A stretch of DNA of 61,263 bases from a virus. The position numbers and the translations under genes were made by a program. Shown in pieces: positions 1-61,263 of this stretch (positions are counted from its first letter, which is position 1; each line of letters starts with the position of its first letter). Location of the stretch: the IMG/VR virus record IMGVR_UViG_3300032722_000020, positions 1 to 61,263 of that record; one strand, given 5' to 3'. Under the pieces are notes generated by a model. It saw nothing but the letters and a program-made list of their open reading frames with translations. It ran no database searches and was not told the DNA's origin.

Positions 1-631
1 CGGCCACTGAAATCCGACAGATTTTCCGCAGCAAAGTGGACGATTTGAAGCGTGATTCCGTTTCCGAGGAAAACATCAAGCGCAGCATTGACGCCGCCGA
101 AATGGGGCTGGCTGGCCGTTGTGAAGACGTGTTTTCCGTCATCAAGCGGACGCTCGCCGACGCCCATTCCAAAGGCACGCAGACCCGGAGCCTCATGCCG
201 ACCGGCGCGGAATTGGAATACTCGGACGAAGTTCGCGGCCATTTCAAGTCCATGCCCGGCTGTTCACACATTGCCGACCTCGGCGGTTTCATGTCCCCCC
301 CGAAACAGGGTCGCAAGTTTGAAGGCAAGATGGTTCGCGGCGGTGCTTCCGCCCGCTGGATGAAGCGCGACGCGCTCGCTTCCGATTTCGGCACAGTTGG
401 CGCGATGATTGCGCCGGAGTTCCGCCCATACATCGAATTGCTCCGCAACTCGACGGTGCTGGACAAACTCGGCTGCACCTACATCGGCGGCTGCAATGGC
501 GAACAAGTTTTCCCGCGTCAGGACGCGGCCACGGTTGCGCAGTCGGTCGCGGAAGGTTCACAGTTAAATCCCTACGACCAGACCCTCGGCCAGATCAAGA
601 TGACGCCCAAGCGCGTGGGTTCCCGCCAGTA
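1..631. repeat. Left copy of imperfect terminal repeat
   Basis: These bases match 60633-61263 with no gap. About the first 100 and last 120 bases are identical and the middle carries scattered substitutions, mostly at third codon positions. The repeat lies inside the capsid gene and preserves its frame. The simplest reading is that the contig closes into a circle, or comes from a terminally redundant or permuted genome, with two strain variants caught at the ends. A genuine tandem duplication of part of the capsid gene is less likely. Confidence 0.93.
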
Positions 632-1232
632 TTACAGCCGCTTGGCTGTGATTCAGGCTGTCCCCGGTTGGGAAACGATGGTCTGGAACGATCACGCGCA
701 GGTTCTTGCGCTGTATCAGGACGAAATGGGCATCAACGGTTCCGGCGCGGCTGACCAGCCGGTTGGCATCCTGAACCAGCCCGGAATCAATCAGTTGGTG
801 TTCGGCGGCACGCCGACCTACAACAACATCCTGAATTTCCGCACGCAAATCCGCAAGTTCAACGTTCCCGGCGAACTCGCCTTCTGCACCACCAGCGTCG
901 GTCAAGGCCGGCTGGCGTATCTGCCCGCCGCGCTCAACGGCTCGACGGTCATCACGCAGGGCGAACTGGACGCCATCTGGAAGGGTGACGAGGAAAACGG
1001 CGAAATGCTCGGCTGCAAGGCGGTGGCGAGCCAACAGATTCCGGGCGACATCCTGCTCGCGGGCGTGTTCAGCCAGTTGCTCATGGCAAGCTGGGGCGGC
1101 ATCTTCACCACGCTCGACAACTATACTCGCGCCGACCGCGACGAAGTGGCGATCACGTTCAACACTTATTTCGACATCGCCGTGCGGCACGCGCAAGCGT
1201 TCACCCGCTCGCTGGATTCGGTCAACCAATAA
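3..1232 (+). CDS. Major capsid protein, C-terminal part of protease-capsid fusion (5' partial)
   Basis: Open from the window edge; the frame is that of the gene starting at 59093, so this is its 3' part. Closing the circle over the terminal repeat gives a polypeptide of about 923 residues. The segment here is a typical HK97-fold capsid domain. A helical scaffold-like stretch is followed, from about base 380, by the P-E-x-R-P N-arm, the central beta-rich domain and a late phrase in which the subunit bottoms out around FTRSLDSVNQ. The GTG at base 36 is an internal valine, not a start. It forms the procapsid shell in the cytoplasm. The next gene begins 43 bases downstream on the same strand. Confidence 0.9.
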   Translation, partial: ATEIRQIFRSKVDDLKRDSVSEENIKRSIDAAEMGLAGRCEDVFSVIKRTLADAHSKGTQTRSLMPTGAELEYSDEVRGHFKSMPGCSHIADLGGFMSPPKQGRKFEGKMVRGGASARWMKRDALASDFGTVGAMIAPEFRPYIELLRNSTVLDKLGCTYIGGCNGEQVFPRQDAATVAQSVAEGSQLNPYDQTLGQIKMTPKRVGSRQYYSRLAVIQAVPGWETMVWNDHAQVLALYQDEMGINGSGAADQPVGILNQPGINQLVFGGTPTYNNILNFRTQIRKFNVPGELAFCTTSVGQGRLAYLPAALNGSTVITQGELDAIWKGDEENGEMLGCKAVASQQIPGDILLAGVFSQLLMASWGGIFTTLDNYTRADRDEVAITFNTYFDIAVRHAQAFTRSLDSVNQ

Positions 1233-1275
1233 TCTGAATCTGAACCATTAAACAAAAAATTCAACGAATAAAAAT

Positions 1276-1890
1276 ATGAAGTTCAACAAATTCATTATCG
1301 GTCTGTTTGCGGTTGGCGCGTTGCTCACCGCAAGCGCGCAGCAGTTCCCAGCGCAAACCCAACGCACCCTCGTTTTGTCCGCTCTGCAAACCATGAGCGG
1401 CGCGGCGGTCGGTGTCGTCACCAACGGGCCGCAGGACAAAATCGGCGCGATTGGTCAAGGCTACATTGACATCTTTTCGCTGACGAACGCCAGCGGAAAC
1501 ATCGAGACGGCGCAGATTTACACCTCGCCCGATCAGACGAACCTGACGGCACTGGCGAATTACGCGCTTATCACTTCGCCGACGACCATCAACGTCACCA
1601 ATTTCCTGTATGGTGGCACGAATGGCCTGACTTGCGCGAATCTATCGCTCCTGCCCGGCACTATCACTACGCCGACATCCGCGACCGCAGGCTACGCCAC
1701 GCCGTATCTGGCTGAATTGCCGTTCACTAATACCGGGGCAATCACCATCACGGCCAAGGGGACATATCGCGTGATTATCAACAACATTCAGGACGCCAAC
1801 CGTTATTTCTACATCATCTATACGCCCAGTGGCACGGCGACGAACATCACGGTCGGGGCAAATCTGACGTTCCCGATTATGCGCCAGTAA
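1276..1890 (+). CDS. Exported Thr/Asn-rich protein of the head module, unknown function
   Basis: A 204-residue protein directly after the capsid gene, where phages usually place a decoration or head-completion protein. Residues 1-22 form a clear Sec signal peptide: MKF-N-K start, hydrophobic core GLFAVGALL, and cleavage after TASA. The rest is rich in Thr, Asn, Ala and beta-prone residues, and I recognise no family. The start has an AAAAATATG context and no Shine-Dalgarno motif. A cleavable signal on a product of a virion operon is odd, since virions assemble in the cytoplasm. It could be a surface or periplasmic factor co-expressed with the capsid, or a head fibre whose N-terminus only resembles a signal. 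Confidence 0.75.
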   Translation: MKFNKFIIGLFAVGALLTASAQQFPAQTQRTLVLSALQTMSGAAVGVVTNGPQDKIGAIGQGYIDIFSLTNASGNIETAQIYTSPDQTNLTALANYALITSPTTINVTNFLYGGTNGLTCANLSLLPGTITTPTSATAGYATPYLAELPFTNTGAITITAKGTYRVIINNIQDANRYFYIIYTPSGTATNITVGANLTFPIMRQ

Positions 1891-1926
1891 TGGCATCTGC
1901 GATTTAACCACAAACAAAATACCACC

Positions 1927-2349
1927 ATGAAATATATTTGCACAAATCCGTTTCCGAATCCGCCCGGCAAGCCAATCGTCATCGCCGACATCAAGGATGA
2001 ATCCGGCAAGACGACCGTGAAGCAGTCGCATATCACCGTGGACGGCAAGGAAGCCAAGGAACACGTCCACAAGGGCGCAATTTTCAACATCGGCACGGCC
2101 AGCACTTTTAGCGACCTATCGCCGGCTGAAAAAACCTTGGTGGCGCAACTGGTCGTGAGCAAGAAAATCGCCGAAGCCACTCCGCAGACCGTGGAACGCA
2201 TCAACAAGGAAGTCGCCGCCGAGAGATTGGTTTTGGAGCGCGATGCCGCCCGCGATGCGAAAGCCGATCCGATGGCTCCGCTGCGTGAAATTCTGGCCGC
2301 GCTCGCCGAACAGAACGCCGCGATTTTGGCCGCTGTGTCCAAGAAGTAA
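1927..2349 (+). CDS. Small head-module protein, unknown
   Basis: A 140-residue acidic and Lys-rich protein, 36 bases after the exported protein and last in this rightward unit. The N-terminal third is polar with a short beta-like phrase (IVIADIKDESGK). Residues 60-140 are largely helical, ending in an alanine-rich amphipathic helix (LREILAALAEQNAAILAAV) that could oligomerise. No family recognised; its position suggests a small head or connector accessory protein. A strong terminator follows. Confidence 0.7.
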   Translation: MKYICTNPFPNPPGKPIVIADIKDESGKTTVKQSHITVDGKEAKEHVHKGAIFNIGTASTFSDLSPAEKTLVAQLVVSKKIAEATPQTVERINKEVAAERLVLERDAARDAKADPMAPLREILAALAEQNAAILAAVSKK

Positions 2350-2381
2350 TTTGGGTTGCCGTTTGTTTATTCATAGTTCCG

Positions 2382-2420
2382 CCGCCGTCGAGTTATGTTT
2401 CTCGACGGCGGTTTTATTTT
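2382..2420 (+). terminator. Rho-independent terminator
   Basis: A perfect 11-bp GC-rich stem (CCGCCGTCGAG with its complement at 2401-2411) and an 8-base loop are followed by TTTTATTTTT. It closes the capsid-end transcript just before the leftward block, whose genes converge on it. Confidence 0.9.
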
Positions 2421-2491
2421 TGACTCCCGCTTAAAGTTGGACGCCGTTAAGAGGTTTAAAACTACCACGGCTAGATTAGTTTCTGGCTATT

Positions 2492-2818
2492 TTAATAACG
2501 CGACCGCGTTTCAACGGCGTCCATTTCCTTCGCCAGCAACGATTCGACCCAATCCGGCACATTTCCCCCCCCCGCGCACCGAAGTTGGCTAACCACGGCT
2601 TGCGTTTCAGCCCGTAGCGCGCGTTTTACAAATTCCGAGAAATCTTCCCCCCGATTCCATTCAATTCTACGCACGGCACGTTTATAAAATCCCACAAGGC
2701 TCAATGGCAGGCCATCGGCGCGTTGTGAGTTACGCGCAGCCCATTTCCATAGCTTGATTGGTTCAGGTATTGGAAGCTGGTAGTGAACCACGCCTGATTT
2801 TGAACGGTGATCTTTCAT
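2492..2818 (-). CDS. Small early protein, unknown (last gene of leftward block)
   Basis: A 108-residue basic protein with many Arg and Trp residues and no family I can name. Its ATG overlaps the stop of the gene at 2815-2946 (ATGA), so it is translationally coupled. Within it lies a run of nine C on the + strand (2565-2573), read as Gly-Gly-Gly, one of the recurrent G-tracts of this block. It converges on the terminator at 2382. Confidence 0.55.
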   Translation of the reverse strand: MKDHRSKSGVVHYQLPIPEPIKLWKWAARNSQRADGLPLSLVGFYKRAVRRIEWNRGEDFSEFVKRALRAETQAVVSQLRCAGGGNVPDWVESLLAKEMDAVETRSRY

Positions 2819-2946
2819 AATTTCAATTCTCCGTTATCCGCCTCGTTCGGCTTCATCGCGGCGAACGTCTCCGCAAAGTTGTATTTGCGGCGGTGGCTCT
2901 TCGGAACCGGCACGTTGGACTGAATGGTGAAGGAGACTTTTTTCAT
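2815..2946 (-). CDS. 43-residue coupled early protein
   Basis: Overlaps both neighbours through ATGA junctions: its start overlaps the stop of 2943-3317 and its stop overlaps the start of 2492-2818. The sequence begins MKKVSFTIQ and continues with a PVPKSHRRKYNF phrase. That resembles the short phage proteins built on a V-P-x-P-(K/R) plus KYPF-like motif, whose role is unknown. The double overlap is the main evidence that it is real. Confidence 0.6.
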   Translation of the reverse strand: MKKVSFTIQSNVPVPKSHRRKYNFAETFAAMKPNEADNGELKL

Positions 2947-3317
2947 AAACAAAACTCCGGTTGCCGCTCCGCGACCGGAGCCTTGTTACGCCGAAGAAAC
3001 TCCTTGGCGAGCGCGTAGCTTGCCAGCCGATACTGCCAGACAACACGGCTCTTGGATTCTGGCTTCTTCGATCTGCGCCAGTGCTCGGTCATCGTGAGTA
3101 GTCCGCGCAGTTTTAGTGGTAGCCACACGTTACCGATTAAATTCTTGTCCTCTGGGCGCACGAAGCTCAAGTCCACTTCGTCCGTGAAATGTGCGCCGTC
3201 GTTCTCAACAAAGAATTTCACCACGGCCACGGCGATTGCTAAAAGCTGCGGTGATTTCCAGAGCCATTGTTGCTGCGATGCGTCGGCTAAAACTTCGGTG
3301 GTGGTTCGGTCAGACAT
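2943..3317 (-). CDS. Putative winged-helix early protein
   Basis: A 124-residue protein. The middle (residues 40-95) reads like a compact winged helix: two helices, then a phrase NLIGNVWLPLKLRGLLTMT, a basic wing with SKSRVVWQYRL, and a helical end. Similar layouts occur in small phage proteins that add a DNA-binding wing to replication or regulatory factors, but I cannot name a family. The stop is coupled (ATGA) to the next gene. Confidence 0.55.
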   Translation of the reverse strand: MSDRTTTEVLADASQQQWLWKSPQLLAIAVAVVKFFVENDGAHFTDEVDLSFVRPEDKNLIGNVWLPLKLRGLLTMTEHWRRSKKPESKSRVVWQYRLASYALAKEFLRRNKAPVAERQPEFCL

Positions 3318-3321
3318 ATTT

Positions 3322-3390
3322 TTATTTTATTTCGCAGCCATAATTACATGGCCGGTCGAGGTAACGGGCTGGTTTGGTGATTTGTTTCAT
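3322..3390 (-). CDS. 22-residue micro-ORF
   Basis: Starts on an ATGA overlap with the MT-A70 stop and ends five bases before the next start. The product (MKQITKPARYLDRP then CNYGC) has a C-x3-C pair. Too short to judge by composition; the ATGA coupling used throughout this operon is the only support. Confidence 0.35.
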   Translation of the reverse strand: MKQITKPARYLDRPCNYGCEIK

Positions 3391-3917
3391 ATTAAATAAT
3401 CTTGCGTGTTGGCTTCATTACCCCACGTCATCCACCCTGAACGTGGCCGGCGCGCGAACATTTCTAGCTTTGGCGTGGCAGTTGAAACCCGCTCGATGGC
3501 GGCATAGGCTGCGTCCGGTTTCGCGGAATGTTCCCCACGCGGCGCGATGATGACGGATGGCACGTTGCGAACGGGCGGCAACATGGTTTTCCCACGCACG
3601 CCGAACAAACAAAGTTCGTGTTGTCCGCGCAAATACTGGCCTATTCCAAAGCGGTCTTTGACCCACACAAGATTTGTGACATAGCGAAAACCAAGTTTTA
3701 CCATAATGTCCAAGCCGAGCGGTAATCGGTTATTAGTCACCCAAAGCCACAAATGGCAATCGTCGGCTGGATTCCAGACCGGCGCATTTCGGATTACTTC
3801 AATCATGTCCTTGTCCTTCACGACGGAGTAATGACGCTGCGCGCCACGACATATCTTCCCCCCCCCTGTCTCTGCCCACGGCGGATCGGCGGCGATGACT
3901 TTGAACGGTTCGCTCAC
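3387..3917 (-). CDS. MT-A70 family DNA N6-adenine methyltransferase
   Basis: A 176-residue protein with DPPW at residues 11-14, the catalytic motif of MT-A70-type enzymes, preceded by the strand VIAA. The phrases HLWLWVTNN, FRYVTNLVWVKD and GQYLRGQHELCLFGVRG follow the family order, and the C-terminus ends with KLEMFARRP and GWMTWGN as expected. It would transfer methyl from SAM to adenine N6 in DNA. I place the start at GTG 3917 because it overlaps the upstream stop (GTGA); an earlier in-frame ATG at 3947 would lie inside the upstream gene. It contains an eight-G tract on the coding strand near the motif (3858-3865). Confidence 0.88.
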   Translation of the reverse strand: MSEPFKVIAADPPWAETGGGKICRGAQRHYSVVKDKDMIEVIRNAPVWNPADDCHLWLWVTNNRLPLGLDIMVKLGFRYVTNLVWVKDRFGIGQYLRGQHELCLFGVRGKTMLPPVRNVPSVIIAPRGEHSAKPDAAYAAIERVSTATPKLEMFARRPRSGWMTWGNEANTQDYLI

Positions 3918-4090
3918 GGCTTTTCCCCCTCTGGCTTGAAGCCCCACCGCTTTGCGGCGGATGCCAGCCCCGCCTTGCGATATTGTTCAGGCGTGCGGCG
4001 TTTGGTCGGGCCGGTTGTTTTCCCCCCCTTGCTGCCCATGTAGGCGAACACGGCGGAGATTTGAGACTTTGTTGGCTTGTGTGTTTTCAT
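3914..4090 (-). CDS. 58-residue basic protein, KGGK type
   Basis: A short basic protein with the phrase SKGGKTTGPTKRR followed by a helix ending AAKRWG. This resembles small phage and plasmid proteins with repeated KGGK and (A)xRWG elements, thought to bind nucleic acid; that role is not established here. The stop overlaps the GTG of the methylase (GTGA), so the two are coupled. Confidence 0.6.
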   Translation of the reverse strand: MKTHKPTKSQISAVFAYMGSKGGKTTGPTKRRTPEQYRKAGLASAAKRWGFKPEGEKP

Positions 4091-4118
4091 TGGTTTAATT
4101 TTGGTTGGTGGTTTATGG

Positions 4119-4370
4119 TTATTCGCGTAAAAGTTTTACCGTCACCGGCCCTTCGCGGAAGTTCGGGCTGGTAATTGTGCCGTCCACAAAAGCCTTTTCT
4201 TTTTCAGTTAAGTTTTTCCACTTGGCAATCAAGATGCCCTTGCCGCGAATCAGCGCGACCGGCAAATCTCCGCAAAGCGATCCGGCAGAGTAACCGCGCG
4301 ATGCGACAAAAGATTGCGCGGAATACAATGCGGCGAATGTTCCTTTTTCTGTAAATTCAATGGTTTGCAT
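4119..4370 (-). CDS. Conserved-type small phage protein
   Basis: An 83-residue protein. The second half (GILIAKWKNLTEKEKAFVDG, then FREGPVTVKL) has the look of a recurrent phage domain of unknown function, in which a W-x-N-L phrase precedes an F-R-x-G-P-V strand. No catalytic residues visible. Start context is poor in purines. It lies between the KGGK protein and a helical protein in the same leftward run. Confidence 0.6.
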   Translation of the reverse strand: MQTIEFTEKGTFAALYSAQSFVASRGYSAGSLCGDLPVALIRGKGILIAKWKNLTEKEKAFVDGTITSPNFREGPVTVKLLRE

Positions 4371-4383
4371 AGTTCAATTATTT

Positions 4384-4809
4384 TCAGATTTCCCCCCCGC
4401 TTTCCATCGGCAGCGCGTCCCAATACTCGGCGAACAATTCCGGCATGACTTCTTCCAAAGCGCGGCAGGCTTGGCGGAATGTCACCGGCTCGCGCTTGCC
4501 CGCCCCGTTGCATTGTTCCTGCACCAAGAGCGCAGCCGTGTAAGCGTTCGCCCAGATTCCCCCCGTCGTCCCCCGCCTGTGTTCGGCTTGCTGCTGCCAA
4601 TAGTCTGCCCAAGTCTTTGCCAATTTCCCCAAGCGGCCAGACTCGTAACCGGCGCGGATGGCTTTGGCCGCGCTTGCTGGCGTGTGGTGGAATGATTTCA
4701 CGATTGCACCTCGCTTCCAGTTGTGGACATCGCCAAAGGCAAGGCGAATGTGGTTAAACTCCGTCTTGAAATCGGCGAATTGCTTTTGCAGTTTCTTGGA
4801 TGCTTTCAT
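4384..4809 (-). CDS. Helical early protein, unknown
   Basis: 141 residues, Ala/Lys/Glu-rich and predicted mostly helical. It opens with a basic amphipathic helix (MKASKKLQKQFADFKTEF) and ends in an acidic GGEI tail coded by a seven-G tract (4392-4398). No family recognised. It begins three bases after the stop of the upstream gene, consistent with one transcript. Confidence 0.55.
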   Translation of the reverse strand: MKASKKLQKQFADFKTEFNHIRLAFGDVHNWKRGAIVKSFHHTPASAAKAIRAGYESGRLGKLAKTWADYWQQQAEHRRGTTGGIWANAYTAALLVQEQCNGAGKREPVTFRQACRALEEVMPELFAEYWDALPMESGGEI

Positions 4810-4812
4810 AAC

Positions 4813-5256
4813 TCACTTCCCCCCTTTCGCGGTGGCGATGATGGAGCGGACAGCGATTTGAGCCGCTTCAACATTTTTGCGCGAAGCTGTGTTGCCGCTT
4901 TCCCCAAACATTTCCAAAACGGTGACTTCGCGGTCAAGACTTTCCAAAGCCGCCAGCAATTCCAAGCCAGCATCGCGCAATTCCGCATCGTCGCACCATT
5001 CCGCCGAATTGTAGCAAACCACATTCAGCGCCATTTTGCACAGGCACAACGCTTCTTCGCGCTCCTGTCTGGCGTCATTCAGAGCCATTTTGCAAAGTTT
5101 TTTGCCGTCGTCGTCACCGCAAAGGGCAATCGCCGTTTCAAGATACTCTGCTCCGGTGGCGTAGTCCCCACCATCGAGGCAAGCAATCGCGTGTTTTAGA
5201 TTTGGCAGGAACCGTTTTGATTTGAACTTTTTGTCTTTTGTCGTTTTCATTTTCAT
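4813..5256 (-). CDS. Helical repeat early protein, unknown
   Basis: 147 residues. It holds two copies of a Leu-Cys-Lys-Met-Ala-Leu-Asn phrase about 17 residues apart (residues 54-60 and about 71-77), pointing to a short helical repeat. The N-terminus is strongly basic and the rest acidic. Two ATGs six bases apart could serve as start (5256 or 5250). No function can be assigned. Confidence 0.55.
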   Translation of the reverse strand: MKMKTTKDKKFKSKRFLPNLKHAIACLDGGDYATGAEYLETAIALCGDDDGKKLCKMALNDARQEREEALCLCKMALNVVCYNSAEWCDDAELRDAGLELLAALESLDREVTVLEMFGESGNTASRKNVEAAQIAVRSIIATAKGGK

Positions 5257-5366
5257 TCTTTCGTTTTTGGCCTAACAAGGCCGGTTTGTTTTTTGCGTCT
5301 TGAATCCCTAACGCTTTTTTTGTTAATTCCCCAAATTCTAACGATTTTAGTTTGTCCTTAATGGTT

Positions 5367-6320
5367 TTACTGATTGACCAGCCATTCGCGGCACAATACC
5401 GGCTGGCGAATTTTCCCCGAATACGTTAATCCCATGCCGGCGATCCGCACCACCGACCCCACGCGGATTCTGTCAATCGCTCCGCCGCCGAATTTGCACG
5501 CACCCCGCGCCTCTCCGGTGACGGCATCGCAGATTTGCGCGCTTTGGGTTCCACCGGTGGCGGTCACACGGCAAACGTAGATTGATTCAACCTTATGGCA
5601 AAGCATAGAACCCCACGTATCACCCCAGCCGTGCGCGCAGACGCCTTCAAAGTTTCCGGACATCATGCACGCCTCAATAATTTCCGGAGCGATGACATCT
5701 GCTATGACTAAAGCACCGTCGCGAGGTTCGCGGCACAGTGTCGCGCAAAGCTCGTTCCAGCGCGTCCGGGTGGATTCGGTCAGCATATTGCGCCCGTTCA
5801 ATTCTAAGAGCGTAAAGGCGGCAAAGAACGAGCCATGCCGCTCAATCCGTTGGCGGTCGTCATTGGTCAGGAACGCGCCAGATTTAGCGCGCACCAACTC
5901 CCCAAGCAAAACGGCATTCCCCACGCGCCTTGTGGACAGTTCGCCGTCATATTTGCGTTGAATGAGGTAATCAACCGGCGACCAGCCGCGCGCCTCGGCT
6001 AGTGTAACCAGATGTTTGCGCGGATGCGGCAGCACCTCGGCGAGCTTGGCAGCATCGCCGCCGAAGGGCACGCCGCTCGTTTCTTCCGTGTAACCCTTGG
6101 CGGTTTTCTCGCGGACAAGCGCGGCGAAAATCTTTTCCGCCTCGGCAAGAGACACCGGCACGCGGGTTTTAGTCCCCTCGGCCAACTTTGCCCCACGCTT
6201 TCCGAATTGAAACTCTACGCGGTAGGCTTTCCCGCCGCCGTCCACGTCCACGACCTGCGCGAAATAAACCTTGTCGCTGTTGGTGGCAGAATCCCGGTAA
6301 AATAGTTTGATTGTTTTCAT
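5367..6320 (-). CDS. WGR domain fused to ATP-dependent DNA ligase
   Basis: 317 residues. Residues 1-75 match a WGR domain (strand, FQFGKRG turn, then helix with EAEKIFAALVREK), a nucleic-acid-binding module. Residues 100-240 are the nucleotidyltransferase core: KYDGE at 123-127 is ligase motif I with the adenylated lysine K123, LLELNG near 171-176 fits motif III, and EGVCAHG near 225 fits motif IV. Residues 280-317 form an OB-fold end with VGSVVRIAGMG and SGKIRQPVLCR. It should seal nicks in phage DNA. A promoter (TTGACG, 17 bases, TATATT) lies directly upstream at 6330-6358, so it heads the distal part of the leftward block. Confidence 0.85.
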   Translation of the reverse strand: MKTIKLFYRDSATNSDKVYFAQVVDVDGGGKAYRVEFQFGKRGAKLAEGTKTRVPVSLAEAEKIFAALVREKTAKGYTEETSGVPFGGDAAKLAEVLPHPRKHLVTLAEARGWSPVDYLIQRKYDGELSTRRVGNAVLLGELVRAKSGAFLTNDDRQRIERHGSFFAAFTLLELNGRNMLTESTRTRWNELCATLCREPRDGALVIADVIAPEIIEACMMSGNFEGVCAHGWGDTWGSMLCHKVESIYVCRVTATGGTQSAQICDAVTGEARGACKFGGGAIDRIRVGSVVRIAGMGLTYSGKIRQPVLCREWLVNQ

Positions 6321-6329
6321 TGCTTCTTA

Positions 6330-6358
6330 AATATACCAAGCGGCTTGCGTTTCGTCAA
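6330..6358 (-). promoter_or_regulatory. Sigma70-like promoter for ligase operon
   Basis: Read leftward: TTGACG, a 17-base spacer, then TATATT, about ten bases before the ligase ATG at 6320. This gives a short leader and would allow expression of the ligase and the small genes downstream independently of the 1142-residue gene. Confidence 0.75.
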
Positions 6359-6371
6359 AGGATATTTTTGC

Positions 6372-9300
6372 CTATTCGATAGTTTTTTCCGCCAACATAG
6401 AAAACGGACTGCCGGCGCTAATTTGTTGGTTGCCGTTGAAATACTGCGCGGCATCCTTGTCCTGTAATTCCTCGGCTGCTTGTTCGCCGCTCCGCAGCCA
6501 GCCCTTTAGCCGGCCATGCTCGACGTTTAGCGCAAGGATGAATTTTTTGTTTAGGCGCAAATGAAGATTGCCGTTTTTGAACGCCTTCACGTCAAACAAT
6601 GTTCCAAAACCAACGCGCCCGGTCGTCACGGTTTTGTCACGGAAGAAAAATTCTTCCGTCTGTCCGCTCCTCCAGTTGCCTAGATTACGGAGTGAATAAG
6701 TCATGTCTCCGCTTGGATCAAAACCGAGATTGCGGGCAATCGTCCGCAAGTCGCCGATAAATTCCGCCGCGCGCTGGTCTAGCTCTTCACGTCCCCAGCG
6801 GTTTTCAATCCCCCCCATGCGATGCGTCACGATGCGGTAATCTAGCGCGTAATGCGTGTTTTTCACTTCCGGCTTTCCGTAACGCCAGCCGCTTTCCTCC
6901 CACGTTTTTTTGTTGGACTTGTAAAGCGTCACGTTGCACTTGGCTACCATGTTTTCATAGACCTCTATCAACTGCGAATCAATGTAACTGTTTGCGTTTT
7001 TGATAACCCACAAAACGACCTCCAGAATGTTTGAAACGGTAAAATCAACCGAAACGTGCGAATGTAGCCGCCCCAAAAGTTCCTTGCGGCTGGCACTGGT
7101 CAATCGGCTGGTGATGGTTCCGAGATTGCTAAAAAGTTCCATCCAGTAATCATTCTTCAAACCGTTTAACCGTTCCTTTAGACATTTCAAGATTGTTTTT
7201 GGCTCGATGGCGAACTCTTTCAAAAGCTCGGCGTCCAGTTGCGCGCAAAGCTGATAATTCTTGTAAATCTTCGACATTTCGGCGTTGTAAAGCCCCACCA
7301 GCGTTTCGGGATAGTTGGCCCCGACCACCAGCCCGGAGAACTCCGGGCGTTTGGCTTCTCGGTATTCTTCCCGCTCGGCCTTGTCCCCCGCCGGACGTGC
7401 TTCGCTGGCTTTGAACTTGTTAATCAGGTCGGCAAATTGTTCTTCAAAGAAACGGTTAAAGGCGTCATCTTCCCCCCGCTCGTCTCCGTAAGTTTCTTTG
7501 CGGTCACTGCGGCGCATATTGACATCAATAAGATGCACCACGGAGCGGGCGCGGCGATCCTCGGCGTCGGCAAAATCAAACTTGCCCACAATGCGCGCGG
7601 ACACGTCGCGGAATTTCAAAGCGTCTTTGATGCGCTGCGAATTTTCCCACCGGCACGGCAGCACCAAATAAACATTGCGAGAAGCGGCTTGCCGGATGAT
7701 TTTTTCTGCCCAGATTTCATATTCCGAGTAAGGCGGATTGCAGAAAATCACGTCCACGGTTTTAGACAATAGGCTTTGTTCGTGAAAGTCGGTTCCGACA
7801 ATCAAAATATCCTTGTCTAGTTCGGCGCAAAGGATTGGGCTTTTCTCAATGGCGTGCAGGCTGTCAATTCCGCAACGCTCTTTGATGGCGTTCAAAACTT
7901 TTCCGTTCCCCGCGCCGATGTCTAAAACGCTGCTGTGTCCGTAAATGTTGCTATCGTTGTCATTTTTAAGGCTTATGCACCGGCAAAGTTTATCAATTAT
8001 TTCATTCGTCGTCGGGTAAAATTCCCCATCTTGGCCGGCTTGCTTCAACTCCTCGACAAGCGGCGAAATTCGCTTTTGCGGTTCGCTGTTTCGGGCCAGT
8101 GGCACGGCTGGACAGTCACAATCCACCACGCGCGCGGCCTTGTAACTGTCCAAGACGGATTTCCCCACGCCTTGCGCGTAGTATTCAGGAAGGCTTAAAG
8201 GCTCGGCGGGTTTCTTTTCTACGGTTACGCCAATCTGTTTTGCCTTGTGCCGGATAAATTCGGATTCAATCGGGCATTGATCCCCCGCGCGACATTCGGC
8301 GGAATAATCTTGCCAGAGTTTGAACACTGCCAAAACTTCAAGACAGGATTCATCGGCAATCTTTCGCATGGTGGCGCGGAAAGCGGGCGCAGTTTCGGCG
8401 AAAACTTCCGCCAATCCAGACGGATTTTTTTCTTCCGGCTTCACCGGCTCATCAGCAATGTTTGCAACTGTCGGCACGCCAGCCCCCGCAAGCTGGTTTG
8501 CAAAGGCAAGATTTTCCGGCGTGTTTTTGTGATACCAGCAGGAAGAAAAGCGCGACCAACGCCAGCCAGCCGACTTGAGTTGCGCGAGAACTTCCGCCGC
8601 CGGTTTGCTGGCGAAATGGATTTCGATGCCGTTTTTTTCCGCGTTGGTTTTCACGGTGGCACCGCTGCCGGCGGAAACGGTTTCCGCTTGCGTCGGCGCG
8701 GTCGGTTCCGGCTTGGCTTCCGGCTGATTCCCCCCGCCGTTGGATTTGAACACAATCCGGCACCAGTGCAAGCCCTGCCGAGATTGATAATTTGAAAATG
8801 CGACTTGATCCGCTGGCGTCATCTGCTCGGTTTTGTTGTAAAATCCTTGACCGTAGGTTTCAAAAAGTCGCTTGAACGTGTCGCAATCTTCGCCAGCAAA
8901 TTCTTTTTCATCCACGCGATCAAACTCCGCGCCCGCCGGCCATGTGGTCAGTTTCAAAAGCTGGTTTATGTGCTGCTGTAAATCGCGGTCATCATTTTCC
9001 CCAAGCAAGCCGAGGGTGTATTGGCCGGCGAACTCGATGCCTTGCAACTCGCACAAGCTGCGCCCGATGGCGTCGTGCAATTCATTCGGAAAGCTGCGTT
9101 GCTCCATTACATATTTTGCCCCGCCGTAAATGTCCGGCCATTGGTTGCCGCTGTCGCGGTAAATATCTTCCATCCCGTCAAAGTGTCCTTCCTGATATTT
9201 TCCGGTTATTTTCTCAACCGCTTCTTTCGTCGGCCCGGCCTGCCAATGAACATCAATAGAATTTCCCCCCGTGTAGCTGTCGGAAGTCACAGAGAATTTA

Positions 9301-9800
9301 ATGCCAGGAAAAGCCCGTTTCAATTCGGCGCGAATGTTCTTTGCGCCCAAGACATGCGACCGGCAACCGCTGGCGGTAGTTTGCAGGAAAGCAAATTCAA
9401 TCGCCCATTGCGCCCGCTGTGCGGCTTGCTGCTCGGCTTTGATAATCGCGGCGGCGGCTCGCTCGGCGTCAATCCTCGCTTTGTTTTCCCCCGCCGTGCG
9501 GATGGCGTCAATCAGTTCGTCCGCGCTTAAAATCCGGTTGCCCATCTGCCAGCCGGCGTGACCGTTGCTGTCCACTTCGCGCACTTGTGCATCGTGTCCA
9601 TCTTCCAAGCAAAGCGCGCGCATGGTTCCGGGCGTGGTGTAATTCGACGGAGGCAACGGGCCAAGAATAACAAACTCTTTCAGCGGGTTAGCGCGATCCT
9701 CATAAGTGATTATTTGCCCAACGGCTAAAGGCGTTGCTGGCGTTTCCATTTCCTCAACAAGCCGCCCTTGTTCGTTCAAGTTGTAAGTGGTGATTTTCAT
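6372..9800 (-). CDS. Giant multidomain adenine methyltransferase (LPD29-like, NPPY core, DUF4942-like)
   Basis: 1142 residues. Residues about 120-300 resemble the LPD29-type domain of large polyvalent proteins (NIRAELKRAFPGIKFSV, then a G-G-N-S-I-D-V strand). Residues about 385-440 hold the small GIEIHF...GWRWSRFSSCWY module seen in polyvalent proteins. Residues about 640-780 are a class I SAM methyltransferase: VLDIGAGNGK binds SAM and NPPY at 688-691 is the amino-methyltransferase motif. The C-terminal third (about 815-1130) looks like DUF4942, often found fused to such enzymes. It probably modifies adenines in phage DNA, as defence avoidance or DNA marking. Five G6-G7 tracts lie within it. 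A strong promoter precedes it at 9859-9887. Confidence 0.78.
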   Translation of the reverse strand: MKITTYNLNEQGRLVEEMETPATPLAVGQIITYEDRANPLKEFVILGPLPPSNYTTPGTMRALCLEDGHDAQVREVDSNGHAGWQMGNRILSADELIDAIRTAGENKARIDAERAAAAIIKAEQQAAQRAQWAIEFAFLQTTASGCRSHVLGAKNIRAELKRAFPGIKFSVTSDSYTGGNSIDVHWQAGPTKEAVEKITGKYQEGHFDGMEDIYRDSGNQWPDIYGGAKYVMEQRSFPNELHDAIGRSLCELQGIEFAGQYTLGLLGENDDRDLQQHINQLLKLTTWPAGAEFDRVDEKEFAGEDCDTFKRLFETYGQGFYNKTEQMTPADQVAFSNYQSRQGLHWCRIVFKSNGGGNQPEAKPEPTAPTQAETVSAGSGATVKTNAEKNGIEIHFASKPAAEVLAQLKSAGWRWSRFSSCWYHKNTPENLAFANQLAGAGVPTVANIADEPVKPEEKNPSGLAEVFAETAPAFRATMRKIADESCLEVLAVFKLWQDYSAECRAGDQCPIESEFIRHKAKQIGVTVEKKPAEPLSLPEYYAQGVGKSVLDSYKAARVVDCDCPAVPLARNSEPQKRISPLVEELKQAGQDGEFYPTTNEIIDKLCRCISLKNDNDSNIYGHSSVLDIGAGNGKVLNAIKERCGIDSLHAIEKSPILCAELDKDILIVGTDFHEQSLLSKTVDVIFCNPPYSEYEIWAEKIIRQAASRNVYLVLPCRWENSQRIKDALKFRDVSARIVGKFDFADAEDRRARSVVHLIDVNMRRSDRKETYGDERGEDDAFNRFFEEQFADLINKFKASEARPAGDKAEREEYREAKRPEFSGLVVGANYPETLVGLYNAEMSKIYKNYQLCAQLDAELLKEFAIEPKTILKCLKERLNGLKNDYWMELFSNLGTITSRLTSASRKELLGRLHSHVSVDFTVSNILEVVLWVIKNANSYIDSQLIEVYENMVAKCNVTLYKSNKKTWEESGWRYGKPEVKNTHYALDYRIVTHRMGGIENRWGREELDQRAAEFIGDLRTIARNLGFDPSGDMTYSLRNLGNWRSGQTEEFFFRDKTVTTGRVGFGTLFDVKAFKNGNLHLRLNKKFILALNVEHGRLKGWLRSGEQAAEELQDKDAAQYFNGNQQISAGSPFSMLAEKTIE

Positions 9801-9813
9801 ATTTTTTTATCTC

Positions 9814-9834
9814 TACCGGAAACCGCCGGCACGG
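9814..9834 (-). promoter_or_regulatory. Leader hairpin box shared with the clamp gene
   Basis: A 21-base GC-rich element 13 bases before the start of the methyltransferase. It matches 17 of 21 bases at 12808-12828 in front of the clamp gene; both contain GCCGGCGG and CCGGTA able to pair over a short loop, followed by an A-tract. Probably a shared translational or stability element. Confidence 0.45.
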
Positions 9835-9858
9835 GTTAATTTTTCAGTGACAATTCAG

Positions 9859-9887
9859 TTTATATCAAACGGTTTGTTTTATGTCAA
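9859..9887 (-). promoter_or_regulatory. Strong sigma70-like promoter for the giant methyltransferase
   Basis: Read leftward: TTGACA, exactly 17 bases, TATAAA, in an AT-rich gap between the clamp and methyltransferase genes. It is the closest match to consensus that I find in the window. Confidence 0.82.
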
Positions 9888-9905
9888 TTATTTTTTAATT
9901 TATTT

Positions 9906-12797
9906 TCAAATATCTGCCGCCGCGAAACTCGGCACAAATTCCCCCCGCATCAAAGCCGCCAGCCGTTCGCCCGCTTCAATGATATTTGCCAGCGCGCTAC
10001 CTTTGCGCGGTGGGATTGGAGGCAGCACCACCGGACCGGAAACTTCGCGGAAATTTCCATTAATAACTTGCCCGGATTCGTCTTTGCGGATTGCCATGAT
10101 TAGAACAGGCTCGGTTTTCGGTGCTGGCGCGGACTGCTGTTGAATTGTGACCGGCGCGGCGTCATCTTCGATTGATTCAAAGGTTAAATCCTCGCAAACC
10201 GCGCGCAATGCGTCGTAATCAGTGCCGACAATGGCAATTCCCCGCGTGAATATCGCCGCTGATTTGGTTAGGATTTCAAACTTTGTAATGATCCCCCCCG
10301 CAACCGTAACCCGAATGTCAGGCGCAAAAGCTGCATTAACCTTTTCCAAAACTTGCGCGGTGCTGATTTCAAACGGCTTTGCTGGCTCTGGCAATTCCCC
10401 CCGCACAGGAACCACGGCGGAAAGTTTAGCGGATCGGATCGCCGCACGTTGCGCCTCCCGCTTGGCGTGATTGGCTTTCAACTTTTCCGCCAACGTCAAG
10501 ACGGCGGTTTTTAGCGGTTCATCGCCGGCAACATTCCCCACGCTGGCCGGTTCCGGCATAAATGTTTCATAAACTACCCACCCACGCGCAAGTTTGCCGT
10601 TCAAATAGCCTTTTACATGGTGAAACGGCTTGCCGGCGGCAGATTCAAAAGCGTGTTTCTTTCGGTTGAAATTTCCGACAAACCGAAAATTCAAGCCGTC
10701 ATTATTCACGAAAATTTCCCCAACATCAGCAAAGCCGAATTGAAAGCGGGCAAAGCCTACTTGGCGCGGATCATCGGCGGATGTTCCCCCCGCGCTAGGC
10801 TGGCTTTCCGGCTTGGCAGTCTCGACATTGGCAACCGGAGCGGGCGCAACGGCGGCAACGCTAGGCGCGGCAATCGCCGGCTCTCCATGTTTCGCCGTTT
10901 CAATTTCACGCTGGCGAGCGCAAAGTTTATCATTTTCCAAAATCTGCAACTCCAGATTGGCAATGTAACCCGGCAAAACATCATCCAAAAGGGACAATTC
11001 CCGATCTGTCATTGGCCTGTTTTCATCGGCATATTTCACGGCCAATGATTCGAGTATGCGCTTGGCTTGGTTGCGACGGGCAATCAATGGCTTGTAAACC
11101 GGCACGGTGATAATGTCAATTTCACCACAGCTATGGACATTGGAAACCGGTTTGCAATCGCTTACAATGGCCTGCTCTGACGCAGTATCTTTGACAGGGT
11201 ATGCTTTTGCATAGGCCGCGCGAAATTCATCACATTGGGCAGGATGGACAAACGCAACGCCTTTCGGCAAATGTTGCAAGGTGTATTCCTGCAATGTCGG
11301 AATTTTGGCCGGCGCAATCGCAGTTTCATCGCTAATCGTTTCCGGCAAACTTTCCGCCGGTATTTCTGCGGAAACTTCCTGCTCTTCAACCGGAGTTTCG
11401 CTTGCCGGCTCGACATTACAGGCACCATCCAATCGCATTGGCATAGTGACTGAAATCCAAGGCTCATTTATCTTCAAAACAATTGGACCTAAAACCTGCC
11501 CGGAGTTTGGCTTTTCAAATTCTGCCGTGATTTCATCTGTGTCAACTGCTGCAATCGCTTCCCTTAAATAGCGTGGATTTATCCCAATATAAAAATCCGG
11601 CCCCTTGTAATTGATTGCAACGCTGATCCGGCAATCGCCCCGCTCTGGAGAATTGGATGAAACAACACACTCATTTTTGCGAAATTCAAGTTTTATTGCA
11701 TTGGCTTTTTCGCTCGTTTGAATTTCCGCAGTTTTAACTGCGTCAAGTAATTCGACTCGGTTAAAACTGATTTCTTCCCACGCTTCGCCGGGAATCACTT
11801 GCCGGTAATTCGGATAATTTCCTTTAATAAACTTGGAATAAATTTGCACGCTTTGAACGCCGGAATTGAATGAAAAACAACCGTTGCAACTCCCAAACTG
11901 GATTATTACTTCGCCGGAATTTTCAACCGGAAAAGGATTTTTCTTTGTCGCCTTTTTCGCCTTTGGCAGTGATGAAAGAAGCGTGTCAACGGCCTTTGCC
12001 GGCAGAATAAATTCTGAATTGCCAGCGCACCCCAGCAATGACTCTATTTTCGCAACGGTAGAGTTTTGAAAATCGCGGATTTCCCGTGCCGCGCGCCGGG
12101 CCAAAATGTTTTGATCGCAATCGTTTGTTTCAACTAGCTGCTTTGCTGAAATCCAAGCATCATTAGATTTTTCAAACTTCGCCTTTTGAATTGGCAACGA
12201 TTTTTTTAACGCTGCAATCTGTTTTTCCGACATCGGTTTTTTGCCTAATTTCGCCAGCATATCAGCTAACGCCAATCGCCGGCCATCGGTTGCGACAATG
12301 GTTAGCTTGTCGTCTTTGAACGCGAAAAGCACCCCGTTCAAAACATAGCGGCTTTCATCGGTGGATATGGCAAACGATACGCGCTTTAATGCCGTTCGTA
12401 AATCGCTAGTCCTAACGCTCGCTTGGCGCGGACGTAGCATTTCAGGCATCGGCGGAAACTCGTTTGCCGGCAAACCAGCCAGCGAGAAGTTGCTGCCGTT
12501 GCGAATTGCGACGTTGCTTTTCTCATCAGAATCAAACTCAACATCATGGTGGCAGGATTTTAGGATTGCCAGCAAGCGAGACGCCGGCATTGTGACATCG
12601 CCGGGAAGAAAAACCTTAACGCCGGGTAAAGTAATTCGGCTGGTAATATCCAAGTCCGTAGTGGTAACGGCCAAACTGTCTCCGCTCGCCTGAAATAGCG
12701 CATTGGACAGAATAGGAAGCGAATTTCTCCGTGATACGGTTTTGCAAGCCAAAGTTACGGCCTGCGTTATAGTTTCAACTGCGATTTGTGTTTTCAT
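9906..12797 (-). CDS. dnaN: DNA polymerase III beta sliding clamp with 507-residue C-terminal extension
   Basis: 963 residues. Residues 1-456 are a DnaN clamp: TVSRRNSLPILSNALF near the start, TTTDLDITSRI, a VATDGRRLAL phrase in the second domain, and MPMRL at 452-456, the usual C-terminal end of bacterial clamps. The second domain carries an insertion of about 80 residues. After MPMRL the protein continues for 507 residues: a Pro/Glu/Ala-rich linker, helical segments and two small alpha/beta-looking modules, with no recognised family. It should form the ring that tethers polymerase to phage DNA. Because the clamp C-terminus lies beside the partner-binding pocket, the fusion could deliver the extension to every loaded clamp. 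A shared leader hairpin lies upstream at 12808. Confidence 0.85.
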   Translation of the reverse strand: MKTQIAVETITQAVTLACKTVSRRNSLPILSNALFQASGDSLAVTTTDLDITSRITLPGVKVFLPGDVTMPASRLLAILKSCHHDVEFDSDEKSNVAIRNGSNFSLAGLPANEFPPMPEMLRPRQASVRTSDLRTALKRVSFAISTDESRYVLNGVLFAFKDDKLTIVATDGRRLALADMLAKLGKKPMSEKQIAALKKSLPIQKAKFEKSNDAWISAKQLVETNDCDQNILARRAAREIRDFQNSTVAKIESLLGCAGNSEFILPAKAVDTLLSSLPKAKKATKKNPFPVENSGEVIIQFGSCNGCFSFNSGVQSVQIYSKFIKGNYPNYRQVIPGEAWEEISFNRVELLDAVKTAEIQTSEKANAIKLEFRKNECVVSSNSPERGDCRISVAINYKGPDFYIGINPRYLREAIAAVDTDEITAEFEKPNSGQVLGPIVLKINEPWISVTMPMRLDGACNVEPASETPVEEQEVSAEIPAESLPETISDETAIAPAKIPTLQEYTLQHLPKGVAFVHPAQCDEFRAAYAKAYPVKDTASEQAIVSDCKPVSNVHSCGEIDIITVPVYKPLIARRNQAKRILESLAVKYADENRPMTDRELSLLDDVLPGYIANLELQILENDKLCARQREIETAKHGEPAIAAPSVAAVAPAPVANVETAKPESQPSAGGTSADDPRQVGFARFQFGFADVGEIFVNNDGLNFRFVGNFNRKKHAFESAAGKPFHHVKGYLNGKLARGWVVYETFMPEPASVGNVAGDEPLKTAVLTLAEKLKANHAKREAQRAAIRSAKLSAVVPVRGELPEPAKPFEISTAQVLEKVNAAFAPDIRVTVAGGIITKFEILTKSAAIFTRGIAIVGTDYDALRAVCEDLTFESIEDDAAPVTIQQQSAPAPKTEPVLIMAIRKDESGQVINGNFREVSGPVVLPPIPPRKGSALANIIEAGERLAALMRGEFVPSFAAADI

Positions 12798-12807
12798 TTT
12801 GTTTTTT

Positions 12808-12828
12808 TACCGGTTGCCGCCGGCTCGG
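12808..12828 (-). promoter_or_regulatory. Leader hairpin box, second copy
   Basis: 17 of 21 bases match 9814-9834. It ends ten bases before the clamp ATG and is followed by an A-tract. No independent promoter is evident between it and 12866, so it probably acts on RNA. Confidence 0.45.
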
Positions 12829-12865
12829 TTGTTATGTTGTTATTGGTTTAATTGATTGATGCTTC

Positions 12866-13075
12866 TTATGCCCGACGCGCACGGAGTTTGAAGCCGCAAT
12901 TCACCCCAAGTGGGGCTTGCTCCTGCTTTTTAATAATCGAAATCGCAGATTGCGGAGTTTTCGCTTCGATCAAAGCCCCGGTTGATAGCCAGATTCCACT
13001 TTGATTTTTCCGCATGGCATTGCGCTCATCGGGGGTGATATTTTTGGTTTTGTAGTAGTCAATTGAGTATTTCAT
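12866..13075 (-). CDS. 69-residue early protein, copy 2 of duplicated gene
   Basis: Almost identical to the product of 13444-13653, differing at only four residues (positions 32, 50, 51 and 54). Basic C-terminus RARRA; an N-terminal SIDYYKTKNITPDERNAMRK phrase and a G-I-W-L centre. Function unknown. The pair flanks the 96-residue gene. Confidence 0.65.
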   Translation of the reverse strand: MKYSIDYYKTKNITPDERNAMRKNQSGIWLSTGALIEAKTPQSAISIIKKQEQAPLGVNCGFKLRARRA

Positions 13076-13113
13076 ATTATTTTCTTTGGTTGGTTTGTTT
13101 GTTGGTTATTTGG

Positions 13114-13404
13114 TTATTTGTTTTGAACGGCGGCAAGGTTGGCGAGGGATTGATTTAACTCATGGTCAAGCGCGATATATTCCGACCGCGTGCCGCCGCT
13201 AGTAAAATGCGATTGCATTTTAATCGTCAAATCCGCCACCGCCAACAGCGCGGCGTGTTCGGTTGCTGCTGATTTAAGCAAAGCTTCAAAATCATTATCT
13301 CTGCCAATTTTTCCAGCCTGAATGCCGAATTTTTTCCATATTGTCGCACGCTCGATCATTTCAGAAATTGCGCCCGTCGCCTTTTCTTGGTTTTGTGTTT
13401 TCAT
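13114..13404 (-). CDS. 96-residue helical early protein
   Basis: Predicted almost wholly helical, with an Ala/Glu/Lys-rich composition and a gap of Gly-Gly-Thr near residue 70. Lies between the two copies of the duplicated 69-residue gene, so it could be lost by recombination between them. No family recognised. Confidence 0.55.
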   Translation of the reverse strand: MKTQNQEKATGAISEMIERATIWKKFGIQAGKIGRDNDFEALLKSAATEHAALLAVADLTIKMQSHFTSGGTRSEYIALDHELNQSLANLAAVQNK

Positions 13405-13443
13405 AATTTTAGAGATTGTTGGGGATTTTGGCTGATTGATGAT

Positions 13444-13653
13444 TCATGCTCTCCGCGCACGGAGTTTGAATCCGCAGTTCACCCCAAGTGGGGTTTGCTC
13501 CAGATTTTTTATAATCGAAATCGCAGATTGCGGAGTTTTCGCTTCAATCAAAGCCCCGGATGATAGCCAGATTCCACTTTGATTTTTCCGCATGGCATTG
13601 CGCTCATCGGGGGTGATATTTTTGGTTTTGTAGTAGTCAATTGAGTATTTCAT
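13444..13653 (-). CDS. 69-residue early protein, copy 1 of duplicated gene
   Basis: First gene of the leftward block, 59 bases downstream of a good promoter (13712-13739). Near-identical to 12866-13075, including the last 14 coding bases and the bases around the start, so the duplication is recent. Promoter-proximal position implies strong, immediate expression; small first genes of this kind are often host-takeover or regulatory proteins, which is only inference here. Confidence 0.65.
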   Translation of the reverse strand: MKYSIDYYKTKNITPDERNAMRKNQSGIWLSSGALIEAKTPQSAISIIKNLEQTPLGVNCGFKLRARRA

Positions 13654-13711
13654 ATTATTTTTGGTTTAGTTTTTTGTTTGTTTACAATGTTTTACTTTCA
13701 CCGTGATTTAA

Positions 13712-13739
13712 GTATTACACAAGCCGTTTGAATTGTAAA
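13712..13739 (-). promoter_or_regulatory. Main leftward early promoter
   Basis: Read leftward: TTTACA, 16 bases, TAATAC (extended by TGTG in front of the -10). It faces the first early gene at 13653. The 19-bp palindrome at 13805-13823 lies about 65 bases upstream. Confidence 0.72.
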
Positions 13740-13804
13740 GCGGAAAAGAGAAAATAAATTAAGATTTTTTTAGCCTTGGAAACATTGAACAAAATCACTA
13801 CTAT

Positions 13805-13823
13805 ATTTAGAATTGTTCTAAAT
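13805..13823. promoter_or_regulatory. Perfect palindrome, candidate operator
   Basis: ATTTAGAA, TTG, TTCTAAAT: two perfect 8-base arms around a 3-base centre. It lies in the control region upstream of the leftward promoter. A homodimeric repressor or LexA-like factor would suit it; the binding protein is unknown. Confidence 0.6.
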
Positions 13824-13875
13824 CTAAACCGAATTTAATCCAAAAAAGAGGCGAAAAACATTTTGTCTTGACACC

Positions 13876-14064
13876 ATGAAAAACGACAAGTTACCATTGC
13901 TCCCGCAAGATGCCGCCAACATTTCAACGCCACGCCCCACAATGCGCCACCACCGGAGCGACACGTTAAGCCAGCCAAGCCGCAAGCCGGCAACTGGGCG
14001 ATCCGTTACAAGCCAGTTAGCTAAAGCCAGCCCGCTAAAGTATCAAAAGCAACGCTCGGTTTAA
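13876..14064 (+). CDS. Possible 62-residue basic protein
   Basis: ATG preceded by TTGACACC and no ribosome site. The product is Pro/Ser/Arg/Gln-rich without hydrophobic core, which can arise by chance. Kept at low confidence because it is the only rightward frame in this control region and ends just before the GTTAAA repeat cluster. Confidence 0.2.
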   Translation: MKNDKLPLLPQDAANISTPRPTMRHHRSDTLSQPSRKPATGRSVTSQLAKASPLKYQKQRSV

Positions 14065-14138
14065 CTAAAGTTGCGATAACGCTAAATACAACTTTATTGT
14101 TAAATGTTGCTTTAACGTAAATGTTGAATGTGGTTAAA
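14059..14138. repeat. Cluster of GTTAAA/TTTAAC inverted elements
   Basis: Contains TTTAAC at 14060-14065, a GTTAAA-N6-TTTAAC inverted pair (14099-14104 and 14111-14116), GTTAAA at 14133-14138, and an overlapping 8-bp inverted repeat TAAAGTTG (14066-14073) with CAACTTTA (14089-14096). AT-rich, in the divergent gap between early and tail genes. Could be an origin with iterons or a multi-site operator; the same GTTAAAC core appears in the repeats at 33481-33536. Confidence 0.5.
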
Positions 14139-14453
14139 GTAAAGTCGACAGCCAATCAACATGAATTAAAGATGCACAATATATCTTTGCCATGCCAAAA
14201 TTTTATGTTTGTTTATAGCCGCGATTATCGCCAATGTTTCCAATGGAATTATTTAATGATGCACAATAAATCAACAACAAAGCCGCGAAAACATTGATGA
14301 ATATAATAACGACCGATGGGGTGGGCATAAGGATTCTTTTCAATGTAAATCGTTGATAGCTAGTGACGGAACGGCTTGGTTTCCTTGTGCGTGGTGTTTT
14401 TTGATGAAAATTTACTGACTTATTTTCAGATATTGACTTTTGGGCAATGTTGA
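14139..14453. other. AT-rich gap before the tail operon
   Basis: About 310 bases with no convincing gene. It has two copies of GATGCACAATA (near 14171 and 14259). A TTGACT hexamer near 14432 is too close to the start at 14454 to serve the first ATG. A leftward frame of 89 codons (14203-14472) with one hydrophobic stretch overlaps the next gene and is doubtful. Confidence 0.4.
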
Positions 14454-15236
14454 ATGGAAGTTTCTTGCACAATGGACACGTCCGGTTTGCGGGCGGTGAT
14501 TCCTGATTTGGTGGCGTATGGGCGTCGGACTGTGGCTGAACAGTGCGTTACAAGCATGGGGATGATTTTGCAGGACACGCAAAACTTTGGGTCTAATCCG
14601 ATACCGTTTGTGGATGTGGGCAGGATGGATCAGGAATTGGATGCGATTGACCACGTTTCAAAATCGAAGGTGGACGGGCTTTCTGGTCTTCCGTGGACGG
14701 AAGCAATGATGATTGCCGTTCAGCGGACGAATCCAAACTCAAAATTCAGTGTGATGACCGGAAATAGGTGGCCGCTTATGAAGCCAGGATTTCCTCGCGG
14801 TTCAATTCAAAATTGGCGTTATTTCGCCAATGCGGCCGACCGCATGACTGCCGCGCGCCATTCATCGGGACACTTCATTCAATCTGGTTTCAAGGGGCCG
14901 ATTGAGCAATGTATTACCAGCGCCTTGTTTAAGAATCGCTACCGCGCACGGACGGCATTGGCTCCTGCCAACCCGCTGAACACGCTCGATCCGTCCGAAC
15001 TTGGGCGGCTGGACATGGCTTCGCCTGAATCAGCAAATTTTCAGGTGACGGCGGAAAACAACATCGGCGAGAACGGCGGCAATGCGGTCTTGGACGCAAA
15101 ACACGCAGAAGCGCGGGACGCCTACGCATCTGGGCCGTTGCAGGGCGCGATTGACAAGGAAACTGCCGCCTGCGATGTCGAATTAGAGCGGCGCATTGCG
15201 GAGAAGTGGCCGGTTTTCAACAAAATGCTGTCGTGA
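14454..15236 (+). CDS. Head-tail connector or neck protein
   Basis: 260 residues (or 254 from the ATG at 14472). First rightward gene after the early block and directly before the tail cluster, where neck or tail-completion proteins lie. Residues about 10-45 (AVIPDLVAYGRRTVAEQC) form a helix like that of HK97 gp10-type neck proteins; the remainder is mixed, with a helical end. No catalytic motif. Assignment is by position and general shape. Confidence 0.5.
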   Translation: MEVSCTMDTSGLRAVIPDLVAYGRRTVAEQCVTSMGMILQDTQNFGSNPIPFVDVGRMDQELDAIDHVSKSKVDGLSGLPWTEAMMIAVQRTNPNSKFSVMTGNRWPLMKPGFPRGSIQNWRYFANAADRMTAARHSSGHFIQSGFKGPIEQCITSALFKNRYRARTALAPANPLNTLDPSELGRLDMASPESANFQVTAENNIGENGGNAVLDAKHAEARDAYASGPLQGAIDKETAACDVELERRIAEKWPVFNKMLS

Positions 15237-15258
15237 TTTGACTTTCAGTGTTTTGTGA

Positions 15259-15804
15259 ATGTCGAATCTGCGCGATAAAAATGACCGTGCCGTGCGCGCG
15301 TTTATTTCACCAACCGTAAAAGGCATTGGTGATGGGATTCCAATTTACATTTCGCTTGACCCGGAAACGCGGGACGTGACGACCGGGCCGGGATTGGTGG
15401 ATGTTCAAACTGGAATGGGGACAGAATCACCCAAAGGCAGCGGAAATTATACGTTCCGAGTCCGAGTCCGCGCAAAAATTCCAGCGGTGACGCAGCCAGG
15501 GCAACCGGAAAACCAAAACCACTCGGCCATTGGCGCGCTGGCGGACGCGATTTTTGGTGCGCTGCACCAGTCAGACAACAATCAGGACTATGCGGCGACG
15601 GCGAGGCTGATAACGGTGGCGGGAAATGCGTTGACGACGGACGGAACCGGAAATAATGACGACATGGGCGACTATTCTGCGATTTCGATTACGCATGACA
15701 CCGAGGGAGGCGACAAGACCAACGCGCAGGGCGAAGGATTAAATTTTATCGAGGTTGCCGATTTTCAAATGAATATCGTCGGCTTCGGAGGATATTGGAA
15801 CTGA
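15259..15804 (+). CDS. Probable tail terminator / connector protein
   Basis: 181 residues. A phrase YTFRVRVRAKIP followed by NHSAIGALADAIFGAL and a strand with YSAISITHD resembles small alpha/beta tail-terminator proteins (a helix packed on a sheet). Position between neck and tail tube supports this. The last codons overlap a T-rich start region of the next gene. Confidence 0.45.
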   Translation: MSNLRDKNDRAVRAFISPTVKGIGDGIPIYISLDPETRDVTTGPGLVDVQTGMGTESPKGSGNYTFRVRVRAKIPAVTQPGQPENQNHSAIGALADAIFGALHQSDNNQDYAATARLITVAGNALTTDGTGNNDDMGDYSAISITHDTEGGDKTNAQGEGLNFIEVADFQMNIVGFGGYWN

Positions 15805-15809
15805 ATTTT

Positions 15810-16121
15810 ATGGCTGAAACAGAAAAACCAGCGGCGCGCAAGCCCGGAACACCGCCGCCAGTGCCGGACACGTCCGAGAAATGGTCATTTCGTGAGATTC
15901 GTGCCACGCGAGAGAAGATCATCGCAGCCATCAACGATGCTCGGCTGACCGATCCGAAAACGCGCAAGCCGGGAACGGAACCACTGCCGGAGCCGATTAA
16001 AAATTATTTGATTTGGATTCTCGATAATCTCGAAGGTGACGTGTTTGTTTTGGACGGTCATGTTCACGCCGCCTCAAAAACCGAATGGATGGAACACTTA
16101 CATATTAAAAAATTCTGCTGA
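15810..16121 (+). CDS. Small structural-module protein, unknown
   Basis: 103 residues with a Pro-rich N-terminus (residues 5-20), then a helical region (SFREIRATREKIIAAIND) and a Trp-rich end. I chose ATG 15810, with the TTTTATG context common here, over the upstream ATG at 15795, which overlaps the previous gene. No family recognised. Confidence 0.55.
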   Translation: MAETEKPAARKPGTPPPVPDTSEKWSFREIRATREKIIAAINDARLTDPKTRKPGTEPLPEPIKNYLIWILDNLEGDVFVLDGHVHAASKTEWMEHLHIKKFC

Positions 16122-16122
16122 T

Positions 16123-16539
16123 ATGAAAAAAACACTTATTTTTTGTGCCTGCCTGCTGTCAATTTCGGCGCAGGCCGGGCTTACTGTCGTCAACACGCTT
16201 AACCCGACCACACTGGCCGGAACACCATCGGTGCTGGTGACTAATAATTCGTCGCCGGTCATCGTCGGGTATGCCAGTTTCCGGTTTAGCCCGAATTTTG
16301 TCATCAATCAAGGTGGGTTGAATAACACGAACAGCTTTGTGAACTACACCAAGTTGAGTTTTGACACCAACGCGGATTTCGGGGTGGTGGTTTCAACAAA
16401 CCTTTTTTCGACCACCAATGCGTCTGCGCTCACTGTTCCGGCTCCGACCAGCCAGACAATTCCTATTTACGGATGGACGCAGACCGTGGTTTCAAACAGC
16501 ACCGTGGTCTGGCAACAGGTCGTCACCCAGACTCCGTGA
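16123..16539 (+). CDS. Exported Asn/Thr-rich protein in tail cluster
   Basis: 138 residues. MKKTLIFCACLLSISAQA is a textbook Sec signal peptide, with cleavage after AQA. The mature part is Asn/Thr/Ser/Val-rich and beta-prone, similar in style to 16564-16941, and contains no cysteine. I chose ATG 16123, which starts exactly at the signal peptide, over an earlier frame start at 16036. An exported protein between connector and tail-tube genes is unexpected: it may be secreted for a surface role or attached to the virion after lysis. Confidence 0.75.
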   Translation: MKKTLIFCACLLSISAQAGLTVVNTLNPTTLAGTPSVLVTNNSSPVIVGYASFRFSPNFVINQGGLNNTNSFVNYTKLSFDTNADFGVVVSTNLFSTTNASALTVPAPTSQTIPIYGWTQTVVSNSTVVWQQVVTQTP

Positions 16540-16563
16540 CGGTTGACTTTGACAAATTCTTGA

Positions 16564-16941
16564 ATGAAGACATTTTTTATCGCGCTTTTTTCCTTGGTGG
16601 CCGTTTCCGTGGTTACTGCGGCTCCGGTTCTGGTCGGCGGCTCGCCGTTGGTGGTCAATAACACGTCATCGAACTGCGCGGCGGCAACCAGTTTTGCCTC
16701 GCCGCCGGCAATCCAGAATTTTAGCGTCCAGCACGGCGCATTAAACAGCACGAACGACATCACGCTTTCCGTTTCCAACACGCTCGACGGTGTGAACTAC
16801 GTTTATGCCTACACCTGGCATCCGGCCAACACGAACGCCACCACGGAATATATCAATCCGTTTCAGTTCACCAACAATCTGACGCGGGCGACCGTCACCA
16901 CCACAAATTCGCAATCAGTTATCATCAATTTTGGAAACTAA
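16564..16941 (+). CDS. Second exported Asn/Thr-rich protein in tail cluster
   Basis: 125 residues. Begins with MKTFFIALFSLVAVSVVTAAP, a signal peptide cleaved after TAA. The mature portion is Asn/Thr-rich with alternating strands (DITLSVSNTLDGVNYVYAY) that resemble an Ig-like or jelly-roll repeat. It follows 16123-16539 by 24 bases and shares its style, so the two may form a pair, but their sequences are not obviously homologous. No function known. Confidence 0.72.
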   Translation: MKTFFIALFSLVAVSVVTAAPVLVGGSPLVVNNTSSNCAAATSFASPPAIQNFSVQHGALNSTNDITLSVSNTLDGVNYVYAYTWHPANTNATTEYINPFQFTNNLTRATVTTTNSQSVIINFGN

Positions 16942-16945
16942 TTTT

Positions 16946-17218
16946 ATGTCTGATTCAAATACACCCCTGACGCCCGCACAGGAACGCAAAGCGGCCAATG
17001 ACGTGAAACTCGCGGAACTGGAAGAACTGCTTTCCGCACTGTCGCCGGAAGATCGCCGGTTGCACTTCTTTGAAAACAAGGACGCCGCATCGCTGGAATT
17101 GGTGAATCTGCTTTCGCAGAAAGTGGACGGCATCAAAAATTCCGCAGACCGAAAGGCATTTTTCTTGGCGCATCCCGAACTGGAAGTGCGCTACTCGGCC
17201 AAAAACTTCATCAAATAA
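16946..17218 (+). CDS. Small helical tail-module protein
   Basis: 90 residues, acidic and helical (KLAELEELLSALSPEDRR, then SLELVNLLSQKVDGI). I start it at ATG 16946 (ATTTTATG context), not at the upstream frame start that overlaps the previous gene. Its place just before the tail-tube gene suggests an assembly helper. Confidence 0.5.
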   Translation: MSDSNTPLTPAQERKAANDVKLAELEELLSALSPEDRRLHFFENKDAASLELVNLLSQKVDGIKNSADRKAFFLAHPELEVRYSAKNFIK

Positions 17219-17224
17219 AAAATT

Positions 17225-17713
17225 ATGATACCTGAAATTCTTGTCGGCCAAGCCGTGTTGCACGGCATTCAGAATGACGGCACGCAGATTGGCGTGAGTC
17301 CCTACGCCACGTTCGTTTTGAACAAAATTGGCGGAGCGCACCAATTTGAAATGAAGTCGCTAAAGGACGAAACCGACTTTACCGCCGCGATGATTGCCGT
17401 GGACGAAGGCAACGAGATTGACATTGACCTGACGATTTCAGCCGGCACATCCGGCACGCGCGCGGCAGCGGCGGCTCTGGCCGTCTATCCTTCGCCGCTC
17501 CAATCCATCACGCTTTCTCACCTGAAAACGCAGGGGACGTTCGCCAGTTCCGGCAATACGAGCGTGAAGCTGTTTGATGGGCTGTTTTCCTACATCGGCG
17601 GCGCGAAGATTGACATGAGCCAGTCCGATTTTGTGAAGCTGACCGGCATGAAACTCAAGAAATGGGCGAACGCCGAGCAAAACACCAGTCTCAATACGGT
17701 GGTTTCTGGCTAA
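17225..17713 (+). CDS. Major tail tube protein
   Basis: 162 residues in the tail-tube position before the chaperone-like and tape-measure genes. An N-terminal strand-rich part, a helix with RAAAAALAVYPSP in the middle and LFDGLFSYIGGAKIDMSQSDFVKLTGMKLKKW at the end give the beta-sandwich-plus-helix layout of siphophage tube proteins. A hairpin terminator follows at once, which fits a highly expressed product insulated from downstream genes. Confidence 0.6.
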   Translation: MIPEILVGQAVLHGIQNDGTQIGVSPYATFVLNKIGGAHQFEMKSLKDETDFTAAMIAVDEGNEIDIDLTISAGTSGTRAAAAALAVYPSPLQSITLSHLKTQGTFASSGNTSVKLFDGLFSYIGGAKIDMSQSDFVKLTGMKLKKWANAEQNTSLNTVVSG

Positions 17714-17733
17714 TCGGACGCAAAACGACATTC

Positions 17734-17766
17734 AAGGCGCGGCGAGAAATCGTTCGCGCCTTTTTA
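17734..17766 (+). terminator. Hairpin terminator after tail tube gene
   Basis: An 8-bp outer stem (AAGGCGCG with CGCGCCTT) encloses a CGA-GAAA-TCG tetraloop stem and ends in a T-run. Probably a leaky terminator that raises tail-tube mRNA relative to the tape measure. Confidence 0.75.
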
Positions 17767-17772
17767 ATTAAA

Positions 17773-18489
17773 ATGCACGAACAAATTTTAGCGCAGGCGG
17801 TGATGCCAACCCCATACCGGATCATGGGGCTGGACATGATGCCGTATTCGCTTGGCAACGAGCTACAACTGTTCCGCGAAGGCTCGCCGTTTCTTTTGCT
17901 CGACCGGAAGAAGTTCAATGCGCTCGGATTTGAAAAACAATGCCTCGCCGTGATTCGCGGGGTGAATGTGTGCTGCCGACAATCGCCGCGCTGGTTCAAA
18001 TTCTGGGGCTGGCTATATCGCCCGCGCACGGCGGAGGAATTGGCCTTGATTGTGGCGGATTTTCGGAATTATTTGAACGATGGACGGCTGCAATTCCGTG
18101 CCGACTTGCCGCAGTCGGACGAGGGTGGAGGACGCTATCTGGGCGAGCCGGAAATCTTGCGGCTCTATCGGTTTGTCTGCGCGCACATCCCGGTTGAAGA
18201 ACGGCAGATTTGGGGTAAGACGGCGTGGGATTTCCCGTATTCCTTTGCCAAGATGCTTTCGCAGGGACACGCGGAGAGCAATGGCTGTCTCGAAATCTAC
18301 AACATCCAGAAAAAGGCGCACGACGACTATCACACGCAATGTCAGGAAGGCCGCGATGCGTGGACGGCGGCAGGCTTGGACATCGCCAAGCGGATCGCCG
18401 CGCTGAAAAACTATCCCATCATCCGCGAACTTGCGGGCTTGGAAGAAGAAGTTGCCAACTTTGAAAAGGAAATCGTATGCCCGGCTTAA
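17773..18489 (+). CDS. Probable tail assembly chaperone
   Basis: 238 residues. Lies between tail tube and tape measure and overlaps the latter by 13 bases, the position of tail assembly chaperones. It has a hydrophobic helix-rich first half, a Trp-rich centre (PRWFKFWGWLYRP) and a helical C-terminus. I find no certain slippery heptamer before the end, so the usual -1 frameshift product is not evident. Start ATG 17773 follows an AATTAAA run. Confidence 0.45.
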   Translation: MHEQILAQAVMPTPYRIMGLDMMPYSLGNELQLFREGSPFLLLDRKKFNALGFEKQCLAVIRGVNVCCRQSPRWFKFWGWLYRPRTAEELALIVADFRNYLNDGRLQFRADLPQSDEGGGRYLGEPEILRLYRFVCAHIPVEERQIWGKTAWDFPYSFAKMLSQGHAESNGCLEIYNIQKKAHDDYHTQCQEGRDAWTAAGLDIAKRIAALKNYPIIRELAGLEEEVANFEKEIVCPA

Positions 18490-20765
18490 TTGTCACCCTT
18501 GGCGGCAGCAGCACGCCCTATGAGCAAATGCTGGCGCGCAGCGTCACGCAAGCGAAGGCGGCTGGCGTCGCAATTCAGCGGGAATATGAGCGGACACAGG
18601 CGATTATCGGACGGCGCATTTCTCCAATTCAGAGCATGGAAGCGATGAATCCGGCTTCCACGCTCATCAACAAGCAGGCAATCACTTCCGCCGAGCAGGA
18701 TTATGTGGCGTTCTGGGAAACGACGCTCGCCGCGAAGGCGGCGGCGGACGCGGAGCAGGTAGCCATGAATCAGGCGAAGTTGGAAACCATCGTGGCGCAA
18801 GAGAAGGCGGCGGGCGTGGAATACGAAAGCGACCGAGCCGCGCAACTGGCCGCCGAGGACATTCTTTATCACGAAGAAGTCGCCGCGAAGGCGGCGGCGG
18901 ACACTCAAAAATCACTCTACAACGCGATTGCGCTGGCTAAGATTGAAAAACAGGAAGCTGATGCCCTTGCTGCAAAAAAACTGATGGACGAGGAAATGGT
19001 GGCATCCAACCGGGCTGCAAATCTCGCCATGCTCGCCGATTCCGCCAAGGGCAACTTCGGACAAGGCATTCACGGCACTGGCGCGGGCGGCGGCATTTCA
19101 GGCATCATGCGGGAAACGCTGGTCATTTTTCGTGAAATCGGTCGCGGTAACATGACGCGCGTGCCCGGCTCGCTGCTTTTGTTGCTTCAATACACCGGGA
19201 TGTTGAACCTGATGATGAAGGGCGAGAAAACGGAAGCGTTACTCGCGGCGGCAGCGCAGGAAAAACTCGCCAAAAGCACGGCACGGGCGGCGCTGGCGGC
19301 GGAAGCCAAGGTTCGCGCCGCCAAGATTGCCGCCGGGATGGATGTCCGCAGCCCAGAGCTTCAAACTGCGGAAGCAGAGGCGGCAGACGCCACCGCCGCC
19401 GCACAGGCGCGGCGGGCAGAGGCTACCACCGTGGCTGCAAACTCTGATGCGCTTTCAAAAGAAGCCGCCATCGCAAACGTTACGGCACTTGAAGCCGAGC
19501 GTGACGCCGCCATCAAAGATGGTGTTGCACAAACCTTACGGGCGCGCGAAACCGCCGCCGCCGCCGCCACAATTCAAGCGTCTGCCGCAACCACAATCTC
19601 CGCGATTGGATTGATGCTCTTGCCCATCGCTTTGTTGGTTGCTGGAATTGTGGCGTGGTATATCGCCATCGATCATTTGATTTCGATTCTGCACGCAAAA
19701 AGAGAGGAATTGGAATATGCGATGGAGGCGCAGGACAGATACTCAATGTCTTTGGCTGAACAAATTTCAGCCGAGGAGCGTTTGGCAGAGGCGATTGACA
19801 AGACAACCGACGCCCTGCGGAAAATGAACGAGGCTAAAAACCAGTCGGTTGAAATTACGCAGGATGCCATTGAAGCGGCCAATGCCGAGGCCGACGCGCG
19901 AGCAAAACTTTACGAAGCCGCCACGAAGGGGAAACTTCTGGACATCGAAATTGCGGAAAAGACCGGAAGAATAACGCACGCGGAAGCGGTAAAACAAAAA
20001 GCGGCGGTGGAATCGCAGGCGGTGGCTGACAAGGCGGCGGCGCAGCAAAAAAAGCTGGATAATGAAGCCTCCATAGCCAATGCCGCTGCAAAAAAAGCCG
20101 CTGCCGACAAAACCGCCGCGCAAGCCGCGTTTCAGGCACAGAGTGACGCCAATAATAAAAGCCCGGAAGCTCTTGACCGCAAAAAAAAGCTGGAAGAAGC
20201 GGAGAAAATCAAAAAAACGGCGGCGGAAGATGCTGCCGACGCCAGAAAGGAAATTGCCAAGGCGGTTGGCAGCGGCGCGAAAAAGAAAGACATTGACGCG
20301 CTTAAAAATGAAGAGCGCGCGGCGGAAGATGCCGAAAAGAATGCGGAAAAACTGATTGTAAAATTAAAGGCCGCGATGAAGCCTGGCGAGATCGCCCAAG
20401 AAAACGCGCAGCGTGTGGCGGAAGAAGCTACAAGTGCCGCCACCGCCCTTGCCGAAAAAGCCAAAAAAGCGACAACTGCCGCCACTACCAATGCCGCCAA
20501 TTCGCCCGCCGAAGTTGCGGCAGAGCAGGCAAACATTGCCAAGCAAGCGGCATTAGACGAAGCCGAAGAACCGGAAAAAAAGGCGGGCGGATTCAGATCT
20601 GCGAACAATGTCACCGAGCGCGAGCGCATCGGCCTTGGCGCGGCGTCGAGCGTTCAGGTGTCCATCTTGGACTTCACCAAGAAAATTGAGGAACACACGC
20701 GCGATTCCAAGGCGGTGTTGAACTTCATCCACACCCACATGAAAGAAAACGAAGGGAGCTTTTAA
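18477..20765 (+). CDS. Tape measure protein
   Basis: 762 residues, Ala/Lys/Glu-rich and mostly coiled coil, with long runs lacking Pro and Gly. One strongly hydrophobic stretch at about residues 373-402 (SAIGLMLLPIALLVAGIVAW) is typical of tape-measure proteins and may insert into the host membrane on DNA entry. By the usual rule of about 1.5 angstrom per residue, the tail would be roughly 110 nm. It overlaps the preceding chaperone-like gene and is followed after two bases by the distal tail gene. Confidence 0.88.
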   Translation: MPGLIVTLGGSSTPYEQMLARSVTQAKAAGVAIQREYERTQAIIGRRISPIQSMEAMNPASTLINKQAITSAEQDYVAFWETTLAAKAAADAEQVAMNQAKLETIVAQEKAAGVEYESDRAAQLAAEDILYHEEVAAKAAADTQKSLYNAIALAKIEKQEADALAAKKLMDEEMVASNRAANLAMLADSAKGNFGQGIHGTGAGGGISGIMRETLVIFREIGRGNMTRVPGSLLLLLQYTGMLNLMMKGEKTEALLAAAAQEKLAKSTARAALAAEAKVRAAKIAAGMDVRSPELQTAEAEAADATAAAQARRAEATTVAANSDALSKEAAIANVTALEAERDAAIKDGVAQTLRARETAAAAATIQASAATTISAIGLMLLPIALLVAGIVAWYIAIDHLISILHAKREELEYAMEAQDRYSMSLAEQISAEERLAEAIDKTTDALRKMNEAKNQSVEITQDAIEAANAEADARAKLYEAATKGKLLDIEIAEKTGRITHAEAVKQKAAVESQAVADKAAAQQKKLDNEASIANAAAKKAAADKTAAQAAFQAQSDANNKSPEALDRKKKLEEAEKIKKTAAEDAADARKEIAKAVGSGAKKKDIDALKNEERAAEDAEKNAEKLIVKLKAAMKPGEIAQENAQRVAEEATSAATALAEKAKKATTAATTNAANSPAEVAAEQANIAKQAALDEAEEPEKKAGGFRSANNVTERERIGLGAASSVQVSILDFTKKIEEHTRDSKAVLNFIHTHMKENEGSF

Positions 20766-20767
20766 TT

Positions 20768-21727
20768 ATGGGCAATCCTATTATTGTCGGAAATCCTTCA
20801 CCGCTCATGCAAAAATGGTCGGTGAAGTGGTCGCCCACGACCGGCGGCGATTTCAGCGAGAACCTTGTCGGAACGGACATCAATCAGATGCTAAATCTGG
20901 CCGGAGCAAACGCCGCCGCAGGGTTGAATGTGGATGTTTCGTTTTCCAAAAACGTCGCGGAACTCACCATCAATTCCACCGACCCGACACAGTCCGGGTT
21001 TGCGCCCGTTTTCAGCAGTATCACGGACAAATGGGAAGTCGGCGTTGACCAAGAAAAGCCTGACTTGTTTGAAAACTCGAATTTCCTTTCTTTGTTCAAG
21101 ACCGTAAATGCGTCCTACGGCACGAATGTTGACCAGCAGTTTTTTCAGTTGTTTAAGAAAATTTCCAGTGATTCAGGCTCGGCCAACTCTTATTGGGGAG
21201 ATTTCTGCGATGCGCTTCCGCAAACCGATTTGATTTCAAACACGGGCACGGTCATTCCGCCATTTGATCCCGGCACTTACGATTCAGCTATGGACGAGGC
21301 GTTTTTCAACCTAGACAACCCGCTATGGTCAGGATTGACGGCATCGGCGGCGTTAAAATTCTTCTTTGATGAATACGCACGCGGGCGCACGAACTACGCG
21401 CACGGGAAATACGTCTTGAAACACACCACCATCGCGCCGCAGACCTATCAGGCGAACGTGACCGATTTCAACGTGGAGAAAATCTATTCCATACCGCAAC
21501 TGTTGAGCGAGGCGCAAAGCTCTACGCTTTGGATTCTGCCGCTGCCCGGCTATCTGGCCTACAAGATTCTGGCCTACCCTGTGCCGGTGAATATGTCGCC
21601 AAACTACCAATGGGGGGCGTTGAAAATGCGGGCAAACGCTGTCATGTGTGCAAAAGGGAGAATTGAGATTTCACAGGAATACCTGATTGACGCGATTGCC
21701 GTCCCGACATACGGAACCTGGCTGTGA
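20768..21727 (+). CDS. Distal tail structural protein
   Basis: 319 residues, directly after the tape measure, the position of distal tail proteins. Aromatic-rich with several beta strands and no signal peptide. No family signature I can name. Stop overlaps the GTG start of the next gene (GTGA). Confidence 0.5.
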   Translation: MGNPIIVGNPSPLMQKWSVKWSPTTGGDFSENLVGTDINQMLNLAGANAAAGLNVDVSFSKNVAELTINSTDPTQSGFAPVFSSITDKWEVGVDQEKPDLFENSNFLSLFKTVNASYGTNVDQQFFQLFKKISSDSGSANSYWGDFCDALPQTDLISNTGTVIPPFDPGTYDSAMDEAFFNLDNPLWSGLTASAALKFFFDEYARGRTNYAHGKYVLKHTTIAPQTYQANVTDFNVEKIYSIPQLLSEAQSSTLWILPLPGYLAYKILAYPVPVNMSPNYQWGALKMRANAVMCAKGRIEISQEYLIDAIAVPTYGTWL

Positions 21728-22236
21728 AAACTTTTATCCCCAAAAAACCGGTTGGCGATTCCGCGCTGTGGACGTGGCGACGTTGGATTTGGGATTTACT
21801 GGCCGGCGGCAATTTTCCTATCAAGGGCGACGGAAATGTAATCGTCCAATGGCAGCAGGGCGTTTATCGCATTAGTTCAAAACCGATGCCAAACGGCACC
21901 TACACATTCCCTTGGCAATCGCCGAAAGAACTTGATCCCACCGTGGCAGTCAGCAAAGACACCTTTGTTTATATCTCGCCGTTGAATCCGCTGGTGACGA
22001 CTGGCTTGACGGATATTGACTTGGGCGTGCCGGTGAAGGCGTTGCCGGGCATCTGGCAGGCCGCGCAGGATGTTCCAGCGCAGACTTCCGACACGCCGCC
22101 GCAATACAACGTGCCGCAAATTCCTTATCCGGGCGGTGGCAGCGCACCGGTCGGAACGCCGTTGAAAGGCGACCTCGACGGCACGGGAGTTTATTGGATT
22201 CTTTGGTCGCAAGCCCCGATCTGCCCCAACGTCTAA
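21724..22236 (+). CDS. Small tail-tip protein
   Basis: 170 residues. Starts at GTG overlapping the previous stop, so translationally coupled. Trp-rich N-terminus (ALWTWRRWIWDLLAGGNF) and a Pro/Gly-rich middle. Unknown function; context suggests the tail tip. Confidence 0.5.
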   Translation: MKTFIPKKPVGDSALWTWRRWIWDLLAGGNFPIKGDGNVIVQWQQGVYRISSKPMPNGTYTFPWQSPKELDPTVAVSKDTFVYISPLNPLVTTGLTDIDLGVPVKALPGIWQAAQDVPAQTSDTPPQYNVPQIPYPGGGSAPVGTPLKGDLDGTGVYWILWSQAPICPNV

Positions 22237-22242
22237 ACTTTT

Positions 22243-22554
22243 ATGTCACAACTCACCTACTACAAATGCGAAGGCTGCGGAGAGATTATCTCTGCCGCAG
22301 ATAACACATGGACTCGCCACCTCGGCTCTTTTTCCGGTATGCCTTCTTTGGCAGCCCCATCGCCGTTTCCGCAAGCGGCAGTTAATGGCGTGCGTCCGGT
22401 CACGATTGACCTGTGCGCCAATTGCGCGGGCAAGACCACGGTGGCGCAACTGGTCGCGATTACGACGGCTTTGACACCCAAATCTGCTACCGTTTCCGCC
22501 AAGCCAGCTAACGCGCCAATAGCTGCACCAACCGTTGCCACCGCCGTCAAGTAA
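22243..22554 (+). CDS. Zinc-ribbon tail-module protein
   Basis: 103 residues. CEGCGE near residue 9 and CANCAGK near residue 59 make a C-x2-C pair of pairs, a likely zinc ribbon. The C-terminal 30 residues are Ala/Thr/Pro-rich and disordered. The TTTTATG start context is typical of this genome. Possibly a small tail-assembly or DNA-binding factor. Confidence 0.55.
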   Translation: MSQLTYYKCEGCGEIISAADNTWTRHLGSFSGMPSLAAPSPFPQAAVNGVRPVTIDLCANCAGKTTVAQLVAITTALTPKSATVSAKPANAPIAAPTVATAVK

Positions 22555-22560
22555 TCGCCT

Positions 22561-25500
22561 ATGAGCGTCGGGGGCGATACCAGACCGTTCCGCGAGAAAT
22601 ATCCGGGCTACGCCACGGTGTTTCCCGGCACGCTTGCGTCCCACTACAAACAAGTTCTTGGCACGGTAAAGAAAAACACCACGCAGCCGAATCAGACCGA
22701 CGCCACGCGGAGTCATTACGGCGAGATTGGTTATTGGGGAATGTTGGCTGGCGAAAGCGGCACAGGCTGTCCCGCCTCGGTTAATTTCTTCACTGATTCC
22801 AACAATTTTCTCGACCCGAATACCGGAAAATCCACGACGCCAGCCGCGCTCCGGTATGTCTATAATTGCGGCAACTGCTACAACGGCATTACCGACCCGA
22901 TACGGTTGCAAGACAACGCCAATACTTTTTCGGCGTGCGATGCGCTGCTGGCGGTGACGGTGACGAATGGCGGCACAGGTTACACTGATGGCGACGTGCT
23001 GACGATTACCGGCGCATATCCAGAGACGATTAACGGGGTGGCGCAAGTGGCGACGTTCCGGCTCAAGGTGACGGCGGGCGTGATTCAAAGTGCCACGGTG
23101 CTTACGGCGGGCTGTTATTCTGGAATTGGTGCAAATGCGCTGACGGCGCAGACCACGGCGACGGGCGGCACCGGCACTGGCGCGACGTTCACTTTCACGC
23201 GCAAGGATGCTCAATACGACTTTGGCCGGTGCAACATTGTTGGTTGGGCGGCAGCGGCAGCGGCGCGGCAATGGCACGGCACTTACGGTTTTCTTGATGC
23301 GTGCTACACCTGCCCAACGGACAACACGCAGGGAAATCCGCCGCAGACGAAGTATCTAAAGATAACTTTCGATGATTGCGAAAATCTTGACCTTACGGGA
23401 TTTGATGTAACAACCGTTCCATTGAGTTTGCCGTCTGACGACACCGGAAATGGTGGAACAGAAAATGGAGGCATAGTATTTGTCAATTCATCGCAATCTT
23501 TTTCTGGTAGTAATTCCGTTAATGAAAATAGTGGGGTTATAAGTTATGGGGTTGAAACTTATTCGCTTTCAGACAGAACGGACATTATTTGTAAGAATGG
23601 GATTCAGCTTTGGTATGATAGCCCACCAAATGTTGACGGCACATTTAAGCTGGATGGTAGTGGAAATACAGTGGCTGGCGATGGTTCCGATTCTCCGAAT
23701 TATCCTAATCCTTTTTGCAATACATATGTAAACTCTTCCAGTTGGGAGGTATATGCTGATGGAGTTTTGATTGATTCTGGAACAACAACTCCGTCTCTGG
23801 ATGCTGCTGATTATGACAACTATCAAAAAGAACATCCCGACTCAAACATCCTAGTTTCAATTCAAATAAGCAATTACACGCTAAACAACACTTATTTTGA
23901 ATGGAGTGAACTGAATTGCTATTATATGGCTTATGCTCCAGCAGATGATTTAAAGCCGTCTAGGTGGTCTGAATGCGACAACAGAATTTCCAAGGGCACC
24001 ATCACCCTTTCCGAACCGAATACGCCAACCGATGTCATTGCGGATTCAAACGAAAATCTCCTTTCTCCGTGGGTGTTGGTTGACCCTGTGCTGATGCCGC
24101 TGACGACGCAGCCTTTCGACGGCACGGTGGTCAAAGTTTCGCGGAATGAAGTTGGCACGAATGTCTCGCCAGCGAATTATGTGCCGCTGTGGATTGCGGG
24201 CGTTCCTCTCGTTGGTGGATTGCCACAAGTCTATGTTGACCCCAACCTCGCCGCGCTGACCGCTGGCGGCTTGACCGCAGGGCAAATTCTAGGCTTGCCG
24301 CTGGATAAAACCATTGGCGGCGATTACCCGCTGGATTATTTCATGCCGGATTACATTCGCTATATCTGCGAAGATTGTTCCGGTGGTGGAACTTCATCTT
24401 GGGACGAATACACTATTGGCGATTGGCGTAGTAACCACGCAAATTTGCCACCTCGCGCAACGCAGTGGACAAACACGCAAGAAGCGTTATTCATCAATAC
24501 TGGCCGAAAGCAATTTATCGGGGGTTGGGTTGGAACGGAAACCGGCGACGACAACATTTGCACGACCAACGCATCGGATAAAATCTGGTCAACCAAATGG
24601 ATTGAAACGAGCGTGCGCTTGCCGAGCGTGAATCATGCACGGCCATTTGGTCTTGACCGTTACACGCTCGATGCCACCAAACGGGCGTGTGTGGATTCCT
24701 TTGACGGCACTACCTTGACGACGCTGGGCAGTGAACCAACCTTTACCGCTGGCGATTTTCTGGCTTGCGTCGGCACGGACGCAGACGGGCTTTATACCTT
24801 CGACAGCATGAGTGGCACGGATTATTTGCTCACCTTTGTCAGCGCATTGCCCGACAACTTCCCGCCGTTGCCAACTGGCGACGTGAACGGGATTGTTGCC
24901 AAGATAAATTGGGATCATGTCCCTCCGATGGCCGGACGGTTACACATCATTTCCATTGCCGATAACGGTGACGGCACGGTGACGGTGACGAGTGACCCCA
25001 TGCCGGTGTTGAATAAGGCCGATACGTTGAATCCGCTTTACAACGTGGATTTGAGCGACAAGACGATGACTCCGCTCGCCAAAAATCTGGTTCCGGCGGC
25101 GGAAATTCCTGATAGCAACGGCAACCTGCCCGGTTCGACATCTAGCACGCCCGGCCAGAAACCGCTGGGTGCGCCGGTGGATTACATACCCACGCCGTTG
25201 ACCACCAGCGAGTTTATTTGCACCGCCGATTACGCCACGGTCAAAGATGCCGTGTGGCTGACGCTTTACGGCGCGATCCCAACCGCCGATACCAGCCCCG
25301 CGCCACCGGCAGAAGTCGCGCCGTGGTATTGGAATGATGACAAAGGCAAGGGCAACTATTGGATTGGTCAATGGTTTTACGAGAATCAGGTTTATTCTGA
25401 TGCCGTTGCGGTGGAATATCAGAAGGGCTTTGTCTATTGCTCGCCTTACGCCATTGTGATTTCGCCCAACGCCACTGACACGCCAACCGGCGTCAATTAC

Positions 25501-25899
25501 GCGGGCGTGCGCTATGATTTCTCGACGCCGTTTATCGCCGATGAGTTTTGCGCGTCGGCGCGCTGGATGGACGTTTGCCAGATGATGACTTACCCATATT
25601 GGAAAACTCCGCTTTGCTGTCCGTCGGTGAGTTCGCATCCGGCCAATTCCTATCCTTACGTTGAAGCGAGATTAATCATGCCGGGAGCGCACGCCCAGCC
25701 CGACAACGGCGCGGGCATGACGCAAACCGAGTCAGCCCCTTCCGGCGGCAACCACATCAATTACACGGTGGATTTGTCGGCGGCAACCGGACTGGGCAGC
25801 ACGCCACCGATTGCCAACACCATATTCAGCCAACCGGCTTGCGTGCTTGCGCCAACGGGTGTTTATATCGCGCAACCGGATACCTACTGCTCGCCGTGA
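22561..25899 (+). CDS. Large tail-tip/central protein, 1112 residues
   Basis: The largest tail gene after the fibre, placed where siphophages encode the central tip or receptor-binding protein. Cysteine-rich for a phage tail protein, with several C-x2-C or C-x5-C clusters (CGNCYNG, CYTCPTDN, CEDCSGG) that suggest disulfides or metal. A Gly/Thr-rich beta repeat (residues about 135-220) resembles the VTNGGTGYTDG type seen in adhesins. Bases about 23340-23960 are markedly AT-richer than the flanks, with codons ending in A/T, as though a segment had been swapped in. No catalytic domain recognised. Confidence 0.55.
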   Translation: MSVGGDTRPFREKYPGYATVFPGTLASHYKQVLGTVKKNTTQPNQTDATRSHYGEIGYWGMLAGESGTGCPASVNFFTDSNNFLDPNTGKSTTPAALRYVYNCGNCYNGITDPIRLQDNANTFSACDALLAVTVTNGGTGYTDGDVLTITGAYPETINGVAQVATFRLKVTAGVIQSATVLTAGCYSGIGANALTAQTTATGGTGTGATFTFTRKDAQYDFGRCNIVGWAAAAAARQWHGTYGFLDACYTCPTDNTQGNPPQTKYLKITFDDCENLDLTGFDVTTVPLSLPSDDTGNGGTENGGIVFVNSSQSFSGSNSVNENSGVISYGVETYSLSDRTDIICKNGIQLWYDSPPNVDGTFKLDGSGNTVAGDGSDSPNYPNPFCNTYVNSSSWEVYADGVLIDSGTTTPSLDAADYDNYQKEHPDSNILVSIQISNYTLNNTYFEWSELNCYYMAYAPADDLKPSRWSECDNRISKGTITLSEPNTPTDVIADSNENLLSPWVLVDPVLMPLTTQPFDGTVVKVSRNEVGTNVSPANYVPLWIAGVPLVGGLPQVYVDPNLAALTAGGLTAGQILGLPLDKTIGGDYPLDYFMPDYIRYICEDCSGGGTSSWDEYTIGDWRSNHANLPPRATQWTNTQEALFINTGRKQFIGGWVGTETGDDNICTTNASDKIWSTKWIETSVRLPSVNHARPFGLDRYTLDATKRACVDSFDGTTLTTLGSEPTFTAGDFLACVGTDADGLYTFDSMSGTDYLLTFVSALPDNFPPLPTGDVNGIVAKINWDHVPPMAGRLHIISIADNGDGTVTVTSDPMPVLNKADTLNPLYNVDLSDKTMTPLAKNLVPAAEIPDSNGNLPGSTSSTPGQKPLGAPVDYIPTPLTTSEFICTADYATVKDAVWLTLYGAIPTADTSPAPPAEVAPWYWNDDKGKGNYWIGQWFYENQVYSDAVAVEYQKGFVYCSPYAIVISPNATDTPTGVNYAGVRYDFSTPFIADEFCASARWMDVCQMMTYPYWKTPLCCPSVSSHPANSYPYVEARLIMPGAHAQPDNGAGMTQTESAPSGGNHINYTVDLSAATGLGSTPPIANTIFSQPACVLAPTGVYIAQPDTYCSP

Positions 25900-26135
25900 T
25901 TTACCGTGGCAACCAAGCTGAAAAAGTGACGGCAGCAACCACGCCGATGACTCCAATTTCGGCGGAAACCATCGCGCGGCGAACGGCGAAGTGTGAACCG
26001 TGTCCATTCAATAACGACTGGCGGAACTGCGAACACAAAGGTTGCAAAACCTGTCCCGGACAGCAATTCAGGGTGGGCGGATTACGCGCCAAGATTGAGC
26101 GTCCGTTTGAAACTTGTCCTGATGGGTTGTGGTAA
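25896..26135 (+). CDS. Cysteine-rich zinc-binding small protein
   Basis: 79 residues from GTG 25896, which overlaps the stop of the large tail gene (GTGA). It has C-x2-C-x6-C-x4-C-x2-C (CEPCPFNNDWRNCEHKG, then CKTC) plus a further Cys near the end. Probably zinc-binding and coupled to the large Cys-rich tail protein. An ATG 57 bases upstream would overlap that gene in another frame. Confidence 0.6.
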   Translation: MIYRGNQAEKVTAATTPMTPISAETIARRTAKCEPCPFNNDWRNCEHKGCKTCPGQQFRVGGLRAKIERPFETCPDGLW

Positions 26136-26147
26136 AATTGACTTGCA

Positions 26148-29100
26148 GTGTCTAGTGTGAGACTACGCTATTTCTTTGCCCTCGTCGTCCTAGCCTTCAC
26201 CGCACAGGCAGGGACGGTCACGCCGACTTGGAATTTTCAAGATTATACCGGCGGCGCATACGGTTACAATTCCATCACTATTCAGCCGATGCTGCCCGTT
26301 TCGACCGACGGCGCGCAATACTACTTTGTTGGTGATCCGATTACGAAAAACACATCCGGCGGCAGCTTTACCACGAATCTTTTGAACGGGTATGCCTACA
26401 AAGTGACGTTTGCGGGTAGGTTCTCAAATTACTCGTTGACGAATTACTTTGGCACGAACGTAACCGGATCGGTAAATGCCGCCACCTACACCGCCGTTTC
26501 GACGAATATCACTACTGGATTGTATGCTTACAGCATGGCGGCCGCCGATGCTCGGTTTGCCTATGTCCTTATTGAAGGCACAAACAATTCGCTGGCGAAC
26601 GGCGTGCTGACGGTCAAAACGAATTATTCCAGCGGTGGAGGATCGGGTGATGCGCTGGTTGCTGGCTACGGCTTAAGCCTGACGAACATCGGCGGCACGA
26701 ACAACTTGAGCGTCCAGACAAACTTCTTTGACCTGTATGGCGACTGGTTCAAGGCTGTCACCTACCTAGCCACCACCGGCACAGTGTATCACGCGCAAAA
26801 TTCCGACAACGCGACGATGGCGACCTACGCGACCGGCAGCGGCAGCGCGGCGAGCTACACTGGATCGGTCAACTACAATCAGGTGACGAATCCGCCCGCC
26901 ATACCTTCAACCAACGGCTTTGTAACGGCGACAGTGACGAATGGCTTGGCGAGTATTGGTTACGTCAATAGTGTCAGTAACGTTCTAGCCGCTTCGATTC
27001 CATCAACGAATGGATTTGTGACCGCAGCCATCACCAACGGATTAGCTACCACCGGCTATGTCGCTCAAGCGACGAGCGGGATGGTGACGAACTTACCACC
27101 GTCAAACGGCAGCAATGACCAAGCCTTGTTGAGTGCTGCGGTTTCAGTTCCCAATCGCGTGATTATTCTGTCGCCGCAAACGACCTACTACGCCTCAAAC
27201 TTGTTTATCACCAACCACATTTTCCTCGACCTAAACGGCTCGACCATCGCCATGATGAGCGGCGCGACCAACGCGCTCATTGATACCGGCGACAACAATA
27301 GTGACCAATCCGTTGTCAATGGCACGCTCGACGGCGGGAATACGGGAGATTTCGTTTATGGTTCAACCATTCCGATGCCGATAAATCATCCAGTGTTTCC
27401 GGGCTATGGCAGTTCCATGAGCAATCGTTTTGGCCTGACGTGGAACGCCTCGGCGGGCGGTCAAATCTCGCACCTGTTTATCAAGGGATTCAACGGCATC
27501 GGTCTGGCGGTTCGTTGCTGGCGCGGCACCGAGTCCATGAAATACACCAATTCGACGATTGATAACGTCACCGTGTTCAACAACTTCGCGGGCGTCGTGG
27601 ATAGCGGATACGGCTTCCAATACTACTACAACCAGTTCACTCACGATCCCAATTCTTACGCCTACGACTCCGGCGAATACATCAATTTTCAAGGCTTAAC
27701 TGCCAAGCAAAACGGCATCGGCTTGGCGATTGGCGCGGGCAACGACCGCATCACCGGCGCAATGGTGACAGACAACTACATCGGCATGATTGCTGACGGC
27801 GGGCCAAATGCGGCGCATGGAATATTTTCGGACGTGACGATGAACCACAATGTTTATCCCTTCGCGTTTGCCGGTGCAGGCGAGATTCGTTTCACCGATT
27901 CTTATTTGCAAGTCAACACCTACGCCGGACAGGTTACTTCGGCTTCGGCTTTGGATTTCATTTCATCGGCGATACTTACGGGAATTGTTGTCACGAACAA
28001 AACAGGCGAACCCAATCCTCCGAACCTTGGTATCTATTCCTGTTCCATTGGCGATACCATTACCAACTTGGTGTCAGTGCCCGCGCCGAACGGGACGTGC
28101 TACTTTTACGGGAACCACTACTCGGCATCGGGAGCCATATCGGATGGCACTGATACCAACGGTTGCGGCAAGATTACTTCTGCGGGCGTCACTTATGCGG
28201 GTGGTGGCACCAGCCTGAATACCAACACAGTGGCAGGAATTGTGAGCAATACGGTGACGACGAGCTATGTCGCTGGACTCGGTTATCCAAATCCCACAAA
28301 CTTCAATCATGTGGTTGTTTCAAACAACGCATATTCCGGTGGGGTTACAATGGGAAGTATTTTTGTTAGTAGTTCGCTTTCGAGCAATTACGCGGTTATC
28401 GGAATGGCGTCCGATGGAATGACTCCGATATTTAAGGGCTACAACTTTTCCAGCAACCAAATTTCTCAATGTTACGTTTCCGGTGTTCCACTTGTCTTAA
28501 ATCCAGATAGTTCGCCTGTTGGTGTTGGAAAACTAAATCCGACCAACACGCTGGACGTCGGTGGCACCATCGGCGACCAATACGGACAGTTGCCGCCGTC
28601 AAATTTAATCCAAACCAACTCCAACCAATTCACTTCATGGACGATTGGAAACAACTTGGACGGCGGGATGTTCACGAATCTCACGGCTGGCAACATCGTC
28701 GGGACGGTAGCGAACGCAAATTATGCCAACCAAGCCGGAAACGCTTACTCCGCTGGCATCGCTAACCGAGCGGCTTTTGCTGTAATCGCCACCAACGCGC
28801 CGGATGGCAACGCGATTGCCAGCTTGAACGCCGCGACGAACATTGCCAATGCTGCGGTTGCGCCCTACACCAACCAAGTCACGACAGCGGCAATCACTAA
28901 CGCCAACGGTTTGACCACCAACAGCACGCTCAACGCCGCGCTGATTTCTGGTATTCTACCAATGGGGACTTTGACCACTGACACCGTGACCACCAACGGC
29001 GTGCTTTACTACAAGAACGCGACCACACGCGGCATCACCAACGCCCCGACGCTGAACCTTGCCAACTCGACGAACTACACCGGCGCAATCGCTTTGAGCC

Positions 29101-29705
29101 AGTTGCCTAGTCAGGTCTTGACCAACGGCGCGGCCTATCAGCCGACCAACGCGAACCTGACCACGCTGGCGACCTTGAACGGCAACTCGCTAACGAACAT
29201 TAATCCGGCCAACATCGCTTCCGGCAACCTGCCCAGCACCGTTACCAACACCGCGCCGATTGCCGCGACGAATGTCACTGGAACCATTTCTGCGACGAAT
29301 GTTCAAAACACTTATCAAGTAGTCAGTATCTATAATTATTCTGGCCTCAATGCGGGTCAAAACTTCTTTGCCACAGGGCCAGCCACGGCAGCCTCGTATC
29401 TCTATTGCCAGATGCCCGCCGGATTCACCGGAATCATCACCAATCTAACCATCGGCGAGCTTTATCCGCCGCTTGGTGTTGGGACTAATTTAGTTTGCTA
29501 CTTCTACACCAACGGCGTCAGTTGCTCAAACTCCTACTCTTTTACCTACGTTGGGGGAACGACCTATCCAAACGTCCAGATGTCCACCAACGGTTCGTTG
29601 ACCATCGCCAGCCCGACCGATTTGGTTTCGCTTGTGATATTTTCGTCTAATAGCACTCCGGCAATTCGCACGACAATCACTTGGAGGCAGCAAATCAAAC
29701 CATGA
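26148..29705 (+). CDS. Tail fibre with beta-helix and N-terminal signal peptide
   Basis: 1185 residues from GTG 26148 (a second GTG at 26157 is possible). The first 22 residues (VRLRYFFALVVLAFTAQAG core) form a Sec signal peptide. Repeats of TNGF-V-T-(A/T)-x-T-N-G-L follow at about 255-310. A right-handed beta-helix of the pectate-lyase/tailspike kind spans about 325-640 (many short N/G turns). Asn/Thr-rich strands and a compact C-terminal domain follow. It is the likely receptor-binding or surface-degrading fibre. A cleavable signal on a fibre is unusual. The ATG of the next gene overlaps its stop. Confidence 0.7.
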   Translation: MSSVRLRYFFALVVLAFTAQAGTVTPTWNFQDYTGGAYGYNSITIQPMLPVSTDGAQYYFVGDPITKNTSGGSFTTNLLNGYAYKVTFAGRFSNYSLTNYFGTNVTGSVNAATYTAVSTNITTGLYAYSMAAADARFAYVLIEGTNNSLANGVLTVKTNYSSGGGSGDALVAGYGLSLTNIGGTNNLSVQTNFFDLYGDWFKAVTYLATTGTVYHAQNSDNATMATYATGSGSAASYTGSVNYNQVTNPPAIPSTNGFVTATVTNGLASIGYVNSVSNVLAASIPSTNGFVTAAITNGLATTGYVAQATSGMVTNLPPSNGSNDQALLSAAVSVPNRVIILSPQTTYYASNLFITNHIFLDLNGSTIAMMSGATNALIDTGDNNSDQSVVNGTLDGGNTGDFVYGSTIPMPINHPVFPGYGSSMSNRFGLTWNASAGGQISHLFIKGFNGIGLAVRCWRGTESMKYTNSTIDNVTVFNNFAGVVDSGYGFQYYYNQFTHDPNSYAYDSGEYINFQGLTAKQNGIGLAIGAGNDRITGAMVTDNYIGMIADGGPNAAHGIFSDVTMNHNVYPFAFAGAGEIRFTDSYLQVNTYAGQVTSASALDFISSAILTGIVVTNKTGEPNPPNLGIYSCSIGDTITNLVSVPAPNGTCYFYGNHYSASGAISDGTDTNGCGKITSAGVTYAGGGTSLNTNTVAGIVSNTVTTSYVAGLGYPNPTNFNHVVVSNNAYSGGVTMGSIFVSSSLSSNYAVIGMASDGMTPIFKGYNFSSNQISQCYVSGVPLVLNPDSSPVGVGKLNPTNTLDVGGTIGDQYGQLPPSNLIQTNSNQFTSWTIGNNLDGGMFTNLTAGNIVGTVANANYANQAGNAYSAGIANRAAFAVIATNAPDGNAIASLNAATNIANAAVAPYTNQVTTAAITNANGLTTNSTLNAALISGILPMGTLTTDTVTTNGVLYYKNATTRGITNAPTLNLANSTNYTGAIALSQLPSQVLTNGAAYQPTNANLTTLATLNGNSLTNINPANIASGNLPSTVTNTAPIAATNVTGTISATNVQNTYQVVSIYNYSGLNAGQNFFATGPATAASYLYCQMPAGFTGIITNLTIGELYPPLGVGTNLVCYFYTNGVSCSNSYSFTYVGGTTYPNVQMSTNGSLTIASPTDLVSLVIFSSNSTPAIRTTITWRQQIKP

Positions 29706-29854
29706 TTCACCCGACACCCATCAACGTCTGGTATTGGCCGACGCCGCCGAACGCGCTGTATCTGACGCCGCAGAGCGTGCCGGATGCGGTGAACGTCGGC
29801 GCGTGGTTGGGTGTGTTGGCGATGTTTTTAATTATGGTAAAAGGGAAATTATGA
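29702..29854 (+). CDS. 50-residue membrane protein, holin candidate
   Basis: Overlaps the fibre stop and the next start by ATGA at both ends. A Pro-rich N-terminus is followed by one membrane segment near the C-terminus (VGAWLGVLAMFLIMV) and a basic end. Small single-pass proteins at the start of a lysis cluster are often holins; inferred. Confidence 0.6.
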   Translation: MIHPTPINVWYWPTPPNALYLTPQSVPDAVNVGAWLGVLAMFLIMVKGKL

Positions 29855-30168
29855 ATGAGAACTGGAACAAAGGATTGACGGAAAGATTCACGCAACTTGA
29901 AAAGCAAGTTGGTGAGATTCATTCAACGCTCAAGGACATAGACGTTGCCATCAAGGGCGATGCTGATAGAGGCGTAATCGGAATTGCCGGAACGGTTCGG
30001 AACCTGAAATCCGATGTCAGCGCACTCAAAGTCTGGCGCAACTACATTGTCGGCGCAAGCACGGTGGCGTGGCTGGTGTTCTCTGCCTTCTGCTGGGTGG
30101 CCTACGATTGGCTGCGAGAAAACATTTCAACAATCACGGAAATGGTGAAACACGCGAACAAGCAATAA
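29851..30168 (+). CDS. XhlA-like coiled-coil membrane protein (holin/lysis)
   Basis: 105 residues: an acidic coiled coil over residues 10-65 (LTERFTQLEKQVGEIHSTL), then one membrane helix around 73-95 (YIVGASTVAWLVFSAFCWVA) and a short tail. This is the layout of XhlA-type lysis proteins. Coupled to the 50-residue membrane protein before it. Confidence 0.6.
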   Translation: MNENWNKGLTERFTQLEKQVGEIHSTLKDIDVAIKGDADRGVIGIAGTVRNLKSDVSALKVWRNYIVGASTVAWLVFSAFCWVAYDWLRENISTITEMVKHANKQ

Positions 30169-30172
30169 ATTT

Positions 30173-30355
30173 ATGCTAGACAAACTGATCGCTTTCGCCT
30201 CGGCGCACAAAGAGGCTATCATCGTGGCCGCAGGATGGGCAACGCACGTCTTTTGGCCGAACCTGAAACAAGCATATCCGTATCTGCGCGACAACGGCGG
30301 TGTGGTTGGTCTTGTCAAGAATGTTTTCGTCGGCAAGATTCAACCGAAACCATGA
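30173..30355 (+). CDS. 60-residue protein with one hydrophobic segment
   Basis: Begins MLDKLIAFASAHKEAIIVAAGW; residues 15-28 could span or associate with the membrane. ATTTATG start context. Its stop overlaps the next start (ATGA). Probably part of the lysis set. Confidence 0.5.
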   Translation: MLDKLIAFASAHKEAIIVAAGWATHVFWPNLKQAYPYLRDNGGVVGLVKNVFVGKIQPKP

Positions 30356-30465
30356 TCCAATTTCCATCCAGCCCGTTAGACCATCGCCAAAAAGCAAACC
30401 GACTCGTGCCGTGTGGCAATGCGCCGGACTTGGTAGGTGGAGGCAAGCTGGATGGGGAGCCTTAA
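30352..30465 (+). CDS. 37-residue coupled small protein
   Basis: ATGA overlap with the previous stop is the main evidence. Hydrophilic, with a Gly-Gly-Gly-Lys end. No family. It may simply be a short spacer translation leading to the next gene. Confidence 0.35.
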   Translation: MIQFPSSPLDHRQKANRLVPCGNAPDLVGGGKLDGEP

Positions 30466-30472
30466 ATCTAAC

Positions 30473-31099
30473 ATGAAAAAATATATCGCCGCAATCATCG
30501 GGCTGGCCTGCTGGGTCAGCGTTCACGCGCAAACGAATCAGGTGCCGAATCTGATTCCAACATCCGATCCACTGGCCGGCATCGGTCAGATCGCGCAATC
30601 CATCTACAACGGGGCGCAGTCGGCGGGTCTGCTCAATTCGAGCAACTACGCGCCGCTGGTCTATGCGACCTACGCGCCCAAAGCCAAAGACCAGTGGGGC
30701 GGCGGCGCGGCTGTGGCGTTCAACTTCCCCGGCTTGTCGGGAACGAACGGCAACGTCGGGACACTGTTCGGCGCGGACTGGCTCGGTAGCTGGTCGCTGG
30801 TGAACGCCAGCGTCACGCTCAAGGCGAAAATCCGGCCATTGAACATCGGCGTCCTGTCTTGGCTACCTGATTCTGTGCGGCTGGTGCAAGTCGAGCCGAT
30901 TGCTATTGGCGGCGTCTGGACGAGTCTCGGCGGCAGCAGCGCGGGCGGCACGCTCTGGGACATCGGCGGCGTCGTAAACTTTGGTCACTGGCTCGGCGGT
31001 CAATTCACCGCCGGCGTGACTTGGGGAGAATGGGTGGGGAACACCAAAGAACCCGGCCACCGCTACCATCCGTTCGTCGGGTGGCGCTGGGGCTTTTAA
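30473..31099 (+). CDS. Phage-encoded outer-membrane beta-barrel-like protein
   Basis: 208 residues. MKKYIAAIIGLACWVSVHA is a signal peptide cleaved after VHA. The mature part alternates Gly/aromatic strands (WGGGAAVAFNFPGL, VNFGHWLGGQFTAGVTWGEW) and ends in HPFVGWRWGF. A C-terminal Phe on an amphipathic strand is the outer-membrane sorting signal of barrels. No family recognised. It could alter the receptor to block superinfection or help disrupt the outer membrane; both are inferences. It lies between membrane and lipoprotein genes of the lysis cluster. A structured intergenic RNA follows. Confidence 0.68.
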   Translation: MKKYIAAIIGLACWVSVHAQTNQVPNLIPTSDPLAGIGQIAQSIYNGAQSAGLLNSSNYAPLVYATYAPKAKDQWGGGAAVAFNFPGLSGTNGNVGTLFGADWLGSWSLVNASVTLKAKIRPLNIGVLSWLPDSVRLVQVEPIAIGGVWTSLGGSSAGGTLWDIGGVVNFGHWLGGQFTAGVTWGEWVGNTKEPGHRYHPFVGWRWGF

Positions 31100-31107
31100 C
31101 TAAAAAC

Positions 31108-31157
31108 GGCGCGGCGGTGAGACTTGAAATCTCGCTGTAAAACGGCAACCGCCCGCC
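31108..31157 (+). other. Candidate structured intergenic RNA
   Basis: GGCGCGGCGGT pairs with ACCGCCCGCC around an inner GAGA-N7-TCTC hairpin and a second small stem. It lies between the barrel and lipoprotein genes in a 162-base gap with no gene. No T-run follows, so it is not a simple terminator. Confidence 0.4.
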
Positions 31158-31261
31158 AATCTCTTTATGACTCCTCTACCTACCCGAATGCGGACGTTAT
31201 ACGTCCGAGCATCCCGGCATTCTTACCGGCTAGGCGTCTGGCGGGGGAGTCTTTCTTTGCC

Positions 31262-31390
31262 ATGAAACGCATCGCCGCATTATTAACCGTCGCGTGGATT
31301 CTCGCGCTGTGCCTAGTCGGCTGTTTCGCGGCGTTGACGCGCATCCGTTGGCTGGACGACATTTGCGAACGCGCCTTGACTGACTTATGA
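31262..31390 (+). CDS. Small lipoprotein (o-spanin-like)
   Basis: 42 residues beginning MKRIAALLTVAWILALCLVGC; LVGC is a lipobox, so the mature lipoprotein would start at Cys21 and be only 22 residues. Very short lipoproteins in lysis clusters are often outer-membrane spanins. I take ATG 31262 rather than the upstream frame start at 31124. Its stop overlaps the next start (ATGA). Confidence 0.55.
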   Translation: MKRIAALLTVAWILALCLVGCFAALTRIRWLDDICERALTDL

Positions 31391-31917
31391 AACCGCACTT
31401 CCTGACATCGCTTGACGTTACGCCGCTCGACGACGGCATCCACTGGCGTCTGAACAAGATGCTCAAGTTCGTGGACAAGAAAGGCGAGTTGCACGTCGTC
31501 CATCGCGGCTTCCTGACAGACTTCGCCTCTGTTCCACCCCTAGCGTTTATCGCCGGACTGGTGCTTGCCATCGCGTCTCCGGTGGCGATAGGCGCTGCGT
31601 GGCTGCACTGCGTCTCGGTGCTGGGCTGGGCGTCTGCCGTAATCGCGTTCGCGGTCTGGGTGTGCGTCGTGGCCGACAAGTTCAACTGCGACGACACGGG
31701 CGCAAGCAAGCTGGACGCGCCAGCGGTGATCCACGACAACGGCTACGGACGCCCGCATCTTGGCGGCTTGTGGACGAAGATACGGATGAAGCAGTATTGG
31801 GACGGCGTGCTGTATCAGGCGATGCTTGCGAACGGCGTGGACAAGTTCACCGCGAACACCGTCTGGTTCATGCTGCTGCTGTTCGGATGGTTTGCCTACT
31901 TCCGAAAAGCAAAATGA
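31387..31917 (+). CDS. DUF1353-like protein with inserted membrane hairpin
   Basis: 176 residues. GFLTDFASVPPL at about residue 41 and APAVIHDNGY at about 117 match the two hallmark blocks of DUF1353, a phage domain of unknown function. Between them lie about 50 residues with two hydrophobic segments (LAFIAGLVLAIASPVAIGAA and SAVIAFAVWVCVVA), and the C-terminus is also hydrophobic. Typical members are soluble and have only a short link there. The membrane insertion suggests action at the envelope with the lysis genes. Confidence 0.65.
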   Translation: MKPHFLTSLDVTPLDDGIHWRLNKMLKFVDKKGELHVVHRGFLTDFASVPPLAFIAGLVLAIASPVAIGAAWLHCVSVLGWASAVIAFAVWVCVVADKFNCDDTGASKLDAPAVIHDNGYGRPHLGGLWTKIRMKQYWDGVLYQAMLANGVDKFTANTVWFMLLLFGWFAYFRKAK

Positions 31918-31920
31918 TTT

Positions 31921-31974
31921 ATGAAATTAACGAAAGACGAACTGATTAAACGCGGGAGTGTGCCTTTGACGTAG
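31921..31974 (+). pseudogene. Truncated ORF at mobile-element boundary
   Basis: ATG with ATTTATG context opens a 17-codon frame that stops inside the left inverted repeat of the mobile element (TAG at 31972-31974). It looks like the start of a gene cut by insertion, although the matching remainder is not found beyond 35402. Confidence 0.35.
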
Positions 31975-31977
31975 GCA
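31964..31977. repeat. Left terminal inverted repeat of mobile element
   Basis: CTTTGACGTAGGCA, with an exact complement at 35389-35402 and partial match for three more bases inward. Confidence 0.6.
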
Positions 31978-32019
31978 AATTGAATTGCCTTAAAACAGGG
32001 AAAGACGGACGATGTTTTT

Positions 32020-32244
32020 ATGAGCGACAAACCCGACGCAGAACAATACGCCAGAATCATCCTTTGGCATTTATGCACACTTCAAGCTCAAATCAATTTG
32101 ATGCAGTCCGATCTTATTTGCCGGGCTGGGCGGGATGATGGGGCAACAGACATGGAAATTTTGGACGAGACATCCAAGCGAGGAAAGATTAAACTCGTTT
32201 TTTTTCGACTTCACATAATCCGCCCGCAGTCAATTTGCCCGTGA
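32020..32244 (+). CDS. Small protein inside mobile element, unknown
   Basis: 74 residues. The first 60 look well formed (acidic start, then helical QYARIILWHLCTLQAQINL). The last 15, past about base 32200, read antisense to the zinc-ribbon gene and may be out of the original gene, so it is possibly truncated at its 3' end. Confidence 0.45.
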   Translation: MSDKPDAEQYARIILWHLCTLQAQINLMQSDLICRAGRDDGATDMEILDETSKRGKIKLVFFRLHIIRPQSICP

Positions 32245-32518
32245 TCTCGGCAAATAGCTGCATTGCCTTGCGCCGACAGTTGGCGCAATAAAGCGCATAT
32301 TTTCGCTTTGAAAAGTCGTAGTCAGATTTCCCCCCACATTCTCGGCAATGTCCGCGCTTGTATTTCATCCGCCGACGGTGAAACTTTTGAAGCGATTTCC
32401 GGTAACGCATCAGGCGCAAGCGCGCCTTTTCTTCGCGCAGAATGTCCCGCTTGGAAATCGGTTTAGCTTCGGACTTGTCTTTAACCAGCCATGCGAACGG
32501 TTTGCCGCTGGCTTGCAA
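32189..32518 (-). CDS. Zinc-ribbon accessory protein of the element
   Basis: Up to 109 residues from a TTG start; an internal ATG gives about 72 residues. Strongly basic with CRECGGK and CANCRRK pairs 23 residues apart, a zinc ribbon. Follows the transposase on the same strand. Contains a G6AA tract (32330-32335). Possibly DNA-binding. Confidence 0.5.
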   Translation of the reverse strand: MQASGKPFAWLVKDKSEAKPISKRDILREEKARLRLMRYRKSLQKFHRRRMKYKRGHCRECGGKSDYDFSKRKYALYCANCRRKAMQLFAEITGKLTAGGLCEVEKKRV

Positions 32519-32524
32519 ATCCTT

Positions 32525-33475
32525 TCAATTCGCGGGCTGGCGATACATGAGCCGCTTTCCGGCAATCATCGGCATAAACGCAACCATGCGCTCGCCGTCT
32601 GTGCTTTTGCGGGTATTCCAGCGAAATTAAAACTCGCTGGCGTATTTTGAAAGATGCTCCGCAGAAATGCAATGCCACGCGCCGAAAACACCCCTTTTGA
32701 GCAAGGAAAAGAAACTCTCGCAGGTATTCACATGACTAACCGTGCCGTCTGGATTATGCCGCGCGTATTCGTATTTAGAGTGATTCACGCGCTGGTGACG
32801 GTCTTGCCCCTTCAAAGCCATTTTGTAGGACGGATGTTCGTCTGTGTTCACTATCGCCGTCTTGCGGGCGGCTGCCGCCATAAACTCGCCGACGTTTTTT
32901 GCCGTCACGCTTGGAATAACCCGCGTGCGCGCTTCGCCATTGCGCTCGACAATCAGCGCAACAATGGTCTTACGCTCCGGCTTTTCAAAGTTGGGCATGA
33001 ATGTTTCATCGGCTTCGCAAGTGTTGTCCAGCAGCTTTGCCGTTTTCAAATCCGCTCCCATTGCGTGCCGTATGCGATGCGCTAGAAACCAAGCCGTGCG
33101 GTAGGTGGTTTTTAGCATCCGCCGCAATTGCATCGCGCTAATGGATTTTTTAGACGAACACAGAATGAAAATTGCCATCAAGATTTTAGAAAGCGGGACG
33201 TGAGAATCTTCAAACACTGTGCCAACGGTTGCGGTGAACGGCTTGCGGCACGCGCCGCAAAAATAAACACCTTTGCGAAGTGGTGAACGGCTACCCGCTT
33301 TGGATTTCAGCTTGGAAATGGTTTTGGCTTTGCCGTCATTCTGGCAATGTGGGCAAACCGGCTTGCCATCCGGCCAGCGCAGTTGCTCAAAAAGTTTCCG
33401 CGCCCGGTTTTCGTTGGAATACTTCTTTGCCAGTGAAACCAGATTCAGTTCTTCGTCGTTAAGCTTCGCTTTCAT
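32525..33475 (-). pseudogene. IS1595/ISXO2-family transposase with premature stop
   Basis: The first 282 codons hold the family's zinc-ribbon (C41, C44, C73, C76) and DDE core: D156 in EADETF, D212 in NTDEHPSY and E253 in THVN-TCESFF. A TAA at 32627-32629 then interrupts the frame. The same frame continues for 33 codons and restores the expected C-terminal phrase (FRWNTRKSTDGERM, then GKRLMYRQP). The stop replaces the usual Asp of the E-F-D-F-R phrase, so it is a recent nonsense change. All three catalytic acids precede it, so partial activity is possible. Confidence 0.8.
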
Positions 33476-33480
33476 CTTGA

Positions 33481-33536
33481 CTAAAGGTTAAACCAAATGT
33501 ATATTCATGTCAAACTAAAAGTTAAACGAAATGTAT
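33481..33536. repeat. Two 22-bp direct repeats, candidate operator
   Basis: CTAAAGGTTAAACCAAATGTAT at 33481-33502 recurs at 33515-33536 with two changes, 34 bases apart, between the divergent transposase and ribbon-helix-helix genes. RHH proteins often bind such spaced direct repeats, so autoregulation is likely. Confidence 0.6.
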
Positions 33537-33705
33537 GAAACCTAAAATGGGTCGTCCCAAACTGCCAAAAGGCGAAGTCAAAGACGTTTTGCTTGGTGCG
33601 AAGTTCGCGCCGGATGAAGCAAAACAAGTCCATGCCGCCGTGAAGCGTGAAAACATGGGCAAGTCCGAATGGATCAGAAAAACCCTGCTTTCCGCCGCCA
33701 ATTAA
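33535..33705 (+). CDS. Ribbon-helix-helix regulator of the element
   Basis: 56 residues: a basic N-terminus, strand DVLLGAKFAP, helix DEAKQVHAAVKREN, and helix KSEWIRKTLLSA. This is the CopG/Arc fold. It starts on the second operator repeat and faces the transposase, so it probably represses both. Confidence 0.7.
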   Translation: MKPKMGRPKLPKGEVKDVLLGAKFAPDEAKQVHAAVKRENMGKSEWIRKTLLSAAN

Positions 33706-34222
33706 GAGCCGCGCCGTAGCAATCCGGCGCGGATCACCGTTGGCTGGTCGCGTGGACTAGCTCCGCATGATTCGGTTGAACTTCCGAATCATCCCGCATT
33801 GATATGGTGGCGGGACTTTTGGAATACGAACCGAATTTATCCGGTTTTGGATATGGTTATTGCGTCTTTTCATAAATCACCTTTTGTGGGGATTTGATTA
33901 TTGACGCCGCCGGAAGTTGACTTTATGGTTTCAGTGTCTAGTTGAAACGCTCGTCGGGCATCCGGCAGCATCGGTTTTGAAAGACGACTTTTGCGAGTCG
34001 CCTTTTCCGTTTTTAGACTTCGAGTTTTTCTTACATTGGCTTGCCTTAAAAAGAAAACCGCTTCGTTCCGAGTCGAAAAGCTCACGGCGCGGAGCATTTC
34101 GGAACAAAGCGGTTTCTAAATTTTCAATTCACCGTCAAATCAGTTTCGACACTGACAATGCGAAGATAGCTTGTGCGTAGAAACTGTCGAAGATTTCAGG
34201 TGGAGTGAATTAAGGCAACCCA
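33706..34222. other. Non-coding hairpin-rich gap
   Basis: About 520 bases without a credible gene. Successive hairpins: CCGCGCCG/CGGCGCGG, ATGATTCGG (33767-33775) with CCGAATCAT (33784-33792), TCCCGC/GCGGGA followed by CTTTT, AACCG/CGGTT, and a CGACT/AGTCG hairpin with a T-rich tail near 33990. Could be a non-coding RNA, tandem terminators or a remnant of another element. Confidence 0.45.
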
Positions 34223-34240
34223 ACTCCACAAAAGTGGAGT
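34223..34240. terminator. Hairpin at the 3' end of the leftward gene
   Basis: ACTCCAC-AAAA-GTGGAGT, a perfect 7-bp stem with a 4-base loop, overlapping the stop codon of 34240-35229. No T-run on the leftward side, a T-rich stretch on the rightward side. Confidence 0.45.
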
Positions 34241-35229
34241 CAGACTTGTGTTTTTAACTCCACTTCCGGCGCGATAATTTTGAACGCTTCCAAAATTCTT
34301 TGCTTAATATATCGGCGCAAAATTCCGCGAAGTTTTTTCCCTTCTTTCGTCGCGCTTTTTTGAGCGATGGGAATAAACCCAGCAAAACATTTTCGGTTTT
34401 CAAAATCTTCTTTCCAGCGTGAGCGAAAAAGCGGCCATGACGCATCAAACCATTGCTTGTGCGTCTGCTTGTTAAATGGCGGTAGATTTTTTGCCATCTC
34501 TTGTGATTCTCCACTCAATCTAAATTCTTCTTCCCATTCCGGTTTTGTCGGGATCGGTTTAGGTTTTGGGGGCTGATAGTTTGCTGGCCGTCCAAGCCGC
34601 TTGTTTAGCTCGCGCATTTCTTTTTGAAACTTCTTAAATTGTGCGCGACCGTTCTTAACATTTTCGGGTTGCCATTGTTCGCGCCAAAAATTCATTGTGC
34701 CTTTAAGCCAAAGCGCCACTTCTATTTCTGGCGCGTCGTAAGACCAGTTTCCTTTCAAATCCACACTTTTGACATCTGCTCCCAAGTGAAGTTTTTCCAT
34801 TAACTTTTCATTGCGGTTTTTAATCGCTTTTTGCGGTGAAATTAAAGCAGGCCAGTAAATTCCTTTTCGAGCAATGGACTCAAACATCTCTGGTTTTTCA
34901 TGGCAGAAATCATCAAACCAATGAACTATGGCGGATAAATAATTGAGAATAAGTTCAGCGGCTTCTTTGTTGCCTTTGTCGGCAGGCTTTGAAAGTTCAC
35001 CAAATGCGAGATGCGCAATCCTGCCAAGCGAACCCAATCTATCATCAATCAAATCGGTTGGTTCGTTTTTAATCTTTTCCGTCAAACCCATGAGAAAGGC
35101 GCAAACATCATGCTCGTAGATTTTCGGCCTGATTTCTTCCGCTGGCATAGGTTTTGACTTTGCGCTTTTGATGCCGGTAGAAAAGTGGCAAACTGCCATC
35201 AAGTAAAGCGATTTTATGCCCAAAGCCAT
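34240..35229 (-). CDS. Unknown protein of the mobile element
   Basis: About 329 residues from ATG 35229 (ATGs at 35199 and 35148 also possible; an ATG at 35310 is unlikely because it overlaps the divergent gene). Helical N-terminal half rich in Trp and Glu; a Pro-rich linker near residue 225 (PPKPKPIPTKP) and a basic C-terminus. No catalytic motif seen. It reads like a host gene carried by the element. Confidence 0.5.
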   Translation of the reverse strand: MALGIKSLYLMAVCHFSTGIKSAKSKPMPAEEIRPKIYEHDVCAFLMGLTEKIKNEPTDLIDDRLGSLGRIAHLAFGELSKPADKGNKEAAELILNYLSAIVHWFDDFCHEKPEMFESIARKGIYWPALISPQKAIKNRNEKLMEKLHLGADVKSVDLKGNWSYDAPEIEVALWLKGTMNFWREQWQPENVKNGRAQFKKFQKEMRELNKRLGRPANYQPPKPKPIPTKPEWEEEFRLSGESQEMAKNLPPFNKQTHKQWFDASWPLFRSRWKEDFENRKCFAGFIPIAQKSATKEGKKLRGILRRYIKQRILEAFKIIAPEVELKTQV

Positions 35230-35347
35230 TGATTTAAGATTGAAAGGCGTCAGCTTTGAAGAAGCCGTGCGGCGCATAGCTGCCGCGCCGCCCATGCCAA
35301 AGAAATCCAAGCGTAAAAAGGAAGTTAAAAAACCGCGTCTGAATTAG
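35216..35347 (+). CDS. 43-residue basic protein of the element
   Basis: MPKAIDLRLKGVSFEEAVRR, followed by Ala/Pro and a Lys/Arg-rich tail. The compact helix then basic-tail pattern is typical of small conserved proteins carried near mobile genes. TTTTATG start context; divergent from 34240-35229. Confidence 0.5.
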   Translation: MPKAIDLRLKGVSFEEAVRRIAAAPPMPKKSKRKKEVKKPRLN

Positions 35348-35388
35348 CCCACTTCTAACCGCATAAACATTCAGTTTTTCGCATTATC

Positions 35389-35402
35389 TGCCTACGTCAA
35401 AG
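35389..35402. repeat. Right terminal inverted repeat of mobile element
   Basis: TGCCTACGTCAAAG, the exact complement of 31964-31977. It forms the last codons and stop of the leftward RHH gene. Confidence 0.6.
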
Positions 35403-35553
35403 ACCTACTGCCGATATAGGCCAGCGACATTTCATTAACCACATCAGACAGCGACTTTTCTTGCTGCTGGGCTATTTTTACAAGTCCCGCGCGAGTCTTT
35501 TTATCAATCCACGCGGACACATACTTTTTATTTCTACTGCGAACATTTGGCAT
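35392..35553 (-). CDS. Ribbon-helix-helix regulator A
   Basis: 53 residues: strand KKYVSAWIDKKT, helix AGLVKIAQQQEKSLSDVV and helix NEMSLAYIG, an Arc/CopG-like fold. Divergent from the RHH gene at 35684, with a palindrome inside its promoter. The last codons (SLT, stop) are provided by the right inverted repeat of the element, so the original end may have been replaced. Confidence 0.65.
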   Translation of the reverse strand: MPNVRSRNKKYVSAWIDKKTRAGLVKIAQQQEKSLSDVVNEMSLAYIGSRSLT

Positions 35554-35559
35554 AATATC

Positions 35560-35589
35560 AAGATAAACACACCGTGTTTAATTTGTCAA
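35560..35589 (-). promoter_or_regulatory. Promoter with operator for RHH regulator A
   Basis: Read leftward: TTGACA, 18 bases, TATCTT. In the spacer lies AAACAC-ACC-GTGTTT (35565-35579), a perfect palindrome sharing ACGGTGTGT-like bases with the facing promoter. Confidence 0.7.
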
Positions 35590-35643
35590 ATAGCTTTATT
35601 TTATGCGGGTTTTACCCAATTGTAAAAAAAGTAAAAAAAACTA

Positions 35644-35672
35644 TTGACGGTGTGTGACACCTTCTGATATTG
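35644..35672 (+). promoter_or_regulatory. Promoter with operator for RHH regulator B
   Basis: TTGACG, 17 bases, ATATTG. The palindrome GGTGT-GTG-ACACC (35649-35661) overlaps the -35 edge and spacer, so binding would block RNA polymerase. Confidence 0.65.
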
Positions 35673-35683
35673 TCTGTTTCGAC

Positions 35684-35851
35684 ATGAGCGAACGAAACGG
35701 AAAAAGCTACATCGGAGCTTACATCGAACCCGATACCAAAAAGAAACTTCTGGCACTCGCCAAAGAGCAAGACCGTCCCCTGTCATACATTATCCAAAAG
35801 GTTTTAGACATGGGTGTATCACACCGCAAACAACCATCAAAAGCGAATTGA
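35684..35851 (+). CDS. Ribbon-helix-helix regulator B
   Basis: 55 residues from ATG 35684: strand KSYIGAYIEPDT, helix KKKLLALAKEQDRP and helix SYIIQKVLDMGV. A CopG-like regulator divergent from regulator A, with a matching operator. The two could repress each other and form a switch, or A could be an older paralogue. Followed within two bases by an excisionase-like gene. Confidence 0.72.
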   Translation: MSERNGKSYIGAYIEPDTKKKLLALAKEQDRPLSYIIQKVLDMGVSHRKQPSKAN

Positions 35852-35852
35852 T

Positions 35853-36056
35853 ATGGCAACACCCGCCACCGAACCCGCTTCCTGCGAAACAATAGACGCG
35901 CATCAAGCCGCCGCCATAGCGGGATGCTGTTACCGATTTGTTTTGAAAATGATGCGGCCAACCGTCCACGAATCGCGCCGGCTTAAATCGTTCTCCGTTG
36001 GTCGCAAACGCCGCACCACGCGCGCTTGGTTGCAAGATTGGATGAATCGCAATTAG
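35853..36056 (+). CDS. Excisionase-like helix-turn-helix protein
   Basis: 67 residues. AHQAAAIAGCCYRFVLKMMR and a basic phrase VGRKRRTTRAWLQDWMNRN form the short HTH plus basic wing of excisionase/MerR-like proteins. Co-transcribed with RHH regulator B. It might direct a recombinase such as the IntI-like enzyme downstream or act as a regulator. Confidence 0.6.
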   Translation: MATPATEPASCETIDAHQAAAIAGCCYRFVLKMMRPTVHESRRLKSFSVGRKRRTTRAWLQDWMNRN

Positions 36057-36062
36057 ACGATT

Positions 36063-36728
36063 ATGAGCAAACTGAAATCAATCTTATCCGAAACGGAACG
36101 CGACGAGCGAAACCAGCTTGAAGCGGTAATCACCAGCGGAATTAAAACCTTTGTCGAGGTTGGAACGGCGCTTCTGACGATTGCAGAAAAGCGGATTTAC
36201 CGCGAGACGCACGGCAGCTTTGAACCGTATTGCCAAGAGAAATGGGGAATGTCGGCGCGTCAGGCTTACCGGCTTTGCGAAGCGGCGACGGTGGTTAAGT
36301 CGCTTCCGAAAAATTGCGACCAATTGGTCACAAACGAAGCCCAAGCCAGAGAACTTGCCCGCGTTCCTGCCGAGAAGCGTGAGGCTGTATTGGTCAAAGC
36401 CGGAACTAAGCCAACAGCGAAAGCGATCCGACAAGCTGCCGCGCCGGAATCGGAAGCGGAAGCAACTCCAATCGAAGAAGAAAAACCGCGCGTTCAGTCT
36501 GGTGTGATTGATGAAAAATTTTGCGAAGCTCTTGGCCTTCCGAAACGGAGTGAGATTCAATCTGAATTACAGTTTTGCATTAACCGGCTTAAACAATTCG
36601 AGCAGCACCTTTTAGACGCCGATTTGTCAGGAGCCGATTTGATTATTATTTCTAAAGAGATTTCCGAACTTTCTAAAAGAATATCCAAAGTCGGGAAGGC
36701 TCGAAAAATTTCCGAATCTTCAAAGTAA
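36063..36728 (+). CDS. DUF3102-/ParB-like helical protein
   Basis: 221 residues. The N-terminal half reads like the domain found in ICE and phage proteins related to ParB: FVEVGTALLTIAEKRIYRE, then GSFEPYCQEKWGMSARQAYR, then a second helical unit with AQARELARVPAEKREAVL. A coiled-coil tail (ISKEISELSKRISK) follows. Probably DNA-associated; the specific role is unknown. Confidence 0.6.
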   Translation: MSKLKSILSETERDERNQLEAVITSGIKTFVEVGTALLTIAEKRIYRETHGSFEPYCQEKWGMSARQAYRLCEAATVVKSLPKNCDQLVTNEAQARELARVPAEKREAVLVKAGTKPTAKAIRQAAAPESEAEATPIEEEKPRVQSGVIDEKFCEALGLPKRSEIQSELQFCINRLKQFEQHLLDADLSGADLIIISKEISELSKRISKVGKARKISESSK

Positions 36729-36734
36729 CGTATT

Positions 36735-37112
36735 ATGAGCCTCGACGTATATCTGAGCGGAGAAACAAAAGACGTTCCATGCTGCTGCGACCGATGCGAA
36801 CACCGACACGTCCGCAAAGAAACTGAATACTTCTACGAATCCAACATCACGCACAACCTCGGCGCGATGGCGGAAGAAGCTGGAATCTACAATCACCTGT
36901 GGCGACCCGAAGAAGTCGGAATCACCAAGGCCGCTCAACTGATCGAACCGCTACACGCTGGCTTGGCACTGATGAAGTCTGATCCGACGCGATTCCAGAA
37001 ACATAACGCCCAAAACGGATGGGGACTCTACGAGCATTTCGTGCCTTGGGTCGAAAAGTATCTCGCTGCCTGCGAGGAAAACCCGACAGCAAACGTGAGC
37101 GTGTCCCGATAA
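36735..37112 (+). CDS. Conserved-type phage accessory protein
   Basis: 125 residues. The phrases SLDVYLSG, SNITHNLGAMAEEAGIY, LWRPEEVG and NGWGLYEHFVPWVEKYL form a pattern I have seen in uncharacterised phage proteins. Function unknown. TATTATG start context. Confidence 0.65.
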   Translation: MSLDVYLSGETKDVPCCCDRCEHRHVRKETEYFYESNITHNLGAMAEEAGIYNHLWRPEEVGITKAAQLIEPLHAGLALMKSDPTRFQKHNAQNGWGLYEHFVPWVEKYLAACEENPTANVSVSR

Positions 37113-37142
37113 TTGCTAACCGTTGAATATCCGCGACCACTT

Positions 37143-37298
37143 ATGAAACCAAAACGCAAATACCGACGCGGCTCAAAGCATCTGGCGATTCACCGCCGGA
37201 AGAACATCGCGCCGCATCTGCAAAAATACGCTGATTGGGCGATGGGCTGGTCTTACGACACCGGCCACATGACACCGCGCTTTGTCAGCACGCATTGA
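37143..37298 (+). CDS. 51-residue basic protein
   Basis: Begins MKPKRKYRRGSKHLAIHRRK; basic N-terminus and aromatic end. Could bind nucleic acid. It lies between two accessory genes; CTTATG start context. Confidence 0.5.
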   Translation: MKPKRKYRRGSKHLAIHRRKNIAPHLQKYADWAMGWSYDTGHMTPRFVSTH

Positions 37299-37301
37299 TT
37301 T

Positions 37302-37586
37302 ATGGCAACCGTCCGGCTTCAACCTCGAAACGACCATTCGGAAACTAACGGCGTGGCGCGTTCGGAAGGGCGTGCCGCTGTGGTCGGGCAGTTGCCACCA
37401 ATGGGCAGGCCGAGCCTTACCGGGTTATCAATTAAGCAGCTTGGCGAAAAGGAATACAGGAGGCGGTATCGCCTTTTACGGCATGGAAAGCCACTGCTGC
37501 GTCCACGATGGACAGGCTTATCAAACAAATTGCTAGGCCATACCGAATATAGTCGGCAATACAGAAAACTTAAATCCAATTTATGA
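37302..37586 (+). CDS. 94-residue Arg-rich protein
   Basis: Basic, with two related phrases (SLTGLSIKQLGEKEYRRRYR and RWTGLSNKLLGHTEYSRQYR) about 30 residues apart, an internal duplication. Possibly a small DNA-binding repeat. Its last bases overlap the next start (ATGA). Confidence 0.55.
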   Translation: MATVRLQPRNDHSETNGVARSEGRAAVVGQLPPMGRPSLTGLSIKQLGEKEYRRRYRLLRHGKPLLRPRWTGLSNKLLGHTEYSRQYRKLKSNL

Positions 37587-37942
37587 CTGGAACCATGAAA
37601 TGTGAATGCTCGCACTGCGGCACGCTGCTTGGAATCAAGCCGTGTGTCCCGGAAATGGACGGGAAAACCACCAGCGGCATCTGTAATCCATGTTTTGCTA
37701 GGGAAATGTGTGTGGCGCTTGGTCTGGATTTGTTTGACCGCATTCAACGGGCTAATCGCGCGGAATTGACGCTGCTGGTGCTAACTGAGTTGCAGGGCGT
37801 AGAGAGCGAGTCTTTGAGGTTGTCTCTGCGCCAGTTGGCAGCGGAACTTCAGGAACGGCTGCGCGTGGCGTCACTTGCACCGGAAAATTATACTGGCGTG
37901 ACCTTTCGCGTGGCGCTGGCGGAAACGGAGTTGTCCCGATGA
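37583..37942 (+). CDS. Zinc-ribbon and helical protein
   Basis: 119 residues with CECSHCG and later CNPCF, giving a likely zinc ribbon in residues 7-40, then a helical end (SLRLSLRQLAAELQERL). ATG 37583 overlaps the previous stop. Function unknown. Confidence 0.55.
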   Translation: MTGTMKCECSHCGTLLGIKPCVPEMDGKTTSGICNPCFAREMCVALGLDLFDRIQRANRAELTLLVLTELQGVESESLRLSLRQLAAELQERLRVASLAPENYTGVTFRVALAETELSR

Positions 37943-38106
37943 AATTTGAACCAATAGACCGTTTTTGGATTCAGCCGACGCGCGAGGAAATGGCGGCGGA
38001 TAACGCGCGGTTGAAATCGTGGCTGTTGGCTGCGGTGGTGGTGGCGTCAATCGGTTGGGGGGTAGCTGCATTTGCAATTATTTTAATCGGGAGGGTGGTT
38101 CAATGA
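37939..38106 (+). CDS. 55-residue single-pass membrane protein
   Basis: A polar 26-residue N-terminus, then membrane segment WLLAAVVVASIGWGVAAFAI. Coupled by ATGA overlap at both ends. Confidence 0.55.
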   Translation: MKFEPIDRFWIQPTREEMAADNARLKSWLLAAVVVASIGWGVAAFAIILIGRVVQ

Positions 38107-38321
38107 ACCTTCACGCCAATTCCATTGCCGCCTTTTCCGAGACTGCGAACGAGCGCACCAGCTTGGAAACGCGCATTCTTGAACTAATGTCCGATGGTAA
38201 TCCGCGCACTGACCGTCAGATAGCGCATGAGTTGGGACACCCGGAACCGCTACGGCCAAGAGTCACGACGCTGGTTGAAGAAGTCAAGCTACACGAAGTC
38301 GGTTCAACGAAATGCGAATAG
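38103..38321 (+). CDS. Winged-helix DNA-binding protein
   Basis: 72 residues. LETRILELMSDGNPRTDRQI, followed by AHELGHPEPLRPRVTTLVEE, forms a short winged-helix-like unit with a recognition helix. The first attC-like site begins 33 bases downstream, so this may be the first cassette gene or the last ordinary gene before the array. Confidence 0.6.
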   Translation: MNLHANSIAAFSETANERTSLETRILELMSDGNPRTDRQIAHELGHPEPLRPRVTTLVEEVKLHEVGSTKCE

Positions 38322-38354
38322 ACACACAAGCGCGTCAGATTAACCCGGCGTTTT

Positions 38355-38446
38355 ATTTAACGTCCCTGCTGAGCCAAGCCGGAACGGGAACGCCCGAAAA
38401 ACAAAATGAAGCGACTACCGGCTTTGGCTCCGGCAGGTGGTTAGAC
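38355..38446 (+). other. attC-like recombination site 1
   Basis: 92 bases. R'' ATTTAAC (38355-38361); L'' and L' arms GAGCCAAGCCGG and CCGGCTTTGGCTC are near-complementary; R' GTTAGAC (38440-38446). The order R''-L''-central-L'-R' and the GTTRRRY end are those of integron attC sites. Confidence 0.72.
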
Positions 38447-38471
38447 CCAGCGAATAACGACAAACAACAAT

Positions 38472-38864
38472 ATGACACCGACACAAACAGTGGCTACGAA
38501 TGAGCGACAATCTGCTATCCTGCCAAACGGTAATAAAATAATAGACTCCGCAATCGCCAGACAGCTTGCCTTGGATTTAGAGGAATGTGGGAAAGCCCTA
38601 AACGCAATGTCGCTTCGGTGTGAAAGGCTTCTGGACGAACGCGCAGAAGCCTATGAGACAATAAACACCCTGCACAATCTTTGCCTGTCTGCTGAAAAGC
38701 GCGCTCTTAAAAAACGTGATGAAGAAATCGCGCAGATAAAAAACGAGCTGCAATACCTCGTCGAAGTCTGCGAAACCAACTTAGAAACAAAAGACTGGCC
38801 GCGATTCAAATATGCCAAACGCATCGCCGCTGGGTCTAACGACAAGCTGACACACGCCGAATGA
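38472..38864 (+). CDS. Cassette gene, coiled-coil protein
   Basis: 130 residues with ALDLEECGKALNAMSLRCER and EEIAQIKNELQYLVEVCETN coiled coils and several Cys. First gene after site 1; its end lies inside site 2, as cassette genes often do. No family recognised. Confidence 0.6.
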   Translation: MTPTQTVATNERQSAILPNGNKIIDSAIARQLALDLEECGKALNAMSLRCERLLDERAEAYETINTLHNLCLSAEKRALKKRDEEIAQIKNELQYLVEVCETNLETKDWPRFKYAKRIAAGSNDKLTHAE

Positions 38865-38941
38865 AAAACCATAAAACAACCAGCGACCGAAGCGAACAAC
38901 CGAGCGCGCCCAACGGCGTTGTGTCCAGCGATTTGTTAGAC
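38834..38941 (+). other. attC-like recombination site 2
   Basis: 108 bases. R'' GTCTAAC (38834-38840); arms AAGCTGACACACGCCG and CGGCGTTGTGTCCAGC pair; R' GTTAGAC (38935-38941). Confidence 0.75.
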
Positions 38942-39742
38942 CCCATTTCAATAATCTCGCTAGGTGCGGGTGTCCAAAGCTCGACAATGGCACTGATGGC
39001 AGCGAGGGGCGAAATCGCGCCTATGCCCAAATATGCCATCTTTTCTGATGTCGGCGCAGAACCAAAGAATGTGTATGACTACCTCGACTATCTGGAAAAG
39101 CTGCTGCCGTTTCCTGTGCTGCGCGTGATGCACAAAGACGGGCTGACGAAAGCCATTGAAAAATCTCTAAAGTCTGGGTCTATCTCTGGAAGTCCGCCGT
39201 GGTTCAGTGCTGGCAAGGATGGAAAAGCCGTGCTGCTATCGCGTGCCTGCACGCATGACTTCAAAATACACCCGATACAACAAGCTATCCGGCGACTGAC
39301 GGGTGCTAAGCGTGGAAGCAAGAAAACTCACGCCGTGCTGTGGATAGGCATATCAACTGACGAAGCGCAGCGAATCAAAGACAGCCGCTATCCGCACTAC
39401 ATCCACCGCCATCCTCTAATCGAAAAGGGCATGAGCAGAAACAACTGTCTGGCATGGATGGAACGGAATGGCTACCAGCAACCGCCTAAATCTTCGTGCG
39501 TGTATTGCCCGTTTCACTCTAACCCGCACTGGCGGCAAATCAAAGACACAGACCCGGCTGGATGGGCGGAAGCTGTGCGCGTGGACAATCTCATCCGAGA
39601 CGGTGTGCGGCGGAATGGAAAGCCGCCAATGTATGCTCACCGCTCACTAAAACCACTAAACGAAATAGACCTGACAACTGACCTCGACCGTGGCCAAGAA
39701 CTACTCTGGGGAAACGAGTGTGAGGGGATGTGTGGGGTCTAA
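38861..39742 (+). CDS. PAPS reductase-like / adenine nucleotide alpha-hydrolase family protein (cassette)
   Basis: 293 residues. The SGGxxS-like PP-loop appears as ISLGAGVQSSTMAL at about residues 31-44, and YAIFSDVGAEPKNVYDYLDYL follows, as in phage PAPS-reductase-like proteins. HYIHRHPLIEKG and a C-terminal CVYCPFHSNPHWRQIK add a Cys pair. Such proteins activate or transfer sulfur or cleave nucleotides; the precise reaction is unknown. The ATG lies inside site 2, so the first ~30 residues are translated from attC; a later start near GTG 38920 would remove them. Its stop lies within site 3. Confidence 0.72.
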   Translation: MKNHKTTSDRSEQPSAPNGVVSSDLLDPISIISLGAGVQSSTMALMAARGEIAPMPKYAIFSDVGAEPKNVYDYLDYLEKLLPFPVLRVMHKDGLTKAIEKSLKSGSISGSPPWFSAGKDGKAVLLSRACTHDFKIHPIQQAIRRLTGAKRGSKKTHAVLWIGISTDEAQRIKDSRYPHYIHRHPLIEKGMSRNNCLAWMERNGYQQPPKSSCVYCPFHSNPHWRQIKDTDPAGWAEAVRVDNLIRDGVRRNGKPPMYAHRSLKPLNEIDLTTDLDRGQELLWGNECEGMCGV

Positions 39743-39845
39743 CGTGGGCGCTGAGCCGCCCCGGAAAGAAAACCATGAATGAACCAAAGACCGAAGCGAT
39801 AAACGACACGCGCCAACCGGGGTTGGCTCCAGCAACTTGTTATGC
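39737..39845 (+). other. attC-like recombination site 3
   Basis: 109 bases. R'' GTCTAAC (39737-39743); arms GCTGAGCCGCCCCGG and CCGGGGTTGGCTCCAGC pair well; R' GTTATGC (39839-39845), one base off GTTRRRY. Its antisense reading gives LLEPTPVGA. Confidence 0.76.
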
Positions 39846-40362
39846 TTCCCTGCCGCCAATCCTGGACGCTTGTTGTGGAGGCCGGCAATTCTGGTTCGAC
39901 AAGGAAAACCCGAACGTGCTTTTTGCTGACTGCCGCGTGATGCCTGACAAGGTGGTCGGGAGCGGCAAGGATGCCCGCACGCGCCGCTGCCTGCCGGATC
40001 GTGTCCACGACTTCCGCGCAATGGAATATCCCGACGAGACTTTTCAAATGGTCGTGTTCGACCCGCCGCATCTATTCCTCGGCGAGAATAGCTTCATGGC
40101 TCAAAGCTACGGGCGGCTGGACCGCGAAACGTGGCGCGATGATTTGAGCCGTGGCTTCGCCGAGTGCTTCCGAGTCTTGAAGCCCGGCGGCGTGCTTATC
40201 TTCAAGTGGAATGAATGCGACGTGCCACTTGCGGAAATTCTAAAACTCACGCCGCACAAACCGCTGTTCGGTCATCCGAGCGGCAAAGCACAGAAAACGC
40301 ACTGGTGCGCGTTCTGGAAGCATAACGCTCCGGCTCACCGGCCGGCGCGAGAACAAGAATAA
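39775..40362 (+). CDS. SAM-dependent methyltransferase (cassette)
   Basis: 195 residues. LDACCGGRQFWF is the SAM-binding motif I region, FQMVVFDPPHL the catalytic DPP(H/Y) and VLKPGGVLIFKWNE the post-motif strand. Probably modifies DNA or a small substrate. The ATG and first ~25 residues come from attC site 3. It ends inside site 4. Confidence 0.75.
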   Translation: MNEPKTEAINDTRQPGLAPATCYASLPPILDACCGGRQFWFDKENPNVLFADCRVMPDKVVGSGKDARTRRCLPDRVHDFRAMEYPDETFQMVVFDPPHLFLGENSFMAQSYGRLDRETWRDDLSRGFAECFRVLKPGGVLIFKWNECDVPLAEILKLTPHKPLFGHPSGKAQKTHWCAFWKHNAPAHRPAREQE

Positions 40363-40433
40363 CGCTATGACTACTCAATCAACGTCCGAACAGCCAGCGC
40401 CCGCGCCGGTTCGCGTGCAGCCGGTGGTTAGAG
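40320..40433 (+). other. attC-like recombination site 4
   Basis: 114 bases. R'' GCATAAC (40320-40326) matches the complement of R' of site 3; arms GGCTCACCGGCCGGCGCG and CGCGCCGGTTCGCGTGCAGCC pair; R' GTTAGAG (40427-40433). Confidence 0.65.
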
Positions 40434-40645
40434 CGCGATACCGTGTCTCTGACTGGATAAACACCAACACCATGCAGCCGGTCTTCGGCATCCAACACAA
40501 CAAGGAGCGGGGCAAGTGGGTGAACTGTGCGGTGGACGGCACGGCGCTGCTCTACACTAAACGCGAAACCGCCGAGAGACACTGCCGCTGGCTGAATGAC
40601 CCGAAAGGCACTGCGCCGGAATGGTCACAAGACTCAGCGCTCTAA
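40367..40645 (+). CDS. Cassette gene, 92-residue protein
   Basis: ATG lies inside site 4, so its N-terminal Pro/Val-rich residues derive from attC. RYRVSDWINTNTMQP and WVNCAVDGTALLYTKRE form a small alpha/beta unit. Unknown function. CTCTAAC (40640-40646) at its stop is an R''-like element without a visible partner. Confidence 0.6.
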   Translation: MTTQSTSEQPAPAPVRVQPVVRARYRVSDWINTNTMQPVFGIQHNKERGKWVNCAVDGTALLYTKRETAERHCRWLNDPKGTAPEWSQDSAL

Positions 40646-40679
40646 CAGTTAATTCAATCAACAGAGTTGCTATTATCAC

Positions 40680-41663
40680 ATGGGGCTTATCCAAAAACTG
40701 AACGATGCGATGATTGAGCAAAGCCTTGCGCGCTCAACTATGCAAGGCTACCGCTTTTGGAATCGCAAGTTCTATGGCTATGTGAAGAAACCGGCGAGCC
40801 AATGGCAAGGTGGCGATGTAAAGGCATTTTTACTGTGGTTGTATGCTGAAAATTATTCACCGGTTTCGCGCAAGCAGGCTTTGAATGCGCTGGCTTTTAC
40901 ATTCAAGCACGTTCTCATGGCAGACATGGGTAATTTGGAACTGCCGCCCATGCCGAAGGTGACTCAGACCAACCGGATTTTGCCATCGCCGGATGATTTG
41001 CAGCGCATTTTTGCCCTAATGAACGGTATGCCTAAAACAATGGCGCAACTGATGGCCGGATCTGGCCTGCGCGTGGCAGAGTGTTGCAAGCTGCGGGTGC
41101 AAGACGTGGACATTGAAGCCCGCACGATTCGCGTTTGGTTTGGAAAAAATGACAAGTGCCGGCGAACGATCATTCCTGATTCTCTGGTGCCGAAATTGCA
41201 GCGGCACCTGGCATTGCGAAAGGCACTGCATGACCGCGATCTAGCCGATGGACGCGGCTTGGTGGTTTTGCCGGGACGGCTGGCTAACAAATACCAGCAG
41301 GCTAACCAGGAATTTCGGCAGCAATGGTTTTTTCCGTCCACGAAGTTTCGCGGGCAGTATCGTTGGCACGCGGTTCCTGAATGTTTAGGAAAACCAATGC
41401 GCCGGGCTGTAAAGGCGGCGGGAATATTGAAGCACCTTACCCCGCATTGCCTGCGCCATTTCTTCATCACTTACAGTCAGCGCGTCGGAAATGACCTGAA
41501 AACAGTGATGGAATGGGCCGGTCATCAGAACCCAGAAACAACGATGATTTACACACACCCGGACGCGGCGAACGGGGTTAGTCCGTTGGATTATATGGTT
41601 GCCAGAACAATCATTACAACCCACCCGATGACACCAAGGCGGATTGAATTTCACCACGCATAA
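40680..41663 (+). CDS. intI: IntI-type integron integrase (tyrosine recombinase)
   Basis: 327 residues. Tyrosine-recombinase residues: R131 (GSGLRVAE), K156, H256 and R259 (TPHCLRH), H282 (AGHQNPE) and Y291 (MIYTH). Beyond the general fold it has integron-integrase hallmarks: HLALRKALHDRDLADGRG, a VVLPGRLANKYQQA phrase and the FPS patch (QQWFFPS at about 214-220) before the second catalytic box. It lacks the RRHH phrase of class 1 IntI and has QYRWH instead. It should recombine attC with attI or attC, using folded single-stranded attC. It lies on the same strand as the cassettes, with a TATTAT four bases before the ATG suggesting a near-leaderless mRNA. Confidence 0.75.
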   Translation: MGLIQKLNDAMIEQSLARSTMQGYRFWNRKFYGYVKKPASQWQGGDVKAFLLWLYAENYSPVSRKQALNALAFTFKHVLMADMGNLELPPMPKVTQTNRILPSPDDLQRIFALMNGMPKTMAQLMAGSGLRVAECCKLRVQDVDIEARTIRVWFGKNDKCRRTIIPDSLVPKLQRHLALRKALHDRDLADGRGLVVLPGRLANKYQQANQEFRQQWFFPSTKFRGQYRWHAVPECLGKPMRRAVKAAGILKHLTPHCLRHFFITYSQRVGNDLKTVMEWAGHQNPETTMIYTHPDAANGVSPLDYMVARTIITTHPMTPRRIEFHHA

Positions 41664-41738
41664 ATGTCCACAATCCAGACAGATTTATTTGCTACGCATG
41701 AATCTTCCGATTCCATCACCAACCCTAGCTCGACTTAA
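41664..41738 (+). CDS. 24-residue ORF with clamp-binding-like peptide
   Basis: Overlaps the next start in another frame and begins directly after the intI stop. Contains QTDLF near its N-terminus, the shape of the bacterial clamp-binding motif QxxLF. It may be a true microprotein or the lost N-terminus of the nuclease, separated by a frameshift. Confidence 0.3.
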   Translation: MSTIQTDLFATHESSDSITNPSST

Positions 41739-42066
41739 CCCGCACTTATTTAGCAGTGGTCAGTCCGTTGCTAGTTGCAGCGAACCAGTTACCCGCGAAA
41801 GTGACTTGCATGAATCCATCTTTGCCGAATGTCGGAAACGCGGTTGGATAGTGTTGCACGGTTCTATGTCAGAACGGACGCATCGCACGGCTGGCGAACC
41901 GGATTTTGTGATTCTGGCTAATGCGGGACGGTTGATGTTAGTGGAATGTAAGTCGCGCGGCGGTAAGTTATCGCCAACGCAAAGCGCGATGAAGGCGCAC
42001 GCGGAGAAGTTAGGCCATACGGTTCACGTTGTCAGGAGCATGGATGAATTTTTTAAGATTTTATGA
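41698..42066 (+). CDS. VRR-NUC family nuclease
   Basis: 122 residues. E40-like SDLHESIFAECRKRGW, GEPDFVILANAGRLMLVECKSRGGKLS and the following Q-x-A and VHVVRSMDEF phrases match the VRR-NUC fold with the PD-(D/E)xK core (P-D, then E-x-K). It probably cleaves branched DNA or acts as a Holliday-junction nuclease next to RecT and IntI. A GTTAGGC at 42008 is incidental coding sequence. Confidence 0.75.
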   Translation: MNLPIPSPTLARLNPHLFSSGQSVASCSEPVTRESDLHESIFAECRKRGWIVLHGSMSERTHRTAGEPDFVILANAGRLMLVECKSRGGKLSPTQSAMKAHAEKLGHTVHVVRSMDEFFKIL

Positions 42067-42138
42067 GTGAAAACAAAATGACGATGTTCATTTTTGAAAT
42101 TTACAGTAACTAAACCAACCGAAACCAAAAACAAAAAT

Positions 42139-42948
42139 ATGACAACTGCCATTGCAACTACATCAAAACCAAAAACCGAAACCAAGCCAAACGCGCTCGT
42201 AAGCCTCGCCGCTCGCCTGCAAGTTGATCCCGCCCGCCTGCAAACCATCTTGAAATCTACTGTGTTTGCCAAGGCTAATGATGATGAGTTCGCCGCGCTC
42301 GTTATTGTCTGCCAAGAGTATCGGCTCAATCCACTGCTCAAAGAGATTTACGCATTTCCCGCAAAGGGCGGCGGCATCTGCCCGATTGTCAGCGTTGACG
42401 GTTGGAACAAAATGCTCATCACGCACCCGGAATTTGATGGCATTGAATATGTTCGTGGGGATGATTCCGAAGGCAATCTTCAATCCTGCACCGCGACGGT
42501 CTTTATGAAGAACCGTTCGCATCCGATGGTCATTACCGAATACCTGTCCGAGTGCAAGCGGAATACCGAGCCGTGGAATCAAATGCCGTGGCGGATGCTT
42601 CGTAACCGCACCACCTGTCAGGCCGCGCGCATGGCCTTTGGTTTCTCTGGGGTCTATAATGAAGATGAAGCCAAGACCATCACCGTCGAGTCAACGGTGA
42701 TTCCCAACGAACCGCCGCCGAAGATTATTGCTGCGCCGGCTACGACCACGGCACAAGCCGAACTGGAAGCACTTATCACCGGAGAAGGTTACACCTTTGA
42801 CCATCTGCAAAAGTTCGGGATTGAAACTGGAAACATTGCGAATGCTGATAGCATCGGCGGATTCGATGAAATCAGCACGGACGACGCCAAGCGGTTGCTC
42901 AAAGCTAAGACTGGTTTGTTGAACGGTTTGAAGGCGATTAAGGGATAA
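42139..42948 (+). CDS. recT: RecT/Redbeta-family single-strand annealing protein
   Basis: 269 residues. LARLQVDPARLQTILKSTVF, EFAALVIVCQEYRLNPLLKEIYAF, then VSVDGWNKMLITHPEF and AARMAFGFSGVYNEDEA are the conserved RecT-family blocks. It anneals complementary single strands in phage recombination. Start context AAATATG. The C-terminal ~90 residues are family-variable and helical. Confidence 0.85.
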   Translation: MTTAIATTSKPKTETKPNALVSLAARLQVDPARLQTILKSTVFAKANDDEFAALVIVCQEYRLNPLLKEIYAFPAKGGGICPIVSVDGWNKMLITHPEFDGIEYVRGDDSEGNLQSCTATVFMKNRSHPMVITEYLSECKRNTEPWNQMPWRMLRNRTTCQAARMAFGFSGVYNEDEAKTITVESTVIPNEPPPKIIAAPATTTAQAELEALITGEGYTFDHLQKFGIETGNIANADSIGGFDEISTDDAKRLLKAKTGLLNGLKAIKG

Positions 42949-42970
42949 AATCTTACCACAAAAACCGTGA

Positions 42971-43014
42971 ACGCCTGCGGAGAAAGTAATAGGCGTGACA
43001 GCCGGAGAGACGGC
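42971..43014 (+). other. Structured leader before the coiled-coil gene
   Basis: ACGCCT (42971-42976) pairs with AGGCGT (42991-42996), then GCCG (43001-43004) with CGGC (43011-43014), followed by TTTTTT and the ATG. Possible structured 5' leader; no known riboswitch recognised. Confidence 0.35.
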
Positions 43015-43026
43015 AACCAATTTTTT

Positions 43027-43953
43027 ATGAGCGAATCACTAATCATCATGCCGTTGGAAAAGCTGCCGGTGGCGCAAATCGCACCCATCGCAATCCATTT
43101 GCGCGACGAGGCTCTGGCTTCATCCGCACTGATTGGTAAGGTGGAAAACGCCGAGCAGAACAATAAATGTTCCGCCGCCCGCAAGCAAATCAAAGGGCTG
43201 CTATCGCTGTTTGAATCCCAGCGCAAAAAGTTAAAAGAACCAATCTTGGAAGCGGGACGCTACTTGGATCGAATCGTTGCGACTGAATCCGAGGACTTGA
43301 AACGTGAAGATGGCCGGCTGGAAAACTTGGAAAAAGATTTTATCCGTGCCGAACTGCGTCGGAAATCCGAGGAAGAAGAATTGCAGCGCAAGGAACTCGC
43401 CCGTATCGAAGCCGAGAAGCAAGCCGAACTGCTCCGTATCGCCCGCGAGCAGGCGGCGCGCGAGGAAGAAGCGCGACGGGTTGCCGCCGAAGCTGAACGC
43501 ATTGCCAGCGAGGAGCGCGAGGCCGCTGAAAAGCTGGCACGGGAGGCAACCAACAAGAAACAGCGTGAAGCCGCCGAAGCTGCCCGCATCGAGGCCGAGA
43601 AGCGCGCCGAAGCCGCCCGTATTGAGGCCGAACGGATTGCAGAGCTTGCTGCCGAAACCGCCCGCCAGCAAGCACAGTTGGCCGTAGAACGCGCCGAAAC
43701 CGCAACCTATGTCGAATCGCGCCCGGTCGAGATAACACGCGCGAAAGGGCAGTCCGTTCGCAAGGAGTGGGTGATTGAACAAATTAACGACTTTCAACTG
43801 ATGAAGGCGCGGCCCGACCTAGTTCGGAAGGTGGAATGGGATATGGTTGGTTTGAAACAGGCATTAGCCGCTGGTGAGAAGTTGCCCGGTGTCCGCGCCC
43901 GTGAAGATATATCCATTGGAACTCGCGCGGGAAAGGCGCTGATTGAAGTCTAA
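43027..43953 (+). CDS. Coiled-coil partner of RecT module
   Basis: 308 residues. A structured N-terminal ~70 residues, then a long Glu/Ala/Arg coiled coil (about 100-225), and a C-terminal unit (AKGQSVRKEWVIEQINDFQL). The pattern matches DUF1351-like recombination partners often encoded after RecT. Role probably structural or DNA-binding. Confidence 0.65.
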   Translation: MSESLIIMPLEKLPVAQIAPIAIHLRDEALASSALIGKVENAEQNNKCSAARKQIKGLLSLFESQRKKLKEPILEAGRYLDRIVATESEDLKREDGRLENLEKDFIRAELRRKSEEEELQRKELARIEAEKQAELLRIAREQAAREEEARRVAAEAERIASEEREAAEKLAREATNKKQREAAEAARIEAEKRAEAARIEAERIAELAAETARQQAQLAVERAETATYVESRPVEITRAKGQSVRKEWVIEQINDFQLMKARPDLVRKVEWDMVGLKQALAAGEKLPGVRAREDISIGTRAGKALIEV

Positions 43954-43957
43954 TCCC

Positions 43958-44188
43958 ATGACCATCAAGACCCACATCGAATTAGAAGTGGAAGTAGCGT
44001 TCGACTATGTAAAAGAAGAACGCGAAACCCGTAACTGCCCCGGATCGCCGGAGAGTATTGAAATTACTTCCGTCACCATTTTACAAAACGGGGCGGAATT
44101 GACGTTGACACCACAACAGTCATATCAGGTCGAAACCGATTTCTGGGATGCGTTGGAAAAGATGAGGAAAGAACCAGTTGAACCATGA
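43958..44188 (+). CDS. 76-residue acidic protein
   Basis: Begins MTIKTHIELEVEVAFDYVKE; acidic with a beta-rich N-terminus and a helical end. Phage recombination modules often carry such a protein. No function known. CCCATG start context. Confidence 0.5.
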   Translation: MTIKTHIELEVEVAFDYVKEERETRNCPGSPESIEITSVTILQNGAELTLTPQQSYQVETDFWDALEKMRKEPVEP

Positions 44189-44228
44189 ATTTTAACCGAC
44201 AAAACATAATGCACAAGGAGGCTTCAAT

Positions 44229-44894
44229 ATGAAGCCAGACGCCTTTATGCCGCTTTACGGCGACGACTTCATCAGCGCGGTAAAGATGCTGCCAAAGGAT
44301 GTCAAATGGATTTACCTTGAATGCTGCTGGCATTACTGGTCGCACACGCATTGCGAAGGATTGCCCGATGACGATTCCCTGTTACAGGAACTGTCACAGG
44401 TTCAGTTACCAGATGTGTGGCGCAGGGTGAAACAGCTTGTGTTCGACAACGACAAGTTCTTTGTTTTGGACGGCGGCAAGTGGCATCAAAAGCGTTGCCG
44501 CGAGCTATATCTAACAGCTAAAGAGGCTTACGCCAAAAAGGTTCGCCAAACATCCGCTGCTAGGGCTGCTGTTACAAAGACTGTTACAGGCTCTGTTACA
44601 GTCCGCAAACTAAAACCAGAACCAGAGTTAATAGAAGATAAGACTAATGGGCTTCGCCCAATAGCTTTCAATGGAAGGCTTTCACCGATACAGGCCGCAA
44701 CCGCCACCAGATTCGCTTCTGTGCTTGGATGTCAATGGGATCAAGGAAATGGAAGAAAATGGATGAAGCGGTGCAGAGACGAAAGAATTAGGGCAGAGCG
44801 AGTCATTAGCGAAGTGGAAAATGCAATTAAGGAAAACCGGGTTAAAACCACGCCCGCGCAATACGCGGAGCAGATTTGGAAGGAGTTTGTATGA
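44229..44894 (+). CDS. Replication initiator, DUF1376-like N-terminus
   Basis: 221 residues. FMPLYGDDFISAVKMLPKD, a YLECCWHYWSHTHCEGLPDDD phrase and GGKWHQKRC match the DUF1376 winged-helix domain of phage replication organisers. The C-terminal half is basic and helical. Probably binds the origin and recruits a helicase or loader. Stop overlaps the next start (ATGA). Confidence 0.7.
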   Translation: MKPDAFMPLYGDDFISAVKMLPKDVKWIYLECCWHYWSHTHCEGLPDDDSLLQELSQVQLPDVWRRVKQLVFDNDKFFVLDGGKWHQKRCRELYLTAKEAYAKKVRQTSAARAAVTKTVTGSVTVRKLKPEPELIEDKTNGLRPIAFNGRLSPIQAATATRFASVLGCQWDQGNGRKWMKRCRDERIRAERVISEVENAIKENRVKTTPAQYAEQIWKEFV

Positions 44895-45079
44895 GAAAAA
44901 TGACGCAAGATCAAATGGAACTTTTCAAAAAAGTATGTTTGCAGAAAAACCATGAGCAGTTTTAGGCGGCTTGTGAATCAGTAAAAGAAAACGGTGAATA
45001 TCCTATTGATTGGTTTTCAATCGTCCGACAGTCAGGCATGGCTGACTTCTACTACAAAAACAAATTTTCAGAGCTATAA
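44891..45079 (+). pseudogene. Short gene with an in-frame amber codon and clamp-binding-like motif
   Basis: A 63-codon frame with ATGA coupling to the initiator. The first 24 codons include QMELF (a QxxLF clamp-binding shape) at residues 8-12, then TAG at 44963-44965. The frame continues with well-formed coding (AACESVKENGEYPIDWFSIV) to TAA at 45077. Either a nonsense mutation or amber readthrough; no suppressor tRNA is visible. Confidence 0.5.
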
Positions 45080-45091
45080 AACAACAACCTT

Positions 45092-45319
45092 ATGATCATC
45101 ACCAACAAACCAAACCTTCATTGCCCGAACTGCTCCAACAAGTTGCGATGGTGGCACGCTACCAAGATGCAGGACGACGAGAGCATTGTTGTTGTGCATC
45201 GTGATTGCAGACTGACAGCCGCACGGTGCAAGTATGTTCGCAACGTGGTGCTTGCGATAGTGCTAGGGCTGGCTAGTGCTGGCGCGGCGGTGATGTTCGG
45301 ACATTTGGCGAGTAAATAA
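45092..45319 (+). CDS. Zinc-ribbon and membrane protein
   Basis: 75 residues with CPNCSNKLRWWH near the start, a C-x6-C (CRLTAARC) in the middle, and a membrane segment NVVLAIVLGLASAGAAVMF at the end. Function unknown; AACCTTATG start context. Confidence 0.5.
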   Translation: MIITNKPNLHCPNCSNKLRWWHATKMQDDESIVVVHRDCRLTAARCKYVRNVVLAIVLGLASAGAAVMFGHLASK

Positions 45320-45330
45320 AAAATAAAAAT

Positions 45331-45507
45331 ATGACTGAACCAATCAAACTCCGGCGTCCGGCGAAATATCTGCACACCGGCAAACATGACTATGATGACG
45401 GCTTCCGAGTCGGAAGCAACTGCGCCAAACGCCGCACTATCCGTGCCTTCAAGCGCGGGCAACGTCGTGAAAGTCTCAAATACATGACTCAAGACGAAGT
45501 GGCCTAA
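45331..45507 (+). CDS. 58-residue basic cassette gene
   Basis: Arg-rich (RRTIRAFKRGQRRESLKY). Its stop is inside attC site 5, as expected for a cassette gene. Unknown function. ATATG start context. Confidence 0.55.
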   Translation: MTEPIKLRRPAKYLHTGKHDYDDGFRVGSNCAKRRTIRAFKRGQRRESLKYMTQDEVA

Positions 45508-45592
45508 AGCTCCGCATTAGCGACCGCCGACCAAAACGCTATGATTGCAACTGAGACGCCCAACGGCGGTTCACTCGATGCGGTTGTTAGGC
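45502..45592 (+). other. attC-like recombination site 5
   Basis: 91 bases. R'' GCCTAAA (one base off), arms TCCGCATTAGCGACCGCC and GGCGGTTCACTCGATGCGG pair, R' GTTAGGC (45586-45592). Confidence 0.72.
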
Positions 45593-45774
45593 ATACACCG
45601 TGGACACAAGATGAAGATGATATGCTGCGCTACTGGTATGGGTGCGCGAATGGCGCAATGACCCCATACCGGCACATGGCTGAATATCTGAACAAACACT
45701 TTCACGGCGGCAAACCAATCCGAAAAGTCGGTGCAATAGCTCGCCGCGACGGAAAAATAAACTACGGCAAATGA
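45541..45774 (+). CDS. Myb/SANT-like cassette protein
   Basis: 77 residues with start inside site 5. PWTQDEDDMLRYWYGCANGA, then HMAEYLNKHFHGGKPIRKVG resembles a Myb/GcrA-like helix triad. Its stop overlaps the next start (ATGA). Confidence 0.6.
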   Translation: MIATETPNGGSLDAVVRHTPWTQDEDDMLRYWYGCANGAMTPYRHMAEYLNKHFHGGKPIRKVGAIARRDGKINYGK

Positions 45775-46049
45775 AATACATAATCGAAACTGGAAATGAC
45801 GGAGGCGCGGCCTCGGTAGTGGGATGGACTCACGACTTCGGAAGTGCCTGCAATGAAGTGGCGCGGATAGTCGGGATTGACTGCTATGTGAAAATCCAGC
45901 CAATCAATCGCGGCAAAAACGGCGCGATATGGAACTTCGTCCATGACGGAAAAACAAAGTGGCTGCGCGTGCTTAAAATGCCCGCTGCCGAAACCTACGG
46001 CGCGATGGATGTATGTTCGCCCGTTCGAGACGCATCGCTGTATGCCTAA
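45771..46049 (+). CDS. Cassette gene, unknown
   Basis: 92 residues: MKYIIETGNDGGAASVVGWT, then AIWNFVHDGKTKWLRVL, a compact alpha/beta unit with the stop in site 6. Function unknown. Confidence 0.55.
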   Translation: MKYIIETGNDGGAASVVGWTHDFGSACNEVARIVGIDCYVKIQPINRGKNGAIWNFVHDGKTKWLRVLKMPAAETYGAMDVCSPVRDASLYA

Positions 46050-46152
46050 CGTAGAAAGCTGAGCCACCCGCGACCTATGACATCCGCCAACCAGAAACCT
46101 TCTCGGTCAACTGACAGCGCCAACGCGGGTTGGCTCCGGCGACTTTTTAGGC
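46044..46152 (+). other. attC-like recombination site 6
   Basis: 109 bases. R'' GCCTAAC (46044-46050); arms GCTGAGCCACCCGCG and CGCGGGTTGGCTCCGGC are complementary; R' TTTAGGC (46146-46152), one base off. Antisense reading gives KSPEPTRVGAV. Confidence 0.78.
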
Positions 46153-46176
46153 CACTGGTATAACTGAAACAAAAAT

Positions 46177-46539
46177 ATGGGATACATATCTGAAACAATC
46201 GGCAATCTGGAACACGAGCAACGGACGGCAAACAAGCTGGCCGACGCGATAGCCCTGCTGCGCGAACTCGAATGGTCGGGATGCGTGAACACCGAAATAC
46301 TCGCGGTGAACACCTGCCCGTGCTGCTACAACTGGAAACCAACAAGCGGTGACGATGATTTCTGGAAAGGCCGCGAACTGCGGAAAGGACACACGCCGGA
46401 CTGCAAGCTTGCCGATTTGCTGAAAGCATCTAACGCGGACATCAGGCGCGGCGACGTGAACCGCGACAGCGGAACAGCAAGCGCCAACGGCGGTTGGCTC
46501 CGGCGACTGGTTAGGCATAGCGATATAAAATCTAAATAA
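46177..46539 (+). CDS. Cassette gene, Cys-rich protein
   Basis: 120 residues with CVN-x-E-x-CPCCYNW and DCKLADLL, a likely metal-binding pattern. The end reads through site 7 (GGWLRRLVRH), so the native gene probably ended near residue 95. Confidence 0.55.
   Translation: MGYISETIGNLEHEQRTANKLADAIALLRELEWSGCVNTEILAVNTCPCCYNWKPTSGDDDFWKGRELRKGHTPDCKLADLLKASNADIRRGDVNRDSGTASANGGWLRRLVRHSDIKSK
46428..46516 (+). other. attC-like site 7, degenerate
   Basis: R'' ATCTAAC (46428-46434) and R' GTTAGGC (46510-46516), with a good right arm (GGTTGGCTCCGGC) but a poor left arm. The antisense reading gives QSPEPTAVGA like site 6. Lower confidence for the left half. Confidence 0.58.
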
Positions 46540-46540
46540 A

Positions 46541-46777
46541 ATGAAAACCGAAACCAAACGAACCGACAAGGAACGCGAGCAACAAGCTGCGACTCCCGAC
46601 AAACCGCGCTCGGCATATCTTGCGCGTAAATTCTTTCCGCACCTCGGCGAATATCACGGACAAGCCTTGGTCGAACAACTAATCCGCGCCGCCGCTATGC
46701 CTAACGAAAAAGCTGACCTACCGCCGACCGGGGCGCGTCAGCCGCGTAGCGGAACTGAAGGCGGTAACGGAGGTTAG
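46541..46777 (+). CDS. Cassette gene, 78-residue basic protein
   Basis: Lys/Arg/Glu-rich N-terminus, then YLARKFFPHLGEYHGQALVE. Its last ~25 residues come from site 8. Unknown function. Confidence 0.5.
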   Translation: MKTETKRTDKEREQQAATPDKPRSAYLARKFFPHLGEYHGQALVEQLIRAAAMPNEKADLPPTGARQPRSGTEGGNGG

Positions 46778-46796
46778 GTCCGGCGCTTTTTTAGCT
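46699..46796 (+). other. attC-like recombination site 8
   Basis: 98 bases. R'' GCCTAAC (46699-46705); arms GCTGACCTACCGCCG and GGTAACGGAGGTTAGGTCC pair; R' TTTAGCT (46790-46796). Confidence 0.65.
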
Positions 46797-46820
46797 GAAC
46801 GTCAAAAAAAACAGAAAATT

Positions 46821-47219
46821 ATGGGAACAAACTACTATCTGAAAACGAATATCTGCCAGCACTGCAATCGCGCTGGAGAAGAAAAACACATCGGCAAATC
46901 TTCCGGCGGCTGGCACTTCGCGCTGCACGTCGAGCCGGAAAATGGCATCGCAACTCTGGATGACTGGAAAGTGCTGTTCGCGCAACCAGACTCCAAAATC
47001 TTCGATGAATACGGCAAAGAAATCGCTGTGGATGAAATGCTGAAAATCATCACCGAACGGTCATGGTGGCAGCGAAAGAACGACTGGAAGAAAGAACAAT
47101 ACGAACAAAACCACGCCCAACCCGGCATCAATGGACTCATCCGCAACAAAATAGAACCCGACCACTGTGTCTCGCACGGCGAAGGAACGTGGGACTGCAT
47201 CGTGGGCGAGTTCAGATAA
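46821..47219 (+). CDS. Cassette gene, conserved-type zinc protein
   Basis: 132 residues. MGTNYYLKTNICQHCNRAGE, then HIGKSSGGWHFALH is a pattern I recognise as recurring in uncharacterised phage and bacterial proteins. Cys/His likely bind metal. GAAAATTATG start context. A truncated attC follows. Confidence 0.6.
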   Translation: MGTNYYLKTNICQHCNRAGEEKHIGKSSGGWHFALHVEPENGIATLDDWKVLFAQPDSKIFDEYGKEIAVDEMLKIITERSWWQRKNDWKKEQYEQNHAQPGINGLIRNKIEPDHCVSHGEGTWDCIVGEFR

Positions 47220-47223
47220 AGCT

Positions 47224-47250
47224 CCTGCTGACCTACCGCGCACGTTAGAT
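47224..47250 (+). other. Truncated attC remnant
   Basis: GCTGACCTACCGCG (left-arm type) followed after three bases by GTTAGAT (47244-47250), an R'-type end, with the central part and right arm missing. Looks like a deletion product. Confidence 0.45.
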
Positions 47251-47503
47251 GCGAATGTCCAAACTCAAAAAATATATGGCAAAAAATAAAACAAGCAACA
47301 GACACGAAAATCAGCAACATCCCAAATGGGAATATATGATTAACGACTTGGCGTTCCTGAACACTGAAAAGGAAACCATCCTGAACCTTCTTGGCCAAGA
47401 TGGATGGGAAGCCGTCGGATTTACCGGCAATGGCTCGGTGCTTCTAAAAAGGAAAGCATCTAAACGTAGAAAGCTGATCCACCGCCGACTAAAATCTAAC
47501 TAA
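47249..47503 (+). CDS. Cassette gene, 84-residue protein
   Basis: First ATG overlaps the R' end of the remnant; ATG 47276 (ATATATG context) is a likely alternative. WEYMINDLAFLNTEKETILNLL, then GWEAVGFTGNGSVLLKRK resembles DUF4177-like small alpha/beta proteins. Basic end read from attC-like DNA. Confidence 0.55.
   Translation: MRMSKLKKYMAKNKTSNRHENQQHPKWEYMINDLAFLNTEKETILNLLGQDGWEAVGFTGNGSVLLKRKASKRRKLIHRRLKSN
47457..47490 (+). other. Left half of an attC site
   Basis: GCATCTAAACGTAGAAAG then CTGATCCACCGCCGAC closely follow the left half of site 6 (46044-46075), but no right half follows. Confidence 0.5.
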
Positions 47504-47512
47504 AATAAAACT

Positions 47513-48070
47513 ATGATTCACTGCCCACGTTGCAACTGTCCTTTTGAAGCGTCAGTAACAGAATTTTCTTGCTGCCCAAATTGTTCACTTGAAGTTGAAC
47601 CAATCGAACCAAAACCTATGACCACCACCCAACAAAGCTCACCAACCAAAGAACAAATCGCCAAGCAATGCACTTGTGGTTTGAAGCCACATCCGCAAGA
47701 TGGATGTCCTGCTATTTCTCCACAAATCCCGACGCCGAGGACGGATGAAATCCATCGAATTAACACCAAGATGAACGTCCATGATGAATATGGCAATCTG
47801 TTAGACCACGCCCGCACTCTCGAACGCGAACTCATCACCACCAAACAACTCGCCGAACGCTACGAGCAAGAGCGTAACGAGTATCAAGAACAACTCCTAG
47901 CTGTCCGGCGTGAGTTAGAGGAAGCGAGGAAGGGCAAGGAACGATACGAGTATGTTCGGCGTCTGAATCCAACAAGTTTCGCTTCACTGTTCACTCAAAA
48001 CATCCGAACCGGCAAACACTTTGACGACATCGTTGACGATGCTATTAACCAAGCGAAAGGCAAACAATGA
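47513..48070 (+). CDS. Zinc-ribbon plus coiled-coil protein
   Basis: 185 residues. Two C-x2-C pairs at residues 4-24 (CPRCNC, CPNCSLE) form a zinc ribbon, followed by a Pro/Thr linker and a Glu/Arg-rich coiled coil (LITTKQLAERYEQERNEYQE). Phages often carry such a protein with unknown role. Stop overlaps the next start. Confidence 0.6.
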   Translation: MIHCPRCNCPFEASVTEFSCCPNCSLEVEPIEPKPMTTTQQSSPTKEQIAKQCTCGLKPHPQDGCPAISPQIPTPRTDEIHRINTKMNVHDEYGNLLDHARTLERELITTKQLAERYEQERNEYQEQLLAVRRELEEARKGKERYEYVRRLNPTSFASLFTQNIRTGKHFDDIVDDAINQAKGKQ

Positions 48071-48291
48071 AAACGGCAGAACAGTGGGCTAACCGAATAC
48101 AAAACAGCAAAGAGCCGTGGGCAAAACTTGTGGGTGAAATCCAATCCGACGCCGCGAAAGCTGCGCTGACGCTGGCGGCTGAAATCGTGCGAGACACGCC
48201 TACTCTTGAACTGGACAGAGACGTTGTGACAAGCACGCTGTCTCTTGAAATATTGAAGAAGCGCGACAACCTCAAACTGGAACAACTATGA
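48067..48291 (+). CDS. 74-residue helical protein
   Basis: Helical: WANRIQNSKEPWAKLVGEIQ, then DAAKAALTLAAEIVRD. ATGA coupled at both ends. No family. Confidence 0.5.
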   Translation: MKTAEQWANRIQNSKEPWAKLVGEIQSDAAKAALTLAAEIVRDTPTLELDRDVVTSTLSLEILKKRDNLKLEQL

Positions 48292-48410
48292 AAATCTGGT
48301 GGAAAGGCGAACCATTGATTGTCGGCAGTCTGCGCTGGCTTGTCATTGACAACGACCTTTTGCAAACGATACGAGAAGCATTAAACAAACTGAAAGCATT
48401 AAGAAAATGA
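48288..48410 (+). CDS. 40-residue coupled protein
   Basis: ATGA overlap at both ends. Begins MKIWWKGEPLIVGSLRW, ends Lys/Arg-rich. Unknown. Confidence 0.45.
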   Translation: MKIWWKGEPLIVGSLRWLVIDNDLLQTIREALNKLKALRK

Positions 48411-48610
48411 ACAAACCTATGGCAAAAACAAAATGCAAATCGTGCGGCGTAAAATGGACAGACCACAAGGGCATCCAGCCTACCTGCGCCGCGCTTCAAG
48501 TCGCCATCAAAGCCCTTGAACAAATCTCGGTCATGCCAAGGAATCGGCGGGCGCGGCATCTGGCAATCGGCGCACGCTCGTTTATCGAAACGCAATTATT
48601 TCAGCAATGA
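48407..48610 (+). CDS. 67-residue zinc-ribbon protein
   Basis: CKSCGVKW near residue 10 and a further Cys at residue 27. ATGA coupling to both neighbours. Unknown. Confidence 0.5.
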   Translation: MNKPMAKTKCKSCGVKWTDHKGIQPTCAALQVAIKALEQISVMPRNRRARHLAIGARSFIETQLFQQ

Positions 48611-49290
48611 AACGCATACTGCTAACCATCGCTCTAGCAAGCCAAGCGCACGCCGGAATCGAGTTGTGCGGATTAGAATTTTCTCCCGTTCCTATGCCGG
48701 ACGACAGCCGTATATGTTCCCAATGGGTTCACAAGAGCGGCGAAGCGCAAGCGGGCATCGAAGCCAATCAAGGAGGCTACATTCGGCCAATGGTCGTGAC
48801 GCCTCCGAAAATAGGCACGCTTGCGGCGGGAGAAAAACATTTAACGGAACGCGAGCGGGTAGTAGCCCGTAGTGGTCGCGCCACTTATCAAACGATGCAA
48901 AGGGCTGTCGAAGCTGATGCGTTGAATGATTCGCAGGTAAAATCCTGCCGTTCCGACCATTTCGTTGACGCCAACAAAATGCTTTGGGCGTTGGCGCAGA
49001 TCGAGTCAGGCGGCAACGACTACGCTCACGGACGGCACGGCGAGGTTTCGCGCTACCAGTGCATGAAGCGAGTCTGGCGCAATGCGACGGCGCAACCGTA
49101 TTCCGCTGCCACCAACGCGCAGATAGCCGCCACCGTAACGCTCGCGGTGATTCGCGCCCGCACCGGCCAAGACCCCGCTACGCTCACGCCTGCGGCTTTT
49201 GCGCTCGCGTGGCATTGCCCAAACGCCAAGCACCTAAACGCCGAGCAGCGCGACTACGTTGACCGCTTCACGAATCTGGTGAGGAAATGA
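48607..49290 (+). CDS. Exported lytic transglycosylase-like endolysin
   Basis: 227 residues. MKRILLTIALASQAHAG is a signal peptide. Residues about 120-215 form a lysozyme-like fold with ALAQIESGGND, placing catalytic Glu at 133, and GEVSRYQCMKRVWRNA and GQDPATLTPAAFALAW in the usual order. It would cut peptidoglycan from the periplasmic side and be Sec-exported, so it may not need a holin. It lies far from the lysis cluster at 29.7-31.9 kb. Start overlaps the previous stop. Confidence 0.75.
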   Translation: MKRILLTIALASQAHAGIELCGLEFSPVPMPDDSRICSQWVHKSGEAQAGIEANQGGYIRPMVVTPPKIGTLAAGEKHLTERERVVARSGRATYQTMQRAVEADALNDSQVKSCRSDHFVDANKMLWALAQIESGGNDYAHGRHGEVSRYQCMKRVWRNATAQPYSAATNAQIAATVTLAVIRARTGQDPATLTPAAFALAWHCPNAKHLNAEQRDYVDRFTNLVRK

Positions 49291-49293
49291 TTT

Positions 49294-49428
49294 ATGAACA
49301 AACTCCGATACAAATACTTCTACTGGAAACGCAAGCTGGCAATCTTTCTTGGGCTTTGCCCGACGTGTTGGCAGCGCGTGAACTACACCATCACCGGCAG
49401 GCCAATCTGCCCAAACTGCGCGAGATAA
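49294..49428 (+). CDS. 44-residue zinc-ribbon protein
   Basis: CPTCWQ and CPNCAR, 16 residues apart, form a minimal zinc ribbon; hydrophobic centre. GATTTATG start context. Unknown. Confidence 0.5.
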   Translation: MNKLRYKYFYWKRKLAIFLGLCPTCWQRVNYTITGRPICPNCAR

Positions 49429-49429
49429 T

Positions 49430-49819
49430 ATGAACACTGAATTGAGAGAGTTGGATGCTTGGATTGCAGAAAATGTCATGGGATTGAAACCGTGGAAGGA
49501 AACGCAGGAAAGAATAACCTGCATTCTTGAGCCAAACGAGTTTGTTCTTTCAATTCCATCTAACATTGTTCGCGCCCGAATTTGCAGCAATCCAACTAAA
49601 AACTTTCAGCCAACGATAGACGCCGCCGACTCTCTGGAAGTCTTGAAGAAGTGCGTAGAAATGCGAGGAGAAGTGAAAATCTTCAAGGCTGGCGACGGCG
49701 AATGGGTGTGTCGCAAGCCGATTGGAAGCGGTTACAATAGCACGCTACACATTGCCACCGCCACTACCCTCGAACTCGCCATCTGCCGCTTCGCCAGCAA
49801 GCTGTTTGAAAAACAATAA
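49430..49819 (+). CDS. ABA-sandwich-like phage protein
   Basis: 129 residues. LDAWIAENVMG start, DAADSLEVLKKCVEM middle and LELAICRFASKLF end match the phage ABA-sandwich domain layout (DUF2591-like). Unknown function. Confidence 0.6.
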   Translation: MNTELRELDAWIAENVMGLKPWKETQERITCILEPNEFVLSIPSNIVRARICSNPTKNFQPTIDAADSLEVLKKCVEMRGEVKIFKAGDGEWVCRKPIGSGYNSTLHIATATTLELAICRFASKLFEKQ

Positions 49820-49832
49820 ACCAACTGCACCT

Positions 49833-50057
49833 ATGCTATCCAAAATTATTCCATCCGTTCGCGCCAAGTTTCTAACCATATACAAACAGACCAAAGACGA
49901 CCTCGAAAAACTCTCCGCAAATGAATTAAGCTATCTCGCGCACATGGCCGAAGAAAACAAAACCAGCCAGCAATACAGCACCCGCGCCGCCGCCGAGATA
50001 GTTGCCGCTGCCTGTCAGATTATCCAAGAAAAAAAAGACAAATTAAACTTGCCCTAG
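49833..50057 (+). CDS. 74-residue helical protein
   Basis: Helical throughout (KDDLEKLSANELSYLAHMAEE, then RAAAEIVAAACQIIQEKKD). Unknown; CTATG start context. Confidence 0.45.
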   Translation: MLSKIIPSVRAKFLTIYKQTKDDLEKLSANELSYLAHMAEENKTSQQYSTRAAAEIVAAACQIIQEKKDKLNLP

Positions 50058-50096
50058 AACTTACATCGCAGACTTTTTATCTCGTAAATCCTGACC

Positions 50097-50615
50097 ATGA
50101 ATACTTCTACCGACACGCGATTAAATCCGAACGAGATACCCGCGCCCTTGCATAATGGCAATCACATGGTCGAATCTCATGCCACTGACGAGGCGGAATT
50201 TATAATTCGGATCGCCGCCCGCTATCCACTAACTGAATCGCAAGCGTTGGAAATCGCCAGTGAAGCGCAGGAACATTACGGCGGTGCCGACGTGCCGCGC
50301 GCGGAGTTTTGGCGCGTTCATGGCATGATTGAGCGGGGTTTTCTTGTGCTGCGCGCCTATTCTAAAAAAGGCGGCAACCGCGACATGGCGGAACGGTGCT
50401 TGTGGTTGCTGCTCGGTTTTCCGGTCTTGGCCGGAGCGGATTCGATGGTGGACATTATTAAATACACCGGCTTTAGCAAGCAGACCGTTGACAAATGCCT
50501 TAAACACTTTCAAAAGGAAATGCCGGAACTACCGATACTGGAAGGGCAGCGCGACATTGAATCACGCAAAAATATGACACTGGCTAGAATTAAACAAATC
50601 AAAAAACATGAATGA
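50097..50615 (+). CDS. Helical protein with helix-turn-helix-like end
   Basis: 172 residues. AEFIIRIAARYPLTESQALE, then GFSKQTVDKCLKHFQKEM near the C-terminus looks like a helix-turn-helix. Overlaps the next gene by eight bases. Possibly a regulator of the late genes that follow; inferred. Confidence 0.5.
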   Translation: MNTSTDTRLNPNEIPAPLHNGNHMVESHATDEAEFIIRIAARYPLTESQALEIASEAQEHYGGADVPRAEFWRVHGMIERGFLVLRAYSKKGGNRDMAERCLWLLLGFPVLAGADSMVDIIKYTGFSKQTVDKCLKHFQKEMPELPILEGQRDIESRKNMTLARIKQIKKHE

Positions 50616-51183
50616 TACCACCATCGAAACCTACACTGATCGCGCTCACGCGATGAAGCAAGAGGCCGCGCAAGCTGCCTTAAAAGAACTCACCAAAAAG
50701 TTTGCACTGTTCAAGGAAGCGGTTGCTAACGGTCGTGAATCCACCGTTGAAGCGGTCAACCTGGCCCGCGACATGGGCGATACCATCTGGGAAATTACCG
50801 GACACGAAAAGCTGTTGCCGGCGGAATTTAACCAGCTTGCTCTGGCTCTGCCTGATGCGGGACTGGCTTTTGCAAAGGAGTGTTTATCGGTTCGCCGACA
50901 ACTGGACAAGCCGGTGACGGATTACAACGCCGCCCGGCCATTGTGGGACAAACTGCTTATTCAGCTTGACCTAATCCCTAAACCGGCGCGCGGCGAGCAG
51001 AAACTTCACAGCAAGGAACACGTCGAAATGTTTCTGGCAAGCGTGATTCGGATTAATAACGAATCGGCGCGACTAATCAAGACTGATCCGATTGAACAAT
51101 GGCCGTCGTTTTATCGCCAGAAATTTATTAACGATGCGAAGCCGATTCACGACCTTTACGAACAAGCCATTGCGTTGAAATAA
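50608..51183 (+). CDS. Helical protein, unknown
   Basis: 191 residues, mostly helical with a DUF-like order (EAVNLARDMGDTIWEITGHE, then LRFxxRxxLD-like AKECLSVRRQLDKPV). It is the second gene of a run leading to the terminase. Confidence 0.45.
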   Translation: MNDTTIETYTDRAHAMKQEAAQAALKELTKKFALFKEAVANGRESTVEAVNLARDMGDTIWEITGHEKLLPAEFNQLALALPDAGLAFAKECLSVRRQLDKPVTDYNAARPLWDKLLIQLDLIPKPARGEQKLHSKEHVEMFLASVIRINNESARLIKTDPIEQWPSFYRQKFINDAKPIHDLYEQAIALK

Positions 51184-51187
51184 ATCC

Positions 51188-51361
51188 ATGAAAAATCACA
51201 CACGCTTTTCTAAAGCATCCGGCAGCGAGTTAGCCAAACTTTGCAAACTCGCCCAACGCGGCTGGAAACCCGGTGCCGGTAAAGTTGGCGATTGGCTGCG
51301 GTCAATCCGCCGCGAAAAACGCCGGTCAGGTTCTTCGCAAACCGAGTCGGCGATGGAATAG
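51188..51361 (+). CDS. 57-residue basic protein
   Basis: Lys/Arg-rich with LAKLCKLAQRGWKPGAGKVG. Unknown; precedes the small terminase. Confidence 0.45.
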   Translation: MKNHTRFSKASGSELAKLCKLAQRGWKPGAGKVGDWLRSIRREKRRSGSSQTESAME

Positions 51362-51371
51362 GCGGCTACGC

Positions 51372-52310
51372 ATGAGTAAGCGTAAGAAAAAGCAAATTGC
51401 AAAGCCAGCCGCGCCAGTTTTACCAGAACCAACTCCTGATGAAATTGAAAAGCAGCGGATTGAAAGCCGTTTCATCGAAATCGGACGGCTTAACAGCGAT
51501 AAAGAAAAACGGCTACGCGATTTGTATTTCATCTGGCGCAATCCATTAAGTGACGAAGGTAAGAAACAAACGCTTCGCAAAGATGAGATTCAGGAATTAC
51601 TAGACGCAAAAATAATCGCTTTACCAAAAGATGACCCGGCGGGAAGCACCGGCCCCGCTTTGTCGGATGTTGATGTGTGCGATTCGGGGGGCGAACTGGC
51701 ACGCCGGATGATGCTGCATTTTCAAAATCCCGACAAGACAAGCAAGCTGCGGAATGAAATCGTTAAACAAACGATTAGTGATTGGAAGGCCCATAGGCGT
51801 TTGGCTTCAACCATTCCACCATTCCCGACCATTAAGGGTGGTCGCACACGCTATTCGCTCCGGGCGGCAATCGAATGGTTTAATAATAACCTGTGGCACG
51901 CCTGGCGGCGCGATCCAGCCCAGACCAACGGGGCGGAAGCGAGTCCGCTTGTGCTGATTGAGGAATTGCGGTTAGTGGCGGAACGGGCCGAACTGGAAAA
52001 AACCTTGTTTGATATTGAGGTGGCGAAGGGCGGTTATTTGGCTACGGAAAAATGCGCGGCGATTTTGGCTGGAACCATGCGGCAATCACACGATTTTTTG
52101 AAGGGACTGATGGAAAATGATTCGCCGGAATTGTTTGAATTATTCTGGCAGGGAATCGGTTTGACGCCGGAACAAATCACCGCGTCCAAAGAATTTCAGG
52201 CGAAGGAATACCGGCGGATAATCGACGAGGTGGAAACGGAAGCGTCGCGGCGAGCGAATGAAAACGCGGCGCGAATCCAAACGCAAGTGAAGCATGATCT
52301 CGGACAATAA
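51372..52310 (+). CDS. Terminase small subunit (Nu1-like)
   Basis: 312 residues. The TISDWKAHRRLASTIPPFPT, RYSLRAAIEWF segment resembles the winged-helix start of Nu1-type subunits; the LEKTLFDIEVAKGGYL phrase and the long C-terminal helix match the dimerisation and large-subunit-binding region. It should bind cos or pac DNA. Separated from the large terminase by cassette-like genes, which is unusual. Confidence 0.7.
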   Translation: MSKRKKKQIAKPAAPVLPEPTPDEIEKQRIESRFIEIGRLNSDKEKRLRDLYFIWRNPLSDEGKKQTLRKDEIQELLDAKIIALPKDDPAGSTGPALSDVDVCDSGGELARRMMLHFQNPDKTSKLRNEIVKQTISDWKAHRRLASTIPPFPTIKGGRTRYSLRAAIEWFNNNLWHAWRRDPAQTNGAEASPLVLIEELRLVAERAELEKTLFDIEVAKGGYLATEKCAAILAGTMRQSHDFLKGLMENDSPELFELFWQGIGLTPEQITASKEFQAKEYRRIIDEVETEASRRANENAARIQTQVKHDLGQ

Positions 52311-52328
52311 AATTAACGAAAAAATACT

Positions 52329-52637
52329 ATGAAAAAGGAAAACCTTGTCAGACTACTAACAGCGATAATCTCCGGTGCTTTATTAGTCGCGTGGATTATT
52401 CGACATAAATCACCGCACGCAAATTTTGTCATTCCACCAGAGTATTTAGTGGTGACTATGGATACCAACGCCATCGCAAATCCACCGACGATTACTTTTA
52501 AGATCAGCTTTGACGGGACGAATTGGGAAAAAGTCGAATCCATAAAACTCAGTCCTGAAAGCGTGCAATACATTGCAACGCCGCCAATCATAAAAAGCGT
52601 AAAACTTCAAGTTATAGAAAGTATAAACACACATTGA
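52329..52637 (+). CDS. Single-pass membrane protein, unknown
   Basis: 102 residues. Membrane segment LVRLLTAIISGALLVAWII near the N-terminus, then a small beta-rich domain (PPTITFKISFDGTNWEKVE). A short CCTAAC/GTTAGG hairpin follows. Confidence 0.5.
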   Translation: MKKENLVRLLTAIISGALLVAWIIRHKSPHANFVIPPEYLVVTMDTNAIANPPTITFKISFDGTNWEKVESIKLSPESVQYIATPPIIKSVKLQVIESINTH

Positions 52638-52638
52638 T

Positions 52639-52661
52639 TCCTAACGCCTCAAGTGTTAGGT
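52639..52661 (+). other. Miniature attC-like R''/R' pair
   Basis: TCCTAAC (52639-52645) and GTTAGGT (52655-52661) only nine bases apart, forming a perfect 6-bp hairpin. Upstream border of the MazG cassette. Confidence 0.45.
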
Positions 52662-52682
52662 GCGAAATAACGACAATCTAAT

Positions 52683-53045
52683 ATGAAAGAAATAATAGAA
52701 ATCTTGAACGAACTCGCGGGAGAAATCCACGAGCTAAACCATAAGTGGTGGCACGATAAAAACGGCCAACCGCTGCAACGCAACAAGGGCGAACTGCTCT
52801 GCCTCATGCACTCGGAAATCTCCGAGGCGATGGAAGGCGAGCGGAAAGACCTGATGGATGACAAGCTGCCGCATCGCAAAATGGCAGAGGTGGAACTGGC
52901 CGACGCGCTCATCCGAATCTTAGACTACGCCGCAGGATTCAACTACGACATCGGCGGAGCAGTCTTTGAAAAACTGCAATACAACGCCACGCGGCAAGAC
53001 CACACGCACGAAGCGCGCGAACAAGCCAACGGCAAGAAATGGTAA
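52683..53045 (+). CDS. MazG-like nucleotide pyrophosphohydrolase (cassette)
   Basis: 120 residues. GELLCLMHSEISEAMEGERK and MAEVELADALIRILDYAAGF hold the acidic metal-binding pattern (E-x2-E, then E-x2-D) of all-alpha NTP pyrophosphohydrolases. It probably hydrolyses a (d)NTP or signalling nucleotide. Bounded by a mini attC pair upstream and an attC left half at its stop, so it appears to be an old cassette. Confidence 0.75.
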   Translation: MKEIIEILNELAGEIHELNHKWWHDKNGQPLQRNKGELLCLMHSEISEAMEGERKDLMDDKLPHRKMAEVELADALIRILDYAAGFNYDIGGAVFEKLQYNATRQDHTHEAREQANGKKW

Positions 53046-53072
53046 CTAACGAAAAAAGATGAGCCACCGGCA
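53044..53072 (+). other. Left half of an attC site after the MazG gene
   Basis: AACTAACG, then GATGAGCCACCGGC, resembling the left half of site 6 (TGAGCCACC). No R' end within 150 bases. Confidence 0.42.
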
Positions 53073-53082
53073 ACCCACGACT

Positions 53083-53614
53083 ATGCAAACCAATAACTCT
53101 TGCGAATTACTGAAAGCCCAGACAAATCGCTGATCTAAAAGCTGAAAATGCCGAACTGCGCCGACACCTAGCCGACGCGGTAAAATCGGTGCTAGAAATC
53201 CGCGACTTGCTCGACCCTGACGGAAATCTGTGCGTCAAAGACGCCGCCGTAAAACTGAAAGCTAAAATCATGGAAACAACACTAGAAAAACCAAGTGCCG
53301 CCGCAAATGCCAGCGACAAGGCGGATTCGCCTGCGATGCCTTGTTCGGAGAAAAAACCAGTGATAATCCGTGGCCGTGCAATATGCCACGGGGCTGACCT
53401 TCGGTGGTCTAGCCTGCCAATCATAAACCTTCCGCCCAACACAATCAAAGTTCGTCGGCGCATCAGAAATGATCGCTTCGCATCGGTGTTCGTAAAAACA
53501 AAAACCGAAGTCCAACACTGGAGGCTCTGTCCAGTAGGAGATAAATTCAATGGTGTAACCGAACTCTATCTCGACCTACTGCAAGGGGTGAACGCCTTTT
53601 CTCCGAACAGTTGA
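53083..53614 (+). pseudogene. Phage gene with a frameshift near its start
   Basis: ATG 53083 opens 16 codons (MQTNNSCELLKAQTNR) to TGA at 53131. The +1 frame carries on with AENAELRRHLADAVKSVLEI, a natural continuation of ELLKAQ. A net +1 change near 53121 (an apparent four-base insertion) separates them. The rest (from GTG 53189) is a Lys/Arg-rich protein with a compact C-terminal domain. Either a frameshift mutation or a programmed event. Confidence 0.5.
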
Positions 53615-53629
53615 ATATACCAGGCCACT

Positions 53630-55822
53630 TTGTATAACCTAGTGACTCCCGAAACTAAATCCATCGCCGAGCAAAATGCGATTGCCAAAGTCACCTCCGC
53701 CGCGTGGCGCGGCGTCGGCAAATCGTTTCGCGGTGAGATTTATGACTACGCCCGCACGTTCACGTTGGGCAGCGGTTATCTGGGCGACTGGCAGCTAACC
53801 AACCTGTGCCGCCTCTGCCGCGCCAAAGGTAACATCCGAACGTGCCGCCATTTTGAGATAGATACCGCGCGCCATTTAATCGGCCCGTTCAAAGCCATCC
53901 TCGATCCCAATGTGCGGATTGTGATGTTGCTTAAAGCTGCACAAACCGCCGGCTCGCTCGTTTGGGATTTGACAGTCCATTATCTGCTCGTCCATTCGCC
54001 TTATATGCGGGTTAAGGCGCTGATGGATTGTGAAGAAAAGGCGCGAATTTATTGCACGCAGCGATTGATGGAAACTTTGCGAAAGAATCCCGACATCTCT
54101 CCCCTGCTGCCGACCGGAGCGGACAGGTTCGGCGTGACCGATACGGAGATGCGTTTGCTTAACGGTAAAACTTTATTCGTCGGCGGACTTAACGAAACAA
54201 ATGCGTCATCGCTACCGGCGGACGTGATGATTCTGGACGAGGGTTGGTTGCACCAATCGGATGGGCTAATGGGAAAAGCTGTCAACCGCGTCAAACAAAG
54301 CCAGAAACGAGGAAAACTTATTATCGTGGGACAGGCTGGAAAAGTGAAGGAGGATCAGGATTTAATTTGGGAGGGGCTTCATGTTCGTGTTCCTTTGACG
54401 TTTTCATGTCCTGCCTGCGGTGGCCGACAGGAATTTAACATCACCAAGCAACGGCCAAATGATTTTGCGCCGCTTCCAATCAAGGGGATCGGCGAATGGA
54501 CGATTCCTGCCGATCCTCCAAAGCCAGAAACTTTTTGGGGGATGAAGGTGCCGGAACGTTTTTCAGAACTCGACACGCCGGAAAAAATCAAGTCTGCCGC
54601 CGCCAAGACAACGATTGAATGCTACCATTGCGGATCAGAACTTCCCGACACCCGCAAAATCCGCGAAGCCATCAATGCTACATTTGATCAGGAATATCGC
54701 CAGCAGTTGCCGAATGGGATTTTTTACACGCCGAAAAATTTTAGCGTTGGATTCTGGCAGCCCGACCCGGCCTCGATGTTCGTTCCGTGGCGAGAAACCA
54801 TGCAGGCATACATCGTGGCGGTCAAAGCACATAAAGAATCTGGGAACATCCAAAAACTGATTGATTTTTACTTGTCGAACTGGGCAACACCTTGGGATGG
54901 AAAATCGCTGTCGGTTTCCAACCGGACGATAACCGCCGGAACTTACGACCCGTTGAAGTATCTGGAAATTTTTGGCAAGGATGAATCCGGCGCGAGCCTG
55001 TTTCATTCCGTGAACATGGCAGTGGACTGCCAAGAGGACGCCGACCACAAGGCCGCAACCGAGAAATCCATCACTGGCTGGTTTTGGTATATCGTGCGTG
55101 CGTATGACCGATTTGGAAACAGTCGTCAACTGGCGCGCGGTTATTGCAAATCATGGGCGGCATGGCGCTCGGTTCAGGCATTTTGGGGAGTTCCGAATGA
55201 CCGGGTAATGATTGACGTAGTGCAATGGAGCGAACAGGTGATGAATAAGGCGGTGGAGTTCCGGCAGATGGTGAAGCGTTCGCGGCCACATCCGATTTTC
55301 AAGACGATGGAAGATTCGGTGACTTGGAAACTTCTGGCCGCAAGTCCCGGCAAGCAGAATTTCAAGGGACATCGGGACGGCCAAATCAGGCCGTGGTCGC
55401 CAGAGGCGGCAGTGTATGGTAGTATGATTGACGAGTCCGGCAAAGTGCGGCGCATCCCGCTGGCGCGCATTTTATTCAACAAGACGCCCATCATGTTGCA
55501 GATAGATTCGCTTTACAGCGGAGCGCCAGGGATGCCGAAGTTTGAATTTTTATCGCGTGACCAGCTTAAAATTCCGGCGGCTGATGGAAAAACGCTTGTG
55601 CCGGACACGCTGACGCTTTCAATGGAAGTGGACGGGCGCAACGGCAGGCAGACGATGTTGGCTTACGAAAACCAGATGAGCGCGCAGATTTACAACAAAG
55701 AGACGAACAAGTATGACGAGTTGCGACCGGACGATCACTGGTTTTGGTGCGAGCAGGCGTTACTTGTGCGTGCGGGGATGGACGGTTTGTTGGGGCAATC
55801 AGCGGTGTTTTCGGCGGAATGA
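53630..55822 (+). CDS. Terminase large subunit, GpA family
   Basis: 730 residues from TTG 53630 (GTG 53642 is an alternative). LLKAAQTAGS at 100-109 is the deviant Walker A of GpA terminases and VMILDEGW with D203-E204 is Walker B. Two C-x2-C pairs (C260/C263, C331/C334) make a zinc knuckle in the middle. The C-terminal nuclease part has VNMAVDCQEDAD and later WFWCEQALLVRAGMDG. It packages DNA into proheads and cuts it, with the subunit at 51372. Confidence 0.88.
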   Translation: MYNLVTPETKSIAEQNAIAKVTSAAWRGVGKSFRGEIYDYARTFTLGSGYLGDWQLTNLCRLCRAKGNIRTCRHFEIDTARHLIGPFKAILDPNVRIVMLLKAAQTAGSLVWDLTVHYLLVHSPYMRVKALMDCEEKARIYCTQRLMETLRKNPDISPLLPTGADRFGVTDTEMRLLNGKTLFVGGLNETNASSLPADVMILDEGWLHQSDGLMGKAVNRVKQSQKRGKLIIVGQAGKVKEDQDLIWEGLHVRVPLTFSCPACGGRQEFNITKQRPNDFAPLPIKGIGEWTIPADPPKPETFWGMKVPERFSELDTPEKIKSAAAKTTIECYHCGSELPDTRKIREAINATFDQEYRQQLPNGIFYTPKNFSVGFWQPDPASMFVPWRETMQAYIVAVKAHKESGNIQKLIDFYLSNWATPWDGKSLSVSNRTITAGTYDPLKYLEIFGKDESGASLFHSVNMAVDCQEDADHKAATEKSITGWFWYIVRAYDRFGNSRQLARGYCKSWAAWRSVQAFWGVPNDRVMIDVVQWSEQVMNKAVEFRQMVKRSRPHPIFKTMEDSVTWKLLAASPGKQNFKGHRDGQIRPWSPEAAVYGSMIDESGKVRRIPLARILFNKTPIMLQIDSLYSGAPGMPKFEFLSRDQLKIPAADGKTLVPDTLTLSMEVDGRNGRQTMLAYENQMSAQIYNKETNKYDELRPDDHWFWCEQALLVRAGMDGLLGQSAVFSAE

Positions 55823-55826
55823 ATTT

Positions 55827-56042
55827 ATGATAACACCAGAACAAAAACAGAAATACTTGGAAAGAACCAAGGCTCAATACAAAGACGGCCAATGGATGAT
55901 CTGGGCGGACTTTCTTGGCGGAAATGCCGGAACGGGACTGACGGTTGAGGACGCCGCCAGAAATTACGCCAAAGGCGTTGCTGAAATGTTTGCCAGTTCG
56001 GAAATAGACTGGCCTGCGTTTTTAAGTCAGCCGCCGCTTTGA
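55827..56042 (+). CDS. 71-residue head-module protein
   Basis: MITPEQKQKYLERTKAQYKD, then GLTVEDAARNYAKGVAEMF: a small helical protein between terminase and gpW-like genes. ATTTATG start context. Unknown. Confidence 0.5.
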   Translation: MITPEQKQKYLERTKAQYKDGQWMIWADFLGGNAGTGLTVEDAARNYAKGVAEMFASSEIDWPAFLSQPPL

Positions 56043-56058
56043 CTTTGCGCGGTTGTAG

Positions 56059-56685
56059 ATGGCCGTCGAACCAAAACAGTGGCGCGAGCCGGAAGTCTTT
56101 GCTTCCGGCGATTCGCTGATTTTCACCAAGTATCTGTCGAATTATCTGCCGGCGGATGGCTGGGCGTTGCACTACGTTGTCACTCAATCGCTTCCAAATG
56201 GTGCGGAAAAAGTTGCTGAATTTTATTCCACGCAGTCTGCTTTCGACCCGTCCTGCCATTCCGTCAACGTGCCGAACTTCGGGGCGGGGTTTGACCCGAC
56301 GGGCGAATACGTCCTGACCGGACAGGTGGTGAACGCGGTTGGCAATGCCGGATTGAACATCGCTGCCGGCGAAAAGCACACATTCTACGTTGCCGAGATT
56401 TCGATTGACCCCGACTTGGCGGACGGCGCAGGGAGTGCGCCGGTAACGACTTTCGCGCAGCAGATGGTTGACGCTCTCAAGGCGAAGCTGATGCGACTTG
56501 AATCTTACGACCTGACGGAAACCGACGTGCAGCGGACTCGGTTTATTGTCGAGGACAAAAACAAGACGTGGGAACGCTACTGGCGGCTGGTGGAGTTCCG
56601 CAACTACGAAATTAAGGTTGACCGGCAGCGAAACACCGGAGTCAGCCAAAACCAGATTTTGCCGCAACACACGGGCGGATGGTGA
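56059..56685 (+). CDS. gpW-region connector protein
   Basis: 208 residues. A beta-rich N-terminus (DGWALHYVVTQSLPNG, GEKHTFYVAEISIDPDL) and a C-terminal helix pair (TFAQQMVDALKAKLMRLE, RYWRLVEFRNYEIKV) like the lambda gpW region just before the portal gene. It probably joins head and tail. Confidence 0.6.
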   Translation: MAVEPKQWREPEVFASGDSLIFTKYLSNYLPADGWALHYVVTQSLPNGAEKVAEFYSTQSAFDPSCHSVNVPNFGAGFDPTGEYVLTGQVVNAVGNAGLNIAAGEKHTFYVAEISIDPDLADGAGSAPVTTFAQQMVDALKAKLMRLESYDLTETDVQRTRFIVEDKNKTWERYWRLVEFRNYEIKVDRQRNTGVSQNQILPQHTGGW

Positions 56686-56694
56686 TTTGATTTT

Positions 56695-58629
56695 ATGAAA
56701 GTTTTATCCCCATCCACATGGTTTCAGAAAAGCGTTGCGGTTGCTCCGCCACCGCAGTCTGAGTCCCCGTTTCGCCAAGACCTGTCGCCGGACGAAATCG
56801 CGCGGGCAAACGCGCAGATTCGCACGTTTGGAAAGATGAAGGAGCAGGTTGCCGGTCTGATGGAATCCGCCAGCCGTTTGCAGCGCAGTTATGACGCTGG
56901 GGTGACGACGGCTTTCAATGCGGATTTCAAAGGGACTTACGGAACGGCTAACACGGAAATTTTCATGGACTTTTACAAGGTGTGGGCGCGAGCGCGCACC
57001 TTGGCGAAGGACACGCCGCAGGGCAAGGCGATTTTACGGACGCACCGCAACAATATCGTCGGGCATGACCCGTTCAAGCTCACAATGAAGGTTGGTTCAA
57101 CGATTGAGAAGCCACATCCCAAATCCGGCCAAATGGTAAAAGTTTTTGAGGCCGAAAATGATGTCAACCAGATAATCGAATCAGAGTGGAAACAGCAGGG
57201 TTTGCCGGAAAACTTTACCGTGCGCGGGACGGTTTCCTCATTGGAGGCGTTCAACCAGATGGTGAACGAGGCTAAGACCATCGGCAGCGTTTTAATCCGT
57301 CTGTGGGATGATTTTCCGAACAACGAAAGCCGGTTTGCGATTGACCTTTTGGAGTCCGACCGCTTGCAGCCGAATTACATGGCCACTTCGCAGACGGGCG
57401 ACAAGTTTGGCGCTGGCAACCCGATTCGCGGCAGCATCGAGTATCATCCGAAATGGAATTATCCGCTGGCCTACTGGATTTTGACGCGGCATCCTGGCGA
57501 GGGGTATGTCCAAAACAACTATGTCGGCGACGGCGACAAGAAATGGGTGCGCGAGCAGGTTCCGGCGAAGGACATCATCCATTTCAACAACCTGCGGGAT
57601 CGCGCGGAGCAGGAATTTGGCTTCACGGAAATGGACGCCTGCATCCAAGCAATTTGGCGGCTGTTCCAATACCAGAAGGCTTTAACCTATGCCGCTATTT
57701 CAAGCTGCATGAAAGTTTTCTGGATCAAGAAAAACTATCCTACCGGGATGAGCTTCACGCCGGACGAGTTCGGGGCGATGGTGGAAAAGTTTGCGGACGG
57801 AACAGGTTTGCCAAATGCGCTGGCTGGCGGCGACAGCGTGACGCGGCAACAAGGCATCCAGCAACGACGCAGCACCGAGACTCCGGGCGCAACTCTGGAA
57901 CTGGATTACGGTTTGGAACTGATGCAGACCGACCCGCGCTTTCCCATCGAGGCCGCGCATGAATTTCGGATGGATAACGACAAGGAGATTGCGGCGGCGG
58001 CGGCGGTGTCGTATTCCGATTTGACCGGGGATTTTCAGTCGCTCGGCTACATCGCAGCGCAGATGTCGCAACGTCCGTCCCGCGATGAGGCGATGGTGTT
58101 TCAGGAACACATGATAATGGTGGTGGTATCGCGCATCTTCAAACGCTGGCTTCGCGCTGCGTGCATGAATGGCGTGCTGGACGGGCTGGCGTCGAGACAG
58201 AAAGAGATTTTGCGGGCAGCACATTTCCACGGCAAGCGGTTCCCGTTCACGGACGAACTACGCGAAGTGCAGGCGCTCGTTTTGAAGCTGGACGCCAAGC
58301 TGATTTCTCCGCAACGCGCGCAGGACATGATGGCCGACGGCGACGATATTGAAAACGTGATTGCCGAATGGTCGCAATGGAATGAGCGGTGCGAGGCTTA
58401 CGGCATCACGCTGATGGACGCGCCGACAAGCGTTACGGAAAAAGAAACGCTGGCGGAAACACCGGATGCCCCAACCACGGATGATGGTGGAGAACCTCCG
58501 GCTGCCACACAGAAGCCGTCCAAGAAAAAAGGCAGCGTGACAGCCAAGCAGCAGACGGCGCGCAGCAGCCATCAGCGCAACGGCCACGGCGCGGCACTGG
58601 TGCGGCAACTGCTGGCGGAAAGAATTTAA
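56695..58629 (+). CDS. Portal protein, lambda family
   Basis: 644 residues. An early helix (LSPDEIARANAQIRTFGKMK), FYKVWARARTLAKDTPQGKA, GSVLIRLWDDFPNN, SRFAIDLLESDRLQP, and the IPAKDIIHFNNLRDRA-like VPAKDIIHFNNLR phrase match lambda gpB-like portals. Forms the ring through which DNA enters. Length is near the family norm; the C-terminal ~70 residues are a Pro/Lys/Thr-rich tail. Confidence 0.88.
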   Translation: MKVLSPSTWFQKSVAVAPPPQSESPFRQDLSPDEIARANAQIRTFGKMKEQVAGLMESASRLQRSYDAGVTTAFNADFKGTYGTANTEIFMDFYKVWARARTLAKDTPQGKAILRTHRNNIVGHDPFKLTMKVGSTIEKPHPKSGQMVKVFEAENDVNQIIESEWKQQGLPENFTVRGTVSSLEAFNQMVNEAKTIGSVLIRLWDDFPNNESRFAIDLLESDRLQPNYMATSQTGDKFGAGNPIRGSIEYHPKWNYPLAYWILTRHPGEGYVQNNYVGDGDKKWVREQVPAKDIIHFNNLRDRAEQEFGFTEMDACIQAIWRLFQYQKALTYAAISSCMKVFWIKKNYPTGMSFTPDEFGAMVEKFADGTGLPNALAGGDSVTRQQGIQQRRSTETPGATLELDYGLELMQTDPRFPIEAAHEFRMDNDKEIAAAAAVSYSDLTGDFQSLGYIAAQMSQRPSRDEAMVFQEHMIMVVVSRIFKRWLRAACMNGVLDGLASRQKEILRAAHFHGKRFPFTDELREVQALVLKLDAKLISPQRAQDMMADGDDIENVIAEWSQWNERCEAYGITLMDAPTSVTEKETLAETPDAPTTDDGGEPPAATQKPSKKKGSVTAKQQTARSSHQRNGHGAALVRQLLAERI

Positions 58630-58631
58630 CC

Positions 58632-58997
58632 GTGAATCCGTTTTCACAGCATACGGCGTTGCAATGTGAATATGAGAATTTCACCGGCGGCGGGACATCG
58701 TTGGCGACGCTGACTTTCACAACCACGGTCCCGCAGATGACAGTTCCGGCCACACACACCGAAGTTGCCGGCGAAGTTGTTTTGGTGATGGGTGGCTTGT
58801 CCCCCAAAACAATGGTCAACTGTTGCGAAGTCCGCATTTCAACCTTGGGGAATTATGTTCCCCAAAAAGGCCATAAATGCACACTGCTGTTAAATCCGAC
58901 GGCAGTTCCAACCCGATTGCAAATATGGTCGGTCAACACGCTGCCCGGCGGCGAGATTTACCGATTTATCCTGGCGGACGAAAATTATAGCGCGTGA
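58632..58997 (+). CDS. Head completion or decoration-like protein
   Basis: 121 residues from GTG 58632. Beta-rich with LATLTFTTTVPQMTVPATH, then GKCTLLLNPT. Two bases after the portal stop. Possibly a head-closure or decoration protein; position-based. Confidence 0.5.
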   Translation: MNPFSQHTALQCEYENFTGGGTSLATLTFTTTVPQMTVPATHTEVAGEVVLVMGGLSPKTMVNCCEVRISTLGNYVPQKGHKCTLLLNPTAVPTRLQIWSVNTLPGGEIYRFILADENYSA

Positions 58998-59092
58998 TTT
59001 TGGCGGGGCGGGTGCGGCAATGTTGCAATCTACTAGCATTGCGGCGTGAAGCATCCGCCTTGCCGCCTTGGTTTGACTTGCGGGCGTTTCAA

Positions 59093-61263
59093 ATGAGTGC
59101 CACCGCCGCTGATACCACCGAAGCCAAAGAAAAAACGCCCGCCGTTGAACCAACGGCAGCGTCTCACCAACCCGCAGAAGTCAAACCGCCGGTGGAAATG
59201 GAGCGGAGCGGCGACAACCTGCTTTACCGCTACACCGACGTTGCCAGTGGTGACGTTATCGGCGAGGACACCTTTCAAATCGCAGCCGCTTCCGAGTTTC
59301 CAGGGCAGCAGATTTGCGATGAAATCCACGCGCGTCTTGGTATTGCAAAAGAAGGCGAACTTTACACCGAAATCTTGAGCCACAACGAAGGCGATGCCGA
59401 CCTTTCTTTTTTCAACACTGGCCGCGCCGCGTTTTTGGACGAACACAAGACCAACCGGCATCTTGGCAACATCAAAAAAGCCACTCTTTCCAAAGACAAA
59501 GTGACGCGCGTTTTGGTGCAATGCGATGAGGTTTCAAAACTTTCCAAGACCCGCAAAAAACAACTCGGCAAAAAAAGCCGGATGAATGTTTCTTGCGGTT
59601 ACATCCACACCAAGTATCTCGGCGCACAGAAGTTGGACGACGGAACGATTGGACACCGCTTCGCATGGCAAGGCCGCGAAGTTTCCAGCGTGGGCGATCC
59701 GCTCGACCCGACGGTTGGATTGCAGCGCGCGGCGGCGGTGGACAAGACGTGCTGCTTTGGTTGCGGCAAGCAGATGAAAAGCGTGGACATGATTAAATCC
59801 GACGACGCGCTTTATTGCAGCCAGGATTGCATTGACGCCGAAACCCCGGCGGAAGAAGAAGCCGAGCGCAAGGGCGGAGAGAAAATGTTTCGTTCCAAAA
59901 AGGACGCCAAGGAAATCCGAATCTCGCACGCGGATCTGAAACGCAAGGTAGTCACTGCGCTGGAAACCGACAAGCGGTTCAAACACAAGCGGGACAACGG
60001 CGACATGGTTTCTGATTTTTACCACCACGACAACCATCAGGTGAGTTCGGACGGGACAGATTTTCAAGCCATCGTTTCATCCCCGGCGTGGCGCGATGGC
60101 AGAAAACTTTACGCGGTGGATTTTAGTTACGACGGCGAGAATGTGACGCTCGGCGAAGCCACCCATGTTGAGCCAAAAACCACGCTTGAAGCCGTCGAGC
60201 GCGGCGTCCCATGCGACCTGAAACAATTCCGCGCAGTTGACTCCACAAATTTATCGAAAGCGGAAATTAACGCACCAAACATCATATCCAGAAAATTTAT
60301 GGCCGACAAAACACCAGAACAAATCGCTGCCGAAACCATCGCGCAGAAACCCGAACTCGTCGTTGACAGTCTGGCGACGCCCCACGTCCAGCGCAAGCTG
60401 ACTGAACTTGGCTACCGTTCCAAAGTGGAGTTGGAAGCCGCCGCGAACACGAGCAAGGCCAATCTCGCCGCACGCAACAACGAAATCACCGCGCTCGAAA
60501 CCGAGTTCTCCCGCGATTTTGGTTCGCGCATCGCCTACCGCAAACTATCCGACGGAAAGAAAGAGCCGGTTTATCTGCGCGATGCCATCCACATCGCCGC
60601 GATGGAAGCCTGCGCGCACGACGAATCCAAGCCGGCCACTGAAATCCGACAGATTTTCCGCAGCAAAGTGGACGATTTGAAGCGTGATTCCGTTTCCGAG
60701 GAAAACATCAAGCGCAGCATTGACGCCGCCGAAGTTGGTTTGGCTGGCCGTTGCGATGACGTTTTCTCCGTCATCAAACGCACACTCGCTGACGCGCATT
60801 CCAAAGGTGTTCAAACCCGGAGTCTAATGCCGACCGGCGCGGAACTGGAATACTCAGATGAAGTTCGCGGCCATTTCAAATCCATGCCCGGTTGCTCGCA
60901 CATCGCCGATCTCGGCGGTTTCATGTCGCCCCCGAAACAGGGTCGCAAGTTTGAAGGCAAGATGGTTCGAGGCGGCGCTTCCGCCCGCCGGATGCAGCGT
61001 GACGCGCTCGCTTCCGATTTCGGCACGGTTGGCGCGATGATTGCGCCGGAGTTCCGACCCTACATCGAACTGCTCCGAAATTCGACGGTGCTGGATAAGC
61101 TCGGCTGCACCTACATCGGCGGCTGCAATGGCGAACAGGTTTTCCCGCGTCAGGACGCGGCCACGGTTGCGCAGTCGGTCGCGGAAGGTTCACAGTTAAA
61201 TCCCTACGACCAGACCCTCGGCCAGATCAAGATGACGCCCAAGCGCGTGGGTTCCCGCCAGTA
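59093..61263 (+). CDS. HK97 prohead protease with inserted zinc knuckle, fused to capsid (3' partial)
   Basis: 723 codons from ATG 59093 to the window edge, continuing at base 3 (about 923 residues in the circle). Residues 50-215 form the S78-like protease: DEH at 116-118 gives catalytic H118, VSCGY gives S167, and REVSSVGDPLDPTVG is the usual end strand. Residues 221-246 insert C221-x2-C224-x17-C242-x3-C246, a zinc-knuckle pattern. A second module about 265-370 (SHADLKRKVVTAL, then YAVDFSYDGENVTLGEATHV) follows, then a helical scaffold-like stretch and the capsid domain from about 640. Fusing protease, scaffold and capsid enforces one-to-one stoichiometry. Confidence 0.85.
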   Translation, partial: MSATAADTTEAKEKTPAVEPTAASHQPAEVKPPVEMERSGDNLLYRYTDVASGDVIGEDTFQIAAASEFPGQQICDEIHARLGIAKEGELYTEILSHNEGDADLSFFNTGRAAFLDEHKTNRHLGNIKKATLSKDKVTRVLVQCDEVSKLSKTRKKQLGKKSRMNVSCGYIHTKYLGAQKLDDGTIGHRFAWQGREVSSVGDPLDPTVGLQRAAAVDKTCCFGCGKQMKSVDMIKSDDALYCSQDCIDAETPAEEEAERKGGEKMFRSKKDAKEIRISHADLKRKVVTALETDKRFKHKRDNGDMVSDFYHHDNHQVSSDGTDFQAIVSSPAWRDGRKLYAVDFSYDGENVTLGEATHVEPKTTLEAVERGVPCDLKQFRAVDSTNLSKAEINAPNIISRKFMADKTPEQIAAETIAQKPELVVDSLATPHVQRKLTELGYRSKVELEAAANTSKANLAARNNEITALETEFSRDFGSRIAYRKLSDGKKEPVYLRDAIHIAAMEACAHDESKPATEIRQIFRSKVDDLKRDSVSEENIKRSIDAAEVGLAGRCDDVFSVIKRTLADAHSKGVQTRSLMPTGAELEYSDEVRGHFKSMPGCSHIADLGGFMSPPKQGRKFEGKMVRGGASARRMQRDALASDFGTVGAMIAPEFRPYIELLRNSTVLDKLGCTYIGGCNGEQVFPRQDAATVAQSVAEGSQLNPYDQTLGQIKMTPKRVGSRQ
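60633..61263. repeat. Right copy of imperfect terminal repeat
   Basis: Matches 1-631 at about 90% with identical outer parts; differences are mainly synonymous (for example gaaatggggctg versus gaagttggtttg), so both are functional alleles of the same gene. Confidence 0.93.

Follow-up and report, generated by a model that had tools for sequence, protein, structure and literature searches.

Integrons are bacterial gene-capture platforms, and in phages they have been met mostly as stray pieces. Qi et al. 2023 (PMC9892861) described both complete integrons and attC clusters in phage genomes. Vibrio, Shewanella, and P1 phages had the complete ones, which derived from the host or from class 1 integrons and were mostly fragments of host or mobile integrons; virulent phages had attC clusters but no intI. 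Treponema-type integrons (PMC3607928) have an atypical structure in which intI is collinear with the cassettes. Here, we analyzed a 61,263-nucleotide viral DNA (IMG/VR record IMGVR_UViG_3300032722_000020; the window). An initial annotation of it proposed a phage-borne integron and knew of no established description of one inside a phage, but Qi et al. had described such cases earlier.

The window is a near-complete phage genome of approximately 60.6 kb that encodes an integron integrase and eight attC sites. The two ends of the contig overlap (631 nt, 93% identity), and therefore no host DNA flanks the integron. Phage genes, recognized by PHROGs and NCBIfam, lie on either side of it. Contamination with host DNA was considered and dropped, given these phage genes, the overlapping ends, and many sister phages. 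The initial annotation treated the sites as a single array. They are in fact split into two arrays (38355-40433 and 45502-46796), with intI and a 4-kb block of phage genes between them:

40680 to 41663, plus strand: intI, integron integrase, 327 aa (TIGR02249, PDB 2a3v, IntI-clade placement)
41698 to 44894, plus strand: phage replication/recombination genes between the arrays (PHROGs and NCBIfam matches)

The gene types in this block are Holliday-resolvase/endonuclease-like, Bet/RecT-type annealing protein, exonuclease-like, and primosomal-like. Used as a query, the window's Bet protein retrieved no viral relative.

The intI reading frame is open, the tyrosine recombinase catalytic residues (R131, K159, H256, R259, H282, and Y291) are present, and alignments, including one with 2a3v, revealed the IntI-specific insert LPGRLANKYQQANQEFRQQWFFPS. 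The top PDB match was Vibrio cholerae IntI (2a3v; 2.4e-45). The protein scored 223.7 bits against TIGR02249 and 87 against XerC; the former misses the curated cutoff of 265, but the tree nonetheless supports IntI membership. We rebuilt the tree after removing misoriented rows, whose branches had been very long. As the initial annotation had proposed, the enzyme grouped with IntI proteins, apart from Xer and ordinary phage integrases (split support 100/99). It formed a clade with the IntI of four other phages (100/98; 97/85 when L050 and L056 were added), which expanded to a phage-only clade of 21 phages (support 94), with a core of 15 at 99. About 21 IMG/VR phages therefore have an IntI of this clade. 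Catalytic residues and the open frame are kept across its divergent members. The closest cellular IntI in 388 Verrucomicrobiota genomes was 38 to 40% identical to that of the window, versus 62% for another phage. Viral relatives were found with alignment queries but not with the window's IntI as the sole query. Judged by these trees, the window's IntI is part of a phage-only lineage, which was invisible to the initial annotation.

We built a covariance model from seven window sites and three sites of a relative. In the window it matched eight sites, each of them on the minus strand; its best plus-strand score there was 14.3 bits. The scores of the seven training sites are circular. The sites and two further truncated ones, which lie beyond the eight first noticed, are as follows:

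38355 to 38446, minus strand: attC 1, distal end of array 1 (R1 80.0 bits; extra bases in the minus-strand 5' arm)
38834 to 38941, minus strand: attC 2 (R1 94.8 bits)
39737 to 39845, minus strand: attC 3 (R1 95.8 bits)
40320 to 40433, minus strand: attC 4, adjoins the putative attI (R1 62.4 bits)
45502 to 45592, minus strand: attC 5, distal end of array 2 (R1 67.0 bits)
46044 to 46152, minus strand: attC 6 (R1 98.7 bits)
46428 to 46516, minus strand: attC 7, decayed 3' arm (R1 38.8 bits, weak; outside the model training set)
46699 to 46796, minus strand: attC 8 (R1 71.9 bits)
about 47213 to 47251, minus strand: truncated attC-like remnant (sequence inspection)
about 47459 to 47490, minus strand: half attC with one arm only, right end of array 2 (chromosomal attC arm match)

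The model also matched 102 sites in verrucomicrobial integron arrays, at up to 77.4 bits. Thus, both the eight sites and their description as one family, as in chromosomal integrons, were upheld; it is the family that fills chromosomal superintegrons of Verrucomicrobiota. attC 7 shares 92.8% identity over 69 nt with a chromosomal attC of genome G096, and a 27-nt stretch of the half site matches one arm of a chromosomal attC at 96% identity. R boxes, an imperfect hairpin, and extrahelical bases are all present, although the predicted folding of two intact-looking sites is weak. A box-plus-arm finder returned three window sites scoring at least 31, versus 0.1 per shuffled window. Rfam gave no match at the gathering threshold. 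Coding repeats were dropped as a candidate, the window sites matching chromosomal attC arrays. A Verrucomicrobiota host is suggested solely by the attC family.

The cassettes between these sites are small and hold one gene each, as initially annotated, apart from one shared by two genes:

38472 to 38864, plus strand: cassette gene 1, 130 aa, no assigned function (coding on the plus strand by codon log-odds); within attC 2, its stop and the start of the following gene overlap in an ATGA
38861 to 39742, plus strand: cassette gene 2, PAPS-reductase-like phage protein (phrog_424, 1.2e-42; codon model); ATG within attC 2; a homolog adjoins attC and intI in L254
39775 to 40362, plus strand: cassette gene 3, DNA methyltransferase (phrog_954, 2.2e-65); ATG within attC 3; homologs in integron loci L234, L035, L242, and L053
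40367 to 40645, plus strand: cassette gene 4, 92 aa, no assigned function (codon model); ATG within attC 4
45541 to 45774, plus strand: cassette gene 5a, 77 aa; ATG within attC 5
45771 to 46049, plus strand: cassette gene 5b, 92 aa, shares a cassette with 5a (coding-strand analysis)
46177 to 46539, plus strand: cassette gene 6, 120 aa; C terminus encoded by attC 7
46541 to 46777, plus strand: cassette gene 7, 78 aa (codon model)
46821 to 47219, plus strand: cassette gene 8, 132 aa, phage family without assigned function (phrog_12436, 5.4e-7; codon model)
47249 to 47503, plus strand: cassette gene 9, 84 aa (codon model)

At about half of the sites, the start codon of the next gene is inside attC, sometimes overlapping the preceding stop, which suggests translational coupling between cassette genes. 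Recurrent cargo includes DNA methyltransferases, PAPS-reductase-like genes, and Mom-like genes.

For short cassettes, the longest ORF left polarity ambiguous, so we turned to a codon model trained outside the array. An independent reading of attC polarity came from where the extrahelical bases lie, with a class 1 plasmid attC serving as control. All nine window cassettes are coded on the plus strand, antiparallel to their minus-strand attC sites. Therefore, the genes point along phage transcription. The initial annotation was right that the genes are on the plus strand, but the conventional array that it saw in them is not there: attC reads canonically on the minus strand, and no cassette gene is parallel to attC, the arrangement needed for expression from Pc. 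Within the phage IntI clade, 46 of 53 cassettes were antiparallel and 7 parallel, with several calls near ties; one member, L246, had normal polarity (3/3). In verrucomicrobial chromosome controls, for which codon-model training included the array, only 5 of 78 were antiparallel and 73 were parallel. Fisher gave 5e-18 for this difference on the first 26 phage cassettes, with the proviso that observations on cassettes of one array are not independent. Among the scanned loci, several cellular and viral ones (e.g., L030) were ordinary chromosomal-type integrons and served as controls only. In TJE1, the one attC located in this analysis had normal polarity. A second phage clade (clade II) and Virus Rctr41k have normal cassettes, with the array downstream of intI; they also align their genes with phage transcription, by a different layout. 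The same methyltransferase family occurs in both gene-attC relations.

Comparison among relatives pointed to a candidate attI:

40638 to 40662, minus strand: putative attI, just upstream of intI; plus strand GCTCTAAC/AGTTAATTCAATCAA (comparison among relatives)

The motif AAC/AGTTAATTGAACAA is common to the window, L007, L219, and L220, and L221 and others have AAC/AGTGTATTGAACAA. A conserved attI-like motif precedes intI in many of the approximately 21 clade phages. Homology of L219 and L220 begins at AAC/AGTTAATTG. The near-identical (99%) phages L049 and L050 differ in their first cassette from exactly the attI crossover, and in L007 the same cassette end was found joined to attC and to attI. 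These natural variants suggest that the cassettes are exchangeable. Upstream of seven intI genes of Verrucomicrobiota, no motif resembling the phage attI was evident. Array 2 has no attI and includes decayed sites, and therefore part of the system may be a relic.

Could IntI instead be the phage's own lysogeny integrase, inserting the phage at host attC or attI and leaving the arrays as by-products or scars? The window has no other tyrosine recombinase, a search for resolvase-type recombinases there came back empty, most sister records have a single integrase-family match, and a Vibrio prophage has been reported to excise at attC sites (PMC9892861). However, the variable unit at attI is a one-gene cassette rather than a phage, the cassettes form ordered arrays with shared cargo families, and a few relatives have a second integrase. 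A portal protein search of 388 Verrucomicrobiota genomes, run without a positive control, also found no prophage related to the window's portal protein. We consider this explanation unlikely. Decay at 46428-46516, 47213-47251, and 47459-47490 and the weakly folding sites would fit a dead relic, in which IntI and attC sites persist without activity and the array has turned into an ordinary phage operon. This is quite improbable, because catalytic residues and the open frame are intact across a divergent clade, close relatives differ naturally at attI, and L007 has one cassette end joined to both kinds of site.

Recent capture of a fragment of a host chromosomal integron, as in Vibrio anguillarum phages, would account for an attC family common to Verrucomicrobiota chromosomes and for the similarity of attC 7 to one of their sites. 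It is very unlikely given the phage-only IntI clade, the more similar IntI in another phage than in cells, the flipped cassette genes, and the phage genes on both sides. A captured integron of the kind described by Qi et al. would have IntI and array near-identical to those of the host, whereas the best cellular IntI in the 388 Verrucomicrobiota genomes is 38 to 40% identical. The start and stop codons in the hairpins might even mark them as intergenic RNA elements for translational coupling rather than recombination sites, but they belong to the sequence family of chromosomal attC arrays, have R boxes and extrahelical bases, and adjoin IntI, which makes this idea barely credible.

We are fairly confident that the window carries an integron that is resident in phages and belongs to a distinct phage lineage, with polarity-reversed cassettes and an anti-restriction bias. 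Its family has been found so far only in viruses, and its cassettes are antiparallel, in contrast to bacterial integrons. IntI would join attC sites to the attI beside its own gene, so that small cassettes are gained, lost, and reordered. The layout of the att sites appears canonical, the array leaving attI on the strand opposite intI. The cassettes are what is reversed, placing each gene on the strand of intI and the phage operon. Transcription presumably reads through from phage promoters and does not start at an integron promoter; Pc would yield antisense transcripts of such cassettes. The recurrent DNA-modification cargo suggests selection for changing the anti-restriction outfit between hosts. 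The sequences themselves show the anatomy, the IntI phylogeny, the identity of the attC sites, the reversed polarity, and natural differences in cassettes at attI; activity of the enzyme, read-through expression, and an anti-restriction benefit are inferred.

A broader proposal seems somewhat favored: two or more ancient integron lineages belong to phages themselves and draw on a cassette pool that is largely private to them. DNA-modification genes would dominate this pool as a swappable anti-restriction kit, lineage I being the one with reversed cassettes. If so, insertion by lineage I IntI would always orient a gene to match phage transcription. Ordinary bacterial cassettes taken up by lineage I would be antisense, and phage cassettes in a bacterial integron would be silent, so that polarity would be a partial barrier between the pools. 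With their own IntI lineage, att sites, and reversed cassettes, phages would own integrons and not merely carry them, which would explain rapid swapping of DNA-modification genes by some phages. As to how cassettes arise, the reversed relation shows that the 5' end of a gene can receive an attC. A testable rule is that cassette genes follow the transcription of their carrier, whatever the direction of attC.

The phages of Qi et al. (PMC9892861) are alike in having intI and/or attC in their genomes and DNA methyltransferase cargo, but neither a phage-only IntI clade nor reversed polarity was reported there. Class 1 integrons share with the window an IntI family member with the insert and attC extrahelical bases; their attI beside intI has a putative counterpart in the window. 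However, IntI1 is 36% identical to the window's IntI, and class 1 cassettes are read from Pc, parallel to attC. Treponema-type integrons (PMC3607928) also have intI and the cassette genes on one strand, and it is clade II and Rctr41k that resemble the Treponema layout, whereas the window keeps its att sites on the canonical side and flips the gene-attC relation. The sedentary chromosomal integrons of Verrucomicrobiota share the attC family and have attC upstream of intI on the opposite strand, but their genes run parallel to attC in 73 of 78 cassettes, and their IntI is only 38 to 40% identical to that of the window.

The open reading frame at 40680-41663(+), proposed to encode an integron integrase, does so by several measures. 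Its top PDB match was V. cholerae IntI (2a3v; E 2.4e-45), with XerA and XerD ranking behind. The TIGR02249 model scored it at 223.7 bits, below the curated cut-off of 265, compared with 87 for XerC, and the protein retains the IntI-specific insert and every catalytic residue. In a careful tree, IntI stood apart from Xer and phage integrases (100/99). The same tree grouped the window protein with the IntI proteins of four comparison loci, L221, L007, L219, and L220 (100/98), and joined this group with L050 and L056 (97/85). Further phages were gathered by IntI-alignment searches of IMG/VR, and in the resulting enlarged quick tree the phage clade had 21 members (support 94) with a core of 15 (support 99). 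The closest relative of the window IntI in the enlarged set, from L244, is 62% identical. The best cellular IntI in 388 genomes of the phylum Verrucomicrobiota is only 38-40% identical, which rules out recent capture from any sampled host. IntI is the sole tyrosine recombinase of the window and of most sister phages, so it may also serve phage integration.

The setting is a phage genome, with terminase, portal, and major head protein genes detected. Because the last 631 bases of the 61,263-base record (60633-61263) repeat the first 631 (1-631) inside the capsid gene, the genome, of about 60.6 kb, is nearly complete, either circular or permuted, and without flanking host DNA. At only 93% identity, the overlap suggests that such a genome was assembled from a mixed population. 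An IS1595-family transposase gene also lies within it (32627-33475, minus strand).

The window attC sites are real. We trained a covariance model, R1, on ten sites, seven of the window and three of the relative L007. It matched eight window sites, each on the minus strand. Since seven of these trained the model, its result outside the window is the informative one: in Verrucomicrobiota genomes R1 matched 102 sites, spread over 15 loci that include superintegrons with one site per ~500 bases. A finder using R boxes and complementary arms alone gave three window sites at a score of at least 31, versus 0.1 per shuffled window. Furthermore, site 46428-46516, which was outside the training set, aligns over 69 nt with a chromosomal attC at 92.8% identity. 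Judged from the attC family only, the host would belong to Verrucomicrobiota. One verrucomicrobial array (L206; G102:C1 1420000-1438000) contains a six-attC stretch twice, 4,903 bases apart with equal site scores, a tandem duplication of several cassettes. The single array first proposed for 38355-47490 has to be divided in two:

38355-40433, attC sites on the minus strand: array 1, ending at the putative attI just before intI
40638-40662: putative attI, its position deduced from comparison
40680-41663, plus strand: intI
45502-46796, plus two truncated sites to 47490, attC sites on the minus strand: array 2, without attI

Array 2 is partly decayed. Between the arrays are phage genes for recombination and replication. 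Immediately left of array 1 is a small plus-strand gene (36735-37112). Its match, at 43% identity over 92 aa, is from Tetrasphaera phage TJE1, which is among the attC-cluster phages of Qi et al. 2023 (PMC9892861).

On the gene-encoding strand of a canonical attC site, it is the 5' arm that holds the extra bases. A class 1 plasmid attC, our control, had them there, and at chromosomal sites the R1 match falls on the gene-encoding strand. The window and L007 sites have theirs in the minus-strand 5' arm. A codon model, with the arrays kept out of its training, assigned 9/9 window cassettes to the plus strand, in agreement with the initial annotation. Therefore, the window cassette genes are antiparallel to their attC sites. 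This was true of 25/26 first-scored cassettes of the window and related phages, whereas chromosomal verrucomicrobial cassettes were parallel in 73/78 by the same scoring (Fisher 5e-18, with cassettes not fully independent). A second phage set had 21 antiparallel and 6 parallel cassettes, several calls being near ties; three of the 6 came from L246, a phage of the window's IntI clade that is unlike the rest. An ATG within attC opens the next cassette's frame at 14/27 sites, and some of these overlap the preceding stop (e.g., ATGA at 38861).

The system most probably works as follows. IntI would recombine attI with the folded bottom strand of attC, which in this phage is the plus strand, and the attC of every incoming cassette would thereby keep the canonical orientation. 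The cassettes carry the gene the other way round, so it would end up aligned with the phage operon, under phage promoters. The att sites thus follow canonical logic, but the gene-site coupling does not.

A common motif immediately precedes intI in many clade members (AAC|AGTTAATTGAACAA, AAC|AGTGTATTGAACAA, or AAC|nnCTGATTCAACC). Over 11 kb spanning attI, intI, terminase, and head-tail adaptor, L049 and L050 share 99.1% identity. Their first cassettes, beside attI, nevertheless differ, and identity starts at AAC|CACTGATTCAACC, the predicted crossover. The L219/L220 alignment likewise runs from the attI point onward, with none upstream. L007 1-34 repeats the end of its attI-proximal cassette (1781-1814), with the copy at the contig start joined to an attC and the other to attI before intI, apparently because the assembly broke at a junction that recombines. 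All three observations are what IntI exchange would be expected to leave.

Among the array 1 genes are a PAPS-reductase-like one (phrog_424; 38861-39742) and a DNA methyltransferase gene (phrog_954; 39775-40362). Cassettes of L220 encode the same two functions, those of L007 and L221 include a methyltransferase, and L056 carries a Mom-like protein. By inspection, several DNA-methyltransferase-like genes apparently lie in a row upstream of intI in L234 (a 10-kb phage contig; 1-2700). Homologues of the window methyltransferase (47-51% identity) are in integron loci L234, L242, L035, and L053. From this cargo, the likely benefit is rapid switching of DNA modification against host restriction.

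The careful tree contained a second phage-only IntI clade of 12 members (L010, L011, L012, L014, L017, L018, L023, L026, L035, L039, L040, and L063; support 99/98). In this clade and Virus Rctr41k (KX853513, L003), attC sites were downstream of intI with normal polarity wherever they were located, and 11/12 cassettes were parallel to attC. In Rctr41k, from a methane-oxidizing enrichment, the annotated "integrase-like protein" in region 4680-10100 is IntI, followed by small plus-strand genes and these sites:

8415-8545: attC
8686-8813: attC
9305-9434: attC
near 9970-10100: one further attC

Rctr41k carries a complete phage-borne integron, so far unrecognized. Both this layout and that of the window leave cassette genes collinear with phage transcription. 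AGRM01000002 in the phage collection is a misplaced 691-kb Salmonella genome contig, classified under Bacteria and encoding XerD.

Qi et al. 2023 (PMC9892861) established integrons and attC clusters in phages and showed that phage attC sites function with IntI1; the complete integrons in that study derive from integrons of the host or of class 1. Our text searches of the open-licence literature turned up neither a phage-only IntI clade nor systematic reversal of cassette polarity. In Treponema integrons, intI and cassettes are also collinear (PMC3607928), but by a different arrangement than in the window. According to a review, bottom-strand selectivity is essential for orienting cassettes to be expressed from Pc (PMC8946536), and the window integron inverts this link between strand selectivity and expression.
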